Below are positions 1-64,000 of a DNA stretch of 64,000 bases, in pieces. The notes below the pieces were generated by a model. The model made no database searches and was not told the origin of the DNA. It was given only the letters and a program-made list of their open reading frames with translations. Both the position numbers and the translations under genes were made by a program. How positions within the stretch are numbered: the stretch's first letter is position 1; the number at the start of each line of letters is the position of its first letter. The DNA is taken from assembly GCF_020171625.1 (NCBI RefSeq), contig NZ_JAIUZY010000006.1, forward strand, positions 62,001 through 126,000, read 5' to 3'. This DNA comes from Salipiger bermudensis. Lineage in GTDB: Bacteria; Pseudomonadota; Alphaproteobacteria; Rhodobacterales; Rhodobacteraceae.

Positions 1-718
1 ATTGCGCCTCCGGCGCAAGCTGGGCGGTCCAGAGCGCCCGGGAGAACCCGTCGCGGAGTGTGGCGCCCGCTCCGGTGAAGGCGGAGGCCGGCGCGGTCTC
101 GATGTGCTTCCCCGCGCGCAGTATGACGATGCGCGAGGCGATCTTCGCCAGCCCGATCAGGTCGTGCGAGATGACGATCACGCCGCGCCCGGCGCGGGCG
201 ACGCCGGCCAGCAGGGACAGGACCCGCCCCGCGGCCTCGGGGTCCAGCCCCACCGTCGGCTCGTCGGCGACGATCCAGTCGGCCCCGGTGGCGAGGGCCG
301 TGGCCAGAAGCACGCGGCGCGCCATGCCGCCGGAAAGTTCATGCGGATAAAGATCTGCGGTGTCGGGCGGCAGGCCGACGCCGACGAGCGCGGCGGGCAC
401 GTCGGCGGCAACACCGGCGAGGCGGGCAAAGCGTTTGATCTGACGGCCGACAGGCGCCAGCGGGTCGAGCGCATCGAGCCCCTGCGGCGCCAGTGCGACC
501 GTCCGCGCAGCGACCGGCTGGCCCGCGATCTCGATCCTGCCGCTTCGGATGGCGTCGGGCGGCAATGCCCCCACCAACGCCTCGGCAATCAGGCTCTTGC
601 CCGCGCCCGAGGTGCCGGTCAGCCCGACGAGCTCGCCCCGCGCGAGCGTCAGCGAGATCCCCTCGAGCACCGGCCCGGTCGGAAAGCGCACCGCGAGGTC
701 TGTAATCGTCAGCGTCAT
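1..718 (-). CDS. nikD: Nickel/peptide ABC transporter ATP-binding protein, NikD-like (partial)
   Basis: Cytoplasmic ATPase of a nickel/dipeptide-family importer, cut by the left edge so the C-terminus is missing. Reading leftward from the ATG at 716-718 gives an open frame with Walker A (GTSGAGKS), a Q-loop (APQGLD), the ABC signature (LSGGMARR), Walker B followed by the catalytic Glu (WIVADEPTVGLDP) and an H-loop (ISHD). The start overlaps the stop of the upstream permease in an ATGA arrangement, so the two are translationally coupled. Substrate is inferred from the NikR operator upstream of the operon; a dipeptide or other metal-chelate substrate is possible. A NikE partner would be expected beyond the edge. 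Confidence 0.85.
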   Translation of the reverse strand, partial: MTLTITDLAVRFPTGPVLEGISLTLARGELVGLTGTSGAGKSLIAEALVGALPPDAIRSGRIEIAGQPVAARTVALAPQGLDALDPLAPVGRQIKRFARLAGVAADVPAALVGVGLPPDTADLYPHELSGGMARRVLLATALATGADWIVADEPTVGLDPEAAGRVLSLLAGVARAGRGVIVISHDLIGLAKIASRIVILRAGKHIETAPASAFTGAGATLRDGFSRALWTAQLAPEAQ

Positions 719-1572
719 GTGATGTGTCCCGCGGGGTCCGACACCTGCCGCAGGGCCTCGCCGAAGCGTTCGAAGGCGAGTGCGACCAGCATCAGGCCCA
801 GACCGGGCGCGGCGGCGACCCACCAGTGCCCCGCCATGATCTCGCGCAGGCTTTCGGAGAGCATCACGCCGATCGACGGCAGGTGCGGCTCGATCCCGAG
901 GCCGATGAAGCTCAGCCCGGCCTCGTGCAGGATCGCGTGCGGGAAGATCACGATGAACCCGGCGACGATCTGCGCCACCAGATGCGGTGCGAGGTGATGC
1001 CGGGCGACCCAGAGCCGCGATCGCCCGAGCGCGCGCGAGATCGCCACGTAGTCCGAGGCGGCGATGGTCTGTGCCTCGTGGCGCAGGACGCGGGCGAGGC
1101 GCGGCCAGTGGGTCAGCGCCACGGCGACGATCACGCCGGTCGTGCCGCCGCCCATGGCGAAGGCGATCATGATGAGCAGGACGAAATGCGGCAGGCCGAG
1201 CGCAAGCTCGGTCAGCACGCCCACCGCGTGATCCGCGAGGCGCCCGAAGGTCGCCCCCAGCCCGAGGATGACCGCCACGCCGGTCGATGCGCCCGCCGCG
1301 AGCAGCCCGATCTGCACGCTCTGGGCGAGTGCCGCGAGCGTCCGCGCGGCGATGTCGCGTCCCAGCAGATCGGTGCCCATCAGGTGGTCCGGCTGCGGCG
1401 GCAGCGCCCGGGCGGTGGCGTCGATCGCGAGCGCGTCGCCGGGCAGGAGCTGCGCGCCCAGCAGAATCGCGGCGAGCAGCGCCAGCGCGAGGGTGCCGCG
1501 GCGTGCCGCCCGTTTATAGGGTGTGCGCAGGCGGGCGGGCTGGGCGCCGATTGGCTCGGTCACGGCGCTCAT
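715..1572 (-). CDS. nikC: Nickel/peptide ABC transporter permease, NikC/DppC family
   Basis: Inner-membrane permease of 285 residues. A hydrophobic first helix near residues 25-45 is followed by the periplasmic motif MGTDLLGRDI, which is characteristic of DppC/NikC proteins. Further helices include the conserved EAGLSFIGLGI stretch before the last periplasmic loop, and the length is normal for the family. It overlaps nikB upstream (1569-1572) and the ATPase downstream (715-718) by 4 bases each, so the genes form one operon. It forms the translocation pore together with NikB. Confidence 0.9.
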   Translation of the reverse strand: MSAVTEPIGAQPARLRTPYKRAARRGTLALALLAAILLGAQLLPGDALAIDATARALPPQPDHLMGTDLLGRDIAARTLAALAQSVQIGLLAAGASTGVAVILGLGATFGRLADHAVGVLTELALGLPHFVLLIMIAFAMGGGTTGVIVAVALTHWPRLARVLRHEAQTIAASDYVAISRALGRSRLWVARHHLAPHLVAQIVAGFIVIFPHAILHEAGLSFIGLGIEPHLPSIGVMLSESLREIMAGHWWVAAAPGLGLMLVALAFERFGEALRQVSDPAGHIT

Positions 1573-2552
1573 GCAATGCGCCTGAGGCGCGGGTCGGCGA
1601 GCCGGGCGGCGATGTCGGCCAGCAGGTTGCCGGCGAAGACGAACAGCAGCGTCGCCAGCCCGATCCCCATCAGCAGCGGCGCGTCGGCCCCGGTGGCGGC
1701 GCGCACCGTCGCCTGTCCGAGCCCGGGCCAGGCGAAGACCGCCTCGGCCAGCACCGAGCCGCCGAAGAGCTCGCCGGCGCCGGCGAGGTGCAGGGTCAGC
1801 GCAACGCCCGCCGCATGGCGCAGGCCGGGGCCGAAGGCCAGCCGCAGGGGCGTCGCCCCGTGCGCCGAGAGGTGCCGCGCCGCGGGGCTGTCGAGAAAGG
1901 CGATCAGGCTCTGACGGGTGTGGAGCACCAGCGGCGCGATGCCCACCACCGACAGCGTCGCGACCGGCAGGACCATGTGACGCCAGCGATCCGCAGGCGT
2001 GACCTCCGAGGCCAGCTGCCCGGGCGGTGCGGCGCAGCAGGCGGGCAGCCAGCCCAGAGTGACGGCGAAGACCGCGACCAGCAGGATCGCCACCCAGAAG
2101 CCCGGGCTGGCGGCCAGCACCACAGCGAGGGTGCGGATCACGCGGTCAGGCCAGCGCCCGCGCGTGGCCCCTGCCACCAGCCCCAGCAGGGTGCCCAGCA
2201 GGAAGGACAGCGCAAAGGCAAGCCCGACCAGCGCCATGGAGGCCGGAAGGCGGGCCGCGATCACCTGCAGCACCGGCGCGTTGAAGGTGATGGACTGCCC
2301 CAGATCCCCCCCCGCCAGATCTCCGAGCCAGCTTGCGAAGCGCTCGGAGGCCGGACGGTCCAGCCCCCAGGCACTCGCGATGGCGTCGCGTTGCTCGGGG
2401 CCGATCTGCGAGGTGCGCCCGCCGACATAGGCCTGCACCGGGTCGATGGGCGCGAGCGAGATCAGCGCGAAAAGCCCGACCGCTGCCAGCGGCAACAGCC
2501 ACGCCAGCCGGATCAGGCGCCCGGCCACGAGCCTCGCAAGCCATGCCGTCAT
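1569..2552 (-). CDS. nikB: Nickel/peptide ABC transporter permease, NikB/DppB family
   Basis: Second pore-forming permease, 327 residues. An N-terminal helix (residues 13-33) is followed by a periplasmic region, then a core of about five helices. FAWPGLGQ lies near residues 275-285, where DppB/NikB proteins carry a conserved Pro-Gly loop. It overlaps the binding-protein gene upstream (2549-2552) and nikC downstream (1569-1572) by 4 bases. The chain is typical in length with no sign of disruption. Confidence 0.88.
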   Translation of the reverse strand: MTAWLARLVAGRLIRLAWLLPLAAVGLFALISLAPIDPVQAYVGGRTSQIGPEQRDAIASAWGLDRPASERFASWLGDLAGGDLGQSITFNAPVLQVIAARLPASMALVGLAFALSFLLGTLLGLVAGATRGRWPDRVIRTLAVVLAASPGFWVAILLVAVFAVTLGWLPACCAAPPGQLASEVTPADRWRHMVLPVATLSVVGIAPLVLHTRQSLIAFLDSPAARHLSAHGATPLRLAFGPGLRHAAGVALTLHLAGAGELFGGSVLAEAVFAWPGLGQATVRAATGADAPLLMGIGLATLLFVFAGNLLADIAARLADPRLRRIA

Positions 2553-4114
2553 TCGCAGGTCCAGCGCCAGGAGGGCAGATCATGGGTGATCGGGAAGCCA
2601 TGCCCGTGCGGGTGTATCTGCAGCGACCCGAGATCGAGGCAGTCCGACGCCCAGTAGGCGTGCTCGAGGTTGACCAGCCACGCCCAGGCCGCATCTCCCT
2701 TCGGTCCGAACCCGGTCTCGCCGTCCCACGCGGCGGCCTGCCAGTGCGCCAGCGATGCGTCGAAACTGCCCGCCGCCTCAGCGCCCTCGAGATGGGCATC
2801 CACGGTCGGGTTCGCGTAATGGCCGGTGTTGTAGTAATCGACCCCGGCATAGTCGCCGTGATGCAGGGCGTAGATCTCGGACGGGTCATGTGCGCCCCAG
2901 CCCAGCACCACGACCTGTGAGTGCATCAAGGCGCCGATCTCGTCCCAGCTGCTGCCGGTGGGCTGCGCCTCGATGCCGATCGCGCGCAGTTGCTGTGACG
3001 CCCCGAGCGCCAGCGCCTGCCGCGTGCTGTCTCCGGCCGGGTAGAGCACCCGGAATGCCGCGCGCAGGCCGTCCTTCTCGCGGAGGCCGTCGCCATCGCT
3101 GTCGGTCCAGCCGGCGTCCTCCAGTGTCGCCATCGCAGCGGTCGGATCGTTGCCGGGGATCGCGGCCTCGGGGTTGTCCCACGGCAGGCCGTCGGCAGGC
3201 CCCATCGCAGGGCGGCCGTGCCCGTTCAGGGCCAGCGCCACCAGCGCCTCGCGGTCGAGCGCCTGATTGATCGCCACCCGGATCGCCCGGTCCGCCGTCA
3301 CGTCGTTGCCGATGGGCGCCCCGGTCTCGGTGGTCTCGTCCCGCGCCGGACCCATCGGGAATGCCAGCCCGCGATTGTCCACCGTGTCGATCTTCAGCAC
3401 CGCCATATCCGGCGGGGCCGCATCGGCCATCGACGGCGGCACGGCGACCAGATCCGCCGCGCCGGTGCGGGCCAGCGCCTGACCGGCCTCTTCCGAGCCA
3501 AAGACGAAGCTAACCCGGTCGAAGGCGATCTCGCCGCCATGCCAATAGGGGTTCGGCGCGACCACGAGTTGCTCGCCCTCGCGCCACTCGACGAGCTTGA
3601 AGGGGCCGGAGCCGATGGGCTGACGTGCATAGTCCGCGCCATAGCTGTGCGCGGGCACGATCCCGAGGGTGGCAAGGCGGGCCACGAAGGTGATCCGGGG
3701 CTCGGTCAGCTCCAGCTCGACGGTCGTATCGTCGAGGGCGCGCGCCTCCTTGAGGACGGTGAGGTCGGCAAGACCCCCGGCTGTGCTGGCAGCGGTGTAG
3801 GTAAAGACGACATCCTTGGCGGTCAGCGGCGTCCCGTCCGAGAACATGGCGTCCTCGCGCAGGCGGATCCGCCAGACGCGCCCGTCCTGCGAAAGGCGCC
3901 AGTCGGTCGCGAGATCCCCGACCAGATCCAGCTCGGCATCGTAGCGCAGCAGGGTCGACTGGAAGAGCGGGTTGCCATAGTGCCCCCAGCCCATGATCGG
4001 GTCGAAGCCGCCCTCGGGCTCGCCGCCGATGGCAAGCACGAGGGAACGCGCCTCGGCGTGTGCCGGTGAGAGCAGCGACAGGGCGAGGGCAGCGGTGGCA
4101 AGCGGGCGGAACAT
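2549..4114 (-). CDS. nikA: Periplasmic substrate-binding protein, NikA-like (SBP family 5)
   Basis: Receptor of the ABC importer, 521 residues. The ATG at 4112-4114 is chosen because it opens directly onto a Sec signal peptide (basic start, hydrophobic core, cleavage near AHA-EA); the open frame continues upstream but without a signal. The mature chain shows family-5 features: an early GGEPEGGFDP segment, the SQDGRVWRIRLRE region and YARQPIGSGPFKL. The C-terminus contains IHPHGHGFPI, a histidine cluster I associate with NikA-like receptors. It is first in the operon, and the NikR-type operator lies 14 bp upstream of its start. Nickel is the likely ligand; histidine-chelated metal or peptide cannot be excluded. 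Confidence 0.85.
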   Translation of the reverse strand: MFRPLATAALALSLLSPAHAEARSLVLAIGGEPEGGFDPIMGWGHYGNPLFQSTLLRYDAELDLVGDLATDWRLSQDGRVWRIRLREDAMFSDGTPLTAKDVVFTYTAASTAGGLADLTVLKEARALDDTTVELELTEPRITFVARLATLGIVPAHSYGADYARQPIGSGPFKLVEWREGEQLVVAPNPYWHGGEIAFDRVSFVFGSEEAGQALARTGAADLVAVPPSMADAAPPDMAVLKIDTVDNRGLAFPMGPARDETTETGAPIGNDVTADRAIRVAINQALDREALVALALNGHGRPAMGPADGLPWDNPEAAIPGNDPTAAMATLEDAGWTDSDGDGLREKDGLRAAFRVLYPAGDSTRQALALGASQQLRAIGIEAQPTGSSWDEIGALMHSQVVVLGWGAHDPSEIYALHHGDYAGVDYYNTGHYANPTVDAHLEGAEAAGSFDASLAHWQAAAWDGETGFGPKGDAAWAWLVNLEHAYWASDCLDLGSLQIHPHGHGFPITHDLPSWRWTCE

Positions 4115-4127
4115 GAGATGTCTCGTC

Positions 4128-4155
4128 GTATGAATTCTTTGGCCGGATTTCATAC
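4128..4155. promoter_or_regulatory. NikR operator (exact GTATGA-N16-TCATAC)
   Basis: GTATGA at 4128-4133 and TCATAC at 4150-4155 are separated by exactly 16 bases. This is identical in sequence and spacing to the published E. coli NikR operator. It lies in the divergent gap between nikA and the nikR-like gene, 14 bp from the nikA start, so binding would block nikABCD transcription and might also autoregulate nikR. Confidence 0.85.
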
Positions 4156-4241
4156 GCGCCCCGTGGCGGGAGTAAAGCTCGGACCGGCTTGCAGCGGCTG
4201 TCGCGAACGTGGATGCTGAAATGGGCAGCACGGAGAAGGCC

Positions 4242-4709
4242 ATGCAACGGATCACCATCGCCATCGAGGACGACCTTCTGGCGGAACTGGACAGGACGAT
4301 GCAGCGCTCCGGGGCCACCAACCGGTCGGAGGCGATCCGCGATCTGCTCCGCCGGTCCCTCGCGCGGGAGGCGCCGCAGGAGGCCGACTGCGTCGGGGTG
4401 GTCAGCTACACGCTCGACCTGTCGTCCCGCGATCTGGGGCGCCGGGTGCCCGAGACCCGCCACGCGCGGCACGATCAGGCCGTCGCGGCGATGTCGGTGC
4501 CGCTCGACCATACCAGCGCGATGGAGGTGACGGTGATGCGCGGCAAGGTGGCGGATGTCGAGGATTACGCGCAGGCGCTGTTCTCCGAGCGGGGGATCCG
4601 GCACGGTCATGTGTCTCTGGTGCCGGTCGAGGATGTCCACGAAGTCCACCAGCACGGCGCAGGCGCGCCGCACGGGCACAGCCACCTGACCATCAAGGAT
4701 ACGTTCTGA
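4242..4709 (+). CDS. nikR: NikR-like ribbon-helix-helix regulator lacking three of four nickel ligands
   Basis: Tetrameric metal-responsive repressor family, 155 residues. The ATG at 4242 is preferred over in-frame ATGs at 4209 and 4221 because GGAGAAGG lies just upstream and the protein then begins MQRITI, matching E. coli NikR's DNA-binding strand (Arg3 and Thr5 kept, Thr7 replaced by Ala). Residues 27-40 (NRSEAIRDLL) match the RHH helix. A gapless alignment of the C-terminal domain keeps His76 (E. coli numbering), but His87, His89 and Cys95 are Ser, Pro and Ala. The tail is extended and histidine-rich (HEVHQHG, HGHSH). The operator upstream is canonical, so the DNA target looks conserved while the metal site is altered. 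Confidence 0.85.
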   Translation: MQRITIAIEDDLLAELDRTMQRSGATNRSEAIRDLLRRSLAREAPQEADCVGVVSYTLDLSSRDLGRRVPETRHARHDQAVAAMSVPLDHTSAMEVTVMRGKVADVEDYAQALFSERGIRHGHVSLVPVEDVHEVHQHGAGAPHGHSHLTIKDTF

Positions 4710-4938
4710 GCCGCAGGCGGGATCGGCAGCTGCCCGATGACGCTGGCCCGGACAGGGGCGGAGCGCATACCCGGCGAGACAAGACCGCAACGCATTCTGG
4801 CGGGGCCATGCCGGAAACAAGAGTGATCGTTCATTGTGGCAGCACGCCGGCTCGGTGGTCGCCTCAGGTGGCGCGGTTTGAGAAATCGCGCGGCGCTTCG
4901 GTTGCTCGGACCGGTTCGCGCCAGCAGTTGTGCGAGGC

Positions 4939-6243
4939 TCAGACGCGGATGCCGTAGCGGCTGATCTTGTCGTTGAGCGTGCGTCGCGCCATCCCGAGCG
5001 CCTTGGCGGCGCGCTCGGTATTGCCGCGGCAGCGCTCGAGCGCGAGGCGGATCTCGCGCGCCTCAAAAGCGGCGACCCGCGCGGCAAGGCTCTCGGGTTC
5101 GGCACTTGCCGCAGTCGGCCCCTCGGGCAGGTCGAGCCCGAGCGCGAAGCGCTCGGCCAGCGCCTTGAGTTCGCGCACGTTGCCCGGCCACGCCCGGCGC
5201 ATCAGCCGCTGGCGCAGCAGGTAGTCGACTTTGGGCGTCTCGCGTCCGTAGCGCGCCGCGGCGAGCGCCGCGTAATGGCTGAACAGCAGCGCGATGTCGT
5301 CGCCGAGGACGCGCAGCGGCTCGACCGCGATCTCGGCGCCGGCGAGGCGGTAGAACAGGTCGGCCCGGAAACTGCCATCGAGGGTCAGCGGCCCGAGATC
5401 GGTCTTCGAGGTGGCGATGATGCGCAGATCGAGCGGCCGCAGCCGGTTCTCGCCCAGCCGTTCGACGCTGCGCTCTTGCAGCGCGCGCAGGAGCTTGGGC
5501 TGGATCGCGGCGGGCATCGCCTCGACCTCGTCGAGCATCAGGGTGCCGCCCGAGGCGGCCTCGAGCTTGCCGGGCTTGTCCTGCGCGCCGGGAAAGGCGC
5601 CGGCGACATGGCCGAAGATCTCGATCTCGAACAGGCTCTCGGGCAGGGCGGCGCAGTTGACCGCCACGAACGGCCCACCGGCGCGCGGCCCGGCGGCGTG
5701 CAGGGCGCGGGCGACAAGCTCCTTGCCGGTGCCGGTCTCGCCGGTGACCACCACGTCGAGATCGGTGGGGCCGATGGCGGCAATTCGGGCGCGCAGCGCG
5801 GCCATCGCGGCGGACTGGCCCAAGAGCCCGCCCTCGTCGCGGCGGGTGATGCGCTCCTGCAGGCGGCCGATCTCGGCGCGGGCGGCTCGGTTGCGCAGGC
5901 CGCGCTCGATCACCGTCAGCAGGTGCATCCCGTCATAGGGCTTTTCGAGGAAATCCTCGGCACCGGCGCGCATCGCCTGCACCGCTTGCGCGAGATCGCC
6001 ATGGCCCGAGATCAGCACCACCGGGCAGTCGGGGTCGCGGTCGCGCGCCGCCTCGAGCAGTTGCTGGCCGTCGATGCCGGGCATCCTCAGGTCGGTGAGG
6101 ATCAGGTCGGGGCGGCTGGTCGCGGCCAGGGCCGCGGCGCCGTCGGCGAAGGCCTCGGCGCGGTACCCCGCGGCCTCGATCAGGTCGCAGAGCGCCACGC
6201 GGTGGTCGCGGTCGTCTTCCACGACGTGGATCAGCGGGCTCAT
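4939..6243 (-). CDS. dctD: Sigma-54-dependent response regulator, DctD-type
   Basis: Cytoplasmic transcription activator of 434 residues. A receiver domain (1-115; acidic ED pair at 9-11, phospho-acceptor Asp51, Lys101) is followed by a AAA+ domain (about 138-370; Walker A GETGTGKE at 168-175, Walker B GGTLMLDE at 232-239) and a Fis-type helix-turn-helix at the C-terminus (NTERAAKALGMARRTL). The loop that contacts sigma-54, normally GAFTGA, reads GAFPGA (215-220). Its start overlaps the kinase stop by 4 bases. The neighbours suggest it controls the TAXI-TRAP transporter of the same operon rather than a DctA-type carrier. Confidence 0.9.
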   Translation of the reverse strand: MSPLIHVVEDDRDHRVALCDLIEAAGYRAEAFADGAAALAATSRPDLILTDLRMPGIDGQQLLEAARDRDPDCPVVLISGHGDLAQAVQAMRAGAEDFLEKPYDGMHLLTVIERGLRNRAARAEIGRLQERITRRDEGGLLGQSAAMAALRARIAAIGPTDLDVVVTGETGTGKELVARALHAAGPRAGGPFVAVNCAALPESLFEIEIFGHVAGAFPGAQDKPGKLEAASGGTLMLDEVEAMPAAIQPKLLRALQERSVERLGENRLRPLDLRIIATSKTDLGPLTLDGSFRADLFYRLAGAEIAVEPLRVLGDDIALLFSHYAALAAARYGRETPKVDYLLRQRLMRRAWPGNVRELKALAERFALGLDLPEGPTAASAEPESLAARVAAFEAREIRLALERCRGNTERAAKALGMARRTLNDKISRYGIRV

Positions 6244-8033
6244 TCGGCGGCCTCCTGCGTCTCGTCCCGTGCCAGCAGCGGCAGGATCACCGCCACCTCG
6301 GTGCCCGCGCCCGGGGCCGAGCGGATATCGAGCCGTCCGCCGAATTGCTGGACCACCTCGAAGCAGATCGCAAGCCCGAGACCCAGCCCCTCGCCGCCGA
6401 CCTTGGTGGAGAAGAACGGCTCGGCGATGCGCGGCAGCACGTCGGGCGCGATGCCGGGGCCGTTGTCGCGCACCTGCAGCGTGACCTCCTCCGCGGTGGC
6501 AAGGATCGAGAGCGTGACCTCGCCCTCTCCGGGCACCACCGCCTCGACGGCGTTGTGCAGCAGGTTGACCAGAACCTGCTCGAGCCGGGCGTGCCCGGCC
6601 TCGACCTGCGGGGCGCCGTCCGGGGGCGCAAAGCGCAGCGCCACCCCCGCCGCGTCGGCGCGGGGCTGCGCCAATGCGAGTGCCGAGTGCGCCACCTCCA
6701 CCACCCCGACCGGCGAGAGCGGGGCCACCTCGCGCCGGGAAAAGTTCTTCAGGTGCTTCGTCATGCGCTGCATCCGGCGGATCAGCCCGCGCGCCGATTG
6801 CAGCCGCGCGGCGGTCTGCTCGGGCGCCCGCGAGAGCCCAAACTCGGCGGCGGTGAGCGTCGCCTCCATCGCGGCAAGGGGCTGGCTGACCTCGTGCACG
6901 ATGGCGGCGGACATGCGCCCGAGCGCGGCCATCTTCTCGGACTGCACAAGCGTCGCCTGCATGGCGCGCAGATCGGCCTCGACCTGCCGGCGGGCCTCGA
7001 TCTCGTGCGCAAGCTCGGCGGTGCGCTGGCGCACCTTGCGCTCCATCACCTCGGTCTGGCGCAGCCGCAGCGCGATCAGCCGCCGCCGGTGCCTGCGCAT
7101 GTCGGCGAGCCCGAGGCCCAGCATCCCCGCGAGAAGCACCAGCGCTGCGGTGGCGAGGCCGGCGGCGCGGGCGGGCCAGACCGGCGTCGCCGCAAGCAGG
7201 CGCCAGCCGGTCTCGAACGGCGTGCCGCGCAGCGTCGTGGCGCGGCCCTTGCCGTCGAGCGACAGCTCCGAGCCGTTGGGCAGCAGCGGTGTCGCGCTCG
7301 GCAGATCGGTGCGGGCGTAGAGGCGCGAGTCCGCGAGCCGGTCGAGGGTGGCCTCGGGCAGAGCGGTGAGCGGGCGGTAGCGCCAGCCGTCCACCGAGGA
7401 CAGGAACACCACCTCGTCGCGGTCGGTGACGGCGATGTGCTGGCCGGTCTCGGCCCAGGCCCGTTCCAGCGGGCGCAGGTCGATCTTGACCACGATGACG
7501 CCCTGCACCTCGAGGCCGGGGTCGTCGATGCGGGTGGCGATGAAGTAACCCGGCTCGCCGGTGGTCACGCCGACGGCGTAGACCGTGCCGGTGCCGGTGT
7601 CGCGCGCCTCGGTGAAATAGGGGCGGAAGCTGTAGTCGTGGCCGACGAAGCTCCCCGGGGCGGCCCAGTTCGACGAGGCCAGCGTGCGCCCGGCGGCGCT
7701 CAGCAGGTAGAGCTGGCCCGAGCCGGTCTGGCTGGCGATCTTCTGCAGGTAGCGGTTGGCGGCATCGATGGTGGCGGGATCCTCCGGCGTGGCGAGCGCG
7801 GCGCGGATGCGGGCATCCTCGCCGGCGACGCGGGGCAGGGCGCGGAAGCGGTCGATCTCGGTCTGCAGGGCGCGGTGGCTGACCAGCAGACCCTGCTCGA
7901 GCCCCTGCCGCAGCTCGGCCATCACCAGCTGCCACGCCAGCGCGCCGCAGAGCAGCGCCCCGAGCGTCACCACGGCCAGCCGCAGGCGCCAGGCCGAGCG
8001 CAGCCGTGGCAGCAGGGAGGCGCGGCGCGGCAT
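6240..8033 (-). CDS. dctB: C4-dicarboxylate-type sensor histidine kinase, DctB-like
   Basis: Membrane sensor kinase of 597 residues. The ATG at 8031-8033 is used; the frame stays open upstream but there it is the shadow of the preceding gene. A basic start leads into the first membrane helix (about 17-38), then a periplasmic double-Cache-like region of about 240 residues, a second helix near 290-312, and a coiled linker. The HisKA motif is IVHEVSQPLAAM. The ATPase domain shows NLLHNAVEA (N box), RDNGPGI (G1) and GGEGLGLGLAI (G2). It overlaps both neighbours by about 4 bases and pairs with the DctD-type regulator. Confidence 0.9.
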   Translation of the reverse strand: MPRRASLLPRLRSAWRLRLAVVTLGALLCGALAWQLVMAELRQGLEQGLLVSHRALQTEIDRFRALPRVAGEDARIRAALATPEDPATIDAANRYLQKIASQTGSGQLYLLSAAGRTLASSNWAAPGSFVGHDYSFRPYFTEARDTGTGTVYAVGVTTGEPGYFIATRIDDPGLEVQGVIVVKIDLRPLERAWAETGQHIAVTDRDEVVFLSSVDGWRYRPLTALPEATLDRLADSRLYARTDLPSATPLLPNGSELSLDGKGRATTLRGTPFETGWRLLAATPVWPARAAGLATAALVLLAGMLGLGLADMRRHRRRLIALRLRQTEVMERKVRQRTAELAHEIEARRQVEADLRAMQATLVQSEKMAALGRMSAAIVHEVSQPLAAMEATLTAAEFGLSRAPEQTAARLQSARGLIRRMQRMTKHLKNFSRREVAPLSPVGVVEVAHSALALAQPRADAAGVALRFAPPDGAPQVEAGHARLEQVLVNLLHNAVEAVVPGEGEVTLSILATAEEVTLQVRDNGPGIAPDVLPRIAEPFFSTKVGGEGLGLGLAICFEVVQQFGGRLDIRSAPGAGTEVAVILPLLARDETQEAAE

Positions 8034-8404
8034 CAGCCGGCGTCGGGGCAGGGAACGAGGCGCACCGGCCGCCCGGCGCTGGCGCCGAGCTCTGTGCACT
8101 CGGCGCCGCACAGGGTCCAGGCCGAGGGAGTCTCGCCCGAGGCGGCGAGGACGAGCGAGGGCACCGGCGGCAGGTCCGGGGTCCAGACCCACCAGCCGTT
8201 CTCGAAGCGCCCGCCGGGGCCGGGCTCCATGCCGGCGCCCGAGCCCTTCACCGCGGCCTGCGTCAGGTGCAGGCGCTGGTCATCGGTGACCTCCCACGTC
8301 TCGCGCCAGTCCTGACGCTCGACCGAGTGGGTCCATTGCAGGGTGAAGCTGCCGCCGTCGGCGAGGGCGAGCATCAAGGCCCCCGCCAGAACGCAGCCGC
8401 TCAT
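8033..8404 (-). CDS. DUF1850 family protein
   Basis: A 123-residue protein with a short hydrophobic N-terminus (probable signal or lipoprotein-like segment around Cys4) and the DUF1850 core, recognised from FTLQWTHSVERQDWRETW and the following WWVWTPDLPP segment. DUF1850 proteins commonly sit beside TAXI-type fused TRAP permeases, as here; their function is not established. It overlaps the permease stop (8401-8404) and the dctB start (8031-8035) in ATGA-type junctions, so it is translated as part of the transporter-sensor operon. Confidence 0.85.
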   Translation of the reverse strand: MSGCVLAGALMLALADGGSFTLQWTHSVERQDWRETWEVTDDQRLHLTQAAVKGSGAGMEPGPGGRFENGWWVWTPDLPPVPSLVLAASGETPSAWTLCGAECTELGASAGRPVRLVPCPDAG

Positions 8405-10500
8405 CCTGCTGACACCACCGCGCGCCGCCGCCACATCAGCAGCGCGAAGACCGCGGTGAGCGCGAAGCCGATCTCGTCGGTGATCGGCAGGGCCGCGACG
8501 AGGGTGAAGGCGGCGGCGACGGCGATCAGGCGCTCCCACATGGCCAGCGGGCGGCCCAGCCAGCCGATCACGCAGGCGCCCCAGAGGGCCAGCGCGATCA
8601 GTGCCTTGAGCACGATATAGGCAACCGCGGGCCAGTAGCCGATGGCGCCCGCGAGCGCGCCGCCATCCTGCAGCATCAGCGCCGGGGTGTAGACTGCCAT
8701 GAACGGCACCACGAAGCCCGCGGCGGCGACCTTGATCGCCTCGAAGCTGATCTTCAGGCCGCTCTCCTTGGCGATCGGCGCGGCGGCGAAGCAGGCCAGA
8801 GCGACCGGCGGGGTCAGGTCCGCGAGGATGCCGAAGTAGAACACGAACATGTGGCTGACGATCAGCGGCACGCCCAGATCGAGCAGCGCGGGCCCGGCGA
8901 TCGACGAGGTGATGATGTAGTTGGGGATGGTCGGGATGCCCATGCCGAGGATGATACAGGTAATCATCGTCAGCACCAAGGACAGGAACAGGCTGTCCTG
9001 CCCGACCGAGACGATGAATTGGCCAAAGGTGTTGGCCCCGCCGGTCAGGGTCATCACGCCGATGATCACGCCCACCAGCGCGCAGGCGATGCCCACGGGC
9101 AGGGCGGTCTTGGCGCCGTCGGCAAGGCTGTCGCGACAGATCGCCAGCGTCTCGCGCCCGCCGCGGAAGGCGGCGCAGGCGGCGATGAGCACCGTCAGCA
9201 CCAGAAGCAGCGCGTGGATGCCGAACTTGAAGAAGGCCGAGGCGCAGAGCCCGAGCACGATCCAGAAGATCACCCTCACCGCGGTCGACGGCATCCCCAC
9301 GGCGATGGCGGTGCCGAGGATCAGCATCCCGGTCAGCGCCAGCCCGATGGTGCCGGCAAACAGCGGCGTGTAGCCCGAGAACAGCAGCCAGACCAGCACC
9401 GCCAGCGGAAGGATCAGGTGCCAGCCCTCGCGCAGCGCCTTGCGGGCCGAGGGCATCTCTGCGGCGGACAAGCCGCGCAGGCCGCGCTTGCCGGCCTCGA
9501 GATGGACCATCCAGAAGGCGCCGGCGAAGTAGAGGATGGCCGGCACCAGCGCCGCCTTGACCACTTCGATGTACTGCACGCCGAGGGTCTCGGCCATGAT
9601 GAAGGCCACCGCGCCCATCACCGGGGGCATGATCTGCCCGCCCATCGAGGACGTGGCCTCGACGCCGCCGGCAAAGGCCGGGCGATAGCCGAAGCGCTTC
9701 ATCAGCGGGATGGTGAACTGGCCGGTGGTGACGACGTTGGCGACGCCGGAGCCCGAGATCGTGCCCATCAGCCCAGAGGATAGCACCGAGACCTTGGCGG
9801 CGCCCCCGGTGCGGTGGCCGACAAGGCCGAGCGAGACATCGGTGAACAGGCGGATCATCCCGGCCTTCTCGAGGAAGCTGCCGAACAGGATGAAGAGGAA
9901 GATGTAGGTGGCCGACACGTAGGTCGGGATGCCGTAGATGCCCTCGGTGCCGTAGGCGATCTGCTCGACCACCTGCTCGAAGGCGTAGCCGCGGTGATCG
10001 AAGGGCGGCGGCAGGTGCTGGCCGAAGAGCGCATAGGCCAGGAACAGCCCGCAGATGATCGGCAGGGCAGGGCCCATCAGCATCCACGCGGCAACGAAGA
10101 CGGTGAGCACCGCGATGCAACCGAACACGAGATCGGGCAGGTTGGGATCACCGGCGCGGAACAGCAGCGGCGTGTACTCGATCCACTGGTAGGCGGCGAC
10201 GGCGACGCCGGCGGCGGCGAACAGCCAGCACAGCGCCCGCAGCGGCGCGCCGAAATTGCGCCCGAGCGCCAGCAGCGGGTAGCCGAGCGCCAGCAGGAAG
10301 CCCACATGCACCGCGCGCATCACCTGGCTTGGCAGGTCGATGACATGGGCCGCGATGGCGATCTGGTAGAGCGAGAAGACCACCGCCAGCCAGAAAAGGA
10401 AGCGCCCCGTCAGGCTCGGCGGAAAGCTCTCGGCCAGCGGGTCATGCAGTTCGGCCAGTTCCTCGGCCCGGCCGGTTTCGGCCGCGTGTTGTCCGGTCAT
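8401..10500 (-). CDS. TAXI-type TRAP transporter, fused 4TM/12TM permease
   Basis: Inner-membrane permease of 699 residues in which the small (DctQ-like) and large (DctM-like) TRAP subunits are fused, the usual form in TAXI systems. Hydrophobic helices run nearly the whole length. Conserved blocks include the GSFLEKAGMI segment, GTISGSGVANVVTTGQFTIP near residues 245-265, and GMGIPTIPNYIITS near 525-540. It takes up an organic acid using an ion gradient together with the TAXI binding protein upstream. The substrate cannot be read from sequence; the DctB/D partner suggests a dicarboxylate-like or other carboxylic acid. Confidence 0.92.
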   Translation of the reverse strand: MTGQHAAETGRAEELAELHDPLAESFPPSLTGRFLFWLAVVFSLYQIAIAAHVIDLPSQVMRAVHVGFLLALGYPLLALGRNFGAPLRALCWLFAAAGVAVAAYQWIEYTPLLFRAGDPNLPDLVFGCIAVLTVFVAAWMLMGPALPIICGLFLAYALFGQHLPPPFDHRGYAFEQVVEQIAYGTEGIYGIPTYVSATYIFLFILFGSFLEKAGMIRLFTDVSLGLVGHRTGGAAKVSVLSSGLMGTISGSGVANVVTTGQFTIPLMKRFGYRPAFAGGVEATSSMGGQIMPPVMGAVAFIMAETLGVQYIEVVKAALVPAILYFAGAFWMVHLEAGKRGLRGLSAAEMPSARKALREGWHLILPLAVLVWLLFSGYTPLFAGTIGLALTGMLILGTAIAVGMPSTAVRVIFWIVLGLCASAFFKFGIHALLLVLTVLIAACAAFRGGRETLAICRDSLADGAKTALPVGIACALVGVIIGVMTLTGGANTFGQFIVSVGQDSLFLSLVLTMITCIILGMGIPTIPNYIITSSIAGPALLDLGVPLIVSHMFVFYFGILADLTPPVALACFAAAPIAKESGLKISFEAIKVAAAGFVVPFMAVYTPALMLQDGGALAGAIGYWPAVAYIVLKALIALALWGACVIGWLGRPLAMWERLIAVAAAFTLVAALPITDEIGFALTAVFALLMWRRRAVVSAG

Positions 10501-10519
10501 GTGATCCTCCCGTCATGCG

Positions 10520-10545
10520 GTCAGCCCGGCGCGGGCCGGGCTGAC
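10520..10545 (-). terminator. Intercistronic stem-loop between TAXI receptor and permease genes
   Basis: Perfect 11-bp arms (10520-10530 and 10535-10545) with a 4-base loop lie between the receptor stop and the permease start. There is no clear T-tract. In binding-protein operons such hairpins usually protect the receptor mRNA or partly terminate, which would give more receptor than permease. Confidence 0.6.
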
Positions 10546-10556
10546 GCTGGGTCTGC

Positions 10557-11504
10557 TCAGAGCAGGCCCTGTTCCTTGTAGAACTTCTCGGCGCCCGGAT
10601 GCAGCGGGATCGGCGCGTTCTTGATCGCGGTCTCCAGGTCGATGTCGCCCGCCGCCGCGTGCGCCGCCTTGAGCTGGTCGAGGTGCTCGAACAGCAGCTT
10701 GGTCATCTGGTAGGCCAGCTCGTCCGAGACGTCGGCGCTGGTCACGAGCACGTTGGTGATCGCCAGCGTCGGGATGTCCTCGTCCTGGCCCGGATAGGTG
10801 CCGGCGGGGATCACGCCCGCGGCGTAGGGCGCGCCGAGCGTGTCGGCGACCTCGGCGGGGACGGACACGTAGGTCACGTCCTGGGTCGAGGACAGGTCCT
10901 TGAGCGCCGCCGAGCCGAGGCCCGAGCTTTGCAGCGTGGCGTCGAGCTGGCGGTTCTTCATCAGCTCGACCGACTCCGCGAAGGGCAGGTACTCGACTTT
11001 GCCGAGATCGTCATAGCTCATGCCGAGCGCGTCGAGGATCTTGCGCGCGTTGACCTCGGTGCCGGACTTGGCGGCCCCGACCGAGACCGACTTTCCGGCA
11101 AGCTCGGTGGCGGTGGTCACGCCAGCGTCGGCGGAGGCGGCGATCTGGATGTAGTTGGGATAGATCGCGGCGATGGCGCGGAGCTTGTCGAGCGGCTGCG
11201 AGAAGCCGACCTCTTCGTTGCCCTCGTAGGCGTCCTTGACCGAGTCGCCGAGCGCGAAGCCGATCTCGCCACGGCCCTGCTGCAGCAGGTTCAGGTTCTC
11301 GACCGAGGCCTTGGTCGACTGCACCTGGGTGCGGGCGTCGGGGATGTTCTTGGCGTAGATGTCGGCGATGGCCACGCCGAGCGGGTAGTACACGCCCGAG
11401 GTGCCGCCGGTGAGCACGTTGATGAACTCCGCGGCCGAGGCGGCGGGGGCGGAAAGGGCGAGGCTGCCGGCGATCAGTGCGCCGAGCCCGTAGGTCTTGA
11501 TCAT
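10557..11504 (-). CDS. TAXI family TRAP transporter solute-binding protein
   Basis: Periplasmic receptor of 315 residues. The ATG at 11502-11504 follows a strong GGAGGACC ribosome-binding site and opens a Sec signal peptide (MIKTYGLGALIAGSLALS, cleavage near ASA-AE). The mature N-terminus FINVLTGGTSGVYYPLGVAI is the TAXI hallmark, with VSVGAAKSGTEVNARKIL further in. It is first gene of the operon receptor-permease-DUF1850-dctB-dctD. A longer open frame upstream is rejected because it lacks a signal peptide at its start. Confidence 0.93.
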   Translation of the reverse strand: MIKTYGLGALIAGSLALSAPAASAAEFINVLTGGTSGVYYPLGVAIADIYAKNIPDARTQVQSTKASVENLNLLQQGRGEIGFALGDSVKDAYEGNEEVGFSQPLDKLRAIAAIYPNYIQIAASADAGVTTATELAGKSVSVGAAKSGTEVNARKILDALGMSYDDLGKVEYLPFAESVELMKNRQLDATLQSSGLGSAALKDLSSTQDVTYVSVPAEVADTLGAPYAAGVIPAGTYPGQDEDIPTLAITNVLVTSADVSDELAYQMTKLLFEHLDQLKAAHAAAGDIDLETAIKNAPIPLHPGAEKFYKEQGLL

Positions 11505-11955
11505 GGTGGTCCTCCCAGACTCTCGTTCGGCGACGCAGGCCCGTCCGGCCCCGTCGCGCGGTGGGGGAACCATGTGCAGGCAGCCGGTTGCGGGCAAGCC
11601 GTGGCAGGGGCCGAAGCTGCGGATTCTTCGCACGATCCCGCCCGGCCCGTGGCAGATTTCCGCCCCGGCGCTCGGGGCGGGCCTTCGCTGCTGTCGCGGC
11701 TTGGTCGGCGCAGGCATGGAAGCGAGGGTTGGTGCGGGTTCCGATGGCTGGCATAGAGGGGAGCGCGCCGAGGTCGGGGCCGCATGACATCGCTCCGGTG
11801 CCGGACAACACCGACGTTTCGGACAACGCGCCGCCCCGGATTGCTTGGCCCAGGGAGTCGCTGCCGAACCTGCGGGAGTCCGGCGAAGGTCGTGAGCGAG
11901 CTGATCGCGACGCGCGCTCTTGATGGTGTCCGTCGGGGTCTGCTAGACATTTTCC
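11505..11955. other. Intergenic region without a recognisable gene
   Basis: This divergent gap of 451 bases should hold the promoters of the TAXI operon (leftward) and of the small gene at 11956 (rightward). I looked for a sigma-54 element (GG-N10-GC type) facing the TAXI receptor and found no convincing one. Open frames here have no recognisable protein content. Confidence 0.5.
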
Positions 11956-12309
11956 ATGAGCATCGAACCGGAAACAGTGACCCTCTGGCGGCCCGTCGGA
12001 CCCGAAGAGCTGGCGCTGATTGAACAGTCAGACATGAAGGCCTTCCCGCCCCGGTTGCCGGAACAGCCCATTTTCTATCCGGTGCTGACCGAAGACTACG
12101 CCGTCAAGATCGCGCGGGACTGGAACGTGAAAGCGAGCGGTTCGGGATTCGTTACCCGCTTTGATGTCCTGAAGTCGTTCCTTGATGCTTATGAGGTTCA
12201 GGAGGCCGGGGGTCGTGCTCATCTGGAGTACTGGATACCGGCAGAACACATGACCGCGTTCAACGACGCGATCGTCGGCCGGATCGAGGTCACGAAACGC
12301 TTTCCGTGA
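11956..12309 (+). CDS. Small conserved protein (resembles family annotated ADP-ribosylation/crystallin J1)
   Basis: A 117-residue soluble protein without signal peptide or membrane segment. The segments TLWRPVGPEELALIE, FPPRLPEQPIFYPVL and DYAVKIARDWN are ones I recall from small proteins labelled ADP-ribosylation/crystallin J1-like. That label is historical and implies no demonstrated activity. It is monocistronic as far as can be seen. The ORF is intact and of normal length. Function unknown. Confidence 0.75.
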   Translation: MSIEPETVTLWRPVGPEELALIEQSDMKAFPPRLPEQPIFYPVLTEDYAVKIARDWNVKASGSGFVTRFDVLKSFLDAYEVQEAGGRAHLEYWIPAEHMTAFNDAIVGRIEVTKRFP

Positions 12310-12504
12310 CGGCCTCAGTGTTCGTCGTGGGCTCCATCGACCTCCGGCCTGTCAAACCGCTTCGCAACGGGCATGCGTGAGGCCTCACTCCGGCAACAGC
12401 GCTCCTGGTGACCGGCAGACGTAGGGTCGGTTGGCGCGCATCCGGGAGGCGATGGCCCCCTTTGCAGGCGCGACGCCCTTGACGTCGGACGTCCAGAGGC
12501 TTTC

Positions 12505-13095
12505 ATGCCCGGCATGACTGATCTCTCAACACTTCCGCTGGATGACCTCGATCTCGACGAGTCCGCGCGACCCAAGGCGCCGAAGGTTCCGGCGGCAACA
12601 GACAGGCACCGGCGGCAGGGCCGGCAACTGGCGGCAATCCACCGGCATTACCTGATGGAGATGGCCCAGATCGGCGCGGTGCTGGCGCGGATCGAAGCCG
12701 GAGACGCCCCGCCCAAGGACCTCAAGCAGATCGTCCTGTCCCTCGACATGGCCGAGAACTTCCGGGCGTTCGGAAACCTGTGCGGGCACGAATGCCGGAT
12801 GCTCAAGATCCACCACGACATCGAGGGCGCCGACATGTTCCCCCGGATCGACGCCGCGGGGGGCGGGATGTTCCGCGAGGTCGTGGCCAAGCTGCTGTCG
12901 GAACACGAGGTGGTGCACGAGCTGATCATCCGCCTCGGGCGCGCCGCGGAGGCGCTGGTGGAGGATCCGAGCGAGGCGAATTTCGCCCATGCCGCGGCCA
13001 CGTACCGCAAGCTCGAAGAGATCGTCCGCTCCCATTTCGGCTACGAGGAGACGGAACTGGTGGAGGCCATCGGCTATTACCTCGGCTCGGTCTGA
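12505..13095 (+). CDS. Hemerythrin HHE-domain protein
   Basis: A 196-residue soluble protein with a mostly helical hemerythrin-like domain from about residue 40. Candidate diiron ligands are in the helices HRHYLMEMA, HHDIEGADMFPRI, LSEHEVVHELI and SHFGYEETELVEAIGYY, giving the H...HxxxE...H...HxxxE spacing expected of HHE proteins. The first 40 residues are polar and possibly disordered. Such proteins bind O2 or NO, or help iron-sulfur repair; with a denitrification island 17 kb away, NO handling is conceivable, but no regulatory box links them. The start is ATG 12505 with GAGG upstream; ATG 12514 is an alternative. Confidence 0.82.
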   Translation: MPGMTDLSTLPLDDLDLDESARPKAPKVPAATDRHRRQGRQLAAIHRHYLMEMAQIGAVLARIEAGDAPPKDLKQIVLSLDMAENFRAFGNLCGHECRMLKIHHDIEGADMFPRIDAAGGGMFREVVAKLLSEHEVVHELIIRLGRAAEALVEDPSEANFAHAAATYRKLEEIVRSHFGYEETELVEAIGYYLGSV

Positions 13096-13257
13096 CGCCG
13101 CATCGGGGGCAGCCCTCTATCACAGGCCAACGTAGTTCCGGCGGCGCGGTCGCTCTCGTTCATGGCATTGAGACCTGTCCGGCTGAAGGAGCTTCGGCCA
13201 CCGAACCGTCCGGACAGGCCTCCCGCGCGTGACCTCGCGCTTCGTCCGGATCAAGCC

Positions 13258-15039
13258 CTAGCCGTAGAGCCACACGATGCCGGCGCAGGCGGTGAGGGCG
13301 GCGACGATGTTCATCGCCAACCCGATCTTGAGGAAATCCGAGAATCGGTAGTTGCCCGCGCCGTAGACCAGCGTGTTGGTCTGGTAGCCGATCGGCGTGG
13401 CAAAGCTTGCGGAGGCGCCAAACATCACCGCCATGGTCAGGGCGCGCGGGTCGAGGCCGGTGCTCTCGGCGAGCCCGATGGCGATGGGCGTGAAGACCAC
13501 GGCGACCGCGTTGTTGGTGACGGTCTCGGTGAGGGCCGAGGCCAGCATGTAGATCGCCAGCAGCGCGAAGTACGGTGGCAGCCCGGCGATGGGCGGCGTC
13601 AGCCAGCCGACCAGCAGGTCGACCGCGCCGGTGTTCTGCAGCCCCAGCCCGACCACCAGCATGGCGAAGATCAGCACGAGGATCGAGCCGTCGACCGCGC
13701 CCCACGCCTCGTCGGCGTCGATGCAGCGCAGCACGAGGATGGCCGCCACGGCGAGGATCGACAGCGTCGCGATGTCGATCCCCCCGATCGCCGCCAGCCC
13801 GACCACCGCCGCGAGCGCCGCCAGCACCACGGGCGCGCGGCCGCGGCGGAAGGCGCGCCCGGTGGGGCGGCTGACCGAGACCAGCTGGGCCTCGTCCTCG
13901 AGGCTTTCGAAGGCGTTTGGCGGGCCTTCGAGCAGGAGCTTGTCGGCCGGGCGCAGCCGCACGCTGCCGAGATCGGGGCCGGGGATGTGCTCGTGCCGAT
14001 GGGCGCCCAGCACCCGCACCCCGAAGCGCCGGCCCAGCGACATGCTGCGCAGGGTGCGGCCGAGGCTGGGCTTGCGCGGCGAGACGATGACCTCGACAGT
14101 GACCAGCTCGCCATCGGGCTGCTCGCCGCGGCGCAGGCCGATCTTCAGCGCCGGATCGTCATGCAGGGTCAGCAGCTCGGAGGTAGGGGCGCGGAAGATC
14201 AGGGTGTCGCCGGTCTCGAGCACCTGCTCGGCCAGCGGACCGGGCAGGGCGCGGCCCTTGCGGCGCAGCCCGCTGACCTTGATGTTGCCGCGGTTGAACG
14301 GCGCCACCTCGGACAGCGCTTTGCCGGCATGGGTGTCATCGGCCAGCACCGCTTCCGACAGGAAGGTGGTCTCGCCCAGCATCTGGTCGGGGTTGCTGGC
14401 CTCGCGGTCGGGCAGCAGCCAGCGCCCGAGGATCACCAGCGTCACGCCGCCCGCCAGCGCCACGAGGAGGCCCACCGGGGTGATCTCGAAGATGCGGAAC
14501 GGCTCGAGCCCCTGGCTGCGGGCGACGCCGTCGACCAGCAGGTTGGTCGAGGTCCCGATCAGCGTGCAGGTGCCGCCGAGGATGGCGACATAGCTCAGCG
14601 GGATCAGCAGGCGGGTGGCGGCCTTGCCGAGCGCCGAGGCGAGGCGGATGACCACCGGGATCAGCACCAGCACCACCGGCGTGTTGTTGACGAAGCCCGA
14701 GGCCAGCAGCGTGACACCGAAGATCACCGCCAGCGCCAGCGCCGGGCGCTCGCGCGCTTGCGCGATCACCATGCTCGAGACCGCTTCGAGCACCCCGGTC
14801 CGCACCAGCGCGCCGGAGAGCACGAACATCGCGCCGATGGTCAGCGGCGCGGGGTTGGAGAACACCGAGAGCAGCTCGTCCGGCCCGACATAGCCGAGCA
14901 CTACGAACAGCGCCGCGAGCCCGGCGGCGGGCACCTCTGGCGGGTAGAGCTCGAGCATGAAGAGCGCGAACAGCGCCACGATCAGCGCGAGCGAGATGAG
15001 CGCGTCGTACCGCGCGATGAAATCGAGATAGTCTGCCAT
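13258..15039 (-). CDS. SLC13-family (DASS-like) permease with central RCK_C domains
   Basis: Inner-membrane transporter of 593 residues. Two hydrophobic halves (about 1-185 and 395-593) flank a soluble insert with two TrkA-C-like (RCK_C) modules (around 205-375; e.g. LRRKGRALPGPLAEQVLETG). Substrate-site segments in the family style include SGFVNNTPVVLVLIP and LIGTSTNLLVDG in the first half and ETVTNNAVAVVFTPIAIG plus the final GYQTNTLVYGAG in the second. Members carry sulfate, dicarboxylates or related anions; the substrate here is undetermined. It is convergent with the hemerythrin gene and probably monocistronic. Confidence 0.88.
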   Translation of the reverse strand: MADYLDFIARYDALISLALIVALFALFMLELYPPEVPAAGLAALFVVLGYVGPDELLSVFSNPAPLTIGAMFVLSGALVRTGVLEAVSSMVIAQARERPALALAVIFGVTLLASGFVNNTPVVLVLIPVVIRLASALGKAATRLLIPLSYVAILGGTCTLIGTSTNLLVDGVARSQGLEPFRIFEITPVGLLVALAGGVTLVILGRWLLPDREASNPDQMLGETTFLSEAVLADDTHAGKALSEVAPFNRGNIKVSGLRRKGRALPGPLAEQVLETGDTLIFRAPTSELLTLHDDPALKIGLRRGEQPDGELVTVEVIVSPRKPSLGRTLRSMSLGRRFGVRVLGAHRHEHIPGPDLGSVRLRPADKLLLEGPPNAFESLEDEAQLVSVSRPTGRAFRRGRAPVVLAALAAVVGLAAIGGIDIATLSILAVAAILVLRCIDADEAWGAVDGSILVLIFAMLVVGLGLQNTGAVDLLVGWLTPPIAGLPPYFALLAIYMLASALTETVTNNAVAVVFTPIAIGLAESTGLDPRALTMAVMFGASASFATPIGYQTNTLVYGAGNYRFSDFLKIGLAMNIVAALTACAGIVWLYG

Positions 15040-15292
15040 GTGTCGTTCACCCGTCCCTCGGGGATAACGCCTTTGGGTTCAGAAGGTTGCGCCGGGGTTC
15101 GGAAGAATTGCACGCGGCGGTGTTTGTCGGATGCAGAGCGGTGCGGGGGCGGCGTTATGGCGTGCGCGATGGTCTCGGCGATGCCGAGGAGACGCAACGC
15201 CGGACCCGGTGACAGGGCCGCCGGACCGGCGCCTTGCGTGCGGGCGAAACTGCGCGCTTGCGTTATGGGGCGGGTCGCATATGGTGCCCCCG

Positions 15293-15420
15293 TTCTCAGG
15301 GCGGGGTGAAATTCCCCACCGGCGGTGACAGCCCGCGAGCGCCCTTCCCAGCGAAGGGGTCAAGCAGATCCGGTGGAATTCCGGGGCCGACGGTGAAAGT
15401 CCGGATGGAAGAGACGTATC
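15293..15420 (+). promoter_or_regulatory. FMN riboswitch (RFN element)
   Basis: The conserved RFN core is directly visible: TCTCAGGGCGGGGTGAAATT, CCCACCGGCGGTGACAGCCC, GGGTCAAGCAGATCCGGTGG, then AATTCCGGGGCCGACGGTGA and AGTCCGGATGGAAGAGA. It sits 72 bases upstream of the lumazine synthase start, so FMN should repress ribH expression. A short GC-rich repeat between the aptamer and the start (about 15421-15445) may belong to the expression platform. Confidence 0.95.
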
Positions 15421-15491
15421 GTGCCGGGCGTTCGCGCGCCCTGTGCGTTCGAAAGCTCTGGGACCTTTTGTGATCAACGGAGGGTTCCGAA

Positions 15492-15968
15492 ATGACCGAT
15501 CAGACACAGACCCGTATCGCCTTCATCCGCGCGCGCTGGCACGCCGGCATCGTCGACCGCGCGCATGAGGGCTTCGTGGCCGAGGCCGCCCAGCTGCTGC
15601 CCGGCGCGGCCATCGAGGCCTATGACGTGCCCGGCGCGTTCGAGATGCCGCTGCTGGCCAAGCGGCTGGCCGAGACCGGGCGCTACGAGGCGGTGGTCGC
15701 CGCGGCCTTCGTGGTCGATGGCGGCATCTACCGCCACGACTTCGTCGCCGATGCGGTGGTGAAGGGGCTGATGGAGGCGCAGATGACCACCGGCGTGCCG
15801 GTGTTCTCGGTCTCGCTCACGCCGCACCAGTATCAGGAGACCGAGACCCACAACGCCTTCTTCGCCGAGCATTTCGTCAAGAAGGGCGCCGAGGCGGCCC
15901 ATGCGGTGAAGGGCGTGCTGGACATCGAGCTGCCCACGGGCGCCGGGCTGTCGGTGGTCAACGGCTGA
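15492..15968 (+). CDS. ribH: 6,7-dimethyl-8-ribityllumazine synthase, type II
   Basis: Riboflavin pathway enzyme of 158 residues that condenses 5-amino-6-ribitylaminouracil with 3,4-dihydroxy-2-butanone 4-phosphate. VPGAFEMPLLAKRLAETGRY and VDGGIYRHDFVADAVVKGLM match the substrate loops, and VPVFSVSLTPHQYQE carries the catalytic-region His. The sequence resembles rhizobial/Brucella RibH2 rather than the ribD-ribE-ribBA-linked form, and it stands alone here. An AACGGAGGG ribosome-binding site lies 8 bases before the ATG. Control is by the FMN riboswitch upstream. Confidence 0.93.
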   Translation: MTDQTQTRIAFIRARWHAGIVDRAHEGFVAEAAQLLPGAAIEAYDVPGAFEMPLLAKRLAETGRYEAVVAAAFVVDGGIYRHDFVADAVVKGLMEAQMTTGVPVFSVSLTPHQYQETETHNAFFAEHFVKKGAEAAHAVKGVLDIELPTGAGLSVVNG

Positions 15969-15983
15969 TACCGGCGAGGACCT

Positions 15984-16008
15984 GCGGCCCGGATCGCATC
16001 CGGGCCGC
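15984..16008 (+). terminator. Terminator-like hairpin after ribH
   Basis: Perfect 11-bp arms GCGGCCCGGAT / ATCCGGGCCGC with a CGC loop begin 16 bases after the ribH stop. The downstream T content is poor, so termination is likely but not proven. Confidence 0.65.
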
Positions 16009-16040
16009 GGGTTAGGTCTCCGGTTTGCCGCGCCGTGGTA

Positions 16041-16233
16041 GGGCGGGCCTGGCCGGGCCCGCCGAGGTTTCCCTGAACAGTCTTTCAAGATGCGTCCTGC
16101 GGGCCGGGGGCGGACCCGACGATATCCATGCCGGTCGGGCGCTAAGGGCAGCGTCCCCGAGGCGGTCGACGCCGGTGAATGGACGGCGTAGACGGGGGCA
16201 TCCCCGCCCGGCGACCTCCGCCGGGCCTCCCCC
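16041..16233 (+). promoter_or_regulatory. Structured GC-rich leader upstream of fructose-bisphosphatase (candidate)
   Basis: Several hairpins occur in the roughly 210 bases before the FBPase start: 16042-16049 with 16055-16063; 16165-16174 with 16184-16193 (9 of 10 pairs, loop GTGAATGGA); and 16207-16213 with 16219-16225, enclosed by G5 (16194-16198) pairing C5 (16229-16233). I do not match it to a riboswitch class that I know. Confidence 0.35.
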
Positions 16234-16252
16234 GAGTTACGGACGTCCTGCC

Positions 16253-17221
16253 ATGCTGACCCTGACCAACGACCGCCCAATCACCGCGCAGATCCTTCCC
16301 GCCTGCCTGCCCGGCGACGGGGTGGGGCGCATCATCGGTGCGCTTGCTCATGCCCTGCCCGCCATCGCCGCGCGGCTGGCGGCGGGCAAGCTGCCGGGCG
16401 ACCCGGCGGCACTCGTGGGGAGCAACGAGAGCGGCGATGCGCAGAAGGCGCTCGACGTCGGCGCGCATGACCACATCCTCGCCGAGCTGCATGGCTGCGG
16501 CGTGCGGCACATGCTCTCGGAAGAGGCCGAAGAGGTCGAGACGCTGGATCCGGACGGGCTCTACGACATCGCCATCGACCCGATCGACGGCTCTGGCTCG
16601 ATCGGCATCGGCGCGCCGCTGGGGATGCTCTTCGTGATCTATCCCACTGGCCCGCGCGATTTCGCCCGGCGCGGCTCCGAGGCGGTGGCGGCGGGCTATG
16701 CCTCGTTCGGGCATTCGCTGGATTTCGGCTACACCACGGGGCAGGGGGTGCAGATCGCCAGTTTCGACGGGCACGATTTCCGCATGAGCGCCCGCGACGT
16801 GACGCTCAAGCCCACCGCCTCGACCATCGCCTACAATGCCTCTAACGAGCGCCACTGGCCCGAGGGCCTTCAGGCCTGGGCACGCGACCTGCGCGCCGGG
16901 GCGGACGGGCCGCGCGGGCGCGACTTCAACATGCGCTGGCTGGCGGCGGCGGTGGGCGAGCTGCACCGGATACTGCTCAAGGGCGGGGCCTTCATCTACC
17001 CCGCCGACCGGCGCGAGGGCTACCGGCAGGGCCGACTGCGGCTGGCCTACGAAGCGGTGCCCATCGCGCTGATGATCGAGGCCGCCGGCGGCCGCGCCAC
17101 CGACGGCACCACGCGCATCCTCGACCTGATCCCCGAGACGCCACACCAGAACGTGGCGCTGGCCTTTGGGGCTGCGGACGAGATCGACACCATCGCCCGA
17201 TATTTGGCGGCGGCGGGCTGA
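16253..17221 (+). CDS. fbp: Class I fructose-1,6-bisphosphatase
   Basis: Gluconeogenic or Calvin-cycle phosphatase of 322 residues that converts fructose-1,6-bisphosphate to fructose-6-phosphate. Metal-site residues are in NESGDAQKALDV and LSEEAEEV, and the family signature DPIDGSGSIGIGAPLG is near 110-125. The C-terminal substrate region GELHRILLKGGAFIYPADRR, RLAYEAVPIALMIEAAGGRA and TDGTTRILDLIPE is typical. The ATG at 16253 is chosen by homology because the frame upstream has no protein-like content; a good ribosome-binding site is not obvious. No cbb genes adjoin it, so its pathway role is not fixed by context. Confidence 0.88.
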   Translation: MLTLTNDRPITAQILPACLPGDGVGRIIGALAHALPAIAARLAAGKLPGDPAALVGSNESGDAQKALDVGAHDHILAELHGCGVRHMLSEEAEEVETLDPDGLYDIAIDPIDGSGSIGIGAPLGMLFVIYPTGPRDFARRGSEAVAAGYASFGHSLDFGYTTGQGVQIASFDGHDFRMSARDVTLKPTASTIAYNASNERHWPEGLQAWARDLRAGADGPRGRDFNMRWLAAAVGELHRILLKGGAFIYPADRREGYRQGRLRLAYEAVPIALMIEAAGGRATDGTTRILDLIPETPHQNVALAFGAADEIDTIARYLAAAG

Positions 17222-17586
17222 CACTTCGCGTCTGCTTGCGAAGGCGCGCTGTGTGGGCGCTTGGTGAGGGACGGGCGCTGGTAGATGCGGTGCGGCTCGG
17301 TGGCAGCAGGCGCTGCTCGGCCACGGAAGCGCACAGCTTTTTGTCGCCTTTCGGAATTGCTTTTCCTGAGGCCGGAAATAAGGGCGCGCTTTGATCCGGA
17401 TGAATTTAATTCCGCGTTCTCTGGCGGAGATCCGGTCACTACCTCTCGAAAAGGCCGGAAGCGAAATCTAAATGGCGTTCGAATAAACCAGCGGCATCCT
17501 CCGATATACATTCCCGCCGCCCGCAATATGAGAAAGCCCGCTCACCGAATTGGTGAGCGGGCTTAGCCTTTTAAAGCTCGTCCGGA
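17222..17586. other. Intergenic region between convergent genes
   Basis: 365 bases between the FBPase and the repeat-protein gene, AT-richer than its surroundings. Apart from the hairpin at 17534-17564 I see no gene or motif. Confidence 0.5.
17534..17564 (-). terminator. Intrinsic terminator of the repeat-protein gene
   Basis: Near-symmetric hairpin with 14-bp arms (AAGCCCGCTCACC .. GGTGAGCGGGCTT) located 23 bases beyond the stop of the minus-strand gene. T-rich sequence follows on the minus strand, and CCTTTTAA on the plus strand, so it may work in both directions. Confidence 0.75.
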
Positions 17587-19053
17587 TTACATGCCGGAGA
17601 CTTCGATGCTCTGGTCGTCGTCAAGGCGCTGAGCGGAGGGGAAATCGAACCCGGAGGCGTTCTCGACTTCTTCTTCGCTCATGGTCTCCACGACCAGCAC
17701 GTCGTTCTCGACCGAGACGCGGTCCATCGGCACCGGCACTTCCTTCGCACCAAGGCCGAGGAAGCCACCGCTGGTCAGCACCAGAACCGGCATGCCGTTC
17801 TCTTCAATGAAGCCGGCGGGGCGGCCGAGGTTCTCACCGTCCGAGGTCATCACGTCCTTTTCCATCAGCTCGCCGATGGTCATGGTCGTGGTGTTGCCGG
17901 CTTCGGCGTCTGCCATTTCGCCTTCGGCCATCTCGCCTTCGGCGCCTTCAGCGGCCTCGGTCCCTTCGGCGGGCTCGCCATCAGCGGTCAGCTGGGCCTG
18001 CTCATCGGTGGGCTGAGCGGTCTCGTCGCCCTGCGCCGGTGCCTGAGCCTGGGTCTGCTCCGAAAGACGCTGCTCGCGCTCTTCGGCGGTTTCGATGACC
18101 ACGTTGGCCTCGCCACCCTGCTGCACGTCGACGGTCGGGTCGTTCGCCATCACAACCGAGATACGGGGCTCGGACTTCTCGTAGGCCACGGAGGCTTCGC
18201 CGCCCTGAACGCTGATTTCCGGCTCGCCTTCGGCCTGCTGGATGTCCACCTGCGGCTCCGAGTCATCGACCGAGGTGTTGCCGGCGACGCTCTGGGTGTC
18301 GTTGCCGTCGGTGTCGGCGGTTTCGGTCTCGTCAGCCTCTTCACCGGCCTCGACGCCCAGATCCACGTTCAGTTCCGGGTCGGCCTGCACGACCGAGATC
18401 GTCGGCTCGCCCTGCTCGACCTGCACCTGCGGATCATCGGTGGAAATCTGCACGTCCGGGTCGGAGCTGAGGATGTAGACGTCCGGCGCCGGAATGTCGA
18501 CGCGCACGATGATCTCGGGGATCTCGACCTCGATGTTGGGCTGCTGCTGCGCGATCTGGATGTCGAGCGGGCTCTCGTTGACGGTCACGCGCGGCACTTG
18601 CTTCATCACGGTGACGTTCGGAGCAGGGACCTGCACGTCGACATCGGGCTCGGGGACTGTCACACGGGCCTGGCCTTCGATGGTGGCGCTTTCCGACAGG
18701 TTGACCTCCTCGGAGACGGTTTCGCTCTCTTCGGCTTGGGCCGTCGCGGTGTCTTCGTCCGTCTCGGTGGTTTCGTCGGTGGCGGTCTGCTCATCGCCCT
18801 GGGCGGCGATCGTCTCGGTGATCAGCGCGCATTCCTCGGGGTTGTCTTCGTCAACCGCGGCCATCACGTCGTTCATCGGAACAAGCGCCGGCAGTTCATC
18901 GCCGCGTGCGCTCTCGACGAGAGACTGGCATTCGGCGCTTTTGCCGCGAAGCTCTTCGTCCGAGATGGTGTCGAGGGTCTGGGCGGAGACAAAGCCGGCG
19001 AGCGGGAAGGAAAGCGCAGTGCTCAGCATCAGGGTGCGCGTGGCAAGTTTCAT
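17587..19053 (-). CDS. Secreted acidic nonapeptide-repeat protein with C-terminal PRC-barrel
   Basis: Exported protein of 488 residues. The order is a Sec signal peptide (1-24, cleavage near VSA-Q), a small globular segment with three Cys (25-85), an acidic Glu/Thr/Ala linker, then two blocks of about 9-residue repeats of pattern x-P-x-V-x-V (roughly 131-233, about eleven copies; 265-322, about six copies). These are separated by an acidic linker and followed by a Glu/Ala/Gln-rich region. A PRC-barrel-like domain lies at about 388-465 (TIGELMEKDVMTSDGENLG, VPVPMDRVSV). The repeats could form a beta-solenoid. Function is unknown; an envelope or stress role is inferred from export and the GGAAC-type promoter. 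Confidence 0.8.
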   Translation of the reverse strand: MKLATRTLMLSTALSFPLAGFVSAQTLDTISDEELRGKSAECQSLVESARGDELPALVPMNDVMAAVDEDNPEECALITETIAAQGDEQTATDETTETDEDTATAQAEESETVSEEVNLSESATIEGQARVTVPEPDVDVQVPAPNVTVMKQVPRVTVNESPLDIQIAQQQPNIEVEIPEIIVRVDIPAPDVYILSSDPDVQISTDDPQVQVEQGEPTISVVQADPELNVDLGVEAGEEADETETADTDGNDTQSVAGNTSVDDSEPQVDIQQAEGEPEISVQGGEASVAYEKSEPRISVVMANDPTVDVQQGGEANVVIETAEEREQRLSEQTQAQAPAQGDETAQPTDEQAQLTADGEPAEGTEAAEGAEGEMAEGEMADAEAGNTTTMTIGELMEKDVMTSDGENLGRPAGFIEENGMPVLVLTSGGFLGLGAKEVPVPMDRVSVENDVLVVETMSEEEVENASGFDFPSAQRLDDDQSIEVSGM

Positions 19054-19376
19054 GTGGTTGATTCCAATCCTGGTAAAGAAAGAGCCGCTGTGTGCGTGCC
19101 ATCTGAGAAAAGAACCGCCGATGCGGTTAACAGTTCCGAGAGAATTTTTTGGAAAATGCCGAAAAAGCGCGACCGGTCGCGCCGGTAATCAATTGAGACA
19201 GTGTATATATCTACGCAATTCTCGGAGAGGATGTGGTTGTCAAAGCGGGACTTACGCCGTTTCGCGACGCTTAGGGGGCATCGCAATTCGCGCGGTCGCG
19301 GGCTGGTCGCCGGCTCGTGAAATTAATTGAAAGCCGTAGGGTGCGGTCCCCGTTCCCCGCCAATTGCGGGCCCCGT
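19054..19376. other. Intergenic promoter region
   Basis: 323 bases between the repeat-protein start and the HWE kinase stop, both minus strand. It contains the GGAAC-N16-GGTT element and an AT-rich patch near 19185-19220. No gene was recognised. Confidence 0.5.
19113..19137 (-). promoter_or_regulatory. GGAAC-N16-GGTT promoter (general-stress/EcfG-like) for repeat protein
   Basis: On the minus strand GGAAC (19137-19133) and GGTT (19116-19113) are 16 bases apart, close to the alphaproteobacterial EcfG consensus GGAAC-N16/17-CGTT. It predicts a transcript start about 50 bases before the ATG at 19053. Confidence 0.6.
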
Positions 19377-20480
19377 TCAGGAGGGCTGGCGGTCCTGACC
19401 GCGTGTCTCGGCGTCGGTGAGCGAGAAGCAGTCCTTCGGCAGCTTGGCCCGCCATGCCACGCCGTCTGCGTCGTAGGTCAGGCTCGGACCGCTTCCGTCG
19501 GCCGCAAAGAACCCCGAGATCAGCGTGGTCCCGAGGCCCCGGCGCGTGGGCGCCTCGACCTGGGGGCCGCCGCTTTCGCGCCATGAAAGGTCAAGCGTGC
19601 CACTGTCCTCATCGGGCGACCACCCAACCTCGACCTTGCCGTCGGGCACGCTGAACGCGCCGTATTTCGCCGCGTTGGTGGCCAACTCATGGATGACGAG
19701 CGCGAGGTCGAATGCCACGGATTCCGTCAGCTCGACGGCGGGGCCATCCATCGCGATCTGCGCCCGGTCCGGCGCGTAGGGGGCGACGTGATCGCTCACC
19801 AGACGCGCGAGGGTGTTGTCGCCGCCTGTTTCGGTCGCGAGCCGGGTGTGGGCGTCGGAAAGGGTGCGCAGCCGCTCTCCGAACGCCAGGGTCAGCTCTT
19901 CGACGCTTTGCGAATTGCGCGCGGTCATCTTGAACAGCGAGCGCAGCACGGCGAGGCTGTTGCGGACGCGATGCCTCAACTCGCCGAGCAGGAAGGCGGT
20001 GCGCTTCTCTTCCTCCTCCAGACGCCGCACCAGATCACGCGTCCGGAACTGGCGCCTGCGGGTGCCGGCCAGCGTTCCGAGCAGCTTGCCAAGAACGGCG
20101 GGCGAGGCGGGGCGCTCGAGCAGCACGTAGGAGGCGGACTCGATGTCCCGGTCGAGCACAACACAGGCGGGCGGTGGCCGGACCGCGGCGCTTGCGAGGA
20201 TGAGGATCGGCAGGCGCGACCATTCCGGTTCGGCGTTCAGTGCCTCGACAAGGATGCCGCCGACCTCCGCGTCAGCGGCCTCGTGGCTCAGCACCACGAT
20301 GAGCGTCTCCGGCTGGTGCGGCGCGGCAAGACGCTCCGCGAGCTCGGACGCGCCGGACAGGCAGTGCGCAGGAAGCCCGCTCGCCTCGACGCATCGAGCG
20401 AGGGCGCTCGCATCGTTGCCCAGCGGGGCAAGGATGAGCACGGGGTGCGCCCCGTCGGTTCGCACTTCAGGATCCGCCAA
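19377..20480 (-). CDS. HWE/HisKA_2-family histidine kinase with N-terminal degenerate receiver-like domain
   Basis: Cytoplasmic kinase of 367 residues (TTG start at 20480; GTG at 20465 is an alternative). Residues about 12-135 have receiver-like alternation, but the acceptor position reads TLIVVLSHEA with no Asp, so this looks like a pseudo-receiver. A coiled segment leads to the phospho-acceptor region GELRHRVRNSLAVLRSL. The ATPase domain has HELATNAAKYGAFS (N box) and WRESGGP, the Trp-x-Glu feature of HWE kinases, then RGLGTTLISG. It overlaps the KaiC-like gene by up to 14 bases. HWE/HisKA_2 kinases often feed general-stress (PhyR) or light signalling; no such partner is in the window. Confidence 0.88.
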   Translation of the reverse strand: MADPEVRTDGAHPVLILAPLGNDASALARCVEASGLPAHCLSGASELAERLAAPHQPETLIVVLSHEAADAEVGGILVEALNAEPEWSRLPILILASAAVRPPPACVVLDRDIESASYVLLERPASPAVLGKLLGTLAGTRRRQFRTRDLVRRLEEEEKRTAFLLGELRHRVRNSLAVLRSLFKMTARNSQSVEELTLAFGERLRTLSDAHTRLATETGGDNTLARLVSDHVAPYAPDRAQIAMDGPAVELTESVAFDLALVIHELATNAAKYGAFSVPDGKVEVGWSPDEDSGTLDLSWRESGGPQVEAPTRRGLGTTLISGFFAADGSGPSLTYDADGVAWRAKLPKDCFSLTDAETRGQDRQPS

Positions 20481-21921
20481 GGTGCCCCGCCGACTTCGTC
20501 CGCGCCTCGGTCTCCTCCGAGATCTTGCGCACCTCGACCGCGCCGGGGCGGATCACCAGTTCTTGGATATTGCGCTTGTGATCGCCGTTGCGCTTCTTGA
20601 CCACGGCGATGGATCTGCGGATGTCCGCGCCGCTTTCGTATTGCCGCAACAGGATGACCGTGTCGGCAATGAAGCTGCTGTCGATCTCGGTTTTGGGCTG
20701 CTCGCCGAGCAGGCCGTGCTGCGACAGGGTCACGATCACCAGCACCTGTCGCCGTGTCAGGTGCTGGATGAGGGTGTGCAGATGCGTGATCGCGTGCTTC
20801 TGGTCCGGCAGCGCCTCGAGATACCCGGTGATGCTGTCGATCACCACCACGCGCGCGCCTTCGTCGACCGACTTCAGAACCGCGTTGGAAAATTCGCCCG
20901 GCGACAGTTCGGCGGGATCGAAGTGATTGAGAAGGATCCGGCCCGCCGCCTCCTGATCGTCGATCTCCAGACCAATACCAGCAGAGCGGCCGCGCAGCAC
21001 CTCGGGACGTTCCTCGAACAGGAACAGCGCCGCCGTAAGGCCGCGGTTCGCCGCATCTGCGCTCAGCACCGTCGCCATGGTGGACTTGCCGGTTCCCGAC
21101 TGCCCGGCGATCAGCAGCGAAGAGCCGAATTCGATGCCGCCGCCAAGCAGGGTCGCCAGCGCGTCGTGATGGGGGACCAGCCTCTCCTCGAGGTGGACAG
21201 GCTCGGCCTCGTGCGGAATGACCCTCGGATAGACGACCAGCCCGCCGGTTGCGATCTTGAAATCGTGGTAGCCCTGCGTGAAGGCCGCGCCGCGCAGCTT
21301 GGTGACCGACAGGCGCTGCTGCGGCACGCCGATCGTCGGGGTCAGCGTCTCAAGCTTGATGACGCCGTGCACGATGCCCTCGGCGTTGCGCTCGCCGCCG
21401 GCCGGTTCGAGGTGGTCGACCAGCAGGGACGTGGCTTCGACCTCGCGAAGCTTGCGGCGCAGAGAGAGCAGTTCCCGCCGGTAATGCGTCGGCGCATCCG
21501 ACAGCAGCCGCAGTTCCAGCAGGGAGTCGAACACGAAGAGGTCGGGTTTCGTCTCTTCCAGCGCCGCCCCGATCTGGTCCATGAGCTTCACCAGATCGGC
21601 TTGGTTGTTGTCCACCGAGAACACCCGTTCGTCGCCCGATGCGCCCAGCTCGGGGGTGTAGATGCAGATCTGATCGAGATCGAAGCCATGCGACCGGGCG
21701 ATCATGTCGAGCTCTGAACGGGACTGCGCGATGCTGAAGAACACCCCGCGCTTTCCCTGCTTCGCGCCTTCCACGAGAAACTGCAGCGCCAGGGTCGTCT
21801 TGCCGGTTCCGGGAGCGCCCTCGACAAGCATGATACGGCCCGTCGGATATCCCCCGTGCAGAACACGATCCAGACCCGAGATCCCGGTCGCGACGGTTTC
21901 TGCGAAGTCGGCTTTTGGCAT
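20467..21921 (-). CDS. KaiC-like double RecA-fold ATPase
   Basis: Cytoplasmic ATPase of 484 residues. The ATG at 21919-21921 is preferred; a TTG ten codons upstream is possible. Two RecA-like domains in KaiC order: the first has Walker A GAPGTGKT (about 35-42) but the catalytic Glu pair of KaiC CI is Ala-Gln (FFSIAQSRSEL). The second has GQSGTGKS and keeps Glu-Glu (FLFEERPEVL). Near the KaiC autophosphorylation site, the residue aligned with Ser431 is Ser, while that aligned with Thr432 is Phe. No KaiA or KaiB gene is nearby. It overlaps the HWE kinase, so the pair is probably a signalling module rather than a circadian clock. Confidence 0.88.
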   Translation of the reverse strand: MPKADFAETVATGISGLDRVLHGGYPTGRIMLVEGAPGTGKTTLALQFLVEGAKQGKRGVFFSIAQSRSELDMIARSHGFDLDQICIYTPELGASGDERVFSVDNNQADLVKLMDQIGAALEETKPDLFVFDSLLELRLLSDAPTHYRRELLSLRRKLREVEATSLLVDHLEPAGGERNAEGIVHGVIKLETLTPTIGVPQQRLSVTKLRGAAFTQGYHDFKIATGGLVVYPRVIPHEAEPVHLEERLVPHHDALATLLGGGIEFGSSLLIAGQSGTGKSTMATVLSADAANRGLTAALFLFEERPEVLRGRSAGIGLEIDDQEAAGRILLNHFDPAELSPGEFSNAVLKSVDEGARVVVIDSITGYLEALPDQKHAITHLHTLIQHLTRRQVLVIVTLSQHGLLGEQPKTEIDSSFIADTVILLRQYESGADIRRSIAVVKKRNGDHKRNIQELVIRPGAVEVRKISEETEARTKSAGHLGGS

Positions 21922-22065
21922 CCAGTGTTTCCCAATAGTGACATGCTGCAAATCTACCTGCGGACGCCGGCAGTCTGGGTGAACCCTAAAAGAGATTACC
22001 GGATTGATAAAGGCATCTCCCGGAAGGCGCCAAAACCGGGCGTTTCTGGTGCTTTGGGAGAGGCA

Positions 22066-22111
22066 GGGGGCCGCACCGCGTGGGGTGAAAACGCCCTCGC
22101 GGTCGGCCCCC
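22066..22111. terminator. Long GC-rich hairpin, possibly terminator of a small RNA
   Basis: Left arm 22066-22080 pairs with 22098-22111 with a single bulge, and GGG/CCC extends the stem inward across a GAAAA-type loop. It lies between divergent genes where no terminator is needed. On the plus strand it is followed by TTCGTCCGGTCTCTTAT, a modest T-tract. Confidence 0.45.
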
Positions 22112-22284
22112 TTCGTCCGGTCTCTTATATGGGTTGGTAGGACACGGGCCCGGGCATACGCCGCACGGCGGTTTGACAGAAGGTGGTACGGCCCCCGCGT
22201 TTCGCCACGCGCCTCAATCGCCCCTCATCGTTGCGCTCTGCCCCGTCGTTTCGGGGGCCGCTAGGCGCGCGCCTGAGTTTTTTC

Positions 22285-22310
22285 GGAACACGATCGCCAA
22301 GCGCATGGTT
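22285..22310 (+). promoter_or_regulatory. GGAAC-N17-GGTT promoter (general-stress/EcfG-like) for paoABC
   Basis: GGAAC (22285-22289) and GGTT (22307-22310) are 17 bases apart and face paoA, with the -10-like half about 60 bases before the ATG at 22371. It resembles the EcfG-type promoter, with GGTT in place of CGTT. Confidence 0.55.
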
Positions 22311-22370
22311 CTGGCTCTGGGAACGCCGCGCATCGTGCGGTTCGAAGCCACCTTCATAAAGGAGAGCCAA

Positions 22371-22877
22371 ATGCGCACACGTTTCACAGTGAACGGTGAG
22401 CCCCGCGAGGTCGAGCACGACACGCGCGCCACCCTTCTCGACATCCTGAGGGACCAGCTTGGCCTGACCGGGACGAAGAAAGGCTGCGATCACGGCCAGT
22501 GCGGCGCCTGCACGGTGATGGTCAACGGCAAGCGGGTCAATTCCTGCCTTTGCCTCGCCGCCATGCATGAAGACGACGAGATGACGACGATCGAGGGGCT
22601 CGGCAGCCCCGAAGCGCTCAGCGCGCTGCAAAAGGCATTCGTGTCGCAGGACGGCTACCAGTGCGGCTTCTGCACGCCGGGCCAGATCGTGTCGGCCACC
22701 GCGATGCTGGAAGAGTTGCGCGCCGGCGACCCGTCCTACGCCTCGGCCTCGCTCGAGGGGGAGATGGCGCTCGATGACGCCGAGATCGCCGAGCGCATGA
22801 GCGGCAACCTCTGCCGCTGCTCGGCCTACCCGCTGATCCGCGAAGCCATCGCCATGGCCGCCGAGGTGAAATCATGA
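22371..22877 (+). CDS. paoA: Aldehyde oxidoreductase 2Fe-2S subunit, PaoA/YagT-like
   Basis: Iron-sulfur subunit of a molybdenum hydroxylase, 168 residues. An N-terminal plant-type [2Fe-2S] domain has Cys in [15 protein letters not shown] and NSC; a C-terminal all-helical [2Fe-2S] domain has CGFCTPGQ and [11 protein letters not shown] 22371 follows GGAGAG. Unlike E. coli PaoA there is no twin-arginine leader, even in the frame upstream, so the complex should be cytoplasmic. It overlaps paoB by 4 bases and passes electrons from the Mo centre to FAD. Confidence 0.9.
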
Positions 22878-23896
22878 GGGAATTCGATTACACGCGCGCC
22901 GAGACCCTCTCCGGGGCCGCAGACCAGCTTGGCGAGGATGCGAGCGTCATCGCGGGCGGCACCAACCTGCTGGACCTGATGAAGATCCAGGTGATGACCC
23001 CGTCGCGGCTGGTCGACATCACCCGGATCGATGGCCTGAGCGATATTTGCGAGGACGGTGAGGGCCTGCGCATCGGCGCGCTCGTCACCAATTCCGAGCT
23101 GGCCGCGGACCCCCGCGTTCGGGACGGGTGGCCGCTGCTGTCGCGCGCCATCCTTGCCGGCGCCTCGGCCCAGATCCGCAACAAGGCGACCACGGGCGGC
23201 AATCTCCTGCAGCGCACGCGCTGTCCCTATTTCTACGACACCGCCATGCCCTGCAACAAGCGCAACCCCGGCGAGGGCTGCTCGGCGAAACAGGGCGACG
23301 GGCGGATGCTGGCGATCTTCGGCACCTCCGAGCACTGCCTTGCGGCGCACCCCTCGGACATGGCGGTGGCGCTGGCGGCGCTGAAGGCCGAGGTGGAAAT
23401 CCGTTCGGCTGAGGGCGATGCCCGCCGCATTCCGATCGGCGAGCTTCACAAGCTGCCGGGCGACCGCCCGGACATCGAGACCGTTCTGGCCCCGGACGAG
23501 ATCATCACCGCCGTGTATCTTCCCGCGCCGCAGGCTGACACGAAGCAGGTCTACAAGAAGGTGCGTGACCGCGCGTCCTATGCCTTCGCGCTGGTGTCGG
23601 TCGGCGTGGCCGTCGCGATGGACGACGACCGGATCGCTTCGGTCTCCTGCGCGATCGGCGGCGTCGCTCCGAAGCCGTGGACCGATCCGGAGCTCGAAAA
23701 GGCGCTTGTCGGTCAGGCCCCCTCCGACGAGGTTTTCGGTCAGGCCGCTGACAAGGCGCTGACGCAGGCCCGCTGCCAATCTGATACCGAGTTCAAGAAG
23801 CCGCTGCTGCGGCGCACCCTGATCGCCGCGCTGCGCGAGGCCACCGGCCTTGCCGTGTCAGCGCCCGGCGTCGAGACCGCGAGGATCCCGGCATGA
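22874..23896 (+). CDS. paoB: Aldehyde oxidoreductase FAD subunit, PaoB/YagS-like
   Basis: FAD-binding subunit (CoxM/PaoB type) of 340 residues. The FAD loops are [13 protein letters not shown] near 30-45 and [12 protein letters not shown] near 110-120. A Cys-rich insertion ([19 protein letters not shown]) matches the extra [4Fe-4S] cluster known in PaoB and 4-hydroxybenzoyl-CoA reductase. Coupled by 4-base overlaps to paoA and paoC. Confidence 0.9.
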
Positions 23897-26088
23897 CCAA
23901 GACATTCCGCATGGACGAGGCGCAGCCGCGCCTTCTGGACGAAACCGGGCAGGGCATCGTCGGCGCGCCGCTCGACCGGCCCGAGGGGCCGAAGAAGGTG
24001 TCGGGCCGCGCGGCCTACGCCGCCGACGGGCTGCCCGAGAACGCCGCGCACGGCGTGCTGGTGCGCGCCACCATCGCGCAGGGCCGCGTCACCAAGATCG
24101 ACGAGTCCTCGGTCTCGGACGTGTCGGGACTGCTGGGCGTGTTCCACGGCCCGAAGATGACCCGCAACCCGGCGCAGGGCATGGCGGGGGAAGCCCCGGT
24201 CCAGCCCGGCGACGAGGTGCATTATCACGGCCAGCCGATCGCGCTGGTGGTGGCCGAGAGCTTCGAGGCCGCACGCGACGCCGCGCAGCGGCTGGCGGTC
24301 AGCTACGACGCCGACACCGACGTGATCACAGACCCCTCCCGCAGTGAGACGCACGAGCAGGACGACCCCGAGACCGCGGGCGATTTCGAAGCGGCCTTCG
24401 CGGCGTCCGAGGTGACGCTCGATCGCACCTACACGACCCCGCCCCACGCGGCGGCGGCGATGGAGCCGCACGCGGCGGTCGCGGAATGGGAGGGCGATGC
24501 GGTCACGCTCCGCGGCGCGCTCCAGATGCTGCGCTTCAACAAGAAAGAGCTGGCGGACTCGCTGGGGATCGACCCCGATAAGGTGCGCATCCTTTCGCCC
24601 TATATCGGCGGCGGCTTCGGCTCGAAGCTGGGTATCGGCCCGGAGGCGGTCGCTGCCGCGCTGGCGGCGCGCGAGCTGGGGCGCCCGGTGCGGGTGGTGA
24701 TGACCCGGCAGACCGTGTTCGACAGCGTGCTGCGCCGCACCGAGACCAGCCAGCGGCTGCGTCTGGGCGCCGACAAGGACGGCACGCTGCGCGCGCTCTC
24801 GCATGACGATCGCGTGTCGAACATCCGCGACGAAGGGTTCGCCGAGCCGGTGAGCCAGGCCTCGCAGTTCCTCTACGGTGCCGAGGGCCTCAGCTTCACC
24901 CAGACGCTCGCACGGATCTGTCGCACGCCGGCCGGTTCCGTCCGCGCGCCGGGCGAGGCGGTGGGGATGCTGGCGCTGGAACAGGCGATGGACGAGCTCG
25001 CGGAAGAGCTGGGCATGTGCCCGGTCGAGTTGCGCCTGAAGAACCTGCCGGACAAGAACCCGATGACCGACCAGCCGTTCAGCGCCACGCGTCTGGCCGA
25101 CTGCCTGCGCGAAGGCGCCGAGCAGTTCGGCTGGGGCGAGCGCAAGCCGATGGGCGAGCGCCGCGAAGGCGACTGGTATGTCGGCATGGGGATGGCGTCT
25201 GCCGCGCGCTCGAACATGCTGATCAAGTCTGCCGCACGGGTGCGCCTGACCGGCGACGGCGCGGTGGTCGAGACCGACATGACCGATATCGGCACCGGCA
25301 GCTACGCCATCCTCGGCCAGATCACCGCCGAGATGCTCGGCCTTCCGATTGCGCAAGTCGAGGTGCGCCTCGGCGACACCAGCTTCCCCGGCGCCTCCGG
25401 GTCCGGCGGCTCCTTCGGGGCGAGCTCCGCCGGCTCGGCGACGTTCCTCGCCGCGAAGGCGATCCGGGAAACGCTGGCCGAGCGCATGGGGTGCAGCCTG
25501 TCCGAGCTGACCCTGCAGAACGGCATCGCGCGCGGCGGCAACCGCGAGGTTCCGCTCTCGCAGCTGGTCGACGGAGAGCTCGTCGAGGAAGCCAGCGTCG
25601 AGTCGGGCAGCACCGCCGACAGCCACTTCTCGGCCGGGTTCGGGGCACATTTCGCCGAGGTGGCGGTGCATGCCTACACCGGCGAGGTGCGGGTGCGGCG
25701 GATGCTTGGCGTGATGGCCATGGGCCGCATCCTCAACGAGAAAACCGCGCGCTCGCAGGCGCTTGGCGGGATGATCTGGGGCATCGGCTCGGCTCTGACC
25801 GAGAAGCTCACGCATGATCCGCGCACCGGCCATCTGGCGACGCGCGATCTTGCCAACTACCACGTGCCCGCCCATGCGGACGTGCCGGGCGACCTGAAGG
25901 TGGTGTTCCTCGAAGAGCGCGACGACATGGCGAACCCGATCCAGACCAAGGGGATCGGCGAGCTGGGTATTTCCGGCGCCGGCGCCGCGATCCTCAACGC
26001 GGTGCGCAATGCGTGCGGTGCGAGGGTCTACGACATGCCGGCGACGCCGGACCGCGTCATCACTGCGATGGACGCCGCGGGCTTCTGA
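23893..26088 (+). CDS. paoC: Aldehyde oxidoreductase molybdopterin-binding subunit, PaoC/YagR-like
   Basis: Catalytic subunit of the xanthine oxidase family, 731 residues, oxidising aldehydes to acids at a molybdopterin cytosine dinucleotide Mo centre. It shows the N-terminal ald_xan_dh_C domain ([19 protein letters not shown]) and cofactor segments such as [11 protein letters not shown] and [18 protein letters not shown]. The active-site Glu is in [18 protein letters not shown] near the C-terminus. Length is normal for PaoC. It needs a dedicated chaperone (PaoD/XdhC type), which is not adjacent here. The substrate range cannot be read; detoxification of aldehydes is the family role. Confidence 0.9.
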
Positions 26089-26095
26089 GATACGG

Positions 26096-26126
26096 CCTCC
26101 CGCCGCTGCGGCGGCGGGAGGCACCT
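26096..26126 (+). terminator. Terminator-like hairpin after paoC
   Basis: GCCTCCCGCCGC, a TGC loop and GGCGGCGGGAGGC form a perfect GC-rich stem within 15 bases of the paoC stop. There is no T-run behind it. Confidence 0.6.
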
Positions 26127-26638
26127 CGCGCCTCTGGCTTGAGAGGGCGGCGGGGCGCATTCTTCTATTTATTGAGACCTACTGCGCTCAGGGGGGCGGA
26201 CGTGTTCCGACCTCCTGAGCGTATTTGCACGGCGATGAACCAGATCTAATGCGACGATTCCAAAGCGGCGACGATCTCGGTCCGCGCTTTGCCTGCAGCA
26301 TCCAAGACCGGCCAGAATGAGCGAGGGGCGACCCGTGGGCCGATCGCTAGATTATTATATGGACGAGAGGTCGTTGGGCGCGCGCGCGGCGATGTTACAC
26401 CAAGCTTCCAATGAAGGAAGGAGCGGTGCGGTCGATGGGCATCGCGAAGGCCGAGCCAGAATGATGTCTCGGTCCCACGCGACACGATCAATCGGCCAGT
26501 AGGGATGTGAAGATAGCAAGCGCGCGCGGTACTCTCGGCATCGCGCGTCGCCGAGTAGGAGATTGTTGGTTAAGGAAGGGGCGGTGATGTCAGATGCACC
26601 GCCAGGTCTTCGCTAGTCTCGGGATGCCTTTCCCCTGC
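26127..26638. other. Intergenic region, no supported gene
   Basis: About 510 bases between convergent genes. It is locally AT-richer (e.g. around 26340-26360 and 26160-26175). A minus-strand frame (26246-26491, 81 codons) is open but has no start signal or family that I can name. Confidence 0.45.
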
Positions 26639-26977
26639 TCACCCCGCACCCAGCAACAGGAAAAGGCCAATCGCCAGAACGGCCACGAGCACGATGACCA
26701 CAACGATGCCGGGCCCGCGGGTGCGTTGCAGCTCGGCGGGGGTCTTCTTGGGTTCGCTGGAGTCCTGGGCAGCACGCTCGGCCTCGCGCGCGTCAGCCAT
26801 TGCGGCGGGGTCCGTCGGGGTGCCACCGGCTTCGGCGTCGGTGCCCAGAGGCACGGCTGCGGGATCGGAGAAGGCGGCCTTTTCACCGGTGGCGCCCCGA
26901 TCGATGTCGTCGCGAAGCTTTGCGGCTTCGGCGCCGCCACCGCGCGGCGTCGCGCGCTTGTCGTTGTCGACTGGCAT
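26639..26977 (-). CDS. Small C-terminally anchored membrane protein
   Basis: A 112-residue protein of unknown function. Residues 1-88 are hydrophilic, rich in Ala, Asp, Glu and Pro and probably disordered; a single membrane helix (about 89-109, VVVIVLVAVLAIGLFLLL) ends just before the C-terminus, so the soluble part would face the cytoplasm in a tail-anchored topology. The start is supported by CCGGAGGA upstream. A GGAAC-type promoter precedes it, as for the neighbouring envelope operon. Confidence 0.7.
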   Translation of the reverse strand: MPVDNDKRATPRGGGAEAAKLRDDIDRGATGEKAAFSDPAAVPLGTDAEAGGTPTDPAAMADAREAERAAQDSSEPKKTPAELQRTRGPGIVVVIVLVAVLAIGLFLLLGAG

Positions 26978-27013
26978 AGGATGTCCTCCGGTTTGAGTGA
27001 CGGTTCATGGGCC

Positions 27014-27038
27014 AACCCCCTGACAGCGCAATCGTTCC
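27014..27038 (-). promoter_or_regulatory. GGAAC-N16-GGTT promoter (general-stress/EcfG-like) for small membrane protein
   Basis: Minus-strand GGAAC (27038-27034) and GGTT (27017-27014) are 16 bases apart. The -10-like half lies 37 bases before the ATG at 26977, leaving a leader of about 28 bases. Confidence 0.6.
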
Positions 27039-27345
27039 GCCCCCTGCTCGCAGCACTCCTACGCGGTGTGAGAGCGGGCTTGATCGCTCGACTGCGCTTG
27101 CGGATCAGGTCTGCCGGGCCCGTCGCCGAACTGGCAGGGCGCCATGCCACACCGCCCCTTAGGTGCGTCGGGCGTGTTTAGCCGTATTTGCCGATCCGGC
27201 ATGGTCGCCTTCGAGGGAAAAGAGGCGAGCTCGCGCAGCGCTTCGACCGTAGAGAACCGGCTCCCGACATATTGGGGAAGCAACCTCTGCCGCCCCCGAT
27301 CCGACACACCGCAAACCTGCCGATTGGACATCTGCACATATATAA

Positions 27346-27372
27346 GCACCCGCAACATCGTTGCGGGTGCTG
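27346..27372 (-). terminator. Terminator of the DUF3618 operon
   Basis: Perfect 12-bp arms AGCACCCGCAAC / GTTGCGGGTGCT with a 3-base loop start 23 bases beyond the stop at 27395. TATATATG follows on the minus strand. Confidence 0.75.
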
Positions 27373-27394
27373 GGGTCATACGAGAGGCGAAAAA

Positions 27395-28492
27395 TCAGCT
27401 GCGGGGGCCGAGATCTTCCTTCGCGGCCTTGTCGCGGGCGGCGTCGGCCACGCGCTCAACCGCATCCTCGACGCGATCCACGGCGGCATCGGCTGCGGAG
27501 CCTTCGCCGGGCGTTTCGCGATCCGCCGCGTCCTTCATCTTGCGGCTGGCCTCATCCGCATCGCGGCGCAGTTCTTCACCCACGGTGCGCGCCTCGTCCA
27601 AGGCGGCCCCGGCCACGCGTTCGGCCTTCGCCCGCTCCTCGTGGTAGACGGCCTCGGCCTCGTCATAAAGCCGGTCGCTGTACTCGCCGAAATGCTCGTC
27701 CTCGAACTTGGTGCGCGGCAGGGCGCTGGCCGTGAGGGCCCCGGCGGCGAGCGCGAGCGCGCCGACGATCAGCGGGTTCTCTTCGAAGAAGTCGACGGCC
27801 TTGTCGGCGCCGTCGCGGGCGCGGCGATTGACGTGCCCGCCAGCGCGGCGCAGGCTCTCGCCGGCGAGGATCGCGCGTTCACGGGCCGCGATGACGCGTT
27901 CGCGGGCCTCGGCGTTCATCCGTTCGGTGCCTTCCGAAAGCTGGGCGGCGATCTCTTTCGAACGGTCCCGCACCCTGGCGCCACCACGTGCGGCCCCGTC
28001 CTTGGCAGCATCCGCATGGTCGGATGCGGTTTGTGCGCCGTGGTGCAGGTAGTTCTCGGTACGGTACCACTTGGCCTTGGCCTTTTGCGAGGCCGACAGA
28101 CCCTGCGACGGCGGGCCGACTTCGCCGGCCGGAACCGGACCGCGCGGCGGGGTGAAGCTGGCATCGGTGGGATTGCCATAGCGCGGATCGTCCTCGCCTT
28201 TCGCCGAGACGCGGGTCGCGCTGTCGGCGATGCGGTCGGCCGAGGGGCCCTTGCCGATCATCAGCCAGCCGAGACCGACCGCGGTGACGCCGAGCGCCAG
28301 CGGGTTGGCACGGGCAGCCTCCATGGTCGACTTGCCGAAATCGCTGCCGTGACGACCGAGATTGTCGGTCAGGCTGCGGAAGAGGGTGTCGGGGGTGAAG
28401 GTCGATTCAAGCGAGCGGATGGTGCTCTGCAACTCAGCGCGGTTGCGTTCCAGCTCGTGTTCGATCTCGTCGGGGGTGCGTCTGTCAGTCAT
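27395..28492 (-). CDS. DUF3618 domain membrane protein
   Basis: A 365-residue protein. The N-terminal DUF3618 region (about 1-50; TPDEIEHELERNRAELQSTI) is followed by a short hydrophobic segment near 85-100 (NPLALGVTAVGLGWLMIG) and a long charged, Ala-rich, probably helical region. A second hydrophobic stretch (NPLIVGALALAAGALTA) lies near 240-256, and the tail is rich in Glu, Arg and Ala. It is last in a three-gene operon and overlaps the upstream gene by 8 bases. Family function is unknown; the context suggests envelope stress. Confidence 0.82.
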   Translation of the reverse strand: MTDRRTPDEIEHELERNRAELQSTIRSLESTFTPDTLFRSLTDNLGRHGSDFGKSTMEAARANPLALGVTAVGLGWLMIGKGPSADRIADSATRVSAKGEDDPRYGNPTDASFTPPRGPVPAGEVGPPSQGLSASQKAKAKWYRTENYLHHGAQTASDHADAAKDGAARGGARVRDRSKEIAAQLSEGTERMNAEARERVIAARERAILAGESLRRAGGHVNRRARDGADKAVDFFEENPLIVGALALAAGALTASALPRTKFEDEHFGEYSDRLYDEAEAVYHEERAKAERVAGAALDEARTVGEELRRDADEASRKMKDAADRETPGEGSAADAAVDRVEDAVERVADAARDKAAKEDLGPRS

Positions 28493-28913
28493 TGCTCATT
28501 TCCTTTACGACGACGTCGCGATCCCGCTCGAGGTTACGACGGGTCCGGGTCGGTGCGAGCGAGGCGAGCTTGAGGCTGCCCTGGCCCGATTTCACGAGGA
28601 TCAGCGCGATGATGAACAGCACGCCTCCGACGATCACGGCCGACCACAGCGGCGAAAGACCGGCTTCCGCGATCGCGGCCACGGCGGCCCCGGCAAGCAC
28701 GTTGAGTGCGACCAGCAGAAGGACAATGCCCCCTACCATCATGCCCACGGCGGTGCCGGCCTTTTTCACGTTCTGGTCAAGCTCGGCGCGGAACAGGTCC
28801 ATCTCGCCGCGCATCAGCGCGATGATCTGCTGGATCGCTTGGCTGAGCAGGTTGCCCGTGTCGCGGATGTGGGTGCGCTCGCCCTGCGGCGTGCGGGTAT
28901 CGGTGTCGGACAT
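28485..28913 (-). CDS. DUF1469/holin-X-like membrane protein (phage holin superfamily name only)
   Basis: A 142-residue protein. An amphipathic N-terminal half (LLSQAIQQIIALMRGEMDLF) is followed by two membrane helices (about 53-77 and 85-108) and a basic cytoplasmic tail. This is the layout of the DUF1469/YqjE family, which databases place in a phage holin superfamily; nothing around it is phage-like. It overlaps the DUF3618 gene by 8 bases and the upstream gene by 1. Confidence 0.8.
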   Translation of the reverse strand: MSDTDTRTPQGERTHIRDTGNLLSQAIQQIIALMRGEMDLFRAELDQNVKKAGTAVGMMVGGIVLLLVALNVLAGAAVAAIAEAGLSPLWSAVIVGGVLFIIALILVKSGQGSLKLASLAPTRTRRNLERDRDVVVKEMSND

Positions 28914-29500
28914 CAGTTGTCTCCCGGCGTGAGGTGATTGGCGGGGATCGCGGGCGTCGCCATGGCGTCATCGGTGCGGGTGCCCGGTGCGGTGGCGGGC
29001 GCCGCCGTCGGCGTGCGCGGCTGGGCCGGAGCCGGAGCCGAAAGCGCGTCGTCGTGCGCGGTTTCGTCGGGGCGGCCGTGGCTCGAGGCCCGGGCGAACC
29101 GCGTCGCGGCGAAGCCGGTCAGCGCGGCGCCTGCGAGGAACCCGAACGGGTTGCGGCGGGCGAAGGCGCTGACATCGGAGGCGAGATCGGCGAGATCCCG
29201 GTCGCGGATGGCGTCGGACATGCTGGAAAAGCTGGTCGCTGCTTTGCCGAAGGCCTGTTCCTGCGCCGAGCCGCCGCGGAGTTCCGAGGCCGCGGTGCTC
29301 AGGGCGTGCGCGATCGAGGACAGCTCGGAGGCAACACCCGTCTTGGCGCGATCGGCCTGGTGGCTGGCCTCTTCGCGTGCGCGGCTGCTCACGCTTTCGG
29401 CGGCGTCGCGGGCGTCCTGATGAAGGCGTTCGGCAGAGCGCTTCAGGTCGTCGCCTGCCTCCTTCCCGACATCGCGGGGAGTGTCATCGGTGTGTTGCAT
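28913..29500 (-). CDS. Stress-type amphipathic-helix protein, first gene of envelope operon
   Basis: A 195-residue protein beginning MQHTDDTPRDVG (ATG at 29498-29500). A charged heptad-like region (about 20-100; SAERLHQDARDAAESVSSRA) resembles proteins labelled nutrient-deprivation-induced. A short hydrophobic segment (NPFGFLAGAALTGFAA, about 123-138) precedes a Pro/Ala/Thr-rich low-complexity C-terminus. An upstream in-frame ATG at 29680 is rejected because the added segment is not protein-like. It is first in the operon with the DUF1469 and DUF3618 genes. Confidence 0.75.
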   Translation of the reverse strand: MQHTDDTPRDVGKEAGDDLKRSAERLHQDARDAAESVSSRAREEASHQADRAKTGVASELSSIAHALSTAASELRGGSAQEQAFGKAATSFSSMSDAIRDRDLADLASDVSAFARRNPFGFLAGAALTGFAATRFARASSHGRPDETAHDDALSAPAPAQPRTPTAAPATAPGTRTDDAMATPAIPANHLTPGDN

Positions 29501-29681
29501 GTCGCTCTCAGTCTGTTTCTGGTTGCGGCGGGGAGCCGAAACCGGGTTGCCGTTTGAAGCCGGATCCGCCGCGCGAGCGTCTGGGCAAACCAAGGCCGTC
29601 CCGTCGACGCTGGGTCGATGGAGAAGCCGCGTATAAGCTTGGTAGGCGGCCGGGCCGCGATCCGTGTGGTTATGTTTCATT

Positions 29682-29707
29682 AACCCCGCGGCGGTCGGTG
29701 GGGTTCC
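29682..29707 (-). promoter_or_regulatory. GGAAC-N17-GGTT promoter (general-stress/EcfG-like) for envelope operon
   Basis: Minus-strand GGAAC (29707-29703) and GGTT (29685-29682) are 17 bases apart. It lies about 180 bases upstream of the ATG at 29500, farther than the other three copies, so the leader would be long or the real start further upstream. Confidence 0.5.
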
Positions 29708-30114
29708 TGAGGGGCAAGTGTTTTTTCGAGGCCCAACGCCGATGGGAGATGCGGTGGGAGCTTCCGATGGGGCCTGTGAGGAGGGTCGCGTCGGCGACGC
29801 GGGCGTTGGCGTGTCCTGTCGGACGGGCTGGCAGTACGAACAACGTTAGGTTGCGCCCTGCGCGCTTCCCTGTGTCGGAGGACCGGATCGCCTCCGCTTG
29901 GGTCCTGCGCATCGTCACGCCGCTCGGTGACTCGCTTCGCCGGGCGCCGGCTGCCGTTCGGGCGACTCGCGCGGGTGAAGGCGTGACGACGTGGCGGGGG
30001 AGGCCTCTCGGCAGCCTGGGAATGCGTAAGAAATTGAAAGGTAACGCAAGAGTTGTGCCGAGCTGCCTCTCGCGTCGGTGAGGGGCGATTTGTGCTGTGA
30101 GAATAACGCCCACT

Positions 30115-30128
30115 TTGCGCTGGAGCAA
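30115..30128 (+). promoter_or_regulatory. NnrR/FNR-type box upstream of nirK
   Basis: TTGCG-CTGG-AGCAA lies within a longer perfect palindrome (ACTTTGC .. GCAAAGT, 30112-30131). It differs at one base from the TTGCG-N4-CGCAA NnrR site. Centred at 30121.5, a class II promoter would start near 30163, 33 bases before nirK. Confidence 0.8.
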
Positions 30129-30195
30129 AGTCGACCGGCCAGAACGGGTGTCTTCTGCTCGCGAACCACAATCCTGCGGGAAAAGGAGACAGAAG

Positions 30196-31344
30196 ATGCT
30201 GACCCGGAGAGCCGCCCTGATGGGCGCTGCGGGGATCGCCGCGATCCCAGTGCTGGCAAAGGCCGCGAAGGCCGAGGAAATCATGGACACCTCGATCGCG
30301 GAGTCGGCGGACGTGTCCAGCCTTCAACGCATCAAGCGCCGGCTGGTGCGGCCGCCGATGGTCCACGAGCACGAGCAGATCGCCCCGGCAGAGCCGCGCA
30401 TCGTCGAGTTCGAGATGCAGATCGTCGAGAAGGAGGTCGAGGTCGACAGCGGCGCCTACCTGCAGGCGATGACCTTTAACGGCTCGATCCCGGGTCCGCT
30501 GATGGTGGTGCATGAAGGCGATTACGTCGAGCTGACGCTCTACAATTCGCCCGAGAACCTCATGCAGCACAATATCGACTTCCATTCCTCCACCGGGGCC
30601 CTCGGCGGCGGATCTCTGACGCTGGTGAACCCGGGCGAGAAGACCACGCTGCGATGGAAGGCCACGCGCCCCGGCACCTTCGTCTACCACTGCGCCCCCG
30701 GCGGCCCGATGATCCCGTGGCACGTGGTCAGCGGGATGTCGGGCGCCGTCATGGTTCTGCCCCGCGGCGGTCTCACCGATCACAAGGGCGATCCGGTGAG
30801 CTATGACAAGGTGTTCTACATCGGCGAGAACGACTTCTACATTCCGAAGGACGAGAATGGCGAATACAAGCGCTTCGCCGATGTGGGCGAGAGCTATCCC
30901 GACACGCTCGAGGTGATGAACGGCCTGATCCCCACCCACGTGGTGTTCAACGGCAAGGTCGGCGCGCTGACCGGCGACAACGCGCTGCACGCGCGTCAGG
31001 GCGAGAAGGTGCTGTTCGTGCACAGCCAGGCCAACCGCGACACCCGCCCGCACCTGATCGGCGGCCATGGCGACCTCGTCTGGGAGAGCGGCAAGTTCAA
31101 CAACCCGCCGGAACGCGATCTCGAGACCTGGTTCATCCGAGGCGGCTCGGCCGGGGCGATGCTCTACGAATTCCTCCAGCCCGGGGTCTATGCCTACGTG
31201 AACCACAACCTGATCGAGGCGGTGAACCTTGGCGCGACGGCACACGTGGTGGTCGAGGGCGAGTGGAACAACGACCTGATGGAGCAGGTGCAGGCGCCGG
31301 TCGAATACGACGCGGCCTATGAGGGCAAGACAGCTCTGCCATAA
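30196..31344 (+). CDS. nirK: Copper-containing nitrite reductase (NO-forming)
   Basis: Periplasmic denitrification enzyme that reduces nitrite to NO, 382 residues. A twin-arginine-type leader ([20 protein letters not shown]) is followed by two cupredoxin domains. Copper ligands are visible in [16 protein letters not shown] (type 1 and type 2 His), [20 protein letters not shown] (type 1 Cys, His and Met, plus type 2 His) and [10 protein letters not shown] (type 2 His from the second domain). The start is ATG 30196 with AAGGAGAC before it. nirV follows in the same direction. Expression is predicted to depend on NnrR through the box at 30115. The electron donor is likely the pseudoazurin encoded at 40.5 kb. 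Confidence 0.96.
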
Positions 31345-31438
31345 GGCGCCGCGGCGCCCCTCGGTAGGGGCGCCGGGATAAGGAGACGCGGGGCGGTGGG
31401 CGCAGGCCGACCGCCCCGTCTGTGTCAGGAGGCTTGCC

Positions 31439-32245
31439 ATGAAACCGTTTCTCTTCGTCGCAGGGGCCACCGCGCTGGCGCTGCTTGTGGCGGCTCCCCT
31501 GATGCTGGCAAGGCACGACGCGGCGGAGGCCCCCTTCGCCCCCGTCGCGCTTGTCGAGGTGCCGGGCGGGTCGATCGCGTATCGTCCGTTCGGGAGCTTT
31601 TCCCGCGCGGCCCGGAGCGTGGCGCCCGACCCGGTCGCGCGCGACATCGCAGGTTTCGAGATCATGAAGTATCAGGTCACCCGGGACCAATACGCGGCCT
31701 GCGTCGCGGCGGAGGCCTGCGCGAAGGTGTCCCCAACCGGCGGCGGGGTGCCTCAGACCGGGGTCAACTGGCAGGATGCCACGGATTTCGCGCGGTGGTA
31801 TTCCAAGGTCAGCGGCGAAAGCTGGCGCTTGCCGACGGCGATGGAATGGCAGCACGCAGCAGCGGAGCGCTATGGCGATGCCACCGTGGCCGGGGGCGAT
31901 CTCGATCCCGGCGAGCGGATGCTGGCGAACTACCGGGCCGGCGTCCTGTTGCGGGGCACCGCGAGCCCGGCGCTGCGGCCGACCGGCAGTTTCGGCGTGA
32001 ATTCCCGGGGATTGGCGGACGTGTCGGGCAATGTCTGGGAGTGGACCGATACCTGCATGGAAAGGGGCACGCTGAACGACGACGGCTCGATCGCCGCGAG
32101 CGAGCCCTATTGCTGGGTCCGGATCGCGGGCGGCATCCACCGGGCCGCCATCGTCGACATCGTGCGCGATGCCAGCGTCGGCGGCTGCGCGGTCGGCCTG
32201 CCGCCGGATCACCTGGGCTTCCGGCTGGTGAGGGCGTCGGAGTAG
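31439..32245 (+). CDS. nirV: NirV, formylglycine-generating-enzyme-like protein
   Basis: A 268-residue protein of the SUMF1/FGE-sulfatase family that accompanies nirK in rhodobacters. An N-terminal hydrophobic segment (3-23) acts as a signal or anchor. The FGE-like fold is marked by FEIMKYQVTRDQYAAC, VNWQDATDFARWYSKVSGE, WRLPTAMEWQHAA and the late DVSGNVWEWTD. Its role in nitrite reduction is not established. The gene lies 94 bases after nirK and is probably cotranscribed. Confidence 0.9.
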   Translation: MKPFLFVAGATALALLVAAPLMLARHDAAEAPFAPVALVEVPGGSIAYRPFGSFSRAARSVAPDPVARDIAGFEIMKYQVTRDQYAACVAAEACAKVSPTGGGVPQTGVNWQDATDFARWYSKVSGESWRLPTAMEWQHAAAERYGDATVAGGDLDPGERMLANYRAGVLLRGTASPALRPTGSFGVNSRGLADVSGNVWEWTDTCMERGTLNDDGSIAASEPYCWVRIAGGIHRAAIVDIVRDASVGGCAVGLPPDHLGFRLVRASE

Positions 32246-32305
32246 CCACGACGGGCAAAGCGGCTTTGGCGGCGCCGAGGTAGCCCTCCCGGCGCCGCGG
32301 GTGCC

Positions 32306-33661
32306 TCACGATGCCTGACTGAAACGCGCCCCTTCGGGAACATGGGCATCGAACTGGCGCGCGATGATCCGGGTCAGGGCGCGTACCTCCGGCGGGATCG
32401 ACACCATCGTACCGCTGCCCTCGACCATGTCGCCGAAGCGCTCGCGCAGCAGGGCAACCTCGGGGCGCAGCGCGTCCACAGCATCACCGTGGGCCTCCCG
32501 CAGAGCCTCGAGGTCCAGTCGGAAATCGCACATCAGCATCTCGATCGCGCGGGCCCGAAGGAGATCGTCCTCGGTCATCACGTGGCCCCGCGCGCCGGCC
32601 AGCTCTCCGGCCTCGATGCGCTGGACATAGGCCGGCGTGGCGGCGGCGTTCTGGATGTACTCGGTGGGCAGGCGCGAGATCGAAGAGGCCCCGAGGCCGA
32701 TGAGCGTGGCGCAGCTGTCATCCACATAGCCCTGGAAATTTCGGCGCAGGCGACCGCTCTGCGCGGCCACGGCGAGGCCATCTTCGGGGCGGGCGAAGTG
32801 GTCGATGCCGATGCTCTCAAGCCCCGCCTCCACGAACCGGCGCGCCGCCCGCTCGGAAAGCCGATAGCGCTCGAGATCCTTGGGCAGGGCGTCCTCGTCA
32901 ATCAGCTGCTGACGCTTCGACATCCACGGCACATGGGCGTAGCCGAAGAGCGCGATGCGGTCGGGCGACAGCTCCAGCACCTTGGACACGGTGTCATCCA
33001 GCCGCGCAAGGTCCTGATGCGGCAGGCCATAGACGAGGTCCGCGTTCAGCGAGCGGATGCCGGCTGCGCGCAGGTCCGCGACGCAGTCGCGCGTCATGTC
33101 GAAGGGCTGCAACCGGCCGATGGCTTGCTGCACCTCCGGGTCGAAATCCTGAATTCCGATGCTGGCGCGGTTCATGCCTTCGGCGGCCAGCGCGGCGACC
33201 TTGTCGCCATCCACCATGGTGGGGTCGATCTCGACCGAGAATTCCCAGTCATCCGTGTGCGGGATCACCGCCTTCACCGCGCGGGCCAGCCGGTGGATCA
33301 GGGAAGGCGGCAGGATCGTCGGCGTGCCGCCGCCCCAATGCATCCGGCCCATGCGCAGCCCGTCGGGCAGGGTGCTGGCGAGCAGGGCCAGCTCCTGTTC
33401 CAGCGTGCCGATGTAGCTTTCCACCGGGCTCAGGGTCTTGGTTCCCTGCGTGCGGCAGGCGCAGAACCAGCAGAGCCGCTCGCAGAACGGAATGTGGATA
33501 TAGACCGACACGGGGTCTGCCGGGTTCAGCGCGGCAAGAGCCGTCGCCTGTACTGTGGCGCCCACGTTGGGCGAGAACACCGGAGCGGTGGGATAGGAGG
33601 TATAGCGGGGCACCCGGGTCTCGAAGAGGCCGAAGGATCTGAGGCGGTCGATCTGTTTCAT
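32306..33661 (-). CDS. hemN: Oxygen-independent coproporphyrinogen III oxidase
   Basis: Radical-SAM enzyme of anaerobic haem synthesis, 451 residues. TSYPTAPVF near the N-terminus and the cluster motif CERLCWFCACR (CxxxCxxC plus the additional conserved Cys) are intact, followed by HWGGGTPT and the SAM-binding segment SVEIDPTMVDGD. The C-terminal HemN domain is complete. ATG at 33659-33661 is chosen by homology. An FNR/NnrR-type box ends 34 bases upstream. It supplies haem for NorBC when oxygen is low. Confidence 0.95.
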   Translation of the reverse strand: MKQIDRLRSFGLFETRVPRYTSYPTAPVFSPNVGATVQATALAALNPADPVSVYIHIPFCERLCWFCACRTQGTKTLSPVESYIGTLEQELALLASTLPDGLRMGRMHWGGGTPTILPPSLIHRLARAVKAVIPHTDDWEFSVEIDPTMVDGDKVAALAAEGMNRASIGIQDFDPEVQQAIGRLQPFDMTRDCVADLRAAGIRSLNADLVYGLPHQDLARLDDTVSKVLELSPDRIALFGYAHVPWMSKRQQLIDEDALPKDLERYRLSERAARRFVEAGLESIGIDHFARPEDGLAVAAQSGRLRRNFQGYVDDSCATLIGLGASSISRLPTEYIQNAAATPAYVQRIEAGELAGARGHVMTEDDLLRARAIEMLMCDFRLDLEALREAHGDAVDALRPEVALLRERFGDMVEGSGTMVSIPPEVRALTRIIARQFDAHVPEGARFSQAS

Positions 33662-33695
33662 GCGCCCGGTATGCAGCTTTCCGGCGCCCCGGACT

Positions 33696-33709
33696 TTGCG
33701 CCGGATCAA
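33696..33709 (-). promoter_or_regulatory. FNR/NnrR-type box upstream of hemN
   Basis: On the minus strand it reads TTGAT-CCGG-CGCAA, one FNR half and one NnrR half. It is centred at 33702.5, exactly 41.5 bases from the A of the hemN ATG, so a class II start would coincide with the start codon (leaderless) unless a different promoter geometry is used. Confidence 0.7.
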
Positions 33710-33711
33710 GG

Positions 33712-34404
33712 TCAGAGCGGGAAAGGCGACACGCCGATAACGAACGCGTGAAGATGCAGGAGCGCGACCCACAGCACCAGCCCGATGCCGGCCCGTATCG
33801 CCGTTCCGCGGGCATTGGCCCGCAGCCAGCCGCGGTTGATCAGCGGGGCGGGCGACAGGATCGCGGTCTTGGCAAAGAACGCCCCGGCGTCGCTGGCAAG
33901 CGCGCGGCGGGCGCGCGCATCGAAGGTGAAGATCGCGGCCAGCGCCATGACGAGGAAGCTGCCAAACAGGATCACCATGGCCAGATCGCCGTTCGGTGCC
34001 AGATGCGCCCCGGACCATAGCGCCAGCGCCAGAAACAGCGGATGGCGCGAGACCGCGGCAAAGCCCGGCCTTGCGGGGTCGAACGCGGCGCCGCGCCTTC
34101 CGCCGAGGGTGAAGGGCTGGCGAAGTCCGAGGCCGCAGGCCACGAGGATCAGGGCCAGCGGCATGGCGAGGTTCGGCACCCAGCGGGTCCAGGGCAGCTG
34201 CGGCCAGAGCTCGACATGCGGCGCGCGGATCGCGGCGGAGATCACCCAGACCAACAGCGCGATGGACAGTGTCCCGTAGGCGCTGAAATATACCCTCCGG
34301 CCGACCGCGCCGATCAGCCGCTCACGCAGACCGCCGAGGCGCGGCAGGAAATGGCTCGCCACGAACAGGGCCAGCGCGAGAGTGTATTCGGTCCATCCGG
34401 TCAT
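33712..34404 (-). CDS. nnrU: NnrU family membrane protein
   Basis: Integral membrane protein of 230 residues with six or seven hydrophobic segments and the NnrU/isoprenylcysteine-methyltransferase-like core (SRHPLFLALALWSGAHLAPN). In Rhodobacter sphaeroides nnrT and nnrU lie behind norCBQD and were reported to be needed for Nir and Nor expression; the arrangement here is the same. The start is ATG 34404, overlapping the upstream small gene by 4 bases (34401-34404). Confidence 0.88.
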   Translation of the reverse strand: MTGWTEYTLALALFVASHFLPRLGGLRERLIGAVGRRVYFSAYGTLSIALLVWVISAAIRAPHVELWPQLPWTRWVPNLAMPLALILVACGLGLRQPFTLGGRRGAAFDPARPGFAAVSRHPLFLALALWSGAHLAPNGDLAMVILFGSFLVMALAAIFTFDARARRALASDAGAFFAKTAILSPAPLINRGWLRANARGTAIRAGIGLVLWVALLHLHAFVIGVSPFPL

Positions 34405-34619
34405 GATCCCTCCGCCCGTTTCTTCAGCCGTTCGATGTGGCAGGCGAAGGCATAGGTGGCGGGTAGGCCGATGACCAGACCTCCGGCGGCAGCCTGCCAC
34501 GGGGTCAGGACCGGCCAGCCCAGCCACGAGCCGATCAGCGAGGCGAAGAACAGGTTCACCCCCATTGCGCCGGCCCCGAACGGATACAGCGCGGCGACAA
34601 GTCTCACGGAGGGTCTCAT
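34401..34619 (-). CDS. Small membrane protein between norD and nnrU (NnrT-like)
   Basis: A 72-residue protein with two hydrophobic helices (about 7-30 and 37-60) and a basic C-terminus (ERLKKRAEGS). The start ATG (34617-34619) overlaps the stop of the 57-residue gene in an ATGA junction, which rules out the longer in-frame start at 34637. By position it corresponds to nnrT of R. sphaeroides; I cannot confirm the sequence match. Confidence 0.75.
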   Translation of the reverse strand: MRPSVRLVAALYPFGAGAMGVNLFFASLIGSWLGWPVLTPWQAAAGGLVIGLPATYAFACHIERLKKRAEGS

Positions 34620-34789
34620 CGCCGGCTGACCATCCATTGCACCGCCGCCAGCGCCACGACGAGCGCGATGGAGCCGATCAGGAACCAGAACTCCGCCGTG
34701 TCGGTCTGCGGCTGCGGGATGGGGCGGTCGAAGGCCTCGGCGAAGGCCGGGGCGGGAAGGATCGTGGCAAGGGCGAGAATGCGTTTCAT
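34616..34789 (-). CDS. 57-residue membrane protein in nor operon
   Basis: A very short gene: signal-like N-terminus (MKRILALATILPAPAFAEAF), a proline-rich linker (RPIPQPQTDT) and one membrane helix (about 33-51, FWFLIGSIALVVALAAVQW) ending in MVSRR. It starts 1 base after the norD stop and overlaps the next gene by 4 bases, so it is tightly held in the operon. It could be NorF-like or a second NnrT-like protein. Function unknown. Confidence 0.72.
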   Translation of the reverse strand: MKRILALATILPAPAFAEAFDRPIPQPQTDTAEFWFLIGSIALVVALAAVQWMVSRR

Positions 34790-34790
34790 G

Positions 34791-36677
34791 TCAGCTCTCC
34801 ATGGTCAGGGTCTGGTAGATGTCGGGCAGGGCGCCGGGCAGGCGTTCCGGGTGCGGCAGCAGGGTAAAGCCGGCGCGGCCGAAGATGCGGGCGAACCAGT
34901 CCTGCCCGTCGGCATCGACGATCACGCCATGCACCGCCTGCCCGAGCGCGCGGGCCTCGCGAACCGCCATGCGGCTGTCCTCGATGCCGTGCTGGCCCTC
35001 GTAGTGGTCGAGGTCATTGGGCTTGCCGTCGGTCAGCACCAGCAGCAGACGGCGGGTGGCGCCCTCCTCGGCGAGCTGGGCCGAGACGTGCCGGATCGCG
35101 GTGCCGAGCCGCGTGTAGTGGCCCGGTGTCAGCCCGCCGATCCGCGCCGTGACCGCCGAGGACATCGGCTCCTCGAAGGTCTTGCAGCGGTGCACGAACA
35201 CCCGGTCGCGGCGCAGAGAGGAAAAGCCCCAGATGCCCAGCCGGTCGCCGGCGGTGTCGATGCCCTGCGCGAGGGCGGCGAGCGCCTCGCGCGCGACCTC
35301 AATCACCGAGGTTTCGCCGATGGCGGCCTCGGTCGAGCGGGAGCAGTCCATCAGGATGGCCACGGACAGGTCACGCGCCATCGGGCGGCTCGATTGCCAG
35401 ACCCGGTCGCTGCCCTCGTGGCCGCAGGCGATGTCGGTGCGCGAGGTGACGACCGCATCGAGGTCCAGATCGTCGCCGTCGACCTGCCGGGGCAGCATCA
35501 CGCGGCGGGGATGCAGCGGCGCGAACTGGCGCTTCACCCGGGCAACGAGTTTCGGGTCCGGGGCATAGCTGTGGCGCGGTTTCGCCTCTGCCTCGAGCAC
35601 GCGGGCATGGGCCGGCATGTAGGCGCCGCTGCGGCGGTTCCATTCGGGATAGACATAGGTGCCGGCGAGCCGCTCGTGCTCGGCGTCCTGCGGCGAGAGG
35701 TCCAGCGACAGCCGCAGCCGCGTCGCGGCGCGTTTCAGGGTCTGCGACAGGCTCAGGTGGTCCTGATCCTCGGCGGCCTTGGCGGCGTTGTCCTGATCGT
35801 CGTCATCCACCATCCGGTTCAGGTTGAGGCTCTCCGCCCAGGACATGATGGTCTCGAAGCGGTGGATGATGAAGCTGTCGTTGCGGTTGGCCTGGTCGCG
35901 CTCCTCGCGGCGGGCGTCCTTGCGGGTCGCCACCGCCATGGCGGCGCCCGGGTTCTGCGGGTCGTCGGGCGCGCCCTTGCCGGTCTTCAAGTCGTGCCGC
36001 AGGCGCAGCCAGATCGGCACCGGCGCATAGCTGCGATAGCCCCGCGGCGCCGGGCAGGTGACGCACTCGCGCGCGTCCGAGGGGCCTGCGAGCTGGTCGA
36101 GGATCAGGCGTTCGAGCCCCGCCTCGCAGCGCGGCAGGCCGCTGCGCCGGCGCGTCTGCACGATGTGGCGGCAGAGGCTGTCATGGACCGCGCGCAGCCC
36201 CGGGCAGGCGGCATAGGCGCGGTCCGAGGCGGCGGCCAGCGCCGCGATCTCGGCACGGTCGGCGGCCAGCGGATCGGCCTCGCGCGGCGGGATGTCGACG
36301 CAGGCGGCAAGGGCCGCCAGCCAGAGATAGCAGGCGCGGTTGAGCTCGCGCGACGGGAAGCTGTCGATCACCGGAGGCAGGCGCAGGCGATCGCCGTCGA
36401 AATCGGCCACATGCGCCTTCTCGCGCGGGGTGCCGATGCGGCGGATGCGGTCGGGGCGGTGATCCGAGGTGACGAGCGGGGCGGGGGTGACCTCCACCCC
36501 CGCGCTGCCGCCAAGCGCCCGGAAGAGCGTCGCGGCGGAGCGGTGCATCTCCGCGAAGGTCACGGCGCGGGCGGCATCGCCCCCCGCCGCGCCCCACCGC
36601 GAGGCCATGTCGTGCCAGAGATTGCCGACGGTTTCCTCCGGTTCCATCAGGTCGAGAACGTGCAGCATCGTCGTCAC
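34791..36677 (-). CDS. norD: Nitric oxide reductase activation protein NorD
   Basis: Cytoplasmic protein of 628 residues needed to activate NorBC, with a C-terminal von Willebrand A domain. The MIDAS is seen as ILMDCSRSTEAA (DxSxS-type, near 425-436) with TDGKPNDLDHY later (near 550). The N-terminal two thirds carry a charged segment (DDDDQDNAAKAAEDQ). It works with the MoxR-type ATPase NorQ, whose gene overlaps by 4 bases (36674-36677). Length is normal for NorD. Confidence 0.93.
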   Translation of the reverse strand: MTTMLHVLDLMEPEETVGNLWHDMASRWGAAGGDAARAVTFAEMHRSAATLFRALGGSAGVEVTPAPLVTSDHRPDRIRRIGTPREKAHVADFDGDRLRLPPVIDSFPSRELNRACYLWLAALAACVDIPPREADPLAADRAEIAALAAASDRAYAACPGLRAVHDSLCRHIVQTRRRSGLPRCEAGLERLILDQLAGPSDARECVTCPAPRGYRSYAPVPIWLRLRHDLKTGKGAPDDPQNPGAAMAVATRKDARREERDQANRNDSFIIHRFETIMSWAESLNLNRMVDDDDQDNAAKAAEDQDHLSLSQTLKRAATRLRLSLDLSPQDAEHERLAGTYVYPEWNRRSGAYMPAHARVLEAEAKPRHSYAPDPKLVARVKRQFAPLHPRRVMLPRQVDGDDLDLDAVVTSRTDIACGHEGSDRVWQSSRPMARDLSVAILMDCSRSTEAAIGETSVIEVAREALAALAQGIDTAGDRLGIWGFSSLRRDRVFVHRCKTFEEPMSSAVTARIGGLTPGHYTRLGTAIRHVSAQLAEEGATRRLLLVLTDGKPNDLDHYEGQHGIEDSRMAVREARALGQAVHGVIVDADGQDWFARIFGRAGFTLLPHPERLPGALPDIYQTLTMES

Positions 36678-37468
36678 CCGTAGATCACGGCGGCGAGGTC
36701 GCGCAGCGCCTGTTGCGTGTCCGGCTCGTCGCTGAGAGGCTCGATGATCGCGGCCTCGAGCGCGCGGTCCACCGACATGCCCCCGGCGATCATCGTCGCG
36801 GCGTAGATCAGCAGGCGGGTCGAGACCCCTTCCTCGAGATCCATCCCCGACAGGCCGCGGATCTTGCCCGCGAGCCGCACCAGCGCGGTGGTGCGGGCCG
36901 CGTCGAGGCCGCTTTCGCGCGCCACCACCGGGATTTCCACCTCGGGCGACGGGAAGTCGAAGCCAATGGAGAGAAAGCGCTGCCGGGTTGAGGGCTTCAG
37001 CTTTTTCAGAATGTTCTGATAGCCGGGGTTGTAGCTCGCCACGAGCATGAAGGAGGCAGGCGCGTGCAGCTCCTCGCCGGTGCGGTCGATCACCAGACGA
37101 CGGCGGTCGTCGGTGAGCGGGTGCAGCACGACGGTCACGTCCCTGCGGGCCTCGACCACCTCGTCGAGATAGCAGATCCCGCCCTCGCGCACGGCCCGGG
37201 TCAGGGGGCCGTCCACCCAGACGGTTTCGCCGCCCTTGAGCAGGTAGCGCCCGATCAGGTCGGCGGCGGAGAGGTCGTCATGGCAGGCCACGGTGTGCAA
37301 GGGCAGCTCGAGCCGCGCCGCCATGTGTTCGACGAAGCGCGTCTTGCCGCAGCCGGTGGGCCCCTTCAGAAGAAGGGGCAGACCGTTGGCATGGGCCGTC
37401 TCGAACACCGTGCACTCGTCGGCGGCGGCCTGGTAGAACGGCAGGCGGGGGGGTTGAATGTCTTTCAT
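36674..37468 (-). CDS. norQ: NorQ, MoxR-family AAA+ ATPase
   Basis: A 264-residue CbbQ/NirQ/NorQ ATPase that remodels or metallates the NO reductase. Walker A is GPTGCGKT (about 35-42), Walker B is ICYLDEVVEAR (about 95-105), sensor 1 is in LVASYNPGY (about 140-148), and a CbbQ C-terminal domain follows. It lies 3 bases after norB and overlaps norD. Confidence 0.94.
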   Translation of the reverse strand: MKDIQPPRLPFYQAAADECTVFETAHANGLPLLLKGPTGCGKTRFVEHMAARLELPLHTVACHDDLSAADLIGRYLLKGGETVWVDGPLTRAVREGGICYLDEVVEARRDVTVVLHPLTDDRRRLVIDRTGEELHAPASFMLVASYNPGYQNILKKLKPSTRQRFLSIGFDFPSPEVEIPVVARESGLDAARTTALVRLAGKIRGLSGMDLEEGVSTRLLIYAATMIAGGMSVDRALEAAIIEPLSDEPDTQQALRDLAAVIYG

Positions 37469-37471
37469 CGA

Positions 37472-38827
37472 TCACTCTCCCGGAACGGCCGCGTCTTTGA
37501 TCACGGGGCCGGGTTTGACCACCTCGCGGCGCACCACGAGCATGGCGTAGATGAACAGGATCGCGCCGATGACCACCGCGACACCCGAGCCGAAGCGCAT
37601 CACGTAGAACAGGCCGAGCTGGTCCTGAACGTCCATGTAATAGTCGCCCACGATGCGCTGCATGTGCGTCTGGATGGTGCCGGCGAAGGTCAGCGTGAAG
37701 GTCATGAAGGCCATGCCGCCGGTCATCAGCCAGAAAGAGGCCATGTTGAGCACCTGGTTATACGGTGCGCGGCCCTTCAGCACCGGCATCGCGTAGCTGA
37801 ACATCGCGAGGTTGAGCGCGACATAGGCCCCGTAGAAGGAGAGGTGTCCGTGCGCCGCGGTGATCTGCGTGCCGTGGGTGTAGAAGTTCACCCCGTGCAG
37901 CGTGTGCAGGAACCCCCAGACGCCCGCACCGAAGAACGCGACGGTGCTTGACCCGAGCGACCACAGCAGCGCGGCCTTGTTGGGGTGGTTCTTGCGCCCC
38001 TTCCACACCATGATGACGGCGAAGGACATCATCGCGAAGAACGGCACCACCTCGAAGGTCGAGAAGATCGAGCCGATCCACTGCCAGTATCCGGGCGTGC
38101 CGATCCAGTAGAAGTGGTGCCCGGTGCCGAGGATGCCCGAGAACAGCGCGGTGGCGACGATGACATAGAGCCACTTCTCGATCACCTCGCGGTCCACGCC
38201 CGTGAGTTTCAGCATCAGGAAGCCGAGGATCGCGGCCATCACGAGCTCCCAGGTCGCCTCGACCCAGAGGTGCACGACGAACCACCAGTACATCTTGTCG
38301 AGCGACAGGTTGTCGGGGTTGATGAAGGCGAAGACCCAGAGCAGGCAGAGCAGCCAGAGCCCCATCATCAGGATGTTGGTGATGGCGGTCTTGCGCCCGG
38401 CAAGGAAGGTCAGCGAGAGGTTTACGAGGAAGATCACCGCCGCCACGAGGATGCCGACCTTGACCCAGAGCGGCTGCTCGAGAAACTCGCGCCCGCCATG
38501 GATGCCCACGAGGTAGGACCCCACCGCCCCAAGCGTGCCGACCACGAGGATCGCCAGCTGGAGGTAGGCCAGCTTGACCGAGAATATCTCGCGCTCGCTT
38601 TCCTCGGGCACGAGGTAGTAGGCCGCGCCGAAGAAGCCCAGCAGCAGCCAGACGATCAACGCGTTGGTGTGGATCATCCGCACGATGTTGAAGGGCAGAA
38701 CCTCGGACAGCGTGTTGGGCGAGACGTAGATCCAGCCCAGCAGCAGCCCGCCCAGCACCTGGATGGCGAACAGGCCCATCGCCGCGATGAAATAGGCGTA
38801 GGCCACCTTTTGCGATTGGTATTTCAT
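37472..38827 (-). CDS. norB: Nitric oxide reductase cytochrome b subunit
   Basis: Catalytic subunit of cNOR, 451 residues and about 12 membrane helices, reducing 2 NO to N2O at a haem b3/FeB centre. Landmarks are RMIHTNALIVW (low-spin haem His), HLWVEATWELVMAA (FeB-site His and the catalytic Glu), GTGHHFYWIG (two FeB His) and THGTQITAAHGHLSFYGAY (haem b and b3 His). There is no quinol-oxidase N-terminal extension, which agrees with the separate norC. Second gene of norCBQD. Confidence 0.96.
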   Translation of the reverse strand: MKYQSQKVAYAYFIAAMGLFAIQVLGGLLLGWIYVSPNTLSEVLPFNIVRMIHTNALIVWLLLGFFGAAYYLVPEESEREIFSVKLAYLQLAILVVGTLGAVGSYLVGIHGGREFLEQPLWVKVGILVAAVIFLVNLSLTFLAGRKTAITNILMMGLWLLCLLWVFAFINPDNLSLDKMYWWFVVHLWVEATWELVMAAILGFLMLKLTGVDREVIEKWLYVIVATALFSGILGTGHHFYWIGTPGYWQWIGSIFSTFEVVPFFAMMSFAVIMVWKGRKNHPNKAALLWSLGSSTVAFFGAGVWGFLHTLHGVNFYTHGTQITAAHGHLSFYGAYVALNLAMFSYAMPVLKGRAPYNQVLNMASFWLMTGGMAFMTFTLTFAGTIQTHMQRIVGDYYMDVQDQLGLFYVMRFGSGVAVVIGAILFIYAMLVVRREVVKPGPVIKDAAVPGE

Positions 38828-38849
38828 TGATGTGTCTCCTGTTTCCCGA

Positions 38850-39302
38850 TCAGCCGGCGTCGTTCGGCGGCCAGTTCTGGGTGTCGGTCTGATCGGCCCA
38901 GCGGAGGAATTCCGCGAGCGCGCGCATCTCCTCGTCGGTGATCTCGAAGGACGGCATCTGGCGGCGCCCCTCGATGCCGGAGGGTTGGGCCTTCATCCAG
39001 CCGTCGAGGATCTCGTAGGCCAGTTCGGGATCCTCGGTGGCGCCCCAGCGGGTCATCACGTTGCCGAGTTCCGGGGCGAAATAGGCGCCCTCGCCGTGAA
39101 GGGTGTGGCAGTTGATGCAGGAATGGCGTTCCCAGACGTGCTTGCCGTGGCGGACCTCGTCGGTGAGTTCCATCCCGGCGGTCGCGGTCTGGGTGATGTG
39201 GCGGTGGCTTTGCGCGGTCAGGGCCACGAACACGACCACGAAGAAGATGGATCCTCCGTAGAACACGTTCCTGGCCCGCGCTTTGGTGAGTATTTCTGAC
39301 AT
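38850..39302 (-). CDS. norC: Nitric oxide reductase cytochrome c subunit
   Basis: Membrane-anchored monohaem cytochrome c of 150 residues. An N-terminal helix (about 12-31) anchors it; the haem motif is CINCHTLHGEGAYFAPELG (CxxCH) and the axial Met is in RRQMPSFEI. ATG at 39300-39302 is chosen because it starts directly before the anchor. It heads the operon norCBQD and is preceded by an NnrR-type box 63 bases upstream. Confidence 0.95.
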   Translation of the reverse strand: MSEILTKARARNVFYGGSIFFVVVFVALTAQSHRHITQTATAGMELTDEVRHGKHVWERHSCINCHTLHGEGAYFAPELGNVMTRWGATEDPELAYEILDGWMKAQPSGIEGRRQMPSFEITDEEMRALAEFLRWADQTDTQNWPPNDAG

Positions 39303-39364
39303 GTCGCGGTCCCGACGATTTATTGCGGATACGCGAGACCTAAGGGGAGCTGTCCGGTCGCTTG

Positions 39365-39378
39365 TTGTGTCAGCGCAA
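39365..39378. promoter_or_regulatory. NnrR-type box between norC and the DUF1858 gene
   Basis: TTGTG-TCAG-CGCAA, centred at 39371.5, one base from TTGCG-N4-CGCAA. A class II start would fall near 39330 for norC (28-base leader) and near 39413 for the divergent small gene (14-base leader), so one box may serve both. Confidence 0.8.
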
Positions 39379-39426
39379 AGAACTTGGCGAAAGCCGCGGG
39401 CAGGGTGGCGGGGAAAGGACTTCTTT

Positions 39427-39639
39427 ATGCGCCGCCGACCGGACACCGATGATCCTGATCTGCCGCTGGCGGATCTCTTCGCGCTCTGGCCCGAGGTGGC
39501 ACGCGCGTTTCTGGACCGGGGGATGCTCTGCCCCGGCTGCCCGATCGCGCCGTTTCACACGCTCACCGAGGCCTGCCTGGAATACGATCTCGACGAAGAC
39601 ACGTTCCGAAGCGCGATCGTCTGCCGGCCGGTGCGGTGA
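39427..39639 (+). CDS. DUF1858-type small redox-disulfide protein
   Basis: A 70-residue cytoplasmic protein. LADLFALWPEVARAFLDRGM leads into LCPGCPIAPFHTLTEAC, the Cys-x-x-Cys pattern of the DUF1858 family (hybrid-cluster-associated redox disulfide domain); a further Cys lies near the C-terminus. ATG 39427 starts it; the upstream frame crosses the norC promoter and is rejected. It shares the NnrR-type box with norC, so it is likely co-induced by NO. Possible iron-sulfur or thiol role in NO defence; function is unproven. Confidence 0.8.
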   Translation: MRRRPDTDDPDLPLADLFALWPEVARAFLDRGMLCPGCPIAPFHTLTEACLEYDLDEDTFRSAIVCRPVR

Positions 39640-39662
39640 GAGTGCGCGCCAGCAGGGCGGTC

Positions 39663-40358
39663 TCAGTCGGTCGCGTTGCTGAGCACGACCAGCCGGTGCG
39701 GATCGGTGACGACGATGTGCTTTCGGGTCGACCGGACCATGCCCGCCTTCTCCCAGGCCGAGAGCAGCCGGCTCACGGTGTGGAGGGTGGTGCCGGTCAT
39801 GTCCGAGATGTTCTGGCGCGTGACCGGAAAGGCGATCTCGAGCCCCTTGTCGGTCTTTCTCCCGCTCTGGTTGACCATGCGAAGCACCGCGGCGGCCACG
39901 CGCTTTTCCACCGCCTGCGTCGCCAGTTCGGTCAGGGTTTCCTGGATCTGGCCAAGCCGCGAGCCGAGCGTCTTGTAGCTTTCCGTGGCGAAGCCCTCGT
40001 ATTTCGCAATGAACTCGGGCCAGAGCCGCACCGGCCAGGACAGCGCGATCGATTCGGCCGCCGCGACCGACGTGGCGGGGTAGGTGTCGCGCTCGAGCGC
40101 CGGGGCGATGCCGAAGAGCTGCCCGGGCGAGATATGCAGCACGATGATCTGGTCGCCGCCCGGGGTGGTGCGGATCACCCGCAGATAACCGTCCAGCAGC
40201 AGGAAGAAGCGATCGGCCTCATGGCCCTCGCGGAAAATGGCCGCGCCCTCCTCATAGCGGCGCGAACTGGCCTGATCGAGGATCTCTCGGATCTGCGATC
40301 TGCCGAGGCGCGAGAACGGCGGCAGGTCGCTCAGAAGGCTTTCATCGAGCTTCGACAC
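39663..40358 (-). CDS. nnrR: Crp/Fnr-family regulator of denitrification, NnrR-type
   Basis: Transcription activator of about 231 residues. A cyclic-nucleotide-like sensor domain (FREGHEADRFFLLLDGYLRV) is followed by a dimerisation helix and a Crp-type helix-turn-helix (VTRQNISDMTGTTLHTVSRL). The cysteines of FNR that bind an iron-sulfur cluster are absent, consistent with an NO-responsive NnrR/Dnr class. A GTG start at 40358 is preferred over TTG at 40388, which would lie inside the box at 40375-40388. It sits between norCBQD and pseudoazurin and should act on the four boxes listed here. Confidence 0.88.
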   Translation of the reverse strand: MSKLDESLLSDLPPFSRLGRSQIREILDQASSRRYEEGAAIFREGHEADRFFLLLDGYLRVIRTTPGGDQIIVLHISPGQLFGIAPALERDTYPATSVAAAESIALSWPVRLWPEFIAKYEGFATESYKTLGSRLGQIQETLTELATQAVEKRVAAAVLRMVNQSGRKTDKGLEIAFPVTRQNISDMTGTTLHTVSRLLSAWEKAGMVRSTRKHIVVTDPHRLVVLSNATD

Positions 40359-40374
40359 GTTTTGGTCCGCGAGT

Positions 40375-40388
40375 TTGATCAAGAGCAA
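40375..40388. promoter_or_regulatory. FNR/NnrR-type box upstream of pseudoazurin
   Basis: TTGAT-CAAG-AGCAA, centred at 40381.5. For the plus-strand pseudoazurin gene a class II start falls near 40423, leaving a 37-base leader. It lies immediately upstream of nnrR as well and could mediate autoregulation. Confidence 0.7.
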
Positions 40389-40459
40389 TGTTCAGACGCC
40401 CGTCTTAGACCAGAAGGGTGGCAGGCGAAACAAGCGGACAACAAAGAAAGGATGTTCCG

Positions 40460-40888
40460 ATGTTTGCGAAAATGATGATGGCCGCCGCCCTTGCTGCGAG
40501 CGCTACGGTTGCCGGTGCGGAGACCATCGAGATCGAGATGCTGAACCGCGGCGAGGCCGGTGCGATGGTCTTCGAGCCGGCCTTCGTGAAGGCGGAGGCC
40601 GGCGACGTGATCCGGTTCGTGCCCACCGACAAGGGGCACAATGCCGAGAGCATCGACGGGATGCTGCCCGAGGGGGCCGAAGCCTTCAAATCCAAGATGA
40701 ACAAGGAGTTCGAATTCACCGCCACCGAGGAGGGGCTCTACGGCGTCAAGTGCACCCCGCACTACGCCATGGGCATGGTGGCCCTGATCCAGGTCGGGGA
40801 TGCGGTGAACCTCGACGCCGCGGCTGACGTCAAACAGCGCGGAAAGTCGAAGGACCGCATGGCGGAGCTGCTTGAACAGGTCGAATGA
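40460..40888 (+). CDS. Pseudoazurin
   Basis: Periplasmic blue-copper electron carrier, 142 residues with a signal peptide (1-20, cleavage near GA-ET). Type 1 copper ligands are His in DKGHNAES and Cys, His and Met in [11 protein letters not shown]. The long basic C-terminal extension is typical of pseudoazurins. The ATG at 40460 follows AAAGGATG. It is the probable donor of electrons to NirK. Confidence 0.93.
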
Positions 40889-40918
40889 TCCCGCGTCCCT
40901 CGGGCGTTCGACCGATCC

Positions 40919-40943
40919 CGGGCGGTGCCGAGCGCACCGCCCG
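40919..40943 (+). terminator. Terminator after pseudoazurin
   Basis: Perfect 10-bp arms CGGGCGGTGC / GCACCGCCCG with a 5-base loop, followed by ATTGTCTT, 31 bases after the stop. Confidence 0.75.
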
Positions 40944-40969
40944 ATTGTCTTCCGGAGCGGAGGAATTCC

Positions 40970-42166
40970 ATGCCCCACCCTGAGCGTTACCGTGGCCCGG
41001 CGCTGCTGTCTTATGGCTTCCGGCCCTTCTTCCTGGCATCTGCGCTCTTCGCGCTTGTTGCGATCCCCGCTTGGTGGCTGATCTGGCGCGGAGAGATCGC
41101 AGGTGCCGGCCATTTCCTTCCCACCGACTGGCATGTGCACGAGATGGTCTTCGGCTATGGCGCCGCCGTCGTGGCCGGGTTCCTGTTCACCGCGGTGCCG
41201 AACTGGACCGGGCGCCTGCCCACCCGCGGCTGGCCGCTCGCGTTGCTTCTGGCGATCTGGCTGGCCGGACGCGTTGCGGTTGCCGGAGGTCTGAGGCTTG
41301 GTCCGATGGCGGTGGCAGCCGTCGACCAGACGTTCCTTCTCGCGGTCGCGGCGATGATCGCGCGGGAGATCGTCGCCGGCAGGAACTGGCGCAATCTCAA
41401 GGTCCTGCTGCCGGTGTCGCTCCTGTGGCTCGCCAACCTGCTGTTCCATGTCGAGGCGATGGCGGAGGGGAGCGCGGATCTCGGGCGCCGGCTGGGTCTT
41501 GCGCTGCTGATCTTCCTGATCCTGCTGATCGGCGGGCGGGTGGTGCCCAGCTTCACCCGCAACTGGCTGGTGCAGCGCGGCGCGCCCCGGTTGCCCGTGG
41601 CCTTCAACCGCTTCGATGCGCTCTGCCTCGTGTCCGGCGCGGCGGCTTTGATCGTCTGGGTGATCGCGCCTTACGGCACGGCCTGTGCGGCGCTTGGCGT
41701 GGCGGCGGCCCTCCTGCACCTGATCCGGCTTGGCCGCTGGCGGGGCGTGGCGACCTGGCGCTCACCGCTTCTGCTGATGCTGCACCTCGCCTACCTGATG
41801 GTGCCGCTCGGGTTCGCAGCGGCAGCGGCGGCGGCACTGGGTGTCGCCGGTCCGGCTGGCGCGGCGCATATCTTCGGGATCGGGGCCGTGGGCGGAATGA
41901 CCGTCGCGGTGATGATGCGCGCGACGATGGGGCATACCGGGCGCCCGCTGACGGCGGGCCCGGCACTCACCGCCGCCTTCGCGCTCGTGGTCGCCGCCTG
42001 CGCCGCGCGCGTGGCCGGCCCGGTCGTGCGATTGGGGACGCTCGATGGGATCGACCTTGCGGCGGCGCTCTGGACCGCCGGGTTCGCCCTGCTCGTCTGG
42101 CGGATTGGTCCGTGGCTTGCCCGCCCACGACTGGCACGGAAGGTGCCGAGTTCACCTCCACGCTGA
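40970..42166 (+). CDS. nnrS: NnrS family haem/copper membrane protein
   Basis: Membrane protein of 398 residues with about twelve hydrophobic helices. Conserved NnrS features are YGFRPFFLAS at the N-terminus, DWHVHEMVFGYGAA (His pair), GRVVPSFTRNW and AVMMRATMGHTGRPL. NnrS proteins are induced by NO and relieve nitrosative stress. ATG 40970 follows GGAGCGGAGG. It lies downstream of pseudoazurin behind a terminator, so it may have its own promoter. Confidence 0.92.
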   Translation: MPHPERYRGPALLSYGFRPFFLASALFALVAIPAWWLIWRGEIAGAGHFLPTDWHVHEMVFGYGAAVVAGFLFTAVPNWTGRLPTRGWPLALLLAIWLAGRVAVAGGLRLGPMAVAAVDQTFLLAVAAMIAREIVAGRNWRNLKVLLPVSLLWLANLLFHVEAMAEGSADLGRRLGLALLIFLILLIGGRVVPSFTRNWLVQRGAPRLPVAFNRFDALCLVSGAAALIVWVIAPYGTACAALGVAAALLHLIRLGRWRGVATWRSPLLLMLHLAYLMVPLGFAAAAAAALGVAGPAGAAHIFGIGAVGGMTVAVMMRATMGHTGRPLTAGPALTAAFALVVAACAARVAGPVVRLGTLDGIDLAAALWTAGFALLVWRIGPWLARPRLARKVPSSPPR

Positions 42167-42277
42167 GGCCCTGTGCCTTGGACGACGGGGGAGCGAGCGC
42201 GGCGTATGTAATGCGCCCCCGGTACAGGCCGCCCGCTCCCCCGCGCAGCGCTTTCGAGCGCGGGCCTCTGGTCAGTC

Positions 42278-42314
42278 TGGCCGACCTCGGCGCAACAGCG
42301 CGCGAGGTCGGCCA
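42278..42314. terminator. Bidirectional terminator-like hairpin between nnrS and TRAP operon
   Basis: 11-bp arms GGCCGACCTCG (42279-42289) and CGAGGTCGGCC (42303-42313) lie between the two convergent units. Confidence 0.65.
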
Positions 42315-42344
42315 AGCCGCCTCAGTGTCCCGAGGGGCCAAAGC

Positions 42345-43664
42345 TCACCCCCAGAGGCTCACCAGCCAGAAACTCAGCCCGGGCACCGCGATCAGCAGGC
42401 CGATGCGCGTGAACTCGGAGATGATGAACGGGATCGTGCCCTTAAAGATCGCCTTGGTGGGAATGTCCCGGGCGATGGCCGAGATGATGAACAGGTTCAT
42501 GCCCACCGGCGGCGTGATCATTCCGACCTCGACCACCACGAGGGTGATGATCCCGAACCAGAGTGCCTGCTGTTCCGGAAGCAATCCGAAGTCGAGGCTC
42601 ATCATCGTGGGAAAGAACACCGGCACCGTCAGGACGATCATCGACAGGCTGTCCATCACGCACCCCATCACGAGATAGAACAGGACGATGAGCAGCAGCA
42701 CGGACATCGGCGCGATCTCTGCCGCCGAGAACCAGTCCGCGAGCGTCATGGGCAGACGGGAGAGCGCGACCGCAACGTTGAAGATGTCGGCGCCGAAGAT
42801 GATGACGAAGATCATCGCGGTGGCACCGGCGGTGTCCACGAGGCTCTCGATCAGCGCGCCGAAGGTCAGCGTGCGGCTGCATATGCCGGCAAGCGCCGTG
42901 AGCACCACGCCGATGGAGGCGCCCTCCGCAGGCGTGAAGAACCCGCCGTAGATGCCCCCGAGGACGATGATGAAGATTCCGACGATATGCCAGATCTGCC
43001 GAAGGCTCGCCAACCGGGTCTTGAGCGGGGCACGGTCCTGTTTCGGGGCCGCATCCGGGAAGATCCTGACATAGACCGCGATCGCGATGATGAAGCCGAG
43101 GACGGCCAGAATTCCGGGAATGGTGGCCGCGAGGAACAGCTTCACGATGTTCTGCTCGGTCAGCAGGGCATAGATGATGAGGACGATCGACGGCGGGATG
43201 AGAATGCCCAGCGTGCCGCCTGCCGCCAGTGCGCCCGAGGACAGGGCAGGGCTGTACCTGTGCTTGCGCATCTCCGGCAGGGCGACCTTGGCCATGGTCG
43301 ATGCAGTGGCGATCGAGGAGCCGGAAATCGAGCCGAACATCGCGCAGCCGGCGACCGCCGCCATGGCGAGGCCCCCGCGCCAATGCCCGATCCACGCGTT
43401 GGACGCCGCAAACAGCGCCGAGGAGATCCCGGTCCGCGTCGCAAGGTGCCCCATGAGGATGAAGAGGGGAACGATGGCCAGATCATAGGACAGGAACTTG
43501 TCCGGCCAGGCGGTGGAGAGATAGGCCTGCAGGCTGGCAAAGCTCGACAGCGACACGTAGCCGACCGCGCCGACCACGGCCATGGCGAGGCCGATCGGCG
43601 CGCGCAACACGATCGCGACCAGAAGCACCGCGAGGAGGAGAAGAGAAAGTGTGGTGGGGTCCAA
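42345..43664 (-). CDS. TRAP transporter large permease (DctM type)
   Basis: Large membrane subunit, 439 residues. A TTG start at 43662-43664 is chosen: AGGAG lies 7 bases upstream, it is 2 bases after the small-permease stop, and the protein then begins DPTTLSLLLLAVLLVAIVLR as DctM proteins do; the ATG-initiated longer frame is the shadow of the small subunit. Conserved segments include GHWRGGLAMAAVAGCAMFGSISGSS, here seen around 95-120, LGILIPPSIVLIIYALLTEQ, and PVGMNLFIISAI near the C-terminus. Confidence 0.9.
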   Translation of the reverse strand: MDPTTLSLLLLAVLLVAIVLRAPIGLAMAVVGAVGYVSLSSFASLQAYLSTAWPDKFLSYDLAIVPLFILMGHLATRTGISSALFAASNAWIGHWRGGLAMAAVAGCAMFGSISGSSIATASTMAKVALPEMRKHRYSPALSSGALAAGGTLGILIPPSIVLIIYALLTEQNIVKLFLAATIPGILAVLGFIIAIAVYVRIFPDAAPKQDRAPLKTRLASLRQIWHIVGIFIIVLGGIYGGFFTPAEGASIGVVLTALAGICSRTLTFGALIESLVDTAGATAMIFVIIFGADIFNVAVALSRLPMTLADWFSAAEIAPMSVLLLIVLFYLVMGCVMDSLSMIVLTVPVFFPTMMSLDFGLLPEQQALWFGIITLVVVEVGMITPPVGMNLFIISAIARDIPTKAIFKGTIPFIISEFTRIGLLIAVPGLSFWLVSLWG

Positions 43665-43666
43665 GA

Positions 43667-44206
43667 TTAGTCTCCTGATCCGGACTCGGCCATGGCCCTG
43701 GGCCAGGCGACTTGGGAAAGGGCGATGACGCACGAGATTGCCGACCCGAGCAGCGCCGGCAGGAAGGTCCACCAGAGCGGGAGCGACAGCAGCATGGTGC
43801 GGTCACCGTAGTCCCGGCTCTCCAGCATTCCGTGGAACGTCAGGAACGCGAGGCACGCCCAGCCGGCGGCGAAGAGCAGCAGCCAGAGCCAATCGAGCCC
43901 CCGCTGCGCGCGCGACGGCAGCCAGTTGGTGAACAGATCCACCATCACGTGGCCCCGGTTCAACTGACACAGCGGCAGGAAGAGACCGGCGGCAAACGCG
44001 CAGGACATCTCCACGAGTTCGAAGTCGCCGCGGATGCTGCCGAGGCCGAGGTTGCGCATCACGACAGAGATCGCGACCGTGATCGCCACGCCGAAAATGA
44101 CAAGCCCGCCGAGGGCCGCCGGAACGCGCGAGATCCGGTCGAGCCAAACGGCCAAGGGGGAGCGAGCTCCCCCTTGGCGCGGCCAGATGTCTGACCAGTT
44201 GGACAT
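43667..44206 (-). CDS. TRAP transporter small permease (DctQ type)
   Basis: A 179-residue protein with four membrane helices. DctQ features are VVMRNLGLGSIRGDFELVEM near 48-67 and CQLNRGHVMVDLF near 85. It lies 4 bases downstream of the receptor gene, within one operon. Confidence 0.9.
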   Translation of the reverse strand: MSNWSDIWPRQGGARSPLAVWLDRISRVPAALGGLVIFGVAITVAISVVMRNLGLGSIRGDFELVEMSCAFAAGLFLPLCQLNRGHVMVDLFTNWLPSRAQRGLDWLWLLLFAAGWACLAFLTFHGMLESRDYGDRTMLLSLPLWWTFLPALLGSAISCVIALSQVAWPRAMAESGSGD

Positions 44207-44210
44207 GACC

Positions 44211-45263
44211 TCAGGCCCCCTGGTCGAGGAGTTCGTTCACGCGGGCGAGGATGGCCGTACCGTCATGGCCGGCCTCGTCGAGACGCGCGATCCAGTTGGC
44301 GTAGACGGGTTCTGCCGCCTCTTTCCAGGTGGCGATCTCGGCGGCGTCGATCTCGACGATTTCGTTGCCGGTCTCCTCCACCAGCTCTCGGCCCGCGGCC
44401 TCGAAGGACTCGTGCGTGACCTTGCCCATGTGGCACGACAGCTCGAGGCCGGAATTGTCGTCGATCAGCTTGCGCAGGTCGTCCGAGAGCGACTCGTAGG
44501 TCCGCTCGTTCATCAGCAGCGCATTGGTGTTGGCGTAGAGCCCGCGCGCACCGGCGGCGGCTTCGCTCGAGCTCTTGGTCAGTTCGTGCAGCTTGAACGG
44601 CGGGACGACCTCGTAGGGCAGGCAGCAGCCGTCGATGACCCCGTTGCTAAGGCCCACGACCATCTCGGTGACCGGGAAGAACACCGTCTCGGCACCCAGC
44701 GCGGTCAGAAGCTCGCCCATCCCGGCGTTGGGGCTGCGGATCTTCTTGCCCTGCAGGTCGGCTGCGGTCCGCACCGGCGCGTCGCGCATATGCAGCTTGC
44801 CGCCGTCATGGCTCCAGAAGGCCAGCGGCTTCATGCCACGGAACTCGCCTTCGCCGAACTCTTCCATCAGCTTGAACAGGGCGACCGAGGTTTCCTCGGC
44901 ATCCTTGGCCATGAAGGGCAGCCCCATGGTCTCGGCCACCGGGTAGCGCCCGGTGGTGTAGGTCGGCAGAGCCCACGCGATGTCGGCCACGCCCTTTCTG
45001 ACCTGATCCGCGAGCTGCGGCGGCTTGCCACCGAGCTGCATCGCCGGGAAGATCTGCACCTCGATCGCGCCGTCGGATTCCTCGGCGAGCTTCGCGGCCC
45101 ATGGCAGGAAGACCTCGTTGTGCATCGGGGCGACGGCCGGCAGGAAGTGGTGCAGCCGCAGCGTGACTTCCGCGGCATGGGCACGGCCCATCAGCGCCGG
45201 GGTGGCCAGTGTCGCGCCGAGCCCTGCCAGAACATGGCGGCGGTTGAATGGAAGCTTGGACAT
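44211..45263 (-). CDS. TRAP transporter solute-binding protein (DctP type)
   Basis: Periplasmic receptor of 350 residues. The leader (NRRHVLAGLGATLATPALMG) has an RR pair that could direct Tat export. The mature chain shows PMHNEVFLPWAAKLAEESDG and the DctP signature region with Arg in KLHMRDAPVRTAADLQGKKI, followed by VVGLSNGVIDG. The substrate is unknown; the neighbouring FAD dehydrogenase suggests a 2-hydroxy acid. A good GGAGGAACC site precedes the ATG. Confidence 0.9.
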   Translation of the reverse strand: MSKLPFNRRHVLAGLGATLATPALMGRAHAAEVTLRLHHFLPAVAPMHNEVFLPWAAKLAEESDGAIEVQIFPAMQLGGKPPQLADQVRKGVADIAWALPTYTTGRYPVAETMGLPFMAKDAEETSVALFKLMEEFGEGEFRGMKPLAFWSHDGGKLHMRDAPVRTAADLQGKKIRSPNAGMGELLTALGAETVFFPVTEMVVGLSNGVIDGCCLPYEVVPPFKLHELTKSSSEAAAGARGLYANTNALLMNERTYESLSDDLRKLIDDNSGLELSCHMGKVTHESFEAAGRELVEETGNEIVEIDAAEIATWKEAAEPVYANWIARLDEAGHDGTAILARVNELLDQGA

Positions 45264-45423
45264 GGGTTCCTCCCTTGTTTGGGTGTTGTGCGCACAGCCT
45301 GTCCGCTCCGTGCGCCGTAGTCTGGGGTTCGCGCGCCGAGATTGCGCGCGCGAACAAGCGCGTTGCGGGCCCCGGCCATCGTCACAGGTCTCCTCCCCTG
45401 ACGCGCGGGCCCGCCTTTCGCCG

Positions 45424-46887
45424 TTACTCCGTCGGCAAGAGCTTTCCGGGGTTCATGAGGTTCGCGGGATCCAGGGCGGCCTTGATCGCCCGCATCGCGC
45501 AAAGCTGGCTCGGCTGCTTGTAGAGGCGCATCGCGTCCAGCTTGTCCTGACCGATGCCGTGCTCCGCCGAGAAAGATCCGCCGAGATCGCGCAGCTTTTC
45601 GTAGATGACATGCTTCGCACGCTCGAGAGGCAGGTCCGCCCACGCGGCCTCTCCCGATCCGAGAAGGGTGTAATGCAGGTTGCCGTCGCCGAGATGGCCA
45701 ACCGTCGTCGGGCGGAAGCCGAGCGCCTGCATGGCCTCATCCATGCTGGTGACAAACTCGGGGATCTTCGCCAGCGGCAGGGAGACATCGGTGACGTAGA
45801 TCGGACCCGAGGCCATCATCGCCTCGAGCGTGGCCTCGCGCAACTTCCAGAGGTCGAGCCTCTGCTGCTCGGACTGCGCGATCATCGCATCGAGTAGCAT
45901 ACCCTCGTCCATCAGGTCCTCGAGCGCGCTCAGGACCTCCGACTGCAACCGCGGCGCGCCATCCTCGTCGATCTCGGCGTCGACCTGACGGCTCGAGGCC
46001 ACCTCGAAGAACACGCCGACCTCGGCGCGATCCTGCAGGGGCGGCTTGATCTCGGGGAAGGCGGCGCAGATCGTGTCCACCGCCTCACCGGACATGAACT
46101 CGAAGGCCTCGACATTGCCGCCGGTGCGATCCTGAAGCGCGTTCAGCGCGGGGGCGGCGGCCTCAAGGGATGACAGCGACAGGAAGGCCGCAGACCGCAC
46201 CTTGGGCATGGGGAAGAGCTTGAACACGGCGGCGGTGATGATGCCGAGCGTCCCCTCCGCCCCGATGAGCAGGTGGCGCAGGTCGTATCCGGTGTTGTCT
46301 TTCCGCAATCCGGCCAGATCGTTCACGATCGACCCATCCGGCAGGACGGCTTCGATGCCGAGGCAAAGCTCCCTGGTCGTGCCGTAGCGAACCACGTTGG
46401 ATCCGCCGGCATTCGTTGCCAGTGCGCCGCCGATCCGGCAACTGCCCTGCGCTCCGAATGTCAGCGGGAAGACCAGCTCGTGTTCCAGCGCGGTCTTCTG
46501 CATCAGCTCGAGAATGACGCCCGCTTCGACCGTGAGGGTGCGGGCTTGCGCATCGATGCCGCGAATGGCCGTCATCCTGTCCGTCGAGAGGACGACGCAG
46601 CGCCCCTCACCGGCGGGCACGCCACCCCCGCACAGGCCCGTTCGGCCCCCCTGAGGCACGATCGCGATGTTGTGCCGGGCACAAAGCGTCACGAGGTCCG
46701 AGACCTCCTGCGTGGAGGCCGGGCGCAGCACCGCGATGGCCCTGTCCCGCACCTTTCCCGTCCAGTCCTCGTGATACGGCTCGGTGGCGCTGGCCTCGGT
46801 GAGGACCCGCTCGGGACCGATCAAAGCCTCACATGCCCGAAGGAAAGCGTCATCGTCGGTCATGAGGGGGTCGGTCACGTGCTTCAC
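45424..46887 (-). CDS. FAD-binding 2-hydroxyacid dehydrogenase, GlcD/D-2-hydroxyglutarate dehydrogenase-like
   Basis: A 487-residue flavoenzyme. The PCMH FAD-binding domain has the phosphate loop PQGGRTGLCGGGVPAGEG (about 77-95) and FGAQGSCRIGGALATNAGG. The C-terminal cap contains VGHLGDGNLHYTLLG (metal or substrate His) and EHGIGQDKLDAMRLYK. It would oxidise glycolate, D-lactate or D-2-hydroxyglutarate to the 2-oxoacid. The GTG start at 46887 has GGAG 8 bases upstream, unlike the internal ATG at 46863. The TRAP operon follows after 160 bases; GntR is divergent. Confidence 0.88.
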   Translation of the reverse strand: MKHVTDPLMTDDDAFLRACEALIGPERVLTEASATEPYHEDWTGKVRDRAIAVLRPASTQEVSDLVTLCARHNIAIVPQGGRTGLCGGGVPAGEGRCVVLSTDRMTAIRGIDAQARTLTVEAGVILELMQKTALEHELVFPLTFGAQGSCRIGGALATNAGGSNVVRYGTTRELCLGIEAVLPDGSIVNDLAGLRKDNTGYDLRHLLIGAEGTLGIITAAVFKLFPMPKVRSAAFLSLSSLEAAAPALNALQDRTGGNVEAFEFMSGEAVDTICAAFPEIKPPLQDRAEVGVFFEVASSRQVDAEIDEDGAPRLQSEVLSALEDLMDEGMLLDAMIAQSEQQRLDLWKLREATLEAMMASGPIYVTDVSLPLAKIPEFVTSMDEAMQALGFRPTTVGHLGDGNLHYTLLGSGEAAWADLPLERAKHVIYEKLRDLGGSFSAEHGIGQDKLDAMRLYKQPSQLCAMRAIKAALDPANLMNPGKLLPTE

Positions 46888-46936
46888 AAGAATGCTCCAA
46901 AAAACGTCACGACGAGGGCCTGAAACCCGCCTTAAA

Positions 46937-46987
46937 CTACCATGTTACACACTACCTAACGTTGTCAAGTGACATCTAACATGGTAG
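46937..46987. promoter_or_regulatory. Perfect 11-bp inverted repeat, candidate GntR operator
   Basis: CTACCATGTTA (46937-46947) and TAACATGGTAG (46977-46987) are exact inverse complements with 29 bases between. They lie in the gap between the divergent dehydrogenase and GntR genes, overlapping both probable promoters. Confidence 0.7.
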
Positions 46988-47022
46988 AATTTGACCGCTG
47001 GCGCGCGAAGGAGGGCAGGGCG

Positions 47023-47709
47023 ATGGACCCGATTAAACCACCACAATCCCTCATGGAACTCACGGCGGAGCGGATCCGCGAAGCGATCATCCGGGGGGAA
47101 TTGCCTCTGGGATCGAAGGTCTCGGAACAGAAGCTTGCCGACACGCTCAGGATCAGCCGCTCTCCGGTGCGCGAGGCCTTGGCGCTTCTACAGATCGAAG
47201 GCCTGATCCGGGTCCTGCCGAAACGGGGATCGTTCGTCTTCACGCCGGACGAGAAGACCGTCGATGACCTCTGTGACCATCGCTCCTGTCTGGAGCGGTC
47301 CTGTCTCGAGTTCGCGCTGGAACGGGACGCGGAGACGCTGCTCGTGCGGCTGCGCAAGGGGATCGACGAGATGCAGACGGCGATCTCGCGCAACGACTCG
47401 GTTGCGTACTCGATGGCCGATATGAGGTTTCACCGCGCCATCGTCGCGTGCAGCGGAAATCACTCGATGGCCAAGGTCTACGAGTCGACGATCGGGCCTC
47501 TGATGGCCCTTCGGACGCATCTGTTCACAGAGATGAAGGCGGATATCGACGTCTCAATGGCGCAGCATGTCGCCCTGCTCTCGGCCTGCGAGGCGCGCGA
47601 CCTGGAGCTTGGGCAGGACATCATCAAGCAGCATGTGCGGAAGCTGACGGAGCATTATCGGGCCAGCGTGCAGGAGGAAACGCCGCGCGCGCCGCGCCGG
47701 GGGTCCTGA
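47023..47709 (+). CDS. GntR-family regulator (FadR/FCD subfamily)
   Basis: A 228-residue repressor-type protein. The winged helix (about 12-75) includes ADTLRISRSPVREALALLQI and VLPKRGSFVF. The FCD effector domain has candidate metal-binding His in MRFHRAIVACSGN and MAQHVALLSACE plus IIKQHVRKL. ATG 47023 has AAGGAGGG at a good distance; the in-frame ATG at 46969 lies inside the inverted repeat and is rejected. It likely responds to the 2-hydroxyacid handled by the divergent genes. Confidence 0.88.
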   Translation: MDPIKPPQSLMELTAERIREAIIRGELPLGSKVSEQKLADTLRISRSPVREALALLQIEGLIRVLPKRGSFVFTPDEKTVDDLCDHRSCLERSCLEFALERDAETLLVRLRKGIDEMQTAISRNDSVAYSMADMRFHRAIVACSGNHSMAKVYESTIGPLMALRTHLFTEMKADIDVSMAQHVALLSACEARDLELGQDIIKQHVRKLTEHYRASVQEETPRAPRRGS

Positions 47710-47839
47710 CGCGACACCGCGCGCAATGCTCGCAGGCCGAAGGCCGGGCAACCTGATCCCGTGCACCCGGCCCGGGATGCGTTAGGGCGCCCTTCGCCGG
47801 TCGATGCCGCGTCGCCAAAGCGGCAGGGTCACCGGGGTC

Positions 47840-48193
47840 TCACCCTGCGATCACGAGGGTTCCGTCGACAACCGTCACCGGGACCGGGTCCAGACCGCAA
47901 TCCGCGCCGTCGATCGCCTCGCCGCTCCCGAGGTCGAACCGCGCCCCATGGGCCGTGCAGAGCAGCATCTGCCCATCCGCGGACAGAAGCTGATCGCCGC
48001 GGTAATTCAGCGGTAGGTACTGGTGCGGGCAGGCGTTGACATAAGCGCGCACCTGCGCGCCATCGCGCGCCACGAGGAGGGGGAAGGCCCCCTTGTCGGT
48101 CTCGACCGTCAGCGCCGCGACGGCGCCCAGCGTCTCGAGATCGCAGACCCGCGTGCCCGGCGCAGGCGCGGTCGAATAATCCGTCCAGGCCAT
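47840..48193 (-). CDS. Rieske-type [2Fe-2S] small protein
   Basis: A 117-residue soluble ferredoxin-like protein. Cluster ligands are in ACPHQYLPL (Cys-x-His) and LLCTAHGARFDLGSGE (Cys-x-x-His), and the latter continues into a typical Rieske loop. It lies downstream of hppD in the same direction with a hairpin between. No partner oxygenase is adjacent; it may assist aromatic catabolism, but that is inference from position. Confidence 0.88.
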   Translation of the reverse strand: MAWTDYSTAPAPGTRVCDLETLGAVAALTVETDKGAFPLLVARDGAQVRAYVNACPHQYLPLNYRGDQLLSADGQMLLCTAHGARFDLGSGEAIDGADCGLDPVPVTVVDGTLVIAG

Positions 48194-48212
48194 GAGGACC
48201 TCCGTAAGAAAA

Positions 48213-48236
48213 CTGCGCGCCCCGAAGAGCGCGCAG
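48213..48236 (-). terminator. Hairpin between hppD and the Rieske gene
   Basis: 8-bp arms CTGCGCGC / GCGCGCAG with an 8-base loop lie in the 62-base gap. It could attenuate read-through from hppD into the Rieske gene. Confidence 0.55.
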
Positions 48237-48255
48237 CGACAGGATCGAACCGGAG

Positions 48256-49368
48256 TTACTCGGCCGGGCTGGCGCTCAGCACGCCGCGGCGCACCTGGTC
48301 TTCCTCGATCGACTCGAACAGGGCGCGGAAGTTGCCCTCGCCGAAGCCGTCATCCCCCTTGCGCTGAATGAATTCGAAGAAGATCGGCCCGATCACGGTT
48401 TTCGAGAAGATCTGCAGCAGGATCCGCGTCTCGCCGCCGCCGACGACCCCCTCGCCGTCGATCAGGATGCCATTTTTCTTCATCCGGTCAATCGGTTCCT
48501 CGTGGTCCTTCACGCGGCGGCGCGACATCTCGTAGTAGGTGTCAGGCGGGCCGGGCATGAAGTCCATCCCGGCGGCCTTGATCTGGTCCGTCGCGGTGTA
48601 GATGTCGTTGGAGGCAATGGCGATGTGCTGAATGCCTTCGCCCTTGTACTCCTTCAGGTACTCCTCGATCTGGCTGTGATCGTCGGTGGACTCGTTGATC
48701 GGGATCCGGATCTTGCCGTCGGGGCTGGTCAGCGCGCGGCTCACGAGACCGGTCTGCTTGCCCTTGATGTCGAAATACTTGATTTCGCGGAAATTGAAGG
48801 TCTCGTTGTAGAACTTGTACCACGTGTCCATGTTGCCGCGGATCACGTTGTGGGTCAGGTGGTCAAGGTAGAAGAAGCCGAAGCCCTCGGGGCGCGGGTC
48901 CGCGTCGCCCAGCCAATCGTAGTCGGCCTCGTAGGCGCTGCCCTCGTCACCGTAGGTGTCGATGAAATAAAGCAGCGACCCGCCGATGCCGTAGACCGCG
49001 GGCGCTTCGATGGACTTGCCGGAATCGGTGTATTCGGTTGCGCCCAGATCGAGCGCGCGCTTCAGGGCAACCTGCGCGTCGACCACGCGCCACGCCATCG
49101 CGGGGGCACAGGGGCCGTGCTCTTTGACGAACTCGGCGCCCTGGCTGTCGGGCTCGCCGTTCAGCAGGTAGTTGATGTCGCCCTGGCGGTAGAGCGTGAT
49201 GTTCTTGGTCTTGTGCTTGGCGACCGGGACAAAGCCCATCTGGCGGAAGATCCGGTCGAGAACCTCCGGGTCTGGATGCGCATACTCGACGAACTCGAAG
49301 CCGTCGGTGCCTGCCGGGTTCGCGTCACTGATCGTGGCCTTGGGGGCGTCATGTGGGAAAGGACCCAT
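48256..49368 (-). CDS. hppD: 4-hydroxyphenylpyruvate dioxygenase
   Basis: Iron enzyme that turns 4-hydroxyphenylpyruvate into homogentisate, 370 residues. The second glyoxalase-type domain carries ligands in DHLTHNVIRG (first His), EGIQHIAIASNDI (second His) and GPIFFEFIQRKGDDGFGEGNF (Glu). The ATG at 49366-49368 begins MGPFPHDAPK; the upstream ATG at 49446 would run into the divergent Lrp promoter. It feeds the hmgA-fahA-maiA operon 3 kb away. Confidence 0.95.
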   Translation of the reverse strand: MGPFPHDAPKATISDANPAGTDGFEFVEYAHPDPEVLDRIFRQMGFVPVAKHKTKNITLYRQGDINYLLNGEPDSQGAEFVKEHGPCAPAMAWRVVDAQVALKRALDLGATEYTDSGKSIEAPAVYGIGGSLLYFIDTYGDEGSAYEADYDWLGDADPRPEGFGFFYLDHLTHNVIRGNMDTWYKFYNETFNFREIKYFDIKGKQTGLVSRALTSPDGKIRIPINESTDDHSQIEEYLKEYKGEGIQHIAIASNDIYTATDQIKAAGMDFMPGPPDTYYEMSRRRVKDHEEPIDRMKKNGILIDGEGVVGGGETRILLQIFSKTVIGPIFFEFIQRKGDDGFGEGNFRALFESIEEDQVRRGVLSASPAE

Positions 49369-49500
49369 GGTTTCCTCCGCTTGGTAGTGTCTATGTCCCC
49401 GCCATAGTGCCAGCGGAGCGGTGCACGGTGCTTGCAAAAGACACATTCATGAGGCAATTTTTACACGAAAGACGCACCGAATAGGGCGGGGGTGCACGAG

Positions 49501-49962
49501 ATGGAGCTTGATAGCTTCGACATTGCGATACTTGGCGCATTGCAGCGGGACGGAAGCATGACCAACGCCGCCCTGTCGGATGTGGTGAAGCTCTCGGCCT
49601 CGCAATGCTCTCGCAGGCGGGCGGCGCTCGAAGCCGCGGGCATTATCGAAGGCTACATGGCCCGGCTGAATGCCGGAAAGCTGGGCTACGGCTTGCGCGC
49701 GATCACCCGCGTGAACCTGTCGAGCCATGGCCAGCAGAACGAAGGCAACTTCGCGCGCTTCGTTGAGCAACAGCCGCAGATCCGGGCGGCCTTCTCCGTG
49801 TCGGGCGATGCCGATTACATTCTCGATGTGCGGGTCCGGGATCTGGAGAGCTTTGCCGATTTCGTGCATCGCCACCTCCTGCCGCATCCGCAGGTGTCCC
49901 AGGTGCGCTCGGAGATCGTTCTGAAGACCCTGAAAGACGATCAGGGTCTCGCGCCGGCTTGA
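49501..49962 (+). CDS. Lrp/AsnC-family regulator divergent from hppD
   Basis: A 153-residue regulator. The helix-turn-helix lies near 5-50 (LGALQRDGSMTNAALSDVVK, SASQCSRRRAALEAAGIIEG) and the C-terminal RAM ligand domain includes VSGDADYILDVRVRDLESFA. ATG 49501 or GTG 49492 may be used. Divergence from hppD with a gap of about 130 bases suggests control of hppD by an aromatic amino acid or its 2-oxoacid. Confidence 0.88.
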   Translation: MELDSFDIAILGALQRDGSMTNAALSDVVKLSASQCSRRRAALEAAGIIEGYMARLNAGKLGYGLRAITRVNLSSHGQQNEGNFARFVEQQPQIRAAFSVSGDADYILDVRVRDLESFADFVHRHLLPHPQVSQVRSEIVLKTLKDDQGLAPA

Positions 49963-50065
49963 GGCGCATGGCGACCGTGCGCTTCTCCGGCTGTCCGGGG
50001 GTCATCCTGTTCGCGCGGCCGAGGGCCACCGGCGCGGTCCGATGGCCCTTGCTCACGGTCTCTCG

Positions 50066-50719
50066 TCAGACCCGCTCGCCACACGGGGCTGCGGCGCGAT
50101 GAACCCGGTCGGGATGCGCCGCCGCAAAGGCAGGGTGGGCCGCACAGCTTGCCGCCACCGCCGCGATGCGGGGCAGGTGGGCATAGGCGATCCCCCACCG
50201 ATCCGCGTTGTAGAGCTGGGGGATCAGGGCGCAATCGGCCATCGTGGGCCTGTCCGCATGGCAGAACGCCCCGGCAAAACCTGGGTGATCCAGCAGCGCC
50301 TCGAAAGCGTCCAGACCCGCCGCGATGGTCTCGCGGTTCCAGTCGGCGCGCGCCTCGGCGCCTGCCAGCGCCTCGACCCGGTTCAGCGTGCGCAGGTTCG
50401 ACAGCGGATGGATCTCGCAGGCGATGGCCTGGCTCAGCCGGCGCACATGCGCCCGCTCGGCCGGCCGCTTGGGCAGAAGGGCAGGGGCCGGCCGGGTCTC
50501 CTCGAGATACTCGATGATCGCGAGGGACTGCGTCAGCACCAGCCCGTCGACCTCGAGCGCCGGAACCAGCCCCTGCGGGTTCAGCGCCAGATGGGCGCCG
50601 CTGCGCTGCGCCCCGGCGACCAGATCGACAGGCACCTGCTCGAAGCAGAGCCCCTTCAGGGCCAGCGCAATTCGTACCCGATAGGAGGCCGAGGAGCGCC
50701 AGAAGTCGTGCAGGATCAT
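50066..50719 (-). CDS. maiA: Maleylacetoacetate isomerase (zeta-class GST)
   Basis: Glutathione-dependent isomerase, 217 residues, giving fumarylacetoacetate. The GST N-domain starts ILHDFWRSSASYRVRIALAL, with the Ser-Ser-x-Ser/Cys-like active-site loop of zeta enzymes, then NPQGLVPALEVDG and QSLAIIEYLEET. The C-domain has HPLSNLRTLNRV and PTMADCALIPQLYNA. The ATG at 50717-50719 is 2 bases after the fahA stop. Confidence 0.93.
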   Translation of the reverse strand: MILHDFWRSSASYRVRIALALKGLCFEQVPVDLVAGAQRSGAHLALNPQGLVPALEVDGLVLTQSLAIIEYLEETRPAPALLPKRPAERAHVRRLSQAIACEIHPLSNLRTLNRVEALAGAEARADWNRETIAAGLDAFEALLDHPGFAGAFCHADRPTMADCALIPQLYNADRWGIAYAHLPRIAAVAASCAAHPAFAAAHPDRVHRAAAPCGERV

Positions 50720-50721
50720 GC

Positions 50722-51927
50722 TCAGTCCCGGGCGGCGCGGATCGTGCCCGAACAGGGGCCGAAGCCGATGCTGTAGCCCTCGCCATGCGCCGTCGCGAAC
50801 AGCGTGACCTCGTCGCCGTCCTCGAGGAAGGTCCGCGGCGCACCATCTACCGTCACCGGCGCCTTCCCACCCTGCGTCATCTCCAGCAGGGCGCCGGTCT
50901 GGTCGGGGGCCGGGCCGCTGATCGTGCCGGAGCCGAGCAGGTCGCCGACCCGCATCGGGCAGCCCGAGCTGGTGTGATGGGCCAACTGCTGGGCGCTGGA
51001 ATAGTACATGACGTTGTAGTTCGTGCGCCCCATGACCTGACCGTTCATGCTCCAGCCGATCTCGAGGTCGTAGAGACCCGGGCGGCTCTCGTGCAGGTAG
51101 GGCAGGAGCGGGTTGACGCGGTCGGCGCCGGCGCTGCGGAACGGCTCGAGCGAGGCCTGCGTGACGATCCACGGGCTGATGGTGGTGCCGAGCGCCTTGG
51201 ACTGGAACGGCCCCAGCGGCTGATACTCCCACGCCTGCACATCGCGGGCCGACCAGTCGTTCAGCAGGACATAGCCGAAGATCATCTCCTCGGCCTCGTC
51301 CACGCTGACGCGGCTTCCCATCGGGTTCGATCCGCCGACGATGGCGCCCAGCTCGAGCTCGAGATCCAGCCGTCGGCAGGGGGCCCATTCGGGGCCGGTC
51401 TCGCCCTTTAGCTGGCCCATGGGGCGGCGGATCGGGGTGCCGGAGACCACGACCGACGAGGCGCGACCGTTGTAGCCGATCGGCATGTGGGTCCATTGCG
51501 CGGGAAGCGCATCCTCGGGGCCGCGGAACAGCACGCCCACGTTGAACGCGTGGTTTTTCGAGGCGTAGAAGTCGGTGAATTCCGTCACCTGAATCGGCAG
51601 GTGCAACGTTGCATCGGACAGGGCTACCAGCGGCAGGTCACGGTTGCCATCCTCGGCGAGCAGCGCTGTCAGGCGCGCGCGCACCTGATCCCACATCGAC
51701 CGGCCCAGAGCCATGAAGCCGTTCAGCCGGGGCTCTGCGAAGGTGCCCTTCGCATCGACGAGTCCCTGCGCCTCGCAGGCGGCAAGGTCGAGGATCCTGT
51801 CACCGATGGCCACCCCGCAGCGGGGGGCCTTGCTCGCTAGGGAAAACACGCCATAGGGCAGGTTGTTGAGGGGGAAGGGACACTCCGCGACGTTCGCGCT
51901 TTCGATCCAGGACCGCAGCAATGCCAT
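50722..51927 (-). CDS. fahA: Fumarylacetoacetase
   Basis: Last enzyme of homogentisate breakdown, 401 residues, cleaving fumarylacetoacetate to fumarate and acetoacetate. SLASKAPRCGVAIGDRILDL near the N-terminus, YASKNHAFNVGVLFRG, and the metal-site residues in LDLELELGAIVG (Glu pair) and YVLLNDWSARDVQAWEYQPL (Asp) are as in FAH. It lies 74 bases after hmgA and 2 bases before maiA. Confidence 0.94.
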   Translation of the reverse strand: MALLRSWIESANVAECPFPLNNLPYGVFSLASKAPRCGVAIGDRILDLAACEAQGLVDAKGTFAEPRLNGFMALGRSMWDQVRARLTALLAEDGNRDLPLVALSDATLHLPIQVTEFTDFYASKNHAFNVGVLFRGPEDALPAQWTHMPIGYNGRASSVVVSGTPIRRPMGQLKGETGPEWAPCRRLDLELELGAIVGGSNPMGSRVSVDEAEEMIFGYVLLNDWSARDVQAWEYQPLGPFQSKALGTTISPWIVTQASLEPFRSAGADRVNPLLPYLHESRPGLYDLEIGWSMNGQVMGRTNYNVMYYSSAQQLAHHTSSGCPMRVGDLLGSGTISGPAPDQTGALLEMTQGGKAPVTVDGAPRTFLEDGDEVTLFATAHGEGYSIGFGPCSGTIRAARD

Positions 51928-52001
51928 GCGCCGTCTCCTTTGTCGTTCCGGGTATTGATGTCATCGACGGGAGAGAGGGGCCAGACGGCCCGCTCTCACG
52001 C

Positions 52002-53378
52002 TCACTTCTCGCCCGGCGTGCCGTCGAACTTCTTCTCGAGCCGCTGCCAGACGTCCGGGTAGTCCTCCTGGATCGGAGCTTCGCGGGCGGCGAACTCGGT
52101 CAGGTGCTGCGGGAAGCGGGTCTCGAACATGAAGGACATGGTGTTGTCCAGTTTCTCGGGCTTGAGCTCGGCGTTGCTGGCGTCCTCGAAGGCGTTGCGA
52201 TCGGGGCCGTGCGGCAACATGCAGTTGTGGAGGCTGATCCCGCCCGGCGCGAAGCCCTGCGGCTTGGCGTCGTACTGGCCGTAGATGTTGCCCATCAGCT
52301 CGGACATGATGTTCTTGTGATACCACGGTGGGCGGAACGAATGCTCGGCCACCATCCAGCGTTCGCGGAACAGCACGAAGTCGATGTTGGCGGTGCCCTC
52401 CTGTCCCGACGGCGCGGTCAGGACGGTGAAGATCGACGGATCCGGATGGTCGAACAGGATCGCGCCGACAGGGCTGTAGGTGCGCAGGTCGTACTTGTAG
52501 GCGCAGTAGTTGCCGTGCCACGCGACCACGTCCAGCGGGCTGTGGTCGATCCAGCTTTCGTGGAACTGGCCGCACCATTTGATGACGACGCGCGAGCGGA
52601 CCTCGCGATCCTCGAACGCCGCGACCGGCGACTTGAAGTCGCGCGGGTTCGCCATGCAGTTGGCGCCGATCGGGCCACGGCCCGGCAGATCGAACTTCTG
52701 CCCGTAATTCTCGCACACGAAGCCGCGGCACGGGCCGTCCAGAACCTCGACGCGGTACACCATGCCGCGCGGGATGATGGCGATCTCCTTCGGCTCGAGG
52801 TCGATCACGCCCAGCTCGGTGCAGAACCGCAGCCGTCCCTCCTGCGGGACCACCAGCAGCTCGCTGTCCGCCGAGAAGAAATACTCGTCCGTCATCGACT
52901 GCGTGACGAGGTAGACGTGGCTCGCCATGCCGACCTGGATGTTCACGTCGCCCGCGGTGGTGATCGTGCGCATCCCCGTGAGCCAGGTCAGGTCCTGCTC
53001 GGGCACCGGGATCGGATCCCAGCGATACTGGCCCAGCGACATGATGTTCTCGCCCTGCGGATCGAAGGGCGCGACGTTCGGCGCCGTCTTCCAATAGGGC
53101 AGATCTATGGGAGAGAACCGGCCCGTGTGATGCACCGACGGCCGGATGCGGTAGCACCAGGTCCGTTCGTTCTGGCCGCGCGGGGCGGTGAAGGCGGTGC
53201 CGGAGAGCTGTTCGGCATAAAGGCCGTAGTTCACCTTTTGCGGGCTGTTCTGCCCCTGCGGCAGGGCGCCGGGCAGCGCCTCGGTCTCGAAGTCGTTGCC
53301 GAAGCCGGGCATGTAGCCTTCGGTCGTGCCGGTCGTCGTGGCTGCACGGGTCATCTCGGCGGGCGAAGGGGTGGTCAT
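52002..53378 (-). CDS. hmgA: Homogentisate 1,2-dioxygenase
   Basis: Ring-cleaving iron dioxygenase, 458 residues. [19 protein letters not shown] near the N-terminus and the active-site blocks [20 protein letters not shown] (His and Glu ligands) and [15 protein letters not shown] (His) are intact. The ATG at 53376-53378 has GAGGA 6 bases upstream and is preferred over those at 53390 and 53411. It heads the operon hmgA-fahA-maiA, and three palindromes lie just upstream. Confidence 0.95.
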
Positions 53379-53395
53379 GTACGTCCTCATGGCGA

Positions 53396-53465
53396 GTCGT
53401 TGCGGTTGCAACGACCCTATCGTTGCTGATGCAACGAAGTCAACGGTCGTTGCACCGGCAATGAC
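53396..53465. promoter_or_regulatory. Three tandem MarR-type operators between hmgA and marR
   Basis: Three palindromes of form GTCGTTGC-N4-GCAACGAC occur: 53396-53415 (perfect 8-bp arms), 53419-53438 (core TCGTTGC-TGAT-GCAACGA) and 53446-53465 (arms with one mismatch, GCAATGAC). Centres are 23 and 27 bases apart. They fill the gap between the divergent genes and are the likely binding sites of the MarR protein. Confidence 0.82.
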
Positions 53466-53496
53466 ATTCGGGCCATATGCGGTAATGGAGGCCCCG

Positions 53497-53925
53497 ATGA
53501 CGTTTCAGCTCGATCAATTCCTGCCCTACAGGCTCTCGGTCGCCGCGACGCAGGTCAGCCGCCGGTTCGCGGCGCGGTATGCGGCGGAAGCCGGGCTGAC
53601 GATCCCCGAGTGGCGGGTGCTTGCGCATCTGGGACAATCCGGTGCGGTCAGCGTCCGCGATGTCACCGCCCGGGTGGCGCTCGACAAATCTATCGTCAGC
53701 CGCGCGGCCTCGCGTCTGGAAAAGGCGGGCTATGTCCGCAAATCGAGCCACGGCAAGGACCAGCGGCTGGTGGCGCTTGAACTCACCGAGGCGGGCCGGG
53801 AGCTGATGGCGCGCCTCGGCAAGATCGCCGAGACCTTCCAGGCGGAGCTGCTCGCCGAGCTCGGAGAGGACGGCCCGGCCTTCCGTCGCGCGCTGCTGCA
53901 GCTGTCCAAGGCGACCGCGCCATAA
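53497..53925 (+). CDS. MarR-family regulator of homogentisate operon
   Basis: A 142-residue winged-helix regulator: [17 protein letters not shown], the recognition region [20 protein letters not shown], the wing [20 protein letters not shown] and the C-terminal dimer helices. The ATG at 53497 with GGAGG upstream is preferred over 53485. Divergence from hmgA and the tandem operators suggest that it represses hmgA-fahA-maiA and itself, released by a pathway intermediate. Confidence 0.9.
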
Positions 53926-53997
53926 CACGCTGCGCGGTGCGTCGAGGGGGCGGCGAGAGGTTCATGGTCCCCCGTCAGGGCGCCCAAGCGCGCCAAT

Positions 53998-54018
53998 GGC
54001 GCGGACCTCCTCCGCGCC
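53998..54018. terminator. Hairpin between marR and the SDR gene
   Basis: 8-bp arms GGCGCGGA / TCCGCGCC with a 5-base loop sit between two convergent genes. Confidence 0.55.
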
Positions 54019-54049
54019 ACCGAGGCCACGAAACGCGCTCGCCGACGGG

Positions 54050-54775
54050 TCAGACCGCCAGGAAGCCGCCATCCACCGGCAGCACCGCGCCGGTCGTCAT
54101 CTTCGCGTCGTCCGAGAGCAGCATGGCGATGGTCTCAGCCACCTCGTCGGCCTCGGCGAACCGCTCCATCGGATGGCGCACCATCATCGGCTGCGACTTG
54201 GCCGGATCGGACCACGCCTCGGCGGCAAGCTCCGTGAGGGTGATCGTCGGCGCGACGCAATTGACCCGGATGCCGTGCGGGCCGAACTCCTTGGCCATGA
54301 CCCGGCTCGCGCCTTCGAGCCCGGCCTTGGAGGCGGCATAGCACAGATGTTCGGCAAAGCCGCGATGCCCGGCGATCGAGGTGATGTTGACGATGGCCCC
54401 ACCGCCCCCCGCTTCGATCCGCCGGCGCGCGAATTCCTGACAGGTGATCAGCGCGGCGCGCAGGTTGATGCCGAGGACCGCGTCGTAGCCCGCCTCAGAC
54501 ATCTCGAGACTGGACTCGAGCACGTTGATGCCGGCGCTGTTGATCAGCATGTCGGCCGGTCCGGCCTCGGCCATCGCGGCACGGGTGGCGGCGGCACTGC
54601 TCAGATCGGCCTGCACGGTGGTGCAGCCGATCTCGGTGGCGAGGCTGTCGAGGTCGGCCTGCGTGCGGGTGATTGCCACGACCTTGGCGCCCCGCGCGGC
54701 CATGACACGCGCGCAGGCGCGCCCGATCCCCTTGCCGGCGCCGGTGATGATGACGGTTCTGCCTGTGAAATCCAT
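54050..54775 (-). CDS. SDR-family oxidoreductase
   Basis: A classical short-chain dehydrogenase of 241 residues. The cofactor loop is TGAGKGIGRA (11-20), followed by ITRTQADLDSL with basic residues that suggest NADP(H). NSAGIN and the catalytic Ser-Tyr-Lys (NITSIAGHRG, YAASKAG) are present. It resembles L-xylulose/dicarbonyl reductases. It is last in the ribitol operon, 27 bases after the kinase; substrate unproven. Confidence 0.85.
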   Translation of the reverse strand: MDFTGRTVIITGAGKGIGRACARVMAARGAKVVAITRTQADLDSLATEIGCTTVQADLSSAAATRAAMAEAGPADMLINSAGINVLESSLEMSEAGYDAVLGINLRAALITCQEFARRRIEAGGGGAIVNITSIAGHRGFAEHLCYAASKAGLEGASRVMAKEFGPHGIRVNCVAPTITLTELAAEAWSDPAKSQPMMVRHPMERFAEADEVAETIAMLLSDDAKMTTGAVLPVDGGFLAV

Positions 54776-54802
54776 CGCGGATCTGTCCTTGTGTCTGCGT
54801 CT

Positions 54803-56425
54803 CTAGTCGGTGAGCTCTGCCATCCGCACGCGGCTCTCGCGTGCGAGCGTCTGGAAGGCGAGGAAGGTGTCGTAGCGCGCGCCGTGCAGCCTTGCCGTCC
54901 GCCCGCCCGAAGGGGCGGAGCGGGTCGCCACGCGCGACATCGCGGTCATCGCCTCGGGCAGGGTGGCAAAGGCGCCGGCGGCCACGGCGCCCAGCATGGC
55001 CGAGCCAAGCAGCACGGGCTCCTCGCAGTCGGTGATCTCGACCGCCCGACCGGTGGCATCGGCCAGCATCTGCCGTGTGAGAGGATGCGCCCCGGCACCC
55101 CCCGAGACCGAGATCGTCCGCGTGGGTGCGCCGTTGGCATCCTGCGTCTCGATGATCTGTCGCAGCCCGTAGCACAGCCCGCACAGCCCCGCGACATAGA
55201 GCGCCACGAGCGCGTCGAGGCCCTGCTCCATGCCCTGTCCCACGAGGATGGCGCGGGCCTCGGGGTCGGCAAACGGCGCGCGGTTGCCGAGGAACTCGGG
55301 CACCACGTGCAGATCGTCGGCCAGCCGCAGCGCGCCGCCTGCGTCTCCGCCAAGCGCCAGCGCGCGGTCGGCGAGAAACGGCATCAGCGCCTTGCCCTCG
55401 GCACGCGCCATCCGCTCTGCCTCGGCATGGGCGGGATGCAGCGTCACGAGATGGGCAAGTGCGGCCCCGGCGGCGCTCTGCCCGCCTTCGTTGAGCCACA
55501 TGCCCGGGATCATCGCGGAATAATACGGCCCCCAGACCCCGGGCACGAAGGCCGGCTCGGCGGTGGTGGTCATGGTGCAGGACGAGGTGCCGAAGACGTA
55601 GCCGAGGCAGTCACTCGCCGTGCCTGTGCCGCCCTCGGCGGCGACCGTGCCGATCCCGCCCGCATGGGCGTCGATCAGGCCCGCCGCCACGGCGGTGCCG
55701 GGCCGCAGCCCCATCTGCGCTGCCGCCGCCTCGGTCAGCCCCTGCCCGAGCGCCGTGCCCGGCGTCACCACCGATGCCCCGATCCGGGCGAAGCTCTGCT
55801 CGGCGAGATCGCCGAGGCCGATGGCGTGGAAATAGTCGGGATCGAAGCGCCCCTCGTGGGCGAGGTAGGTCCATTTGCAGGTTAGCGTGCAGGACGACCG
55901 GTCCAACGCACCGCTCGCCTTCCAGGTCAGGAAATCGGTCAGGTCGAAGAAGTGCTCTGCGGCGGCATAGATGGCGGGCCGGTTCTCCCGGAGCCACAGC
56001 AGCTTCGGCGTCTGCATCTCGGGCGAGATCCGTCCGCCGACATATTTCAGTACGTCGTGCTGGCCCGCGTTGATCCGCGCCGCCTGCTCGGTGGCGCGGT
56101 GGTCCATCCAGACGATGATATCGCGCTCGGGGGCGGCGTCATCGCCGACCGGCAGGCCACCCTCCGGTCCCATCACCACGAGTGAGCAGGTGGCATCGAA
56201 GCCGATGCCCTTGACCCGCGCCGCATCGAAATCCGCCATCGCCGCGTGAACCGAGGCGCAGACCGTGTCCCAGACCTGCGCCGAGCTCTGTTCCACGAAG
56301 CCCGCGTCGTCGCGGTGCATGGCGATGTCGCGCTTGGCGGTAGCCAGAAGCGCCCCTGCGCGGTCGAAGACGCCGGCCCGGGCCGAGCCGGTGCCCACGT
56401 CGACGCCGATGAAGAGATCCGTCAT
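54803..56425 (-). CDS. FGGY-family pentulose kinase (D-ribulokinase/ribitol-type)
   Basis: A 540-residue sugar kinase. The N-domain phosphate motif is FIGVDVGTGSARAGVFD; substrate-site residues are in VWMDHRATEQA and GLIDAHAGGIGTV; the C-domain has GGAGAHPLTRQMLADATGR. It belongs to the FGGY ribulokinase branch. With the ribitol 2-dehydrogenase-like SDR upstream it should phosphorylate D-ribulose to D-ribulose-5-phosphate. The ATG at 56423-56425 opens directly on the kinase fold. Confidence 0.87.
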   Translation of the reverse strand: MTDLFIGVDVGTGSARAGVFDRAGALLATAKRDIAMHRDDAGFVEQSSAQVWDTVCASVHAAMADFDAARVKGIGFDATCSLVVMGPEGGLPVGDDAAPERDIIVWMDHRATEQAARINAGQHDVLKYVGGRISPEMQTPKLLWLRENRPAIYAAAEHFFDLTDFLTWKASGALDRSSCTLTCKWTYLAHEGRFDPDYFHAIGLGDLAEQSFARIGASVVTPGTALGQGLTEAAAAQMGLRPGTAVAAGLIDAHAGGIGTVAAEGGTGTASDCLGYVFGTSSCTMTTTAEPAFVPGVWGPYYSAMIPGMWLNEGGQSAAGAALAHLVTLHPAHAEAERMARAEGKALMPFLADRALALGGDAGGALRLADDLHVVPEFLGNRAPFADPEARAILVGQGMEQGLDALVALYVAGLCGLCYGLRQIIETQDANGAPTRTISVSGGAGAHPLTRQMLADATGRAVEITDCEEPVLLGSAMLGAVAAGAFATLPEAMTAMSRVATRSAPSGGRTARLHGARYDTFLAFQTLARESRVRMAELTD

Positions 56426-56464
56426 GCTCGTTCCTTCCTCTCCGGTTTGCGGAAAAGACCTGAT

Positions 56465-56498
56465 GCGGCGGCGCCCGTGGGAGGACGGGCGCCGCCGC
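56465..56498 (-). terminator. Long intercistronic hairpin upstream of the kinase
   Basis: Perfect 14-bp arms (56465-56478 and 56485-56498) with a GGGAGG loop, right after the dehydrogenase stop. It could stabilise the upstream mRNA or limit expression of the kinase. Confidence 0.6.
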
Positions 56499-56505
56499 GA
56501 GTTGC

Positions 56506-57237
56506 TCACATCCGCTCGAACGCCGACGGCATCACGATCACGTCGCGCACCGTCACCTGCCGCTTGCGGGTGAGCATGTATTCCAGCGCGTCGGCCACCT
56601 CTTCGGGGTCCATCAGCGCGCCGGCTTCCTTGGCCTTGCGCAGGTTTTCCTCCGGCCAGTCGGCCAGCAGCGCCGAGACCACCGGCCCGGGCGAGACCTG
56701 TGCCACCCGCACGCCGTAGGGGATCATCTGCCGCCGGACGCCCTGCATGAAGCTGGTGATCGCCCATTTCGAGGCGGAATAGACCGGCTCCCAGTAGGCC
56801 GGGTAATGCCCGGCGATGGAGTTCGTCACCACGATGTCACCGGTCTTGCGCTCCATCATGTGCGGCAGGACGGCGTGGATGTTCTTCATCACCGCGTTGA
56901 CATTGAGGTTCAGCATCCGGTCGATAGTGGCCGGATCGCTCTCCCACAGGTCGCCGCCGATGTAGCTGCCCGCGTTGCAATAGAGGATGTCGATCTGCCC
57001 GGTCTTGGCGAGGATCTCTGGCACCATGGCGTCGCAGCTTTGCGGGTCCAGAAGGTCCGTCACCTGCGCCACGGCCTTGTCGCCGTACTTGGCCGTCAGC
57101 TCGGCCAGGGCGGCCTCGTTGCGGTCGGTCATGACCACGGTGCAGCCGTTCCTCAGCAGCATCTCGGTGGCGGCAAGGCCGATGCCGGAGGCCGCGCCTG
57201 TAACAACGGCGACCTTGCCGTTCAGCTTCTCGGACAT
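56506..57237 (-). CDS. Ribitol 2-dehydrogenase-like SDR
   Basis: A 243-residue short-chain dehydrogenase. The NAD loop is VTGAASGIGLAA, followed by an acidic residue in VVMTDRNEA, as in NAD-preferring enzymes. NAGSYIGGDLWESDP, IAGHYPAYWEPVYSASKWAI (catalytic Tyr and Lys), VSPGPVVSALLADWP and QVTVRDVIVMP closely resemble Klebsiella ribitol 2-dehydrogenase as I recall it. It would oxidise ribitol to D-ribulose, the substrate of the following kinase. Confidence 0.85.
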   Translation of the reverse strand: MSEKLNGKVAVVTGAASGIGLAATEMLLRNGCTVVMTDRNEAALAELTAKYGDKAVAQVTDLLDPQSCDAMVPEILAKTGQIDILYCNAGSYIGGDLWESDPATIDRMLNLNVNAVMKNIHAVLPHMMERKTGDIVVTNSIAGHYPAYWEPVYSASKWAITSFMQGVRRQMIPYGVRVAQVSPGPVVSALLADWPEENLRKAKEAGALMDPEEVADALEYMLTRKRQVTVRDVIVMPSAFERM

Positions 57238-57295
57238 GTCTGTCTCTCCTTGGTAGTCGGTGCGGTGGCGGCAAAGGTGAGGGCCTTGCGGCCCG

Positions 57296-58276
57296 TCACC
57301 ATTCGCGGCCGATGTAGATGGCGAGCAGGATGATCAGGCCCTTGATGACATCCTGAAGGTACGGGTTGATCCCCATGAGGTTCAGACCGTTGTTGAGGAT
57401 GCCCAGAAGCACCGCGCCGATCAGCGTGCCGAGGATCAGCCCGCGCCCGCCGGCGATGGCGGTGCCGCCCAGCACGACCGCCGCGATGGCGTCGAGCTCG
57501 AAGCCGACCCCGGCGTTGGGCTGGCCGGACATCAGGCGGCCGGTGAGGATCAGCGCGGCAAAGGCCGAGGTCAGGCCCGATATGGCGTAGACCGTGAGCT
57601 TGACCATCTGGGTCTTCACGCCGGAGAGCTTGGCCGCCAGTTCGTTGCCGCCGATGGCGTAGACGTGGCGCCCGAAGGGGGTGCGCTGCAGCAGGATCCA
57701 GGCGAGGGCGTAGACGATGACCATGGCGATGACCGGCACCGGCACGATGCCGATGCGGCCGATGCCGAACCACGAGATCCACGACGGGATGCCCGAGATC
57801 GGGTAGCCGCCCGAGTAGAGCAGCCCGAGGCCGCGGGCGATGCCCATGGTCGCCAGCGTCACGATGATGGCGGGCATCCGGCCCCAGGCCACCATGACCC
57901 CGTTGAAGATGCCGAGCCCGACGCCGACACCCAGGCCCGCCAGAAGACCGACCCATCCGGGCAGGCCCATGTTGACCATGAGCCCCGCCGCGATGGTGCC
58001 CGACAGCGCCATGACCGCGCCGACCGAGAGGTCGATGCCGCCGGTGAGGATCACGAAGGTCATGCCCACGGCGAGGATCGCCACGATGGACACCTGCCGC
58101 AGCACGTTCATGATGTTGCCCACCGAGAAGAAGTTCTCGGACGCGAAGCCCATCAGGATCGACACCACGATCAGGCCGATCAGCGGCAGCGCCAGCGGCG
58201 AATGCAGCACCCAGCGCAGGCTGAACCCGCGACCCTGCTTGCCGTCCTCTGCGGTGTTTGTTGCATTATGCGACAT
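57296..58276 (-). CDS. Sugar/polyol ABC transporter permease (RbsC type)
   Basis: Membrane subunit of 326 residues with about nine or ten helices. RbsC-type features are [21 protein letters not shown] (about 76-96), [20 protein letters not shown] and [20 protein letters not shown]. It overlaps the ATPase gene by 11 bases. Confidence 0.92.
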
Positions 58277-59768
58277 GACGAACCCTCCCGGTCGTGGCGT
58301 GTGTCATGATCTCCTCGGCATTGATCGCGTCGCCTTCGAGGGTGGCCGTGATGCCGCCCTGCCGGAACACGCAGACCCGGTCGGACATGCCGATGACCTC
58401 CGGCAGTTCCGAGGAAATCATGATGATGGCGTAGCCCTGCGCGGTGAACGCGCGCATCAGCTGGTAGATCTCGGCCTTGGCGCCGACGTCGATGCCCCGC
58501 GTGGGCTCGTCGAAGATCAGCACCTTCATCTGGTGGTTCAGCCAGCGGGCGATGACCACCTTCTGCTGGTTGCCGCCCGAGAGCGTGTCGACCCGTGCCA
58601 TCGGCCCCTGCGCCTTGACCCGGACCTGCCCCATGGCGGTCTCGGTCGCCTCGCGCTCTTTCTGGAGGTCGATGAACCAGTGGCCCTTGCGGTACTTGCC
58701 GTAATTGTTGAGCGAGATGTTCTGCAGGATCGAGAAGCTGGTGATCAGCCCCTGTTCCTTGCGGCTTTCGGGCAGCAGGCCGATGCCGTGGGCCAGCGCT
58801 TCGGCGGGCTCGCGAAAGCGGGTCTCCTCGCCGTCGACCATGACCTTGCACCGGGCCGCCGGGTAGGCGCCGAGCATGGCCAGCGCCGTCTCGGTGCGTC
58901 CCGATCCGACCAGCCCGGCAAAGCCGAGGATCTCGCCCTCGCGCAGCACGAAATCGGAGACCGGCCCGCCCTTGCGCAGCTGCACCTCCTCGCATTCGAG
59001 CATCACCTTGGCGCCGGGGCGGGGGCCGGGCTTTCCGGGGAAGCTGTTCTCGATCCGGCGTCCGACCATCATCTCGACCAGCCGGTCGTTGTCGGTCTCG
59101 GACACGAGGCAGTCGCCGACATACTCGCCGTCCCGCAGCACGGTGATGCGGTCGCAGATCTCGAAGATCTCCTCGAGATGGTGCGAAATGAAGATGATCG
59201 CGACGCCCTGCTTGCGCAGCTCGCGCATGACCTTGAAGAGATGCGCGACCTCGGACGGGGTCAGCGTGGCGGTGGGTTCGTCCAGCACGAGGATCCGCGC
59301 GTTGAGCGACAGCGCCTTGGCGATCTCGACGAACTGCTGCTCGGCGACCGAGAGCTTGGCGATGGGCACGTCGAGCGGCACGTTGACCTCGAGCCGGGCG
59401 AGGATCTCCTTGGCGCGCTTGCGCATGGCCTTGCGGTCCAGCAGGCCGAAGCGGCCCCGGATCTCGCGGGCGAGGAACATGTTCTCGACCGCCGTCAGAT
59501 AGGGGATGAGGCTGAATTCCTGAAAGACGATGCCGATGCCGGCCTCGATGGCCTCGTCGTAATTGGCGAACTGCCGGGTCTCGCCCTCGATGGTGATGGT
59601 CCCCTCGCTGGGCTGCAGGATGCCGGTGAGGATCTTCATCAGGGTCGACTTGCCGGCGCCGTTCTCGCCAAGAAGCGCGTGCACCTCGCCGGCGCGCACA
59701 TCGAGGTCGACCCCGTGCAGCACCTGGATGGTGCCGAAGCGTTTCTTGATGCCGGTCAGTTGCAACAT
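58266..59768 (-). CDS. Sugar/polyol ABC transporter ATPase (RbsA/MglA type)
   Basis: A 500-residue ATPase with two ABC domains. The first has Walker [10 protein letters not shown], signature [15 protein letters not shown] and Walker [13 protein letters not shown]. The second has a degenerate Walker A (GLVGSGRTE) but a good signature [15 protein letters not shown] and [13 protein letters not shown], the usual asymmetry of RbsA proteins. Confidence 0.93.
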
Positions 59769-59810
59769 GGCAGCGGTCCTTGGTCCTGAGGGAAAGCCCG
59801 GGGGCTTGGT

Positions 59811-59838
59811 CCGGCCACCCCCGCGCGGGGGTGGCCGG
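59811..59838 (-). terminator. Intercistronic hairpin after the binding-protein gene
   Basis: A perfect 28-base palindrome (arms CCGGCCACCCCCGC / GCGGGGGTGGCCGG) between receptor and ATPase genes. It probably raises the receptor:transporter ratio by mRNA protection or partial termination. Confidence 0.65.
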
Positions 59839-59847
59839 GGCAGCGGC

Positions 59848-60762
59848 TTACCAGCTGAAGTCGGCGGCGTTCTCGGCGTCGATCACGCTGACATCGATCG
59901 GCACCTCGGAGGGCACCACGCGCGCGCCCCATTTCTGCGCCAGCGCCATGGCGAGGCCGACGCGCACCTGATCGCGCGGGAACTGGGCCGTGGTCTCGAT
60001 GAACGGACCGCCCTCCGCGATGGCCGCCACCGCTTCGGGGGCGCCGTCGACCGAGGTCAGCTTGATGTCGCGGCCGGAGCCCTGGATCGCGGCCAGAGCG
60101 CCCATGGCACCGCCGTCGTTGACCGAGAAGATGCCCTTCAGATCCTGGTGCGACTGGATCATGTTCTCGACCACGCCAAGCGCGACCGAGCGGTCCTGAC
60201 GACCGTTCTGCGTGTCGACGAGGGTCACGCCGTCGAACTCGTCCAGCGCCGCCTTGCAGCCCTCGACCCGCTCGAGGATCGGCACCACCGGGATGCCGTC
60301 GAGGATCGCCACGTCGCCTTCGCCACCGATGGCCTCGGCCAGATACTTGCAGGACTGGTAGCCGGCGTCGCGGTTCTTGGAGCCGACGAAGGTGTCGACC
60401 GGCCCGTTGGCGTTGGCGTCCACGGCGACGACGATCACGTCCTGCGCCTTGGCCATGTGCACAGCGCTCTCGATGCCGGCGCTGTCGGTCGGGTTGAGCA
60501 GCAGGATGTCGATGCCTTGGGTCAGCATATCCTCGACGTCCGAGATCTGCTTGGCCACGTCATGACCCGCGTCGGTCACCACGACCTCGGCGCCCAGATC
60601 CTCGGCGGCCTCCATCAGGGCCTCCTGCATCGAGACGAAGTAGGGGTTGTTCATTTCCTGAAAGGTCATGCCGATCTTCAGCGTATCGTCCTGGGCAGAG
60701 GCCGGGACGGCGATGGCAAGGGACAGTGCGGCCGCGGATGCGGCTCCGAGCAGATGTTTCAT
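59848..60762 (-). CDS. Sugar/polyol ABC transporter substrate-binding protein (RbsB type)
   Basis: Periplasmic receptor of 304 residues with a Sec leader ([18 protein letters not shown], cleavage near ASA-QD). Periplasmic-binding-protein family 1/4 segments are [52 protein letters not shown] and [18 protein letters not shown]. First gene of the importer operon; ribitol or a related pentitol is the inferred ligand. Confidence 0.92.
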
Positions 60763-60862
60763 CAAAGGGTTCCTCCCGTTTAAATTGGGGCAGGCAAGGC
60801 CTGTCCGTGTCCGGACCGCAGCACGCCGTCCGAATTCCTGAAATCGCGATTGCCGTCCGGGG

Positions 60863-61747
60863 TCAGTCCGCTCCGGAGAACACTCCGTTGGCGGCAAAGG
60901 TCGCGCGGAACTGCGAGGGCGACATGCCCTTCAGCCGCACGAAATGTCGGTTGAAGTTCGAGAGGTTGGAGAAGCCGACATCGAAGCAGATCTCGGCCAC
61001 CTTGGCCTCCGGTTGGGTCAGGAGCATCTGGCAGGCCAGATCCACCCGAAGCTGGTTCTTGTAGCGCACGAGGGTCGAGCCCGTGTGCCGCTTGAAGGCG
61101 CGCGAAAAGGCGCTCGGGCTTTGATTGACCATCTCGGCGAGGTCCTTTTCGTCGATGTTCTCGGTCAGGTTCTCGCGCAGATGCGCAATCGCCTTGTTCA
61201 CGCCGCCATCCTTGAGCGCGTCGAGGTCGAGCTCGTAGCTGAGGCTGGCCAGCACCTCGGGCTCGGGCGCGGTGGCAAGCTGGTCGAGGATGTCCCAGAA
61301 CAGCGCGAGACGGCGCAGCCCGCGGGCCTCGAACAGCTCGGTCATCAGCGGCTTGACCGCCTCGGCGGTGGCGGCGCTGAACAGCAACCCACGGTGGCTG
61401 CGCTCGAGCAGCGGGCGGATCGCGTCCATCTCCGGCATCGCGGCGGCGGCATCCTCGATGAACGTCTCGGGGAACTGGACCACGAACGAGCGCGTCGGCA
61501 CGATCTCGTCCGGTGCGATGTCGGAAATCCAGTTCTGCGGCAGGTTCGGCCCGGTCATGATGAGCTGGCCGGGGCCGAACTCGCCGATATGGTCGCCGAT
61601 GTAGAAGGTGCCGTGTGTGTCCACGACGAGATGGATTTCGTATTCGGGGTGATAGTGCCAGCGCACCGTGCGAAACGGGTACCCGTGCATCCAGGCGGCA
61701 AAACTCTCGCCCTTGCGGATATGGACCAGTTCCAGGTCGGGTTGCAT
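60863..61747 (-). CDS. AraC-family regulator of the polyol operon
   Basis: A 294-residue regulator. A cupin-like N-terminal sensor domain (WHYHPEYEIHLVVDTHGTFY) is followed by a double helix-turn-helix at the C-terminus (DLAEMVNQSPSAFSRAFKRH; EICFDVGFSNLSNFNRHFVR). It lies 100 bases upstream of the binding-protein gene in the same direction and probably activates the operon in response to the polyol. Confidence 0.9.
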   Translation of the reverse strand: MQPDLELVHIRKGESFAAWMHGYPFRTVRWHYHPEYEIHLVVDTHGTFYIGDHIGEFGPGQLIMTGPNLPQNWISDIAPDEIVPTRSFVVQFPETFIEDAAAAMPEMDAIRPLLERSHRGLLFSAATAEAVKPLMTELFEARGLRRLALFWDILDQLATAPEPEVLASLSYELDLDALKDGGVNKAIAHLRENLTENIDEKDLAEMVNQSPSAFSRAFKRHTGSTLVRYKNQLRVDLACQMLLTQPEAKVAEICFDVGFSNLSNFNRHFVRLKGMSPSQFRATFAANGVFSGAD

Positions 61748-62249
61748 GACAGTCTCTCCTCCATCGCGGTGCCCCTGCCGTCTCCACCCGGTCGGGCCGC
61801 TTTTCCCGAAGCTATCCGGGGCCGCCGTGGCGCACTACCTCAGATCGGAATTTTGACCGATACTTTTTTGACCTCATGCTCGCCAGGAGTGCGAAAATGC
61901 GGGTTTGAAAGGGTGGGCGGCGCGGGGAGGCCCGCGCCGCCCTGCAGCATCATTTGCCATGTATACGTGGATTCGCTTGGCCAAGCTTCGGGAATTGCTC
62001 AAAATTCCGTCGCTTTGAGAATGGCATATCCGCGCAAGGGAGTGTCATACTTTTTCACGTATGGGAGTGCGGGGATCGGGAGGGGCAGGGGCCGCTTCGC
62101 CCACCTCAGACCGCGCGGATATGGCGGTTCGGTGATCGCCCGGGACCACCAGCGAGGCGGGAAGCCCGGCGCCAAAAGCAGCGGCGCCCGCACCCGTATT
62201 CTAGACCCGGTCCCGCCGCCCCGGACTACCAGAACGGCGGGCTCGGTGC
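61748..62249. other. Intergenic region with palindromes
   Basis: 502 bases between the AraC gene and the dehydrogenase stop. It contains CCATGTATACGTGG (near-palindrome, about 61959-61972), the perfect 12-base palindrome GCTTGGCCAAGC (61975-61986) and CATAC-N8-GTATG (62046-62063). No gene was recognised. Confidence 0.5.
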
Positions 62250-63287
62250 TCACTCGGGCATGACGATCTGCAGCTTCACGTCCGTTTCCCGGGCCTCGAC
62301 GGCGCGGTCGAAGGCCGCGATGCTGTCGGCGAAAGGAATGCTGTCCGAGATCAGCGGCGTGAGATCCACCTTGCCCGACGCCATGAGCGCAATGGCGCGG
62401 TCGTAGACGTTGGCATAGCGGAACACGGTCTCGAGCCGCAGTTCCTTGGCCTGCAGGCCGACGATGTCCACCGGGACCGGATCGACCGGCATCCCGACCA
62501 GCACGATGGTGCCGCCGGGCCGTGCCAGCTGGGGCATCCCCAGAACCGCAGGCGCCGCGCCCGAGCATTCGAAGACCACGTCCGCGCCCCATCCGCCGGT
62601 GCGTTTGGCCACCGCCTCGGCGACTGGCGTCTCGCGGATGTTGACGACCTCGATGCCGTCGTACCCGGCGATGATGTCGAGCTTCTGCTGCGCCAGATCC
62701 GCGACGATCACCTTGGCGCATCCACCGGCAAGCGCCGCGAGCGCCACCATCATGCCGATCGGTCCGGCCCCCGTGACCACGGCGACATCGCCCGGCTGAA
62801 TGCGGGCGCGCAGGGCGGCCTGCATCCCGATGGCGAAGGGCTCGACCATCGCGCCCTCGGCAAAGCTCACGTTGTCCGGCAGCTTGTAGGTGAAGGCGGC
62901 GGGATGGATGACCTCGGGCGTGAGGCAGCCATGCACCGGCGGTGTCGCCCAGAAGCGCACCGCCGGGTCGACGTTGTAGATGCCCAGCTTGCTGGCGCGG
63001 CTGTCGGGGTCGGGAATGCCGGGCTCCATGCAGACCCGGTCGCCGGGCTTGAGGTCGGTCACCTCGGCGCCGCACTCGATCACGATCCCCGACGCTTCGT
63101 GGCCGAGAACCATCGGCTCGTTCACGACGAAATGGCCGATCTTCCCGTGGGTGTAGTAATGCACGTCCGACCCGCAGATGCCGACCGTGTGCGTCTTGAT
63201 CCGCACGTCGCGAGGCCTCAGCTCCCCGGGAATGTCGAACTCGCGCAGGGCAAGCTTGCCTTTCTCTTCCAGAACCAGCGCCTTCAT
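62250..63287 (-). CDS. Zinc-type polyol dehydrogenase (xylitol/L-iditol 2-dehydrogenase-like)
   Basis: A medium-chain dehydrogenase of 345 residues. The catalytic zinc site has Cys in [14 protein letters not shown], His-Glu in LGHEASG and Glu in [14 protein letters not shown]. The NAD fold is [14 protein letters not shown] with Asp in [10 protein letters not shown], indicating NAD. The structural-zinc cysteine cluster of yeast-type enzymes is missing, as in sorbitol dehydrogenases. ATG at 63287 has GGAGGAG upstream and is preferred over 63302. It likely oxidises a polyol to a ketose alongside the ribitol operon. Confidence 0.9.
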
Positions 63288-63840
63288 CTCATGCTCCTCC
63301 ATCGAATGACCGTTGGTCAGGCCTCCTCGGCCCGGTCACTGTGCTGTCCCTGCGCCACGCAGAAGTAAATCAAAACCTATGAGCCGGGGCCGTTTCGGCA
63401 CCGCGGCGGAAAATTCGTATCGGCCTCATGGCGAGAACCGCCCGAACGCCACGATGCTCCGAGGCCAAAGCTGGATGTCGCGACGTGCTCTGCATCCGAT
63501 TCGCGCGCCCCCATGGAGAGAGTGCCCGCGCTCTCCGTCCGTTCCAGTCGTGAAGCACCAACCGATCTTCCCGGCGCCCACCGAACGACAAGAGTAGGCC
63601 GCCTGTCGGCCTCAATCCGGACGTTCCGCTTCGCCCCAGAGCGGGCCAAGAAGACCAGCGCCGACCGCCACACCGCGGCACATCGCCTATCGTCTCAAGC
63701 GAGGCGTGAGGTCGTGCTGATATGTGGCGCTCTGCTCCCCACGTTTATGGTCAGGATCATAAGATGCGCATCCGGCGATGCCGCGCGCGTCAGAGCTTCG
63801 ACAGCGCTTTCCCGGACGAATTTCGAGAGGCCGTTGGAGG
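63288..63840. other. Intergenic region, no supported gene
   Basis: 553 bases. Short open frames exist on both strands, but none has a ribosome-binding site plus protein-like composition. A small hairpin with arms GAGAG / CTCTC lies near 63515-63535. Confidence 0.45.
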
Positions 63841-64000
63841 TTAGAATCTCTGTCCAAGCGTCAGATAGAGCTGATGGTCACCTTGGTCATTCATCGCCCA
63901 GTCTGCAGCGTAGTCGAGTTTGAATTGGCGAGACAGGCGGAAGCGCAGCCCTAGACCTGCCGCAGCGCCACCGCGGTCCGACGAAAGGTCTGAAAAGCTG
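63841..64000 (-). CDS. Outer-membrane beta-barrel protein, C-terminal fragment
   Basis: The last 52 codons of a gene running in from beyond the right edge. Alternating hydrophobic strands (GLGLRFRLSRQFKLDYAADW, then HQLYLTLGQRF) end in a C-terminal Phe, the signature that directs barrel proteins to the BAM complex. The specific family cannot be named from the fragment. Confidence 0.65.
   Translation of the reverse strand, partial: SFSDLSSDRGGAAAGLGLRFRLSRQFKLDYAADWAMNDQGDHQLYLTLGQRF

Follow-up and report, generated by a model that had tools for sequence, protein, structure and literature searches.

Candidate EcfG-type general stress promoters in front of four transcription units of Salipiger bermudensis

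Results

Genes and Promoter-Like Elements of the Block

The window, i.e., the whole 64-kb stretch of Salipiger bermudensis DNA analyzed here, carries genes for a PRC-domain protein, a PaoABC-like aldehyde oxidoreductase, a small membrane protein and a three-gene envelope operon, beside which a histidine kinase and a KaiC-like ATPase are encoded in an apparent operon (Table 1). A preliminary description of this DNA had placed the kinase in the HWE class, an assignment borne out by its Pfam match. The oxidoreductase subunits follow each other in the order expected for PaoA, PaoB, and PaoC; the PaoA and PaoC models are top-scoring, yet stay under their equivalog cut-offs.

Table 1. Features of the block and of the regulatory locus (positions in the window; those marked L032 lie on another contig).
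Feature	Position	Strand	Remarks
PRC-domain protein, 488 aa	17587..19053	-	PRC-barrel at C-terminus; PF05239 30.8 bits (cut-off 21.2)
EcfG-type promoter of PRC-domain gene (predicted)	19113..19137	-	-35 GGAAC 19133-19137, spacer 16, -10 GGTT 19113-19116; 59 bp to ATG 19053
HWE histidine kinase	19377..20465	-	Pfam HWE_HK 69.5 bits; no sensor domain by Pfam
KaiC-like ATPase	20467..21921	-	Pfam KaiC 210.3 bits
EcfG-type promoter of paoABC (predicted)	22285..22310	+	-35 GGAAC 22285-22289, spacer 17, -10 GGTT 22307-22310; 60 bp to ATG 22371
paoA-like [2Fe-2S] subunit	22371..22877	+	NCBIfam PaoA best match, 250.6 bits (equivalog cut-off 322)
paoB-like FAD subunit	22874..23896	+	best NCBIfam: xanthine oxidase family FAD subunits, under cut-offs
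paoC-like molybdenum subunit	23893..26088	+	NCBIfam PaoC best match, 767.4 bits (equivalog cut-off 1180)
Small membrane protein, 112 aa	26639..26977	-	hydrophobic C-terminal stretch by eye; no Pfam family
EcfG-type promoter of small membrane protein (predicted)	27014..27038	-	-35 GGAAC 27034-27038, spacer 16, -10 GGTT 27014-27017; 36 bp to ATG 26977
Envelope operon gene 3, DUF3618 protein	27395..28492	-	PF12277 at cut-off, 24.9 bits
Envelope operon gene 2, Holin-X membrane protein	28485..28913	-	PF07332, 90.9 bits
Envelope operon gene 1, 195 aa	28913..29500	-	no Pfam family
EcfG-type promoter of envelope operon (predicted)	29682..29707	-	-35 GGAAC 29703-29707, spacer 17, -10 GGTT 29682-29685; 181 bp to ATG 29500
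HisKA_2 kinase	L032 4956-6713	-	clustered with the three genes below
EcfG-type sigma factor	L032 6809-7363	-	adjoins nepR/phyR
NepR	L032 7360-7530	-	over its Pfam cut-off
PhyR	L032 7646-8446	+	over Pfam and NCBIfam PhyR cut-offs

Four exact GGAAC-N16/17-GGTT matches are present in the window, all at the sites and in the orientation described before and all facing their downstream genes; the CGTT form does not occur in these 64 kb. Among 100 dinucleotide shuffles of the window the mean was 0.53 matches, and four were reached in a single shuffle, so that the motif is more frequent than in shuffled sequence. Over its 4.74 Mb the genome has 63 matches, or 0.85 for every 64 kb, which makes the earlier estimate of about one chance match per window a fair one. 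When 63 sites were placed at random, four fell inside 10.6 kb in 407 of 20,000 placements; hence, the clustering alone is no more than moderately significant. Relaxed boxes in front of other window genes yielded a few candidates, the most plausible being GCAAC-N16-CGTT located 26 bp before the gene for a CitMHS transporter.

Placement of the Motif in the Genome

We examined 90 of the 148 GGAAC-N16/17-SGTT sites of the genome (the first listed, on contigs C1, C3, C4, and C5) and 30 of 89 sites with a control spacing. Forty of the 90 were intergenic and faced a called start no more than 250 bp away, as against 2/30 for the control spacing; at 16 of the 90 an oppositely facing gene start lay within 250 bp. 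The promoter-placed share was 31/56 for the CGTT form and 9/34 for the GGTT form (GGTT versus control spacing, Fisher p = 0.04); GGTT alone is thus a poorer predictor of promoters than CGTT in this genome. Starts were called with a home-made gene caller trained on 20 background stretches of 20 kb that had been hand-picked with the site list in view. These stretches contain no GGAAC-N16/17-SGTT site where about 12 would be expected, and since the sample is non-random, its motif and control-motif counts were left unused.

Raw counts are weak evidence. With a spacing of 16/17, the 148 SGTT matches compare with 85 for the reversed-pattern control; with a spacing of 21/22, this control rises to 144 (89 forward), so that it is unstable. 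GGTT counts were higher than those of the reversed control in all but one of the 20 genomes of the genus (1171 vs. 864). Across the whole family, they were rejected as a means to discriminate genomes with and without PhyR, as no clean separation was obtained (1620 vs. 1532 in 28 PhyR-positive genomes; 605 vs. 632 in nine PhyR-negative ones).

Genes behind the sampled sites include those for DUF892, Pmp3, CsbD, ferritin-like, DUF883, ExoD, BLUF, and topoisomerase IB proteins. This list is an unfair sample, because ten of the 17 genes scanned with Pfam (out of 40 behind promoter-placed sites) were picked for their resemblance to known stress families. DUF892 and BON are families found in stress regulons, and they were the only such families among the eight scanned genes of the nine behind promoter-placed GGTT sites.

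Conservation of the Elements in Related Genomes

The strong evidence for the predicted elements is their conservation in relatives, the clustering being moderate: the elements are kept, while flanks and spacer sequences diverge. We studied this for the first gene of the envelope operon in 80 loci (several per genome or genus; L143, which begins at a contig end, was dropped). The Holin-X gene and the DUF3618 gene are each linked to it in 79 of the 80. An oriented GGAAC-N16/17-NGTT element lies within 300 bp upstream of 49 of 79 homologues; on the reverse strand the count is 1/79, and in shuffled sequences the frequency is 0.7% per sequence. In the separate search of relatives, seven of eight envelope genes, the window's own copy excluded, had the element. 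At 50 sites the first base of the -10 box was C in 16, G in 15, T in 13, and A in 6 cases, which identifies GGTT as a normal variant. The likeness to an EcfG promoter with GGTT for CGTT that had been proposed holds up in this conserved motif with its variable -10 half, and GGTT is a published variant: the EcfG consensus has been given as GGAAC-N16-17-C/GGTT (PMC12148442), and a GGTT promoter has been assayed in vitro with EcfG (PMC7083833).

The exact element is absent within 300 bp of the other 30 of the 79 envelope-gene homologues, including all seven Limimaricola loci. Relaxed boxes give no signal there, candidates being found in 13/30 on the reverse and in 7/30 on the forward strand.

For paoA, an element is present 48–91 bp upstream of the 11 closest of 30 fetched homologues (own copy included). 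Without the own copy this corresponds to 10/10 closest homologues versus 1/19 others, where "closest" means at least 65% identity (11 of the 30 loci), a threshold chosen after inspection. For the small membrane protein, two of three homologues from other genomes in the relatives search possess the GGTT element, as do both named homologues near an envelope operon (36 bp upstream); the two sets overlap, as the genome of one named homologue is also in the relatives-search set. Likewise, identical coordinates of the PhyR matches show that the genomes of Salipiger aestuarii, S. pallidus, and S. marinus occur in both the relatives and the named-genome searches, which are not independent.

Promoter conservation is weakest for the PRC gene. 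Two other orthologues (75–76% identity) have GGAAC-N16-TGTT at 60 bp, so that the element is found in two of the three closest homologues when the own copy is excluded. Past the three closest copies (own included) it is found in 1/7, namely in one of six near an envelope operon and not upstream of orthologue L079 (50% identity), and among distant PRC-domain matches in 0/8. Second pieces of genes already counted (L085, L087) are excluded from these numbers.

That all four elements are chance matches in G+C-rich DNA might be suspected from the genome-wide number of matches and from the merely nine properly placed sites among 34 sampled GGTT ones. However, all four are properly placed, and the motif is retained in relatives with differing spacers. 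On these conservation footprints we reject a chance origin, for which little room is left at the paoA and envelope sites and which is barely credible for the four elements together.

A NepR-EcfG-PhyR Locus in the Same Genome

The preliminary description held that its reading would fall if the genome lacked an EcfG/PhyR-type system. The genome does have one: on a contig other than that of the window, the genes for NepR, an EcfG-type sigma factor, PhyR and a HisKA_2 kinase are clustered (Table 1). The sigma factor is predicted to be EcfG because its gene neighbours nepR and phyR and because it matches the PhyR sigma-2 model; none of the library models that it matched is named EcfG. A GGAAC-N16-CGTT element lies 36 bp upstream of phyR and is present in all 20 genomes of the genus (own included), while the exact element was found on the nepR side in none of the 20.

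Full-length PhyR is encoded in all 50 tested genomes that carry the envelope gene. The test covered 50 of the 80 loci, 25 with and 25 without the element, and the 25 genomes of element-less loci all have PhyR. As a baseline, PhyR is present in 8/17 genomes from other genera of the family. In the relatives search, envelope gene and PhyR co-occur in 8/9 genomes; in genome G051, where the envelope-gene homologue is distant (35% identity), no full-length PhyR match was obtained.

GGAAC-like -35 boxes are common to several ECF groups, so the promoters might serve a different member of the ECF family whose -35 box is similar, EcfG being uninvolved. An EcfG query returned one close match in the genome, a result that also led us to reject a second EcfG preferring GGTT; the next ECF-like proteins, two in number, match it weakly (24 and 27% identity) and would be the candidates for such a role. 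Against a different sigma factor stand this search, the co-occurrence with PhyR, the element of the same type in front of phyR throughout the genus, and the familiar general-stress genes behind several sampled sites; we regard it as quite unlikely.

Discussion

We interpret the four elements, with a probability of roughly 0.9, as predicted promoters belonging to the general stress response of Alphaproteobacteria, a system that is itself known and whose GGTT promoter variant is already in print. By analogy with the known pathway, EcfG would be held by NepR in the unstressed cell; under stress, an HWE/HisKA_2 kinase would phosphorylate PhyR, which would then remove NepR from EcfG, and EcfG-containing RNA polymerase would initiate a short way past the GGTT (or CGTT/TGTT) box. 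Within the block, the targets would be the PaoABC-like aldehyde oxidoreductase, the envelope operon, the PRC-domain protein, and the small membrane protein.

The proposal of a local stress regulon under an ECF sigma factor holds in its essentials: a general-stress regulon fits the data, but it extends over the whole genome, the block being a small cluster within it. In a self-contained version, the KaiC-HWE operon would sense a signal and drive these four promoters specifically. The two genes lie between two of the targets, and HWE/HisKA_2 kinases are known inputs of the general stress response (PMC12148442). Nevertheless, promoters of the same type occur throughout the genome, no EcfG-type element was found within 250 bp upstream of the kinase or the KaiC-like gene, and among the 80 envelope loci (up to 6 kb on each side) an HWE kinase is encoded near seven and KaiC near one. 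Such a dedicated circuit is very improbable.

Rhodobacter sphaeroides belongs to the same order as the organism studied here. The genes for a sigma factor and a sensor kinase adjoin its phyR gene on the opposite strand, as they do in our locus (PMC5830050). Its PhyR protein has a role in membrane stress and no major one in general stress, according to the same report, whose main text does not contain the term GGAAC (PMC5830050). Published alphaproteobacterial EcfG promoters agree with those proposed here in -35 box, spacing, -10 variants including GGTT, and regulator set; the motif is no different, the evidence for the window elements being their conservation. In Sphingomonas melonis Fr1, the top EcfG-dependent genes include a PRC-barrel gene with GGAAC-N17-GGTT and the genes for large, middle, and small subunits of a CO-dehydrogenase-type enzyme (PMC6599016). 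The motif scores of these three subunit genes (8.05–9.05) are below that study's cut-off of 10 for likely direct targets (PMC6599016); the enzyme is a possible orthologue of PaoABC.

We tentatively raise the possibility that a lineage of Rhodobacterales carries this block as an accessory stress island, made of modules each with its own EcfG promoter. Acquired genes would thereby come directly under the general stress response of the recipient, a main output of which, in this order of bacteria, would be defence of the envelope and against aldehydes. This is suggested by the distribution of the envelope gene, the small-protein gene, and the PRC gene, which have no match in the sister species G018 and G019 (PhyR 95–96% identical to that of the window genome) yet are present with the element in less related species, and by the envelope gene's occurrence together with PhyR (50/50 named and 8/9 relatives-search genomes). 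Loss of the modules in G018 and G019 may be the alternative to gain.

According to one report, the stress role of PhyR had as of 2018 not been analyzed in any member of the Rhodobacterales (PMC5830050). The general stress response of this order seems little studied, few other papers having been found, for example on Rubellimicrobium (PMC12148442). Since a predicted EcfG-type promoter precedes the conserved three-gene envelope operon in many genomes of the Rhodobacterales, these genes are testable targets that could account for a membrane-stress role of this kind; with paoABC, the detoxification of aldehydes would join the stress output. A useful outcome is a list of genes probably under general stress control in this group.

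Four stress-promoter-like elements in the window

Four GGAAC-N16/17-GGTT elements had been described in front of four stress-like transcription units and read as a local regulon under an ECF sigma factor, with GGTT replacing the CGTT of the EcfG promoter. Position and strand held for each of them, and these are the only exact matches in the 64-kb window, in which no CGTT form of the element was found. Shuffled sequence yielded a mean of 0.53 matches, and four were reached in one of 100 shuffles. When the 63 genomic GGAAC-N16/17-GGTT matches were placed at random 20,000 times, four fell within 10.6 kb in 407 of the trials; clustering alone is therefore moderate evidence. Taken with their conservation (below), the four elements are very probably general-stress promoters.

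A GGTT −10 box is not unusual. The consensus GGAAC-N16-17-C/GGTT was applied in Rubellimicrobium thermophilum (PMC12148442). In the Sphingopyxis regulon as many as 14 distinct putative −10 boxes were reported; GGTT ranked with the commonest of these after CGTT, and a GGTT promoter was assayed in vitro with EcfG1 and EcfG2 (PMC7083833). In Sphingomonas melonis the leading EcfG-dependent genes include one for a PRC-barrel protein, with a GGAAC-N17-GGTT element, as well as three for CO-dehydrogenase-type subunits, whose motif scores lie below that paper's cut-off (PMC6599016). No literature was found on PaoABC together with EcfG.

Features of the window and of the PhyR locus of the same genome
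Feature	Coordinates	Strand	Remarks
CitMHS-type transporter gene	13258-15039	−	GCAAC-N16-CGTT 26 bp before start
Element, PRC-domain gene	19113-19137	−	59 bp upstream
KaiC-like ATPase and HWE kinase genes	19377-21921	−	one apparent operon, inside the block 19113-29707
Element, paoABC	22285-22310	+	60 bp upstream of paoA
Element, small (112-aa) membrane protein gene	27014-27038	−	36 bp upstream
Element, envelope operon	29682-29707	−	181 bp upstream of first gene; products: unknown 195-aa protein, Holin-X protein, DUF3618 protein
Denitrification-like cluster	30196-40888		adjoins the block; multicopper oxidase, FGE-domain protein, NnrU, NorQ-like ATPase, COX1-type subunit, cytochrome c, Crp/Fnr regulator, cupredoxin
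GGAAC-N17-CATT, by eye	L031:1692-1721	−	between phyR and nepR-ecfG, on the side of the latter
Two back-to-back GGAAC-N17-GGTT	L032:2466-2517 (G000:C7:120465-120516)	opposite strands	near the PhyR locus; one ends 33 bp upstream of a second PRC-barrel gene (L032:2551-3237)

The −35 variant GCAAC, seen before the transporter gene, is among those reported for EcfG (PMC7083833). In the HWE kinase of the KaiC operon no sensor domain was recognised by Pfam, and no EcfG-type element was found within 250 bp upstream of that operon.

The regulator locus and the probable genome-wide regulon

The scan for PhyR-NepR-EcfG genes proposed in the preliminary description located, in the genome of 4.74 Mb (39 contigs), a NepR scoring above the Pfam cut-off, surrounded by genes for an ECF sigma factor, PhyR, a HisKA_2 kinase and DUF1328 and PLDc_N membrane proteins. 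PhyR comprises the PhyR_sigma2, PhyR sigma-like and receiver domains and exceeded the NCBIfam cut-off for the PhyR family; the sigma factor, whose next-best matches within the genome share 24 and 27% identity with it, exceeded the cut-offs of NCBIfam families titled only 'RNA polymerase sigma factor'. Three members of the genus could be equated with Salipiger aestuarii, S. pallidus and S. marinus because their PhyR matches have the same coordinates; the window therefore probably comes from a Salipiger-type bacterium. Full-length PhyR is encoded in 20 of 20 genus genomes, each of which (the present one included) carries GGAAC-N16-CGTT 33-36 bp upstream of the phyR ATG. On the nepR-ecfG side of this intergenic region an exact element was found in none of the 20; the CATT seen there by eye in the present genome is a −10 variant known from Sphingopyxis (PMC7083833). 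Among ten more distant genomes, an element of the NGTT form precedes phyR in eight, and one on the opposite strand faces nepR-ecfG in all ten.

GGAAC-N16/17-SGTT matched the whole genome 148 times versus 85 for the reversed pattern, yet a control spacing of 21/22 gave 89 forward versus 144 reversed matches, so that raw counts are a poor guide. Placement is a better guide. Ninety sites were sampled for promoter placement (intergenic, correctly oriented, at most 250 bp from a called start), with figures that are rough because the gene caller was home-made: 31 of 56 CGTT and 9 of 34 GGTT sites qualified, versus 2 of 30 at the control spacing and 439 of 8348 random positions. An oppositely facing start lay within 250 bp at 11/56, 5/34 and 2/30 of the CGTT, GGTT and control sites, respectively. 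The stress-promoter reading was right in substance; the regulon to which the four elements very probably belong is genome-wide.

From the 40 genes behind promoter-placed sites, ten were picked by look for a Pfam scan. Eight belong to DUF892, Pmp3, ExoD, DUF883, ferritin-like, BLUF, topoisomerase IB and CsbD, families known from general-stress regulons; the other two are a short-chain dehydrogenase and a protein without a Pfam family. Seven further genes, all with GGTT, encode a BON domain, a glycosyl transferase, COX2/cytochrome c, a helix-hairpin-helix and three proteins without a family.

In all but one of the 20 genus genomes GGTT matches were more numerous than those of the reversed pattern (1171 versus 864 in total). 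Family-wide, GGTT counts separate genomes with PhyR (1620 versus 1532 reversed; 28 genomes) poorly from those without it (605 versus 632; nine genomes).

Conservation of the elements

An oriented element lies within 300 bp upstream of the gene for the 195-aa protein (the envelope gene) in 49 of 79 testable loci (80 were named), versus 1/79 on the reverse strand and 0.7% for each shuffled sequence; the −10 boxes at 50 sites are CGTT (16), GGTT (15), TGTT (13) and AGTT (6). The Holin-X and DUF3618 genes adjoin the envelope gene in 79 of 80 loci. Homologues from the search among relatives carry the element in eight of nine cases, the present one included. In all seven Limimaricola loci (L188, L191, L193, L194, L196, L198 and L199) envelope gene and PhyR occur and the exact element is absent within 300 bp.

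Full-length PhyR of at least 58% identity was present in 50 of 50 genomes carrying the envelope gene, 25 with and 25 without the exact element, compared with 8 of 17 same-family genomes outside the genus, a sample of relatives not matched to the 50. In the search among relatives PhyR accompanied the envelope homologue in eight of nine genomes; the homologue of the exception, G051, is distant.

Thirty paoA homologues, fetched in order of score, were split at 65% identity. All 11 at or above this value (the present one included) carry GGAAC-N16/17-NGTT 48-91 bp upstream (GGTT 7, CGTT 3, TGTT 1), versus one of the remaining 19; reverse-strand controls gave 1/11 and 1/19, and shuffled upstream sequences 0.6 and 0.3% per sequence. 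When the 11 regions were aligned (row L097 is misaligned), the boxes stood out, with a varying spacer.

For the small membrane protein, three of four homologues (own copy included) have the element, always with GGTT. So do both homologues located close to the envelope operon, one in Actibacterium naphthalenivorans and one in S. aestuarii; the S. aestuarii genome is already among the four. The element precedes three of the top four PRC homologues (own included), one of six near an envelope operon and none of eight distant domain matches, one of which has it on the reverse strand.

Relevance to the Rhodobacterales

Among the Rhodobacterales/Roseobacter matches listed, PMC5830050 was, by title, the one on PhyR in this order; it describes a membrane-stress role of PhyR in Rhodobacter sphaeroides and, according to its authors, the Rhodobacterales had no earlier analysed member. 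The papers found for Rhodobacteraceae did not, by title, concern the general stress response, and among the matches listed none contained the word Salipiger or, in the respective search, DUF3618. The value of the present data, modest as it is, lies in a set of probable targets, chief among them the conserved envelope operon, for an order in which this response has apparently received little study.
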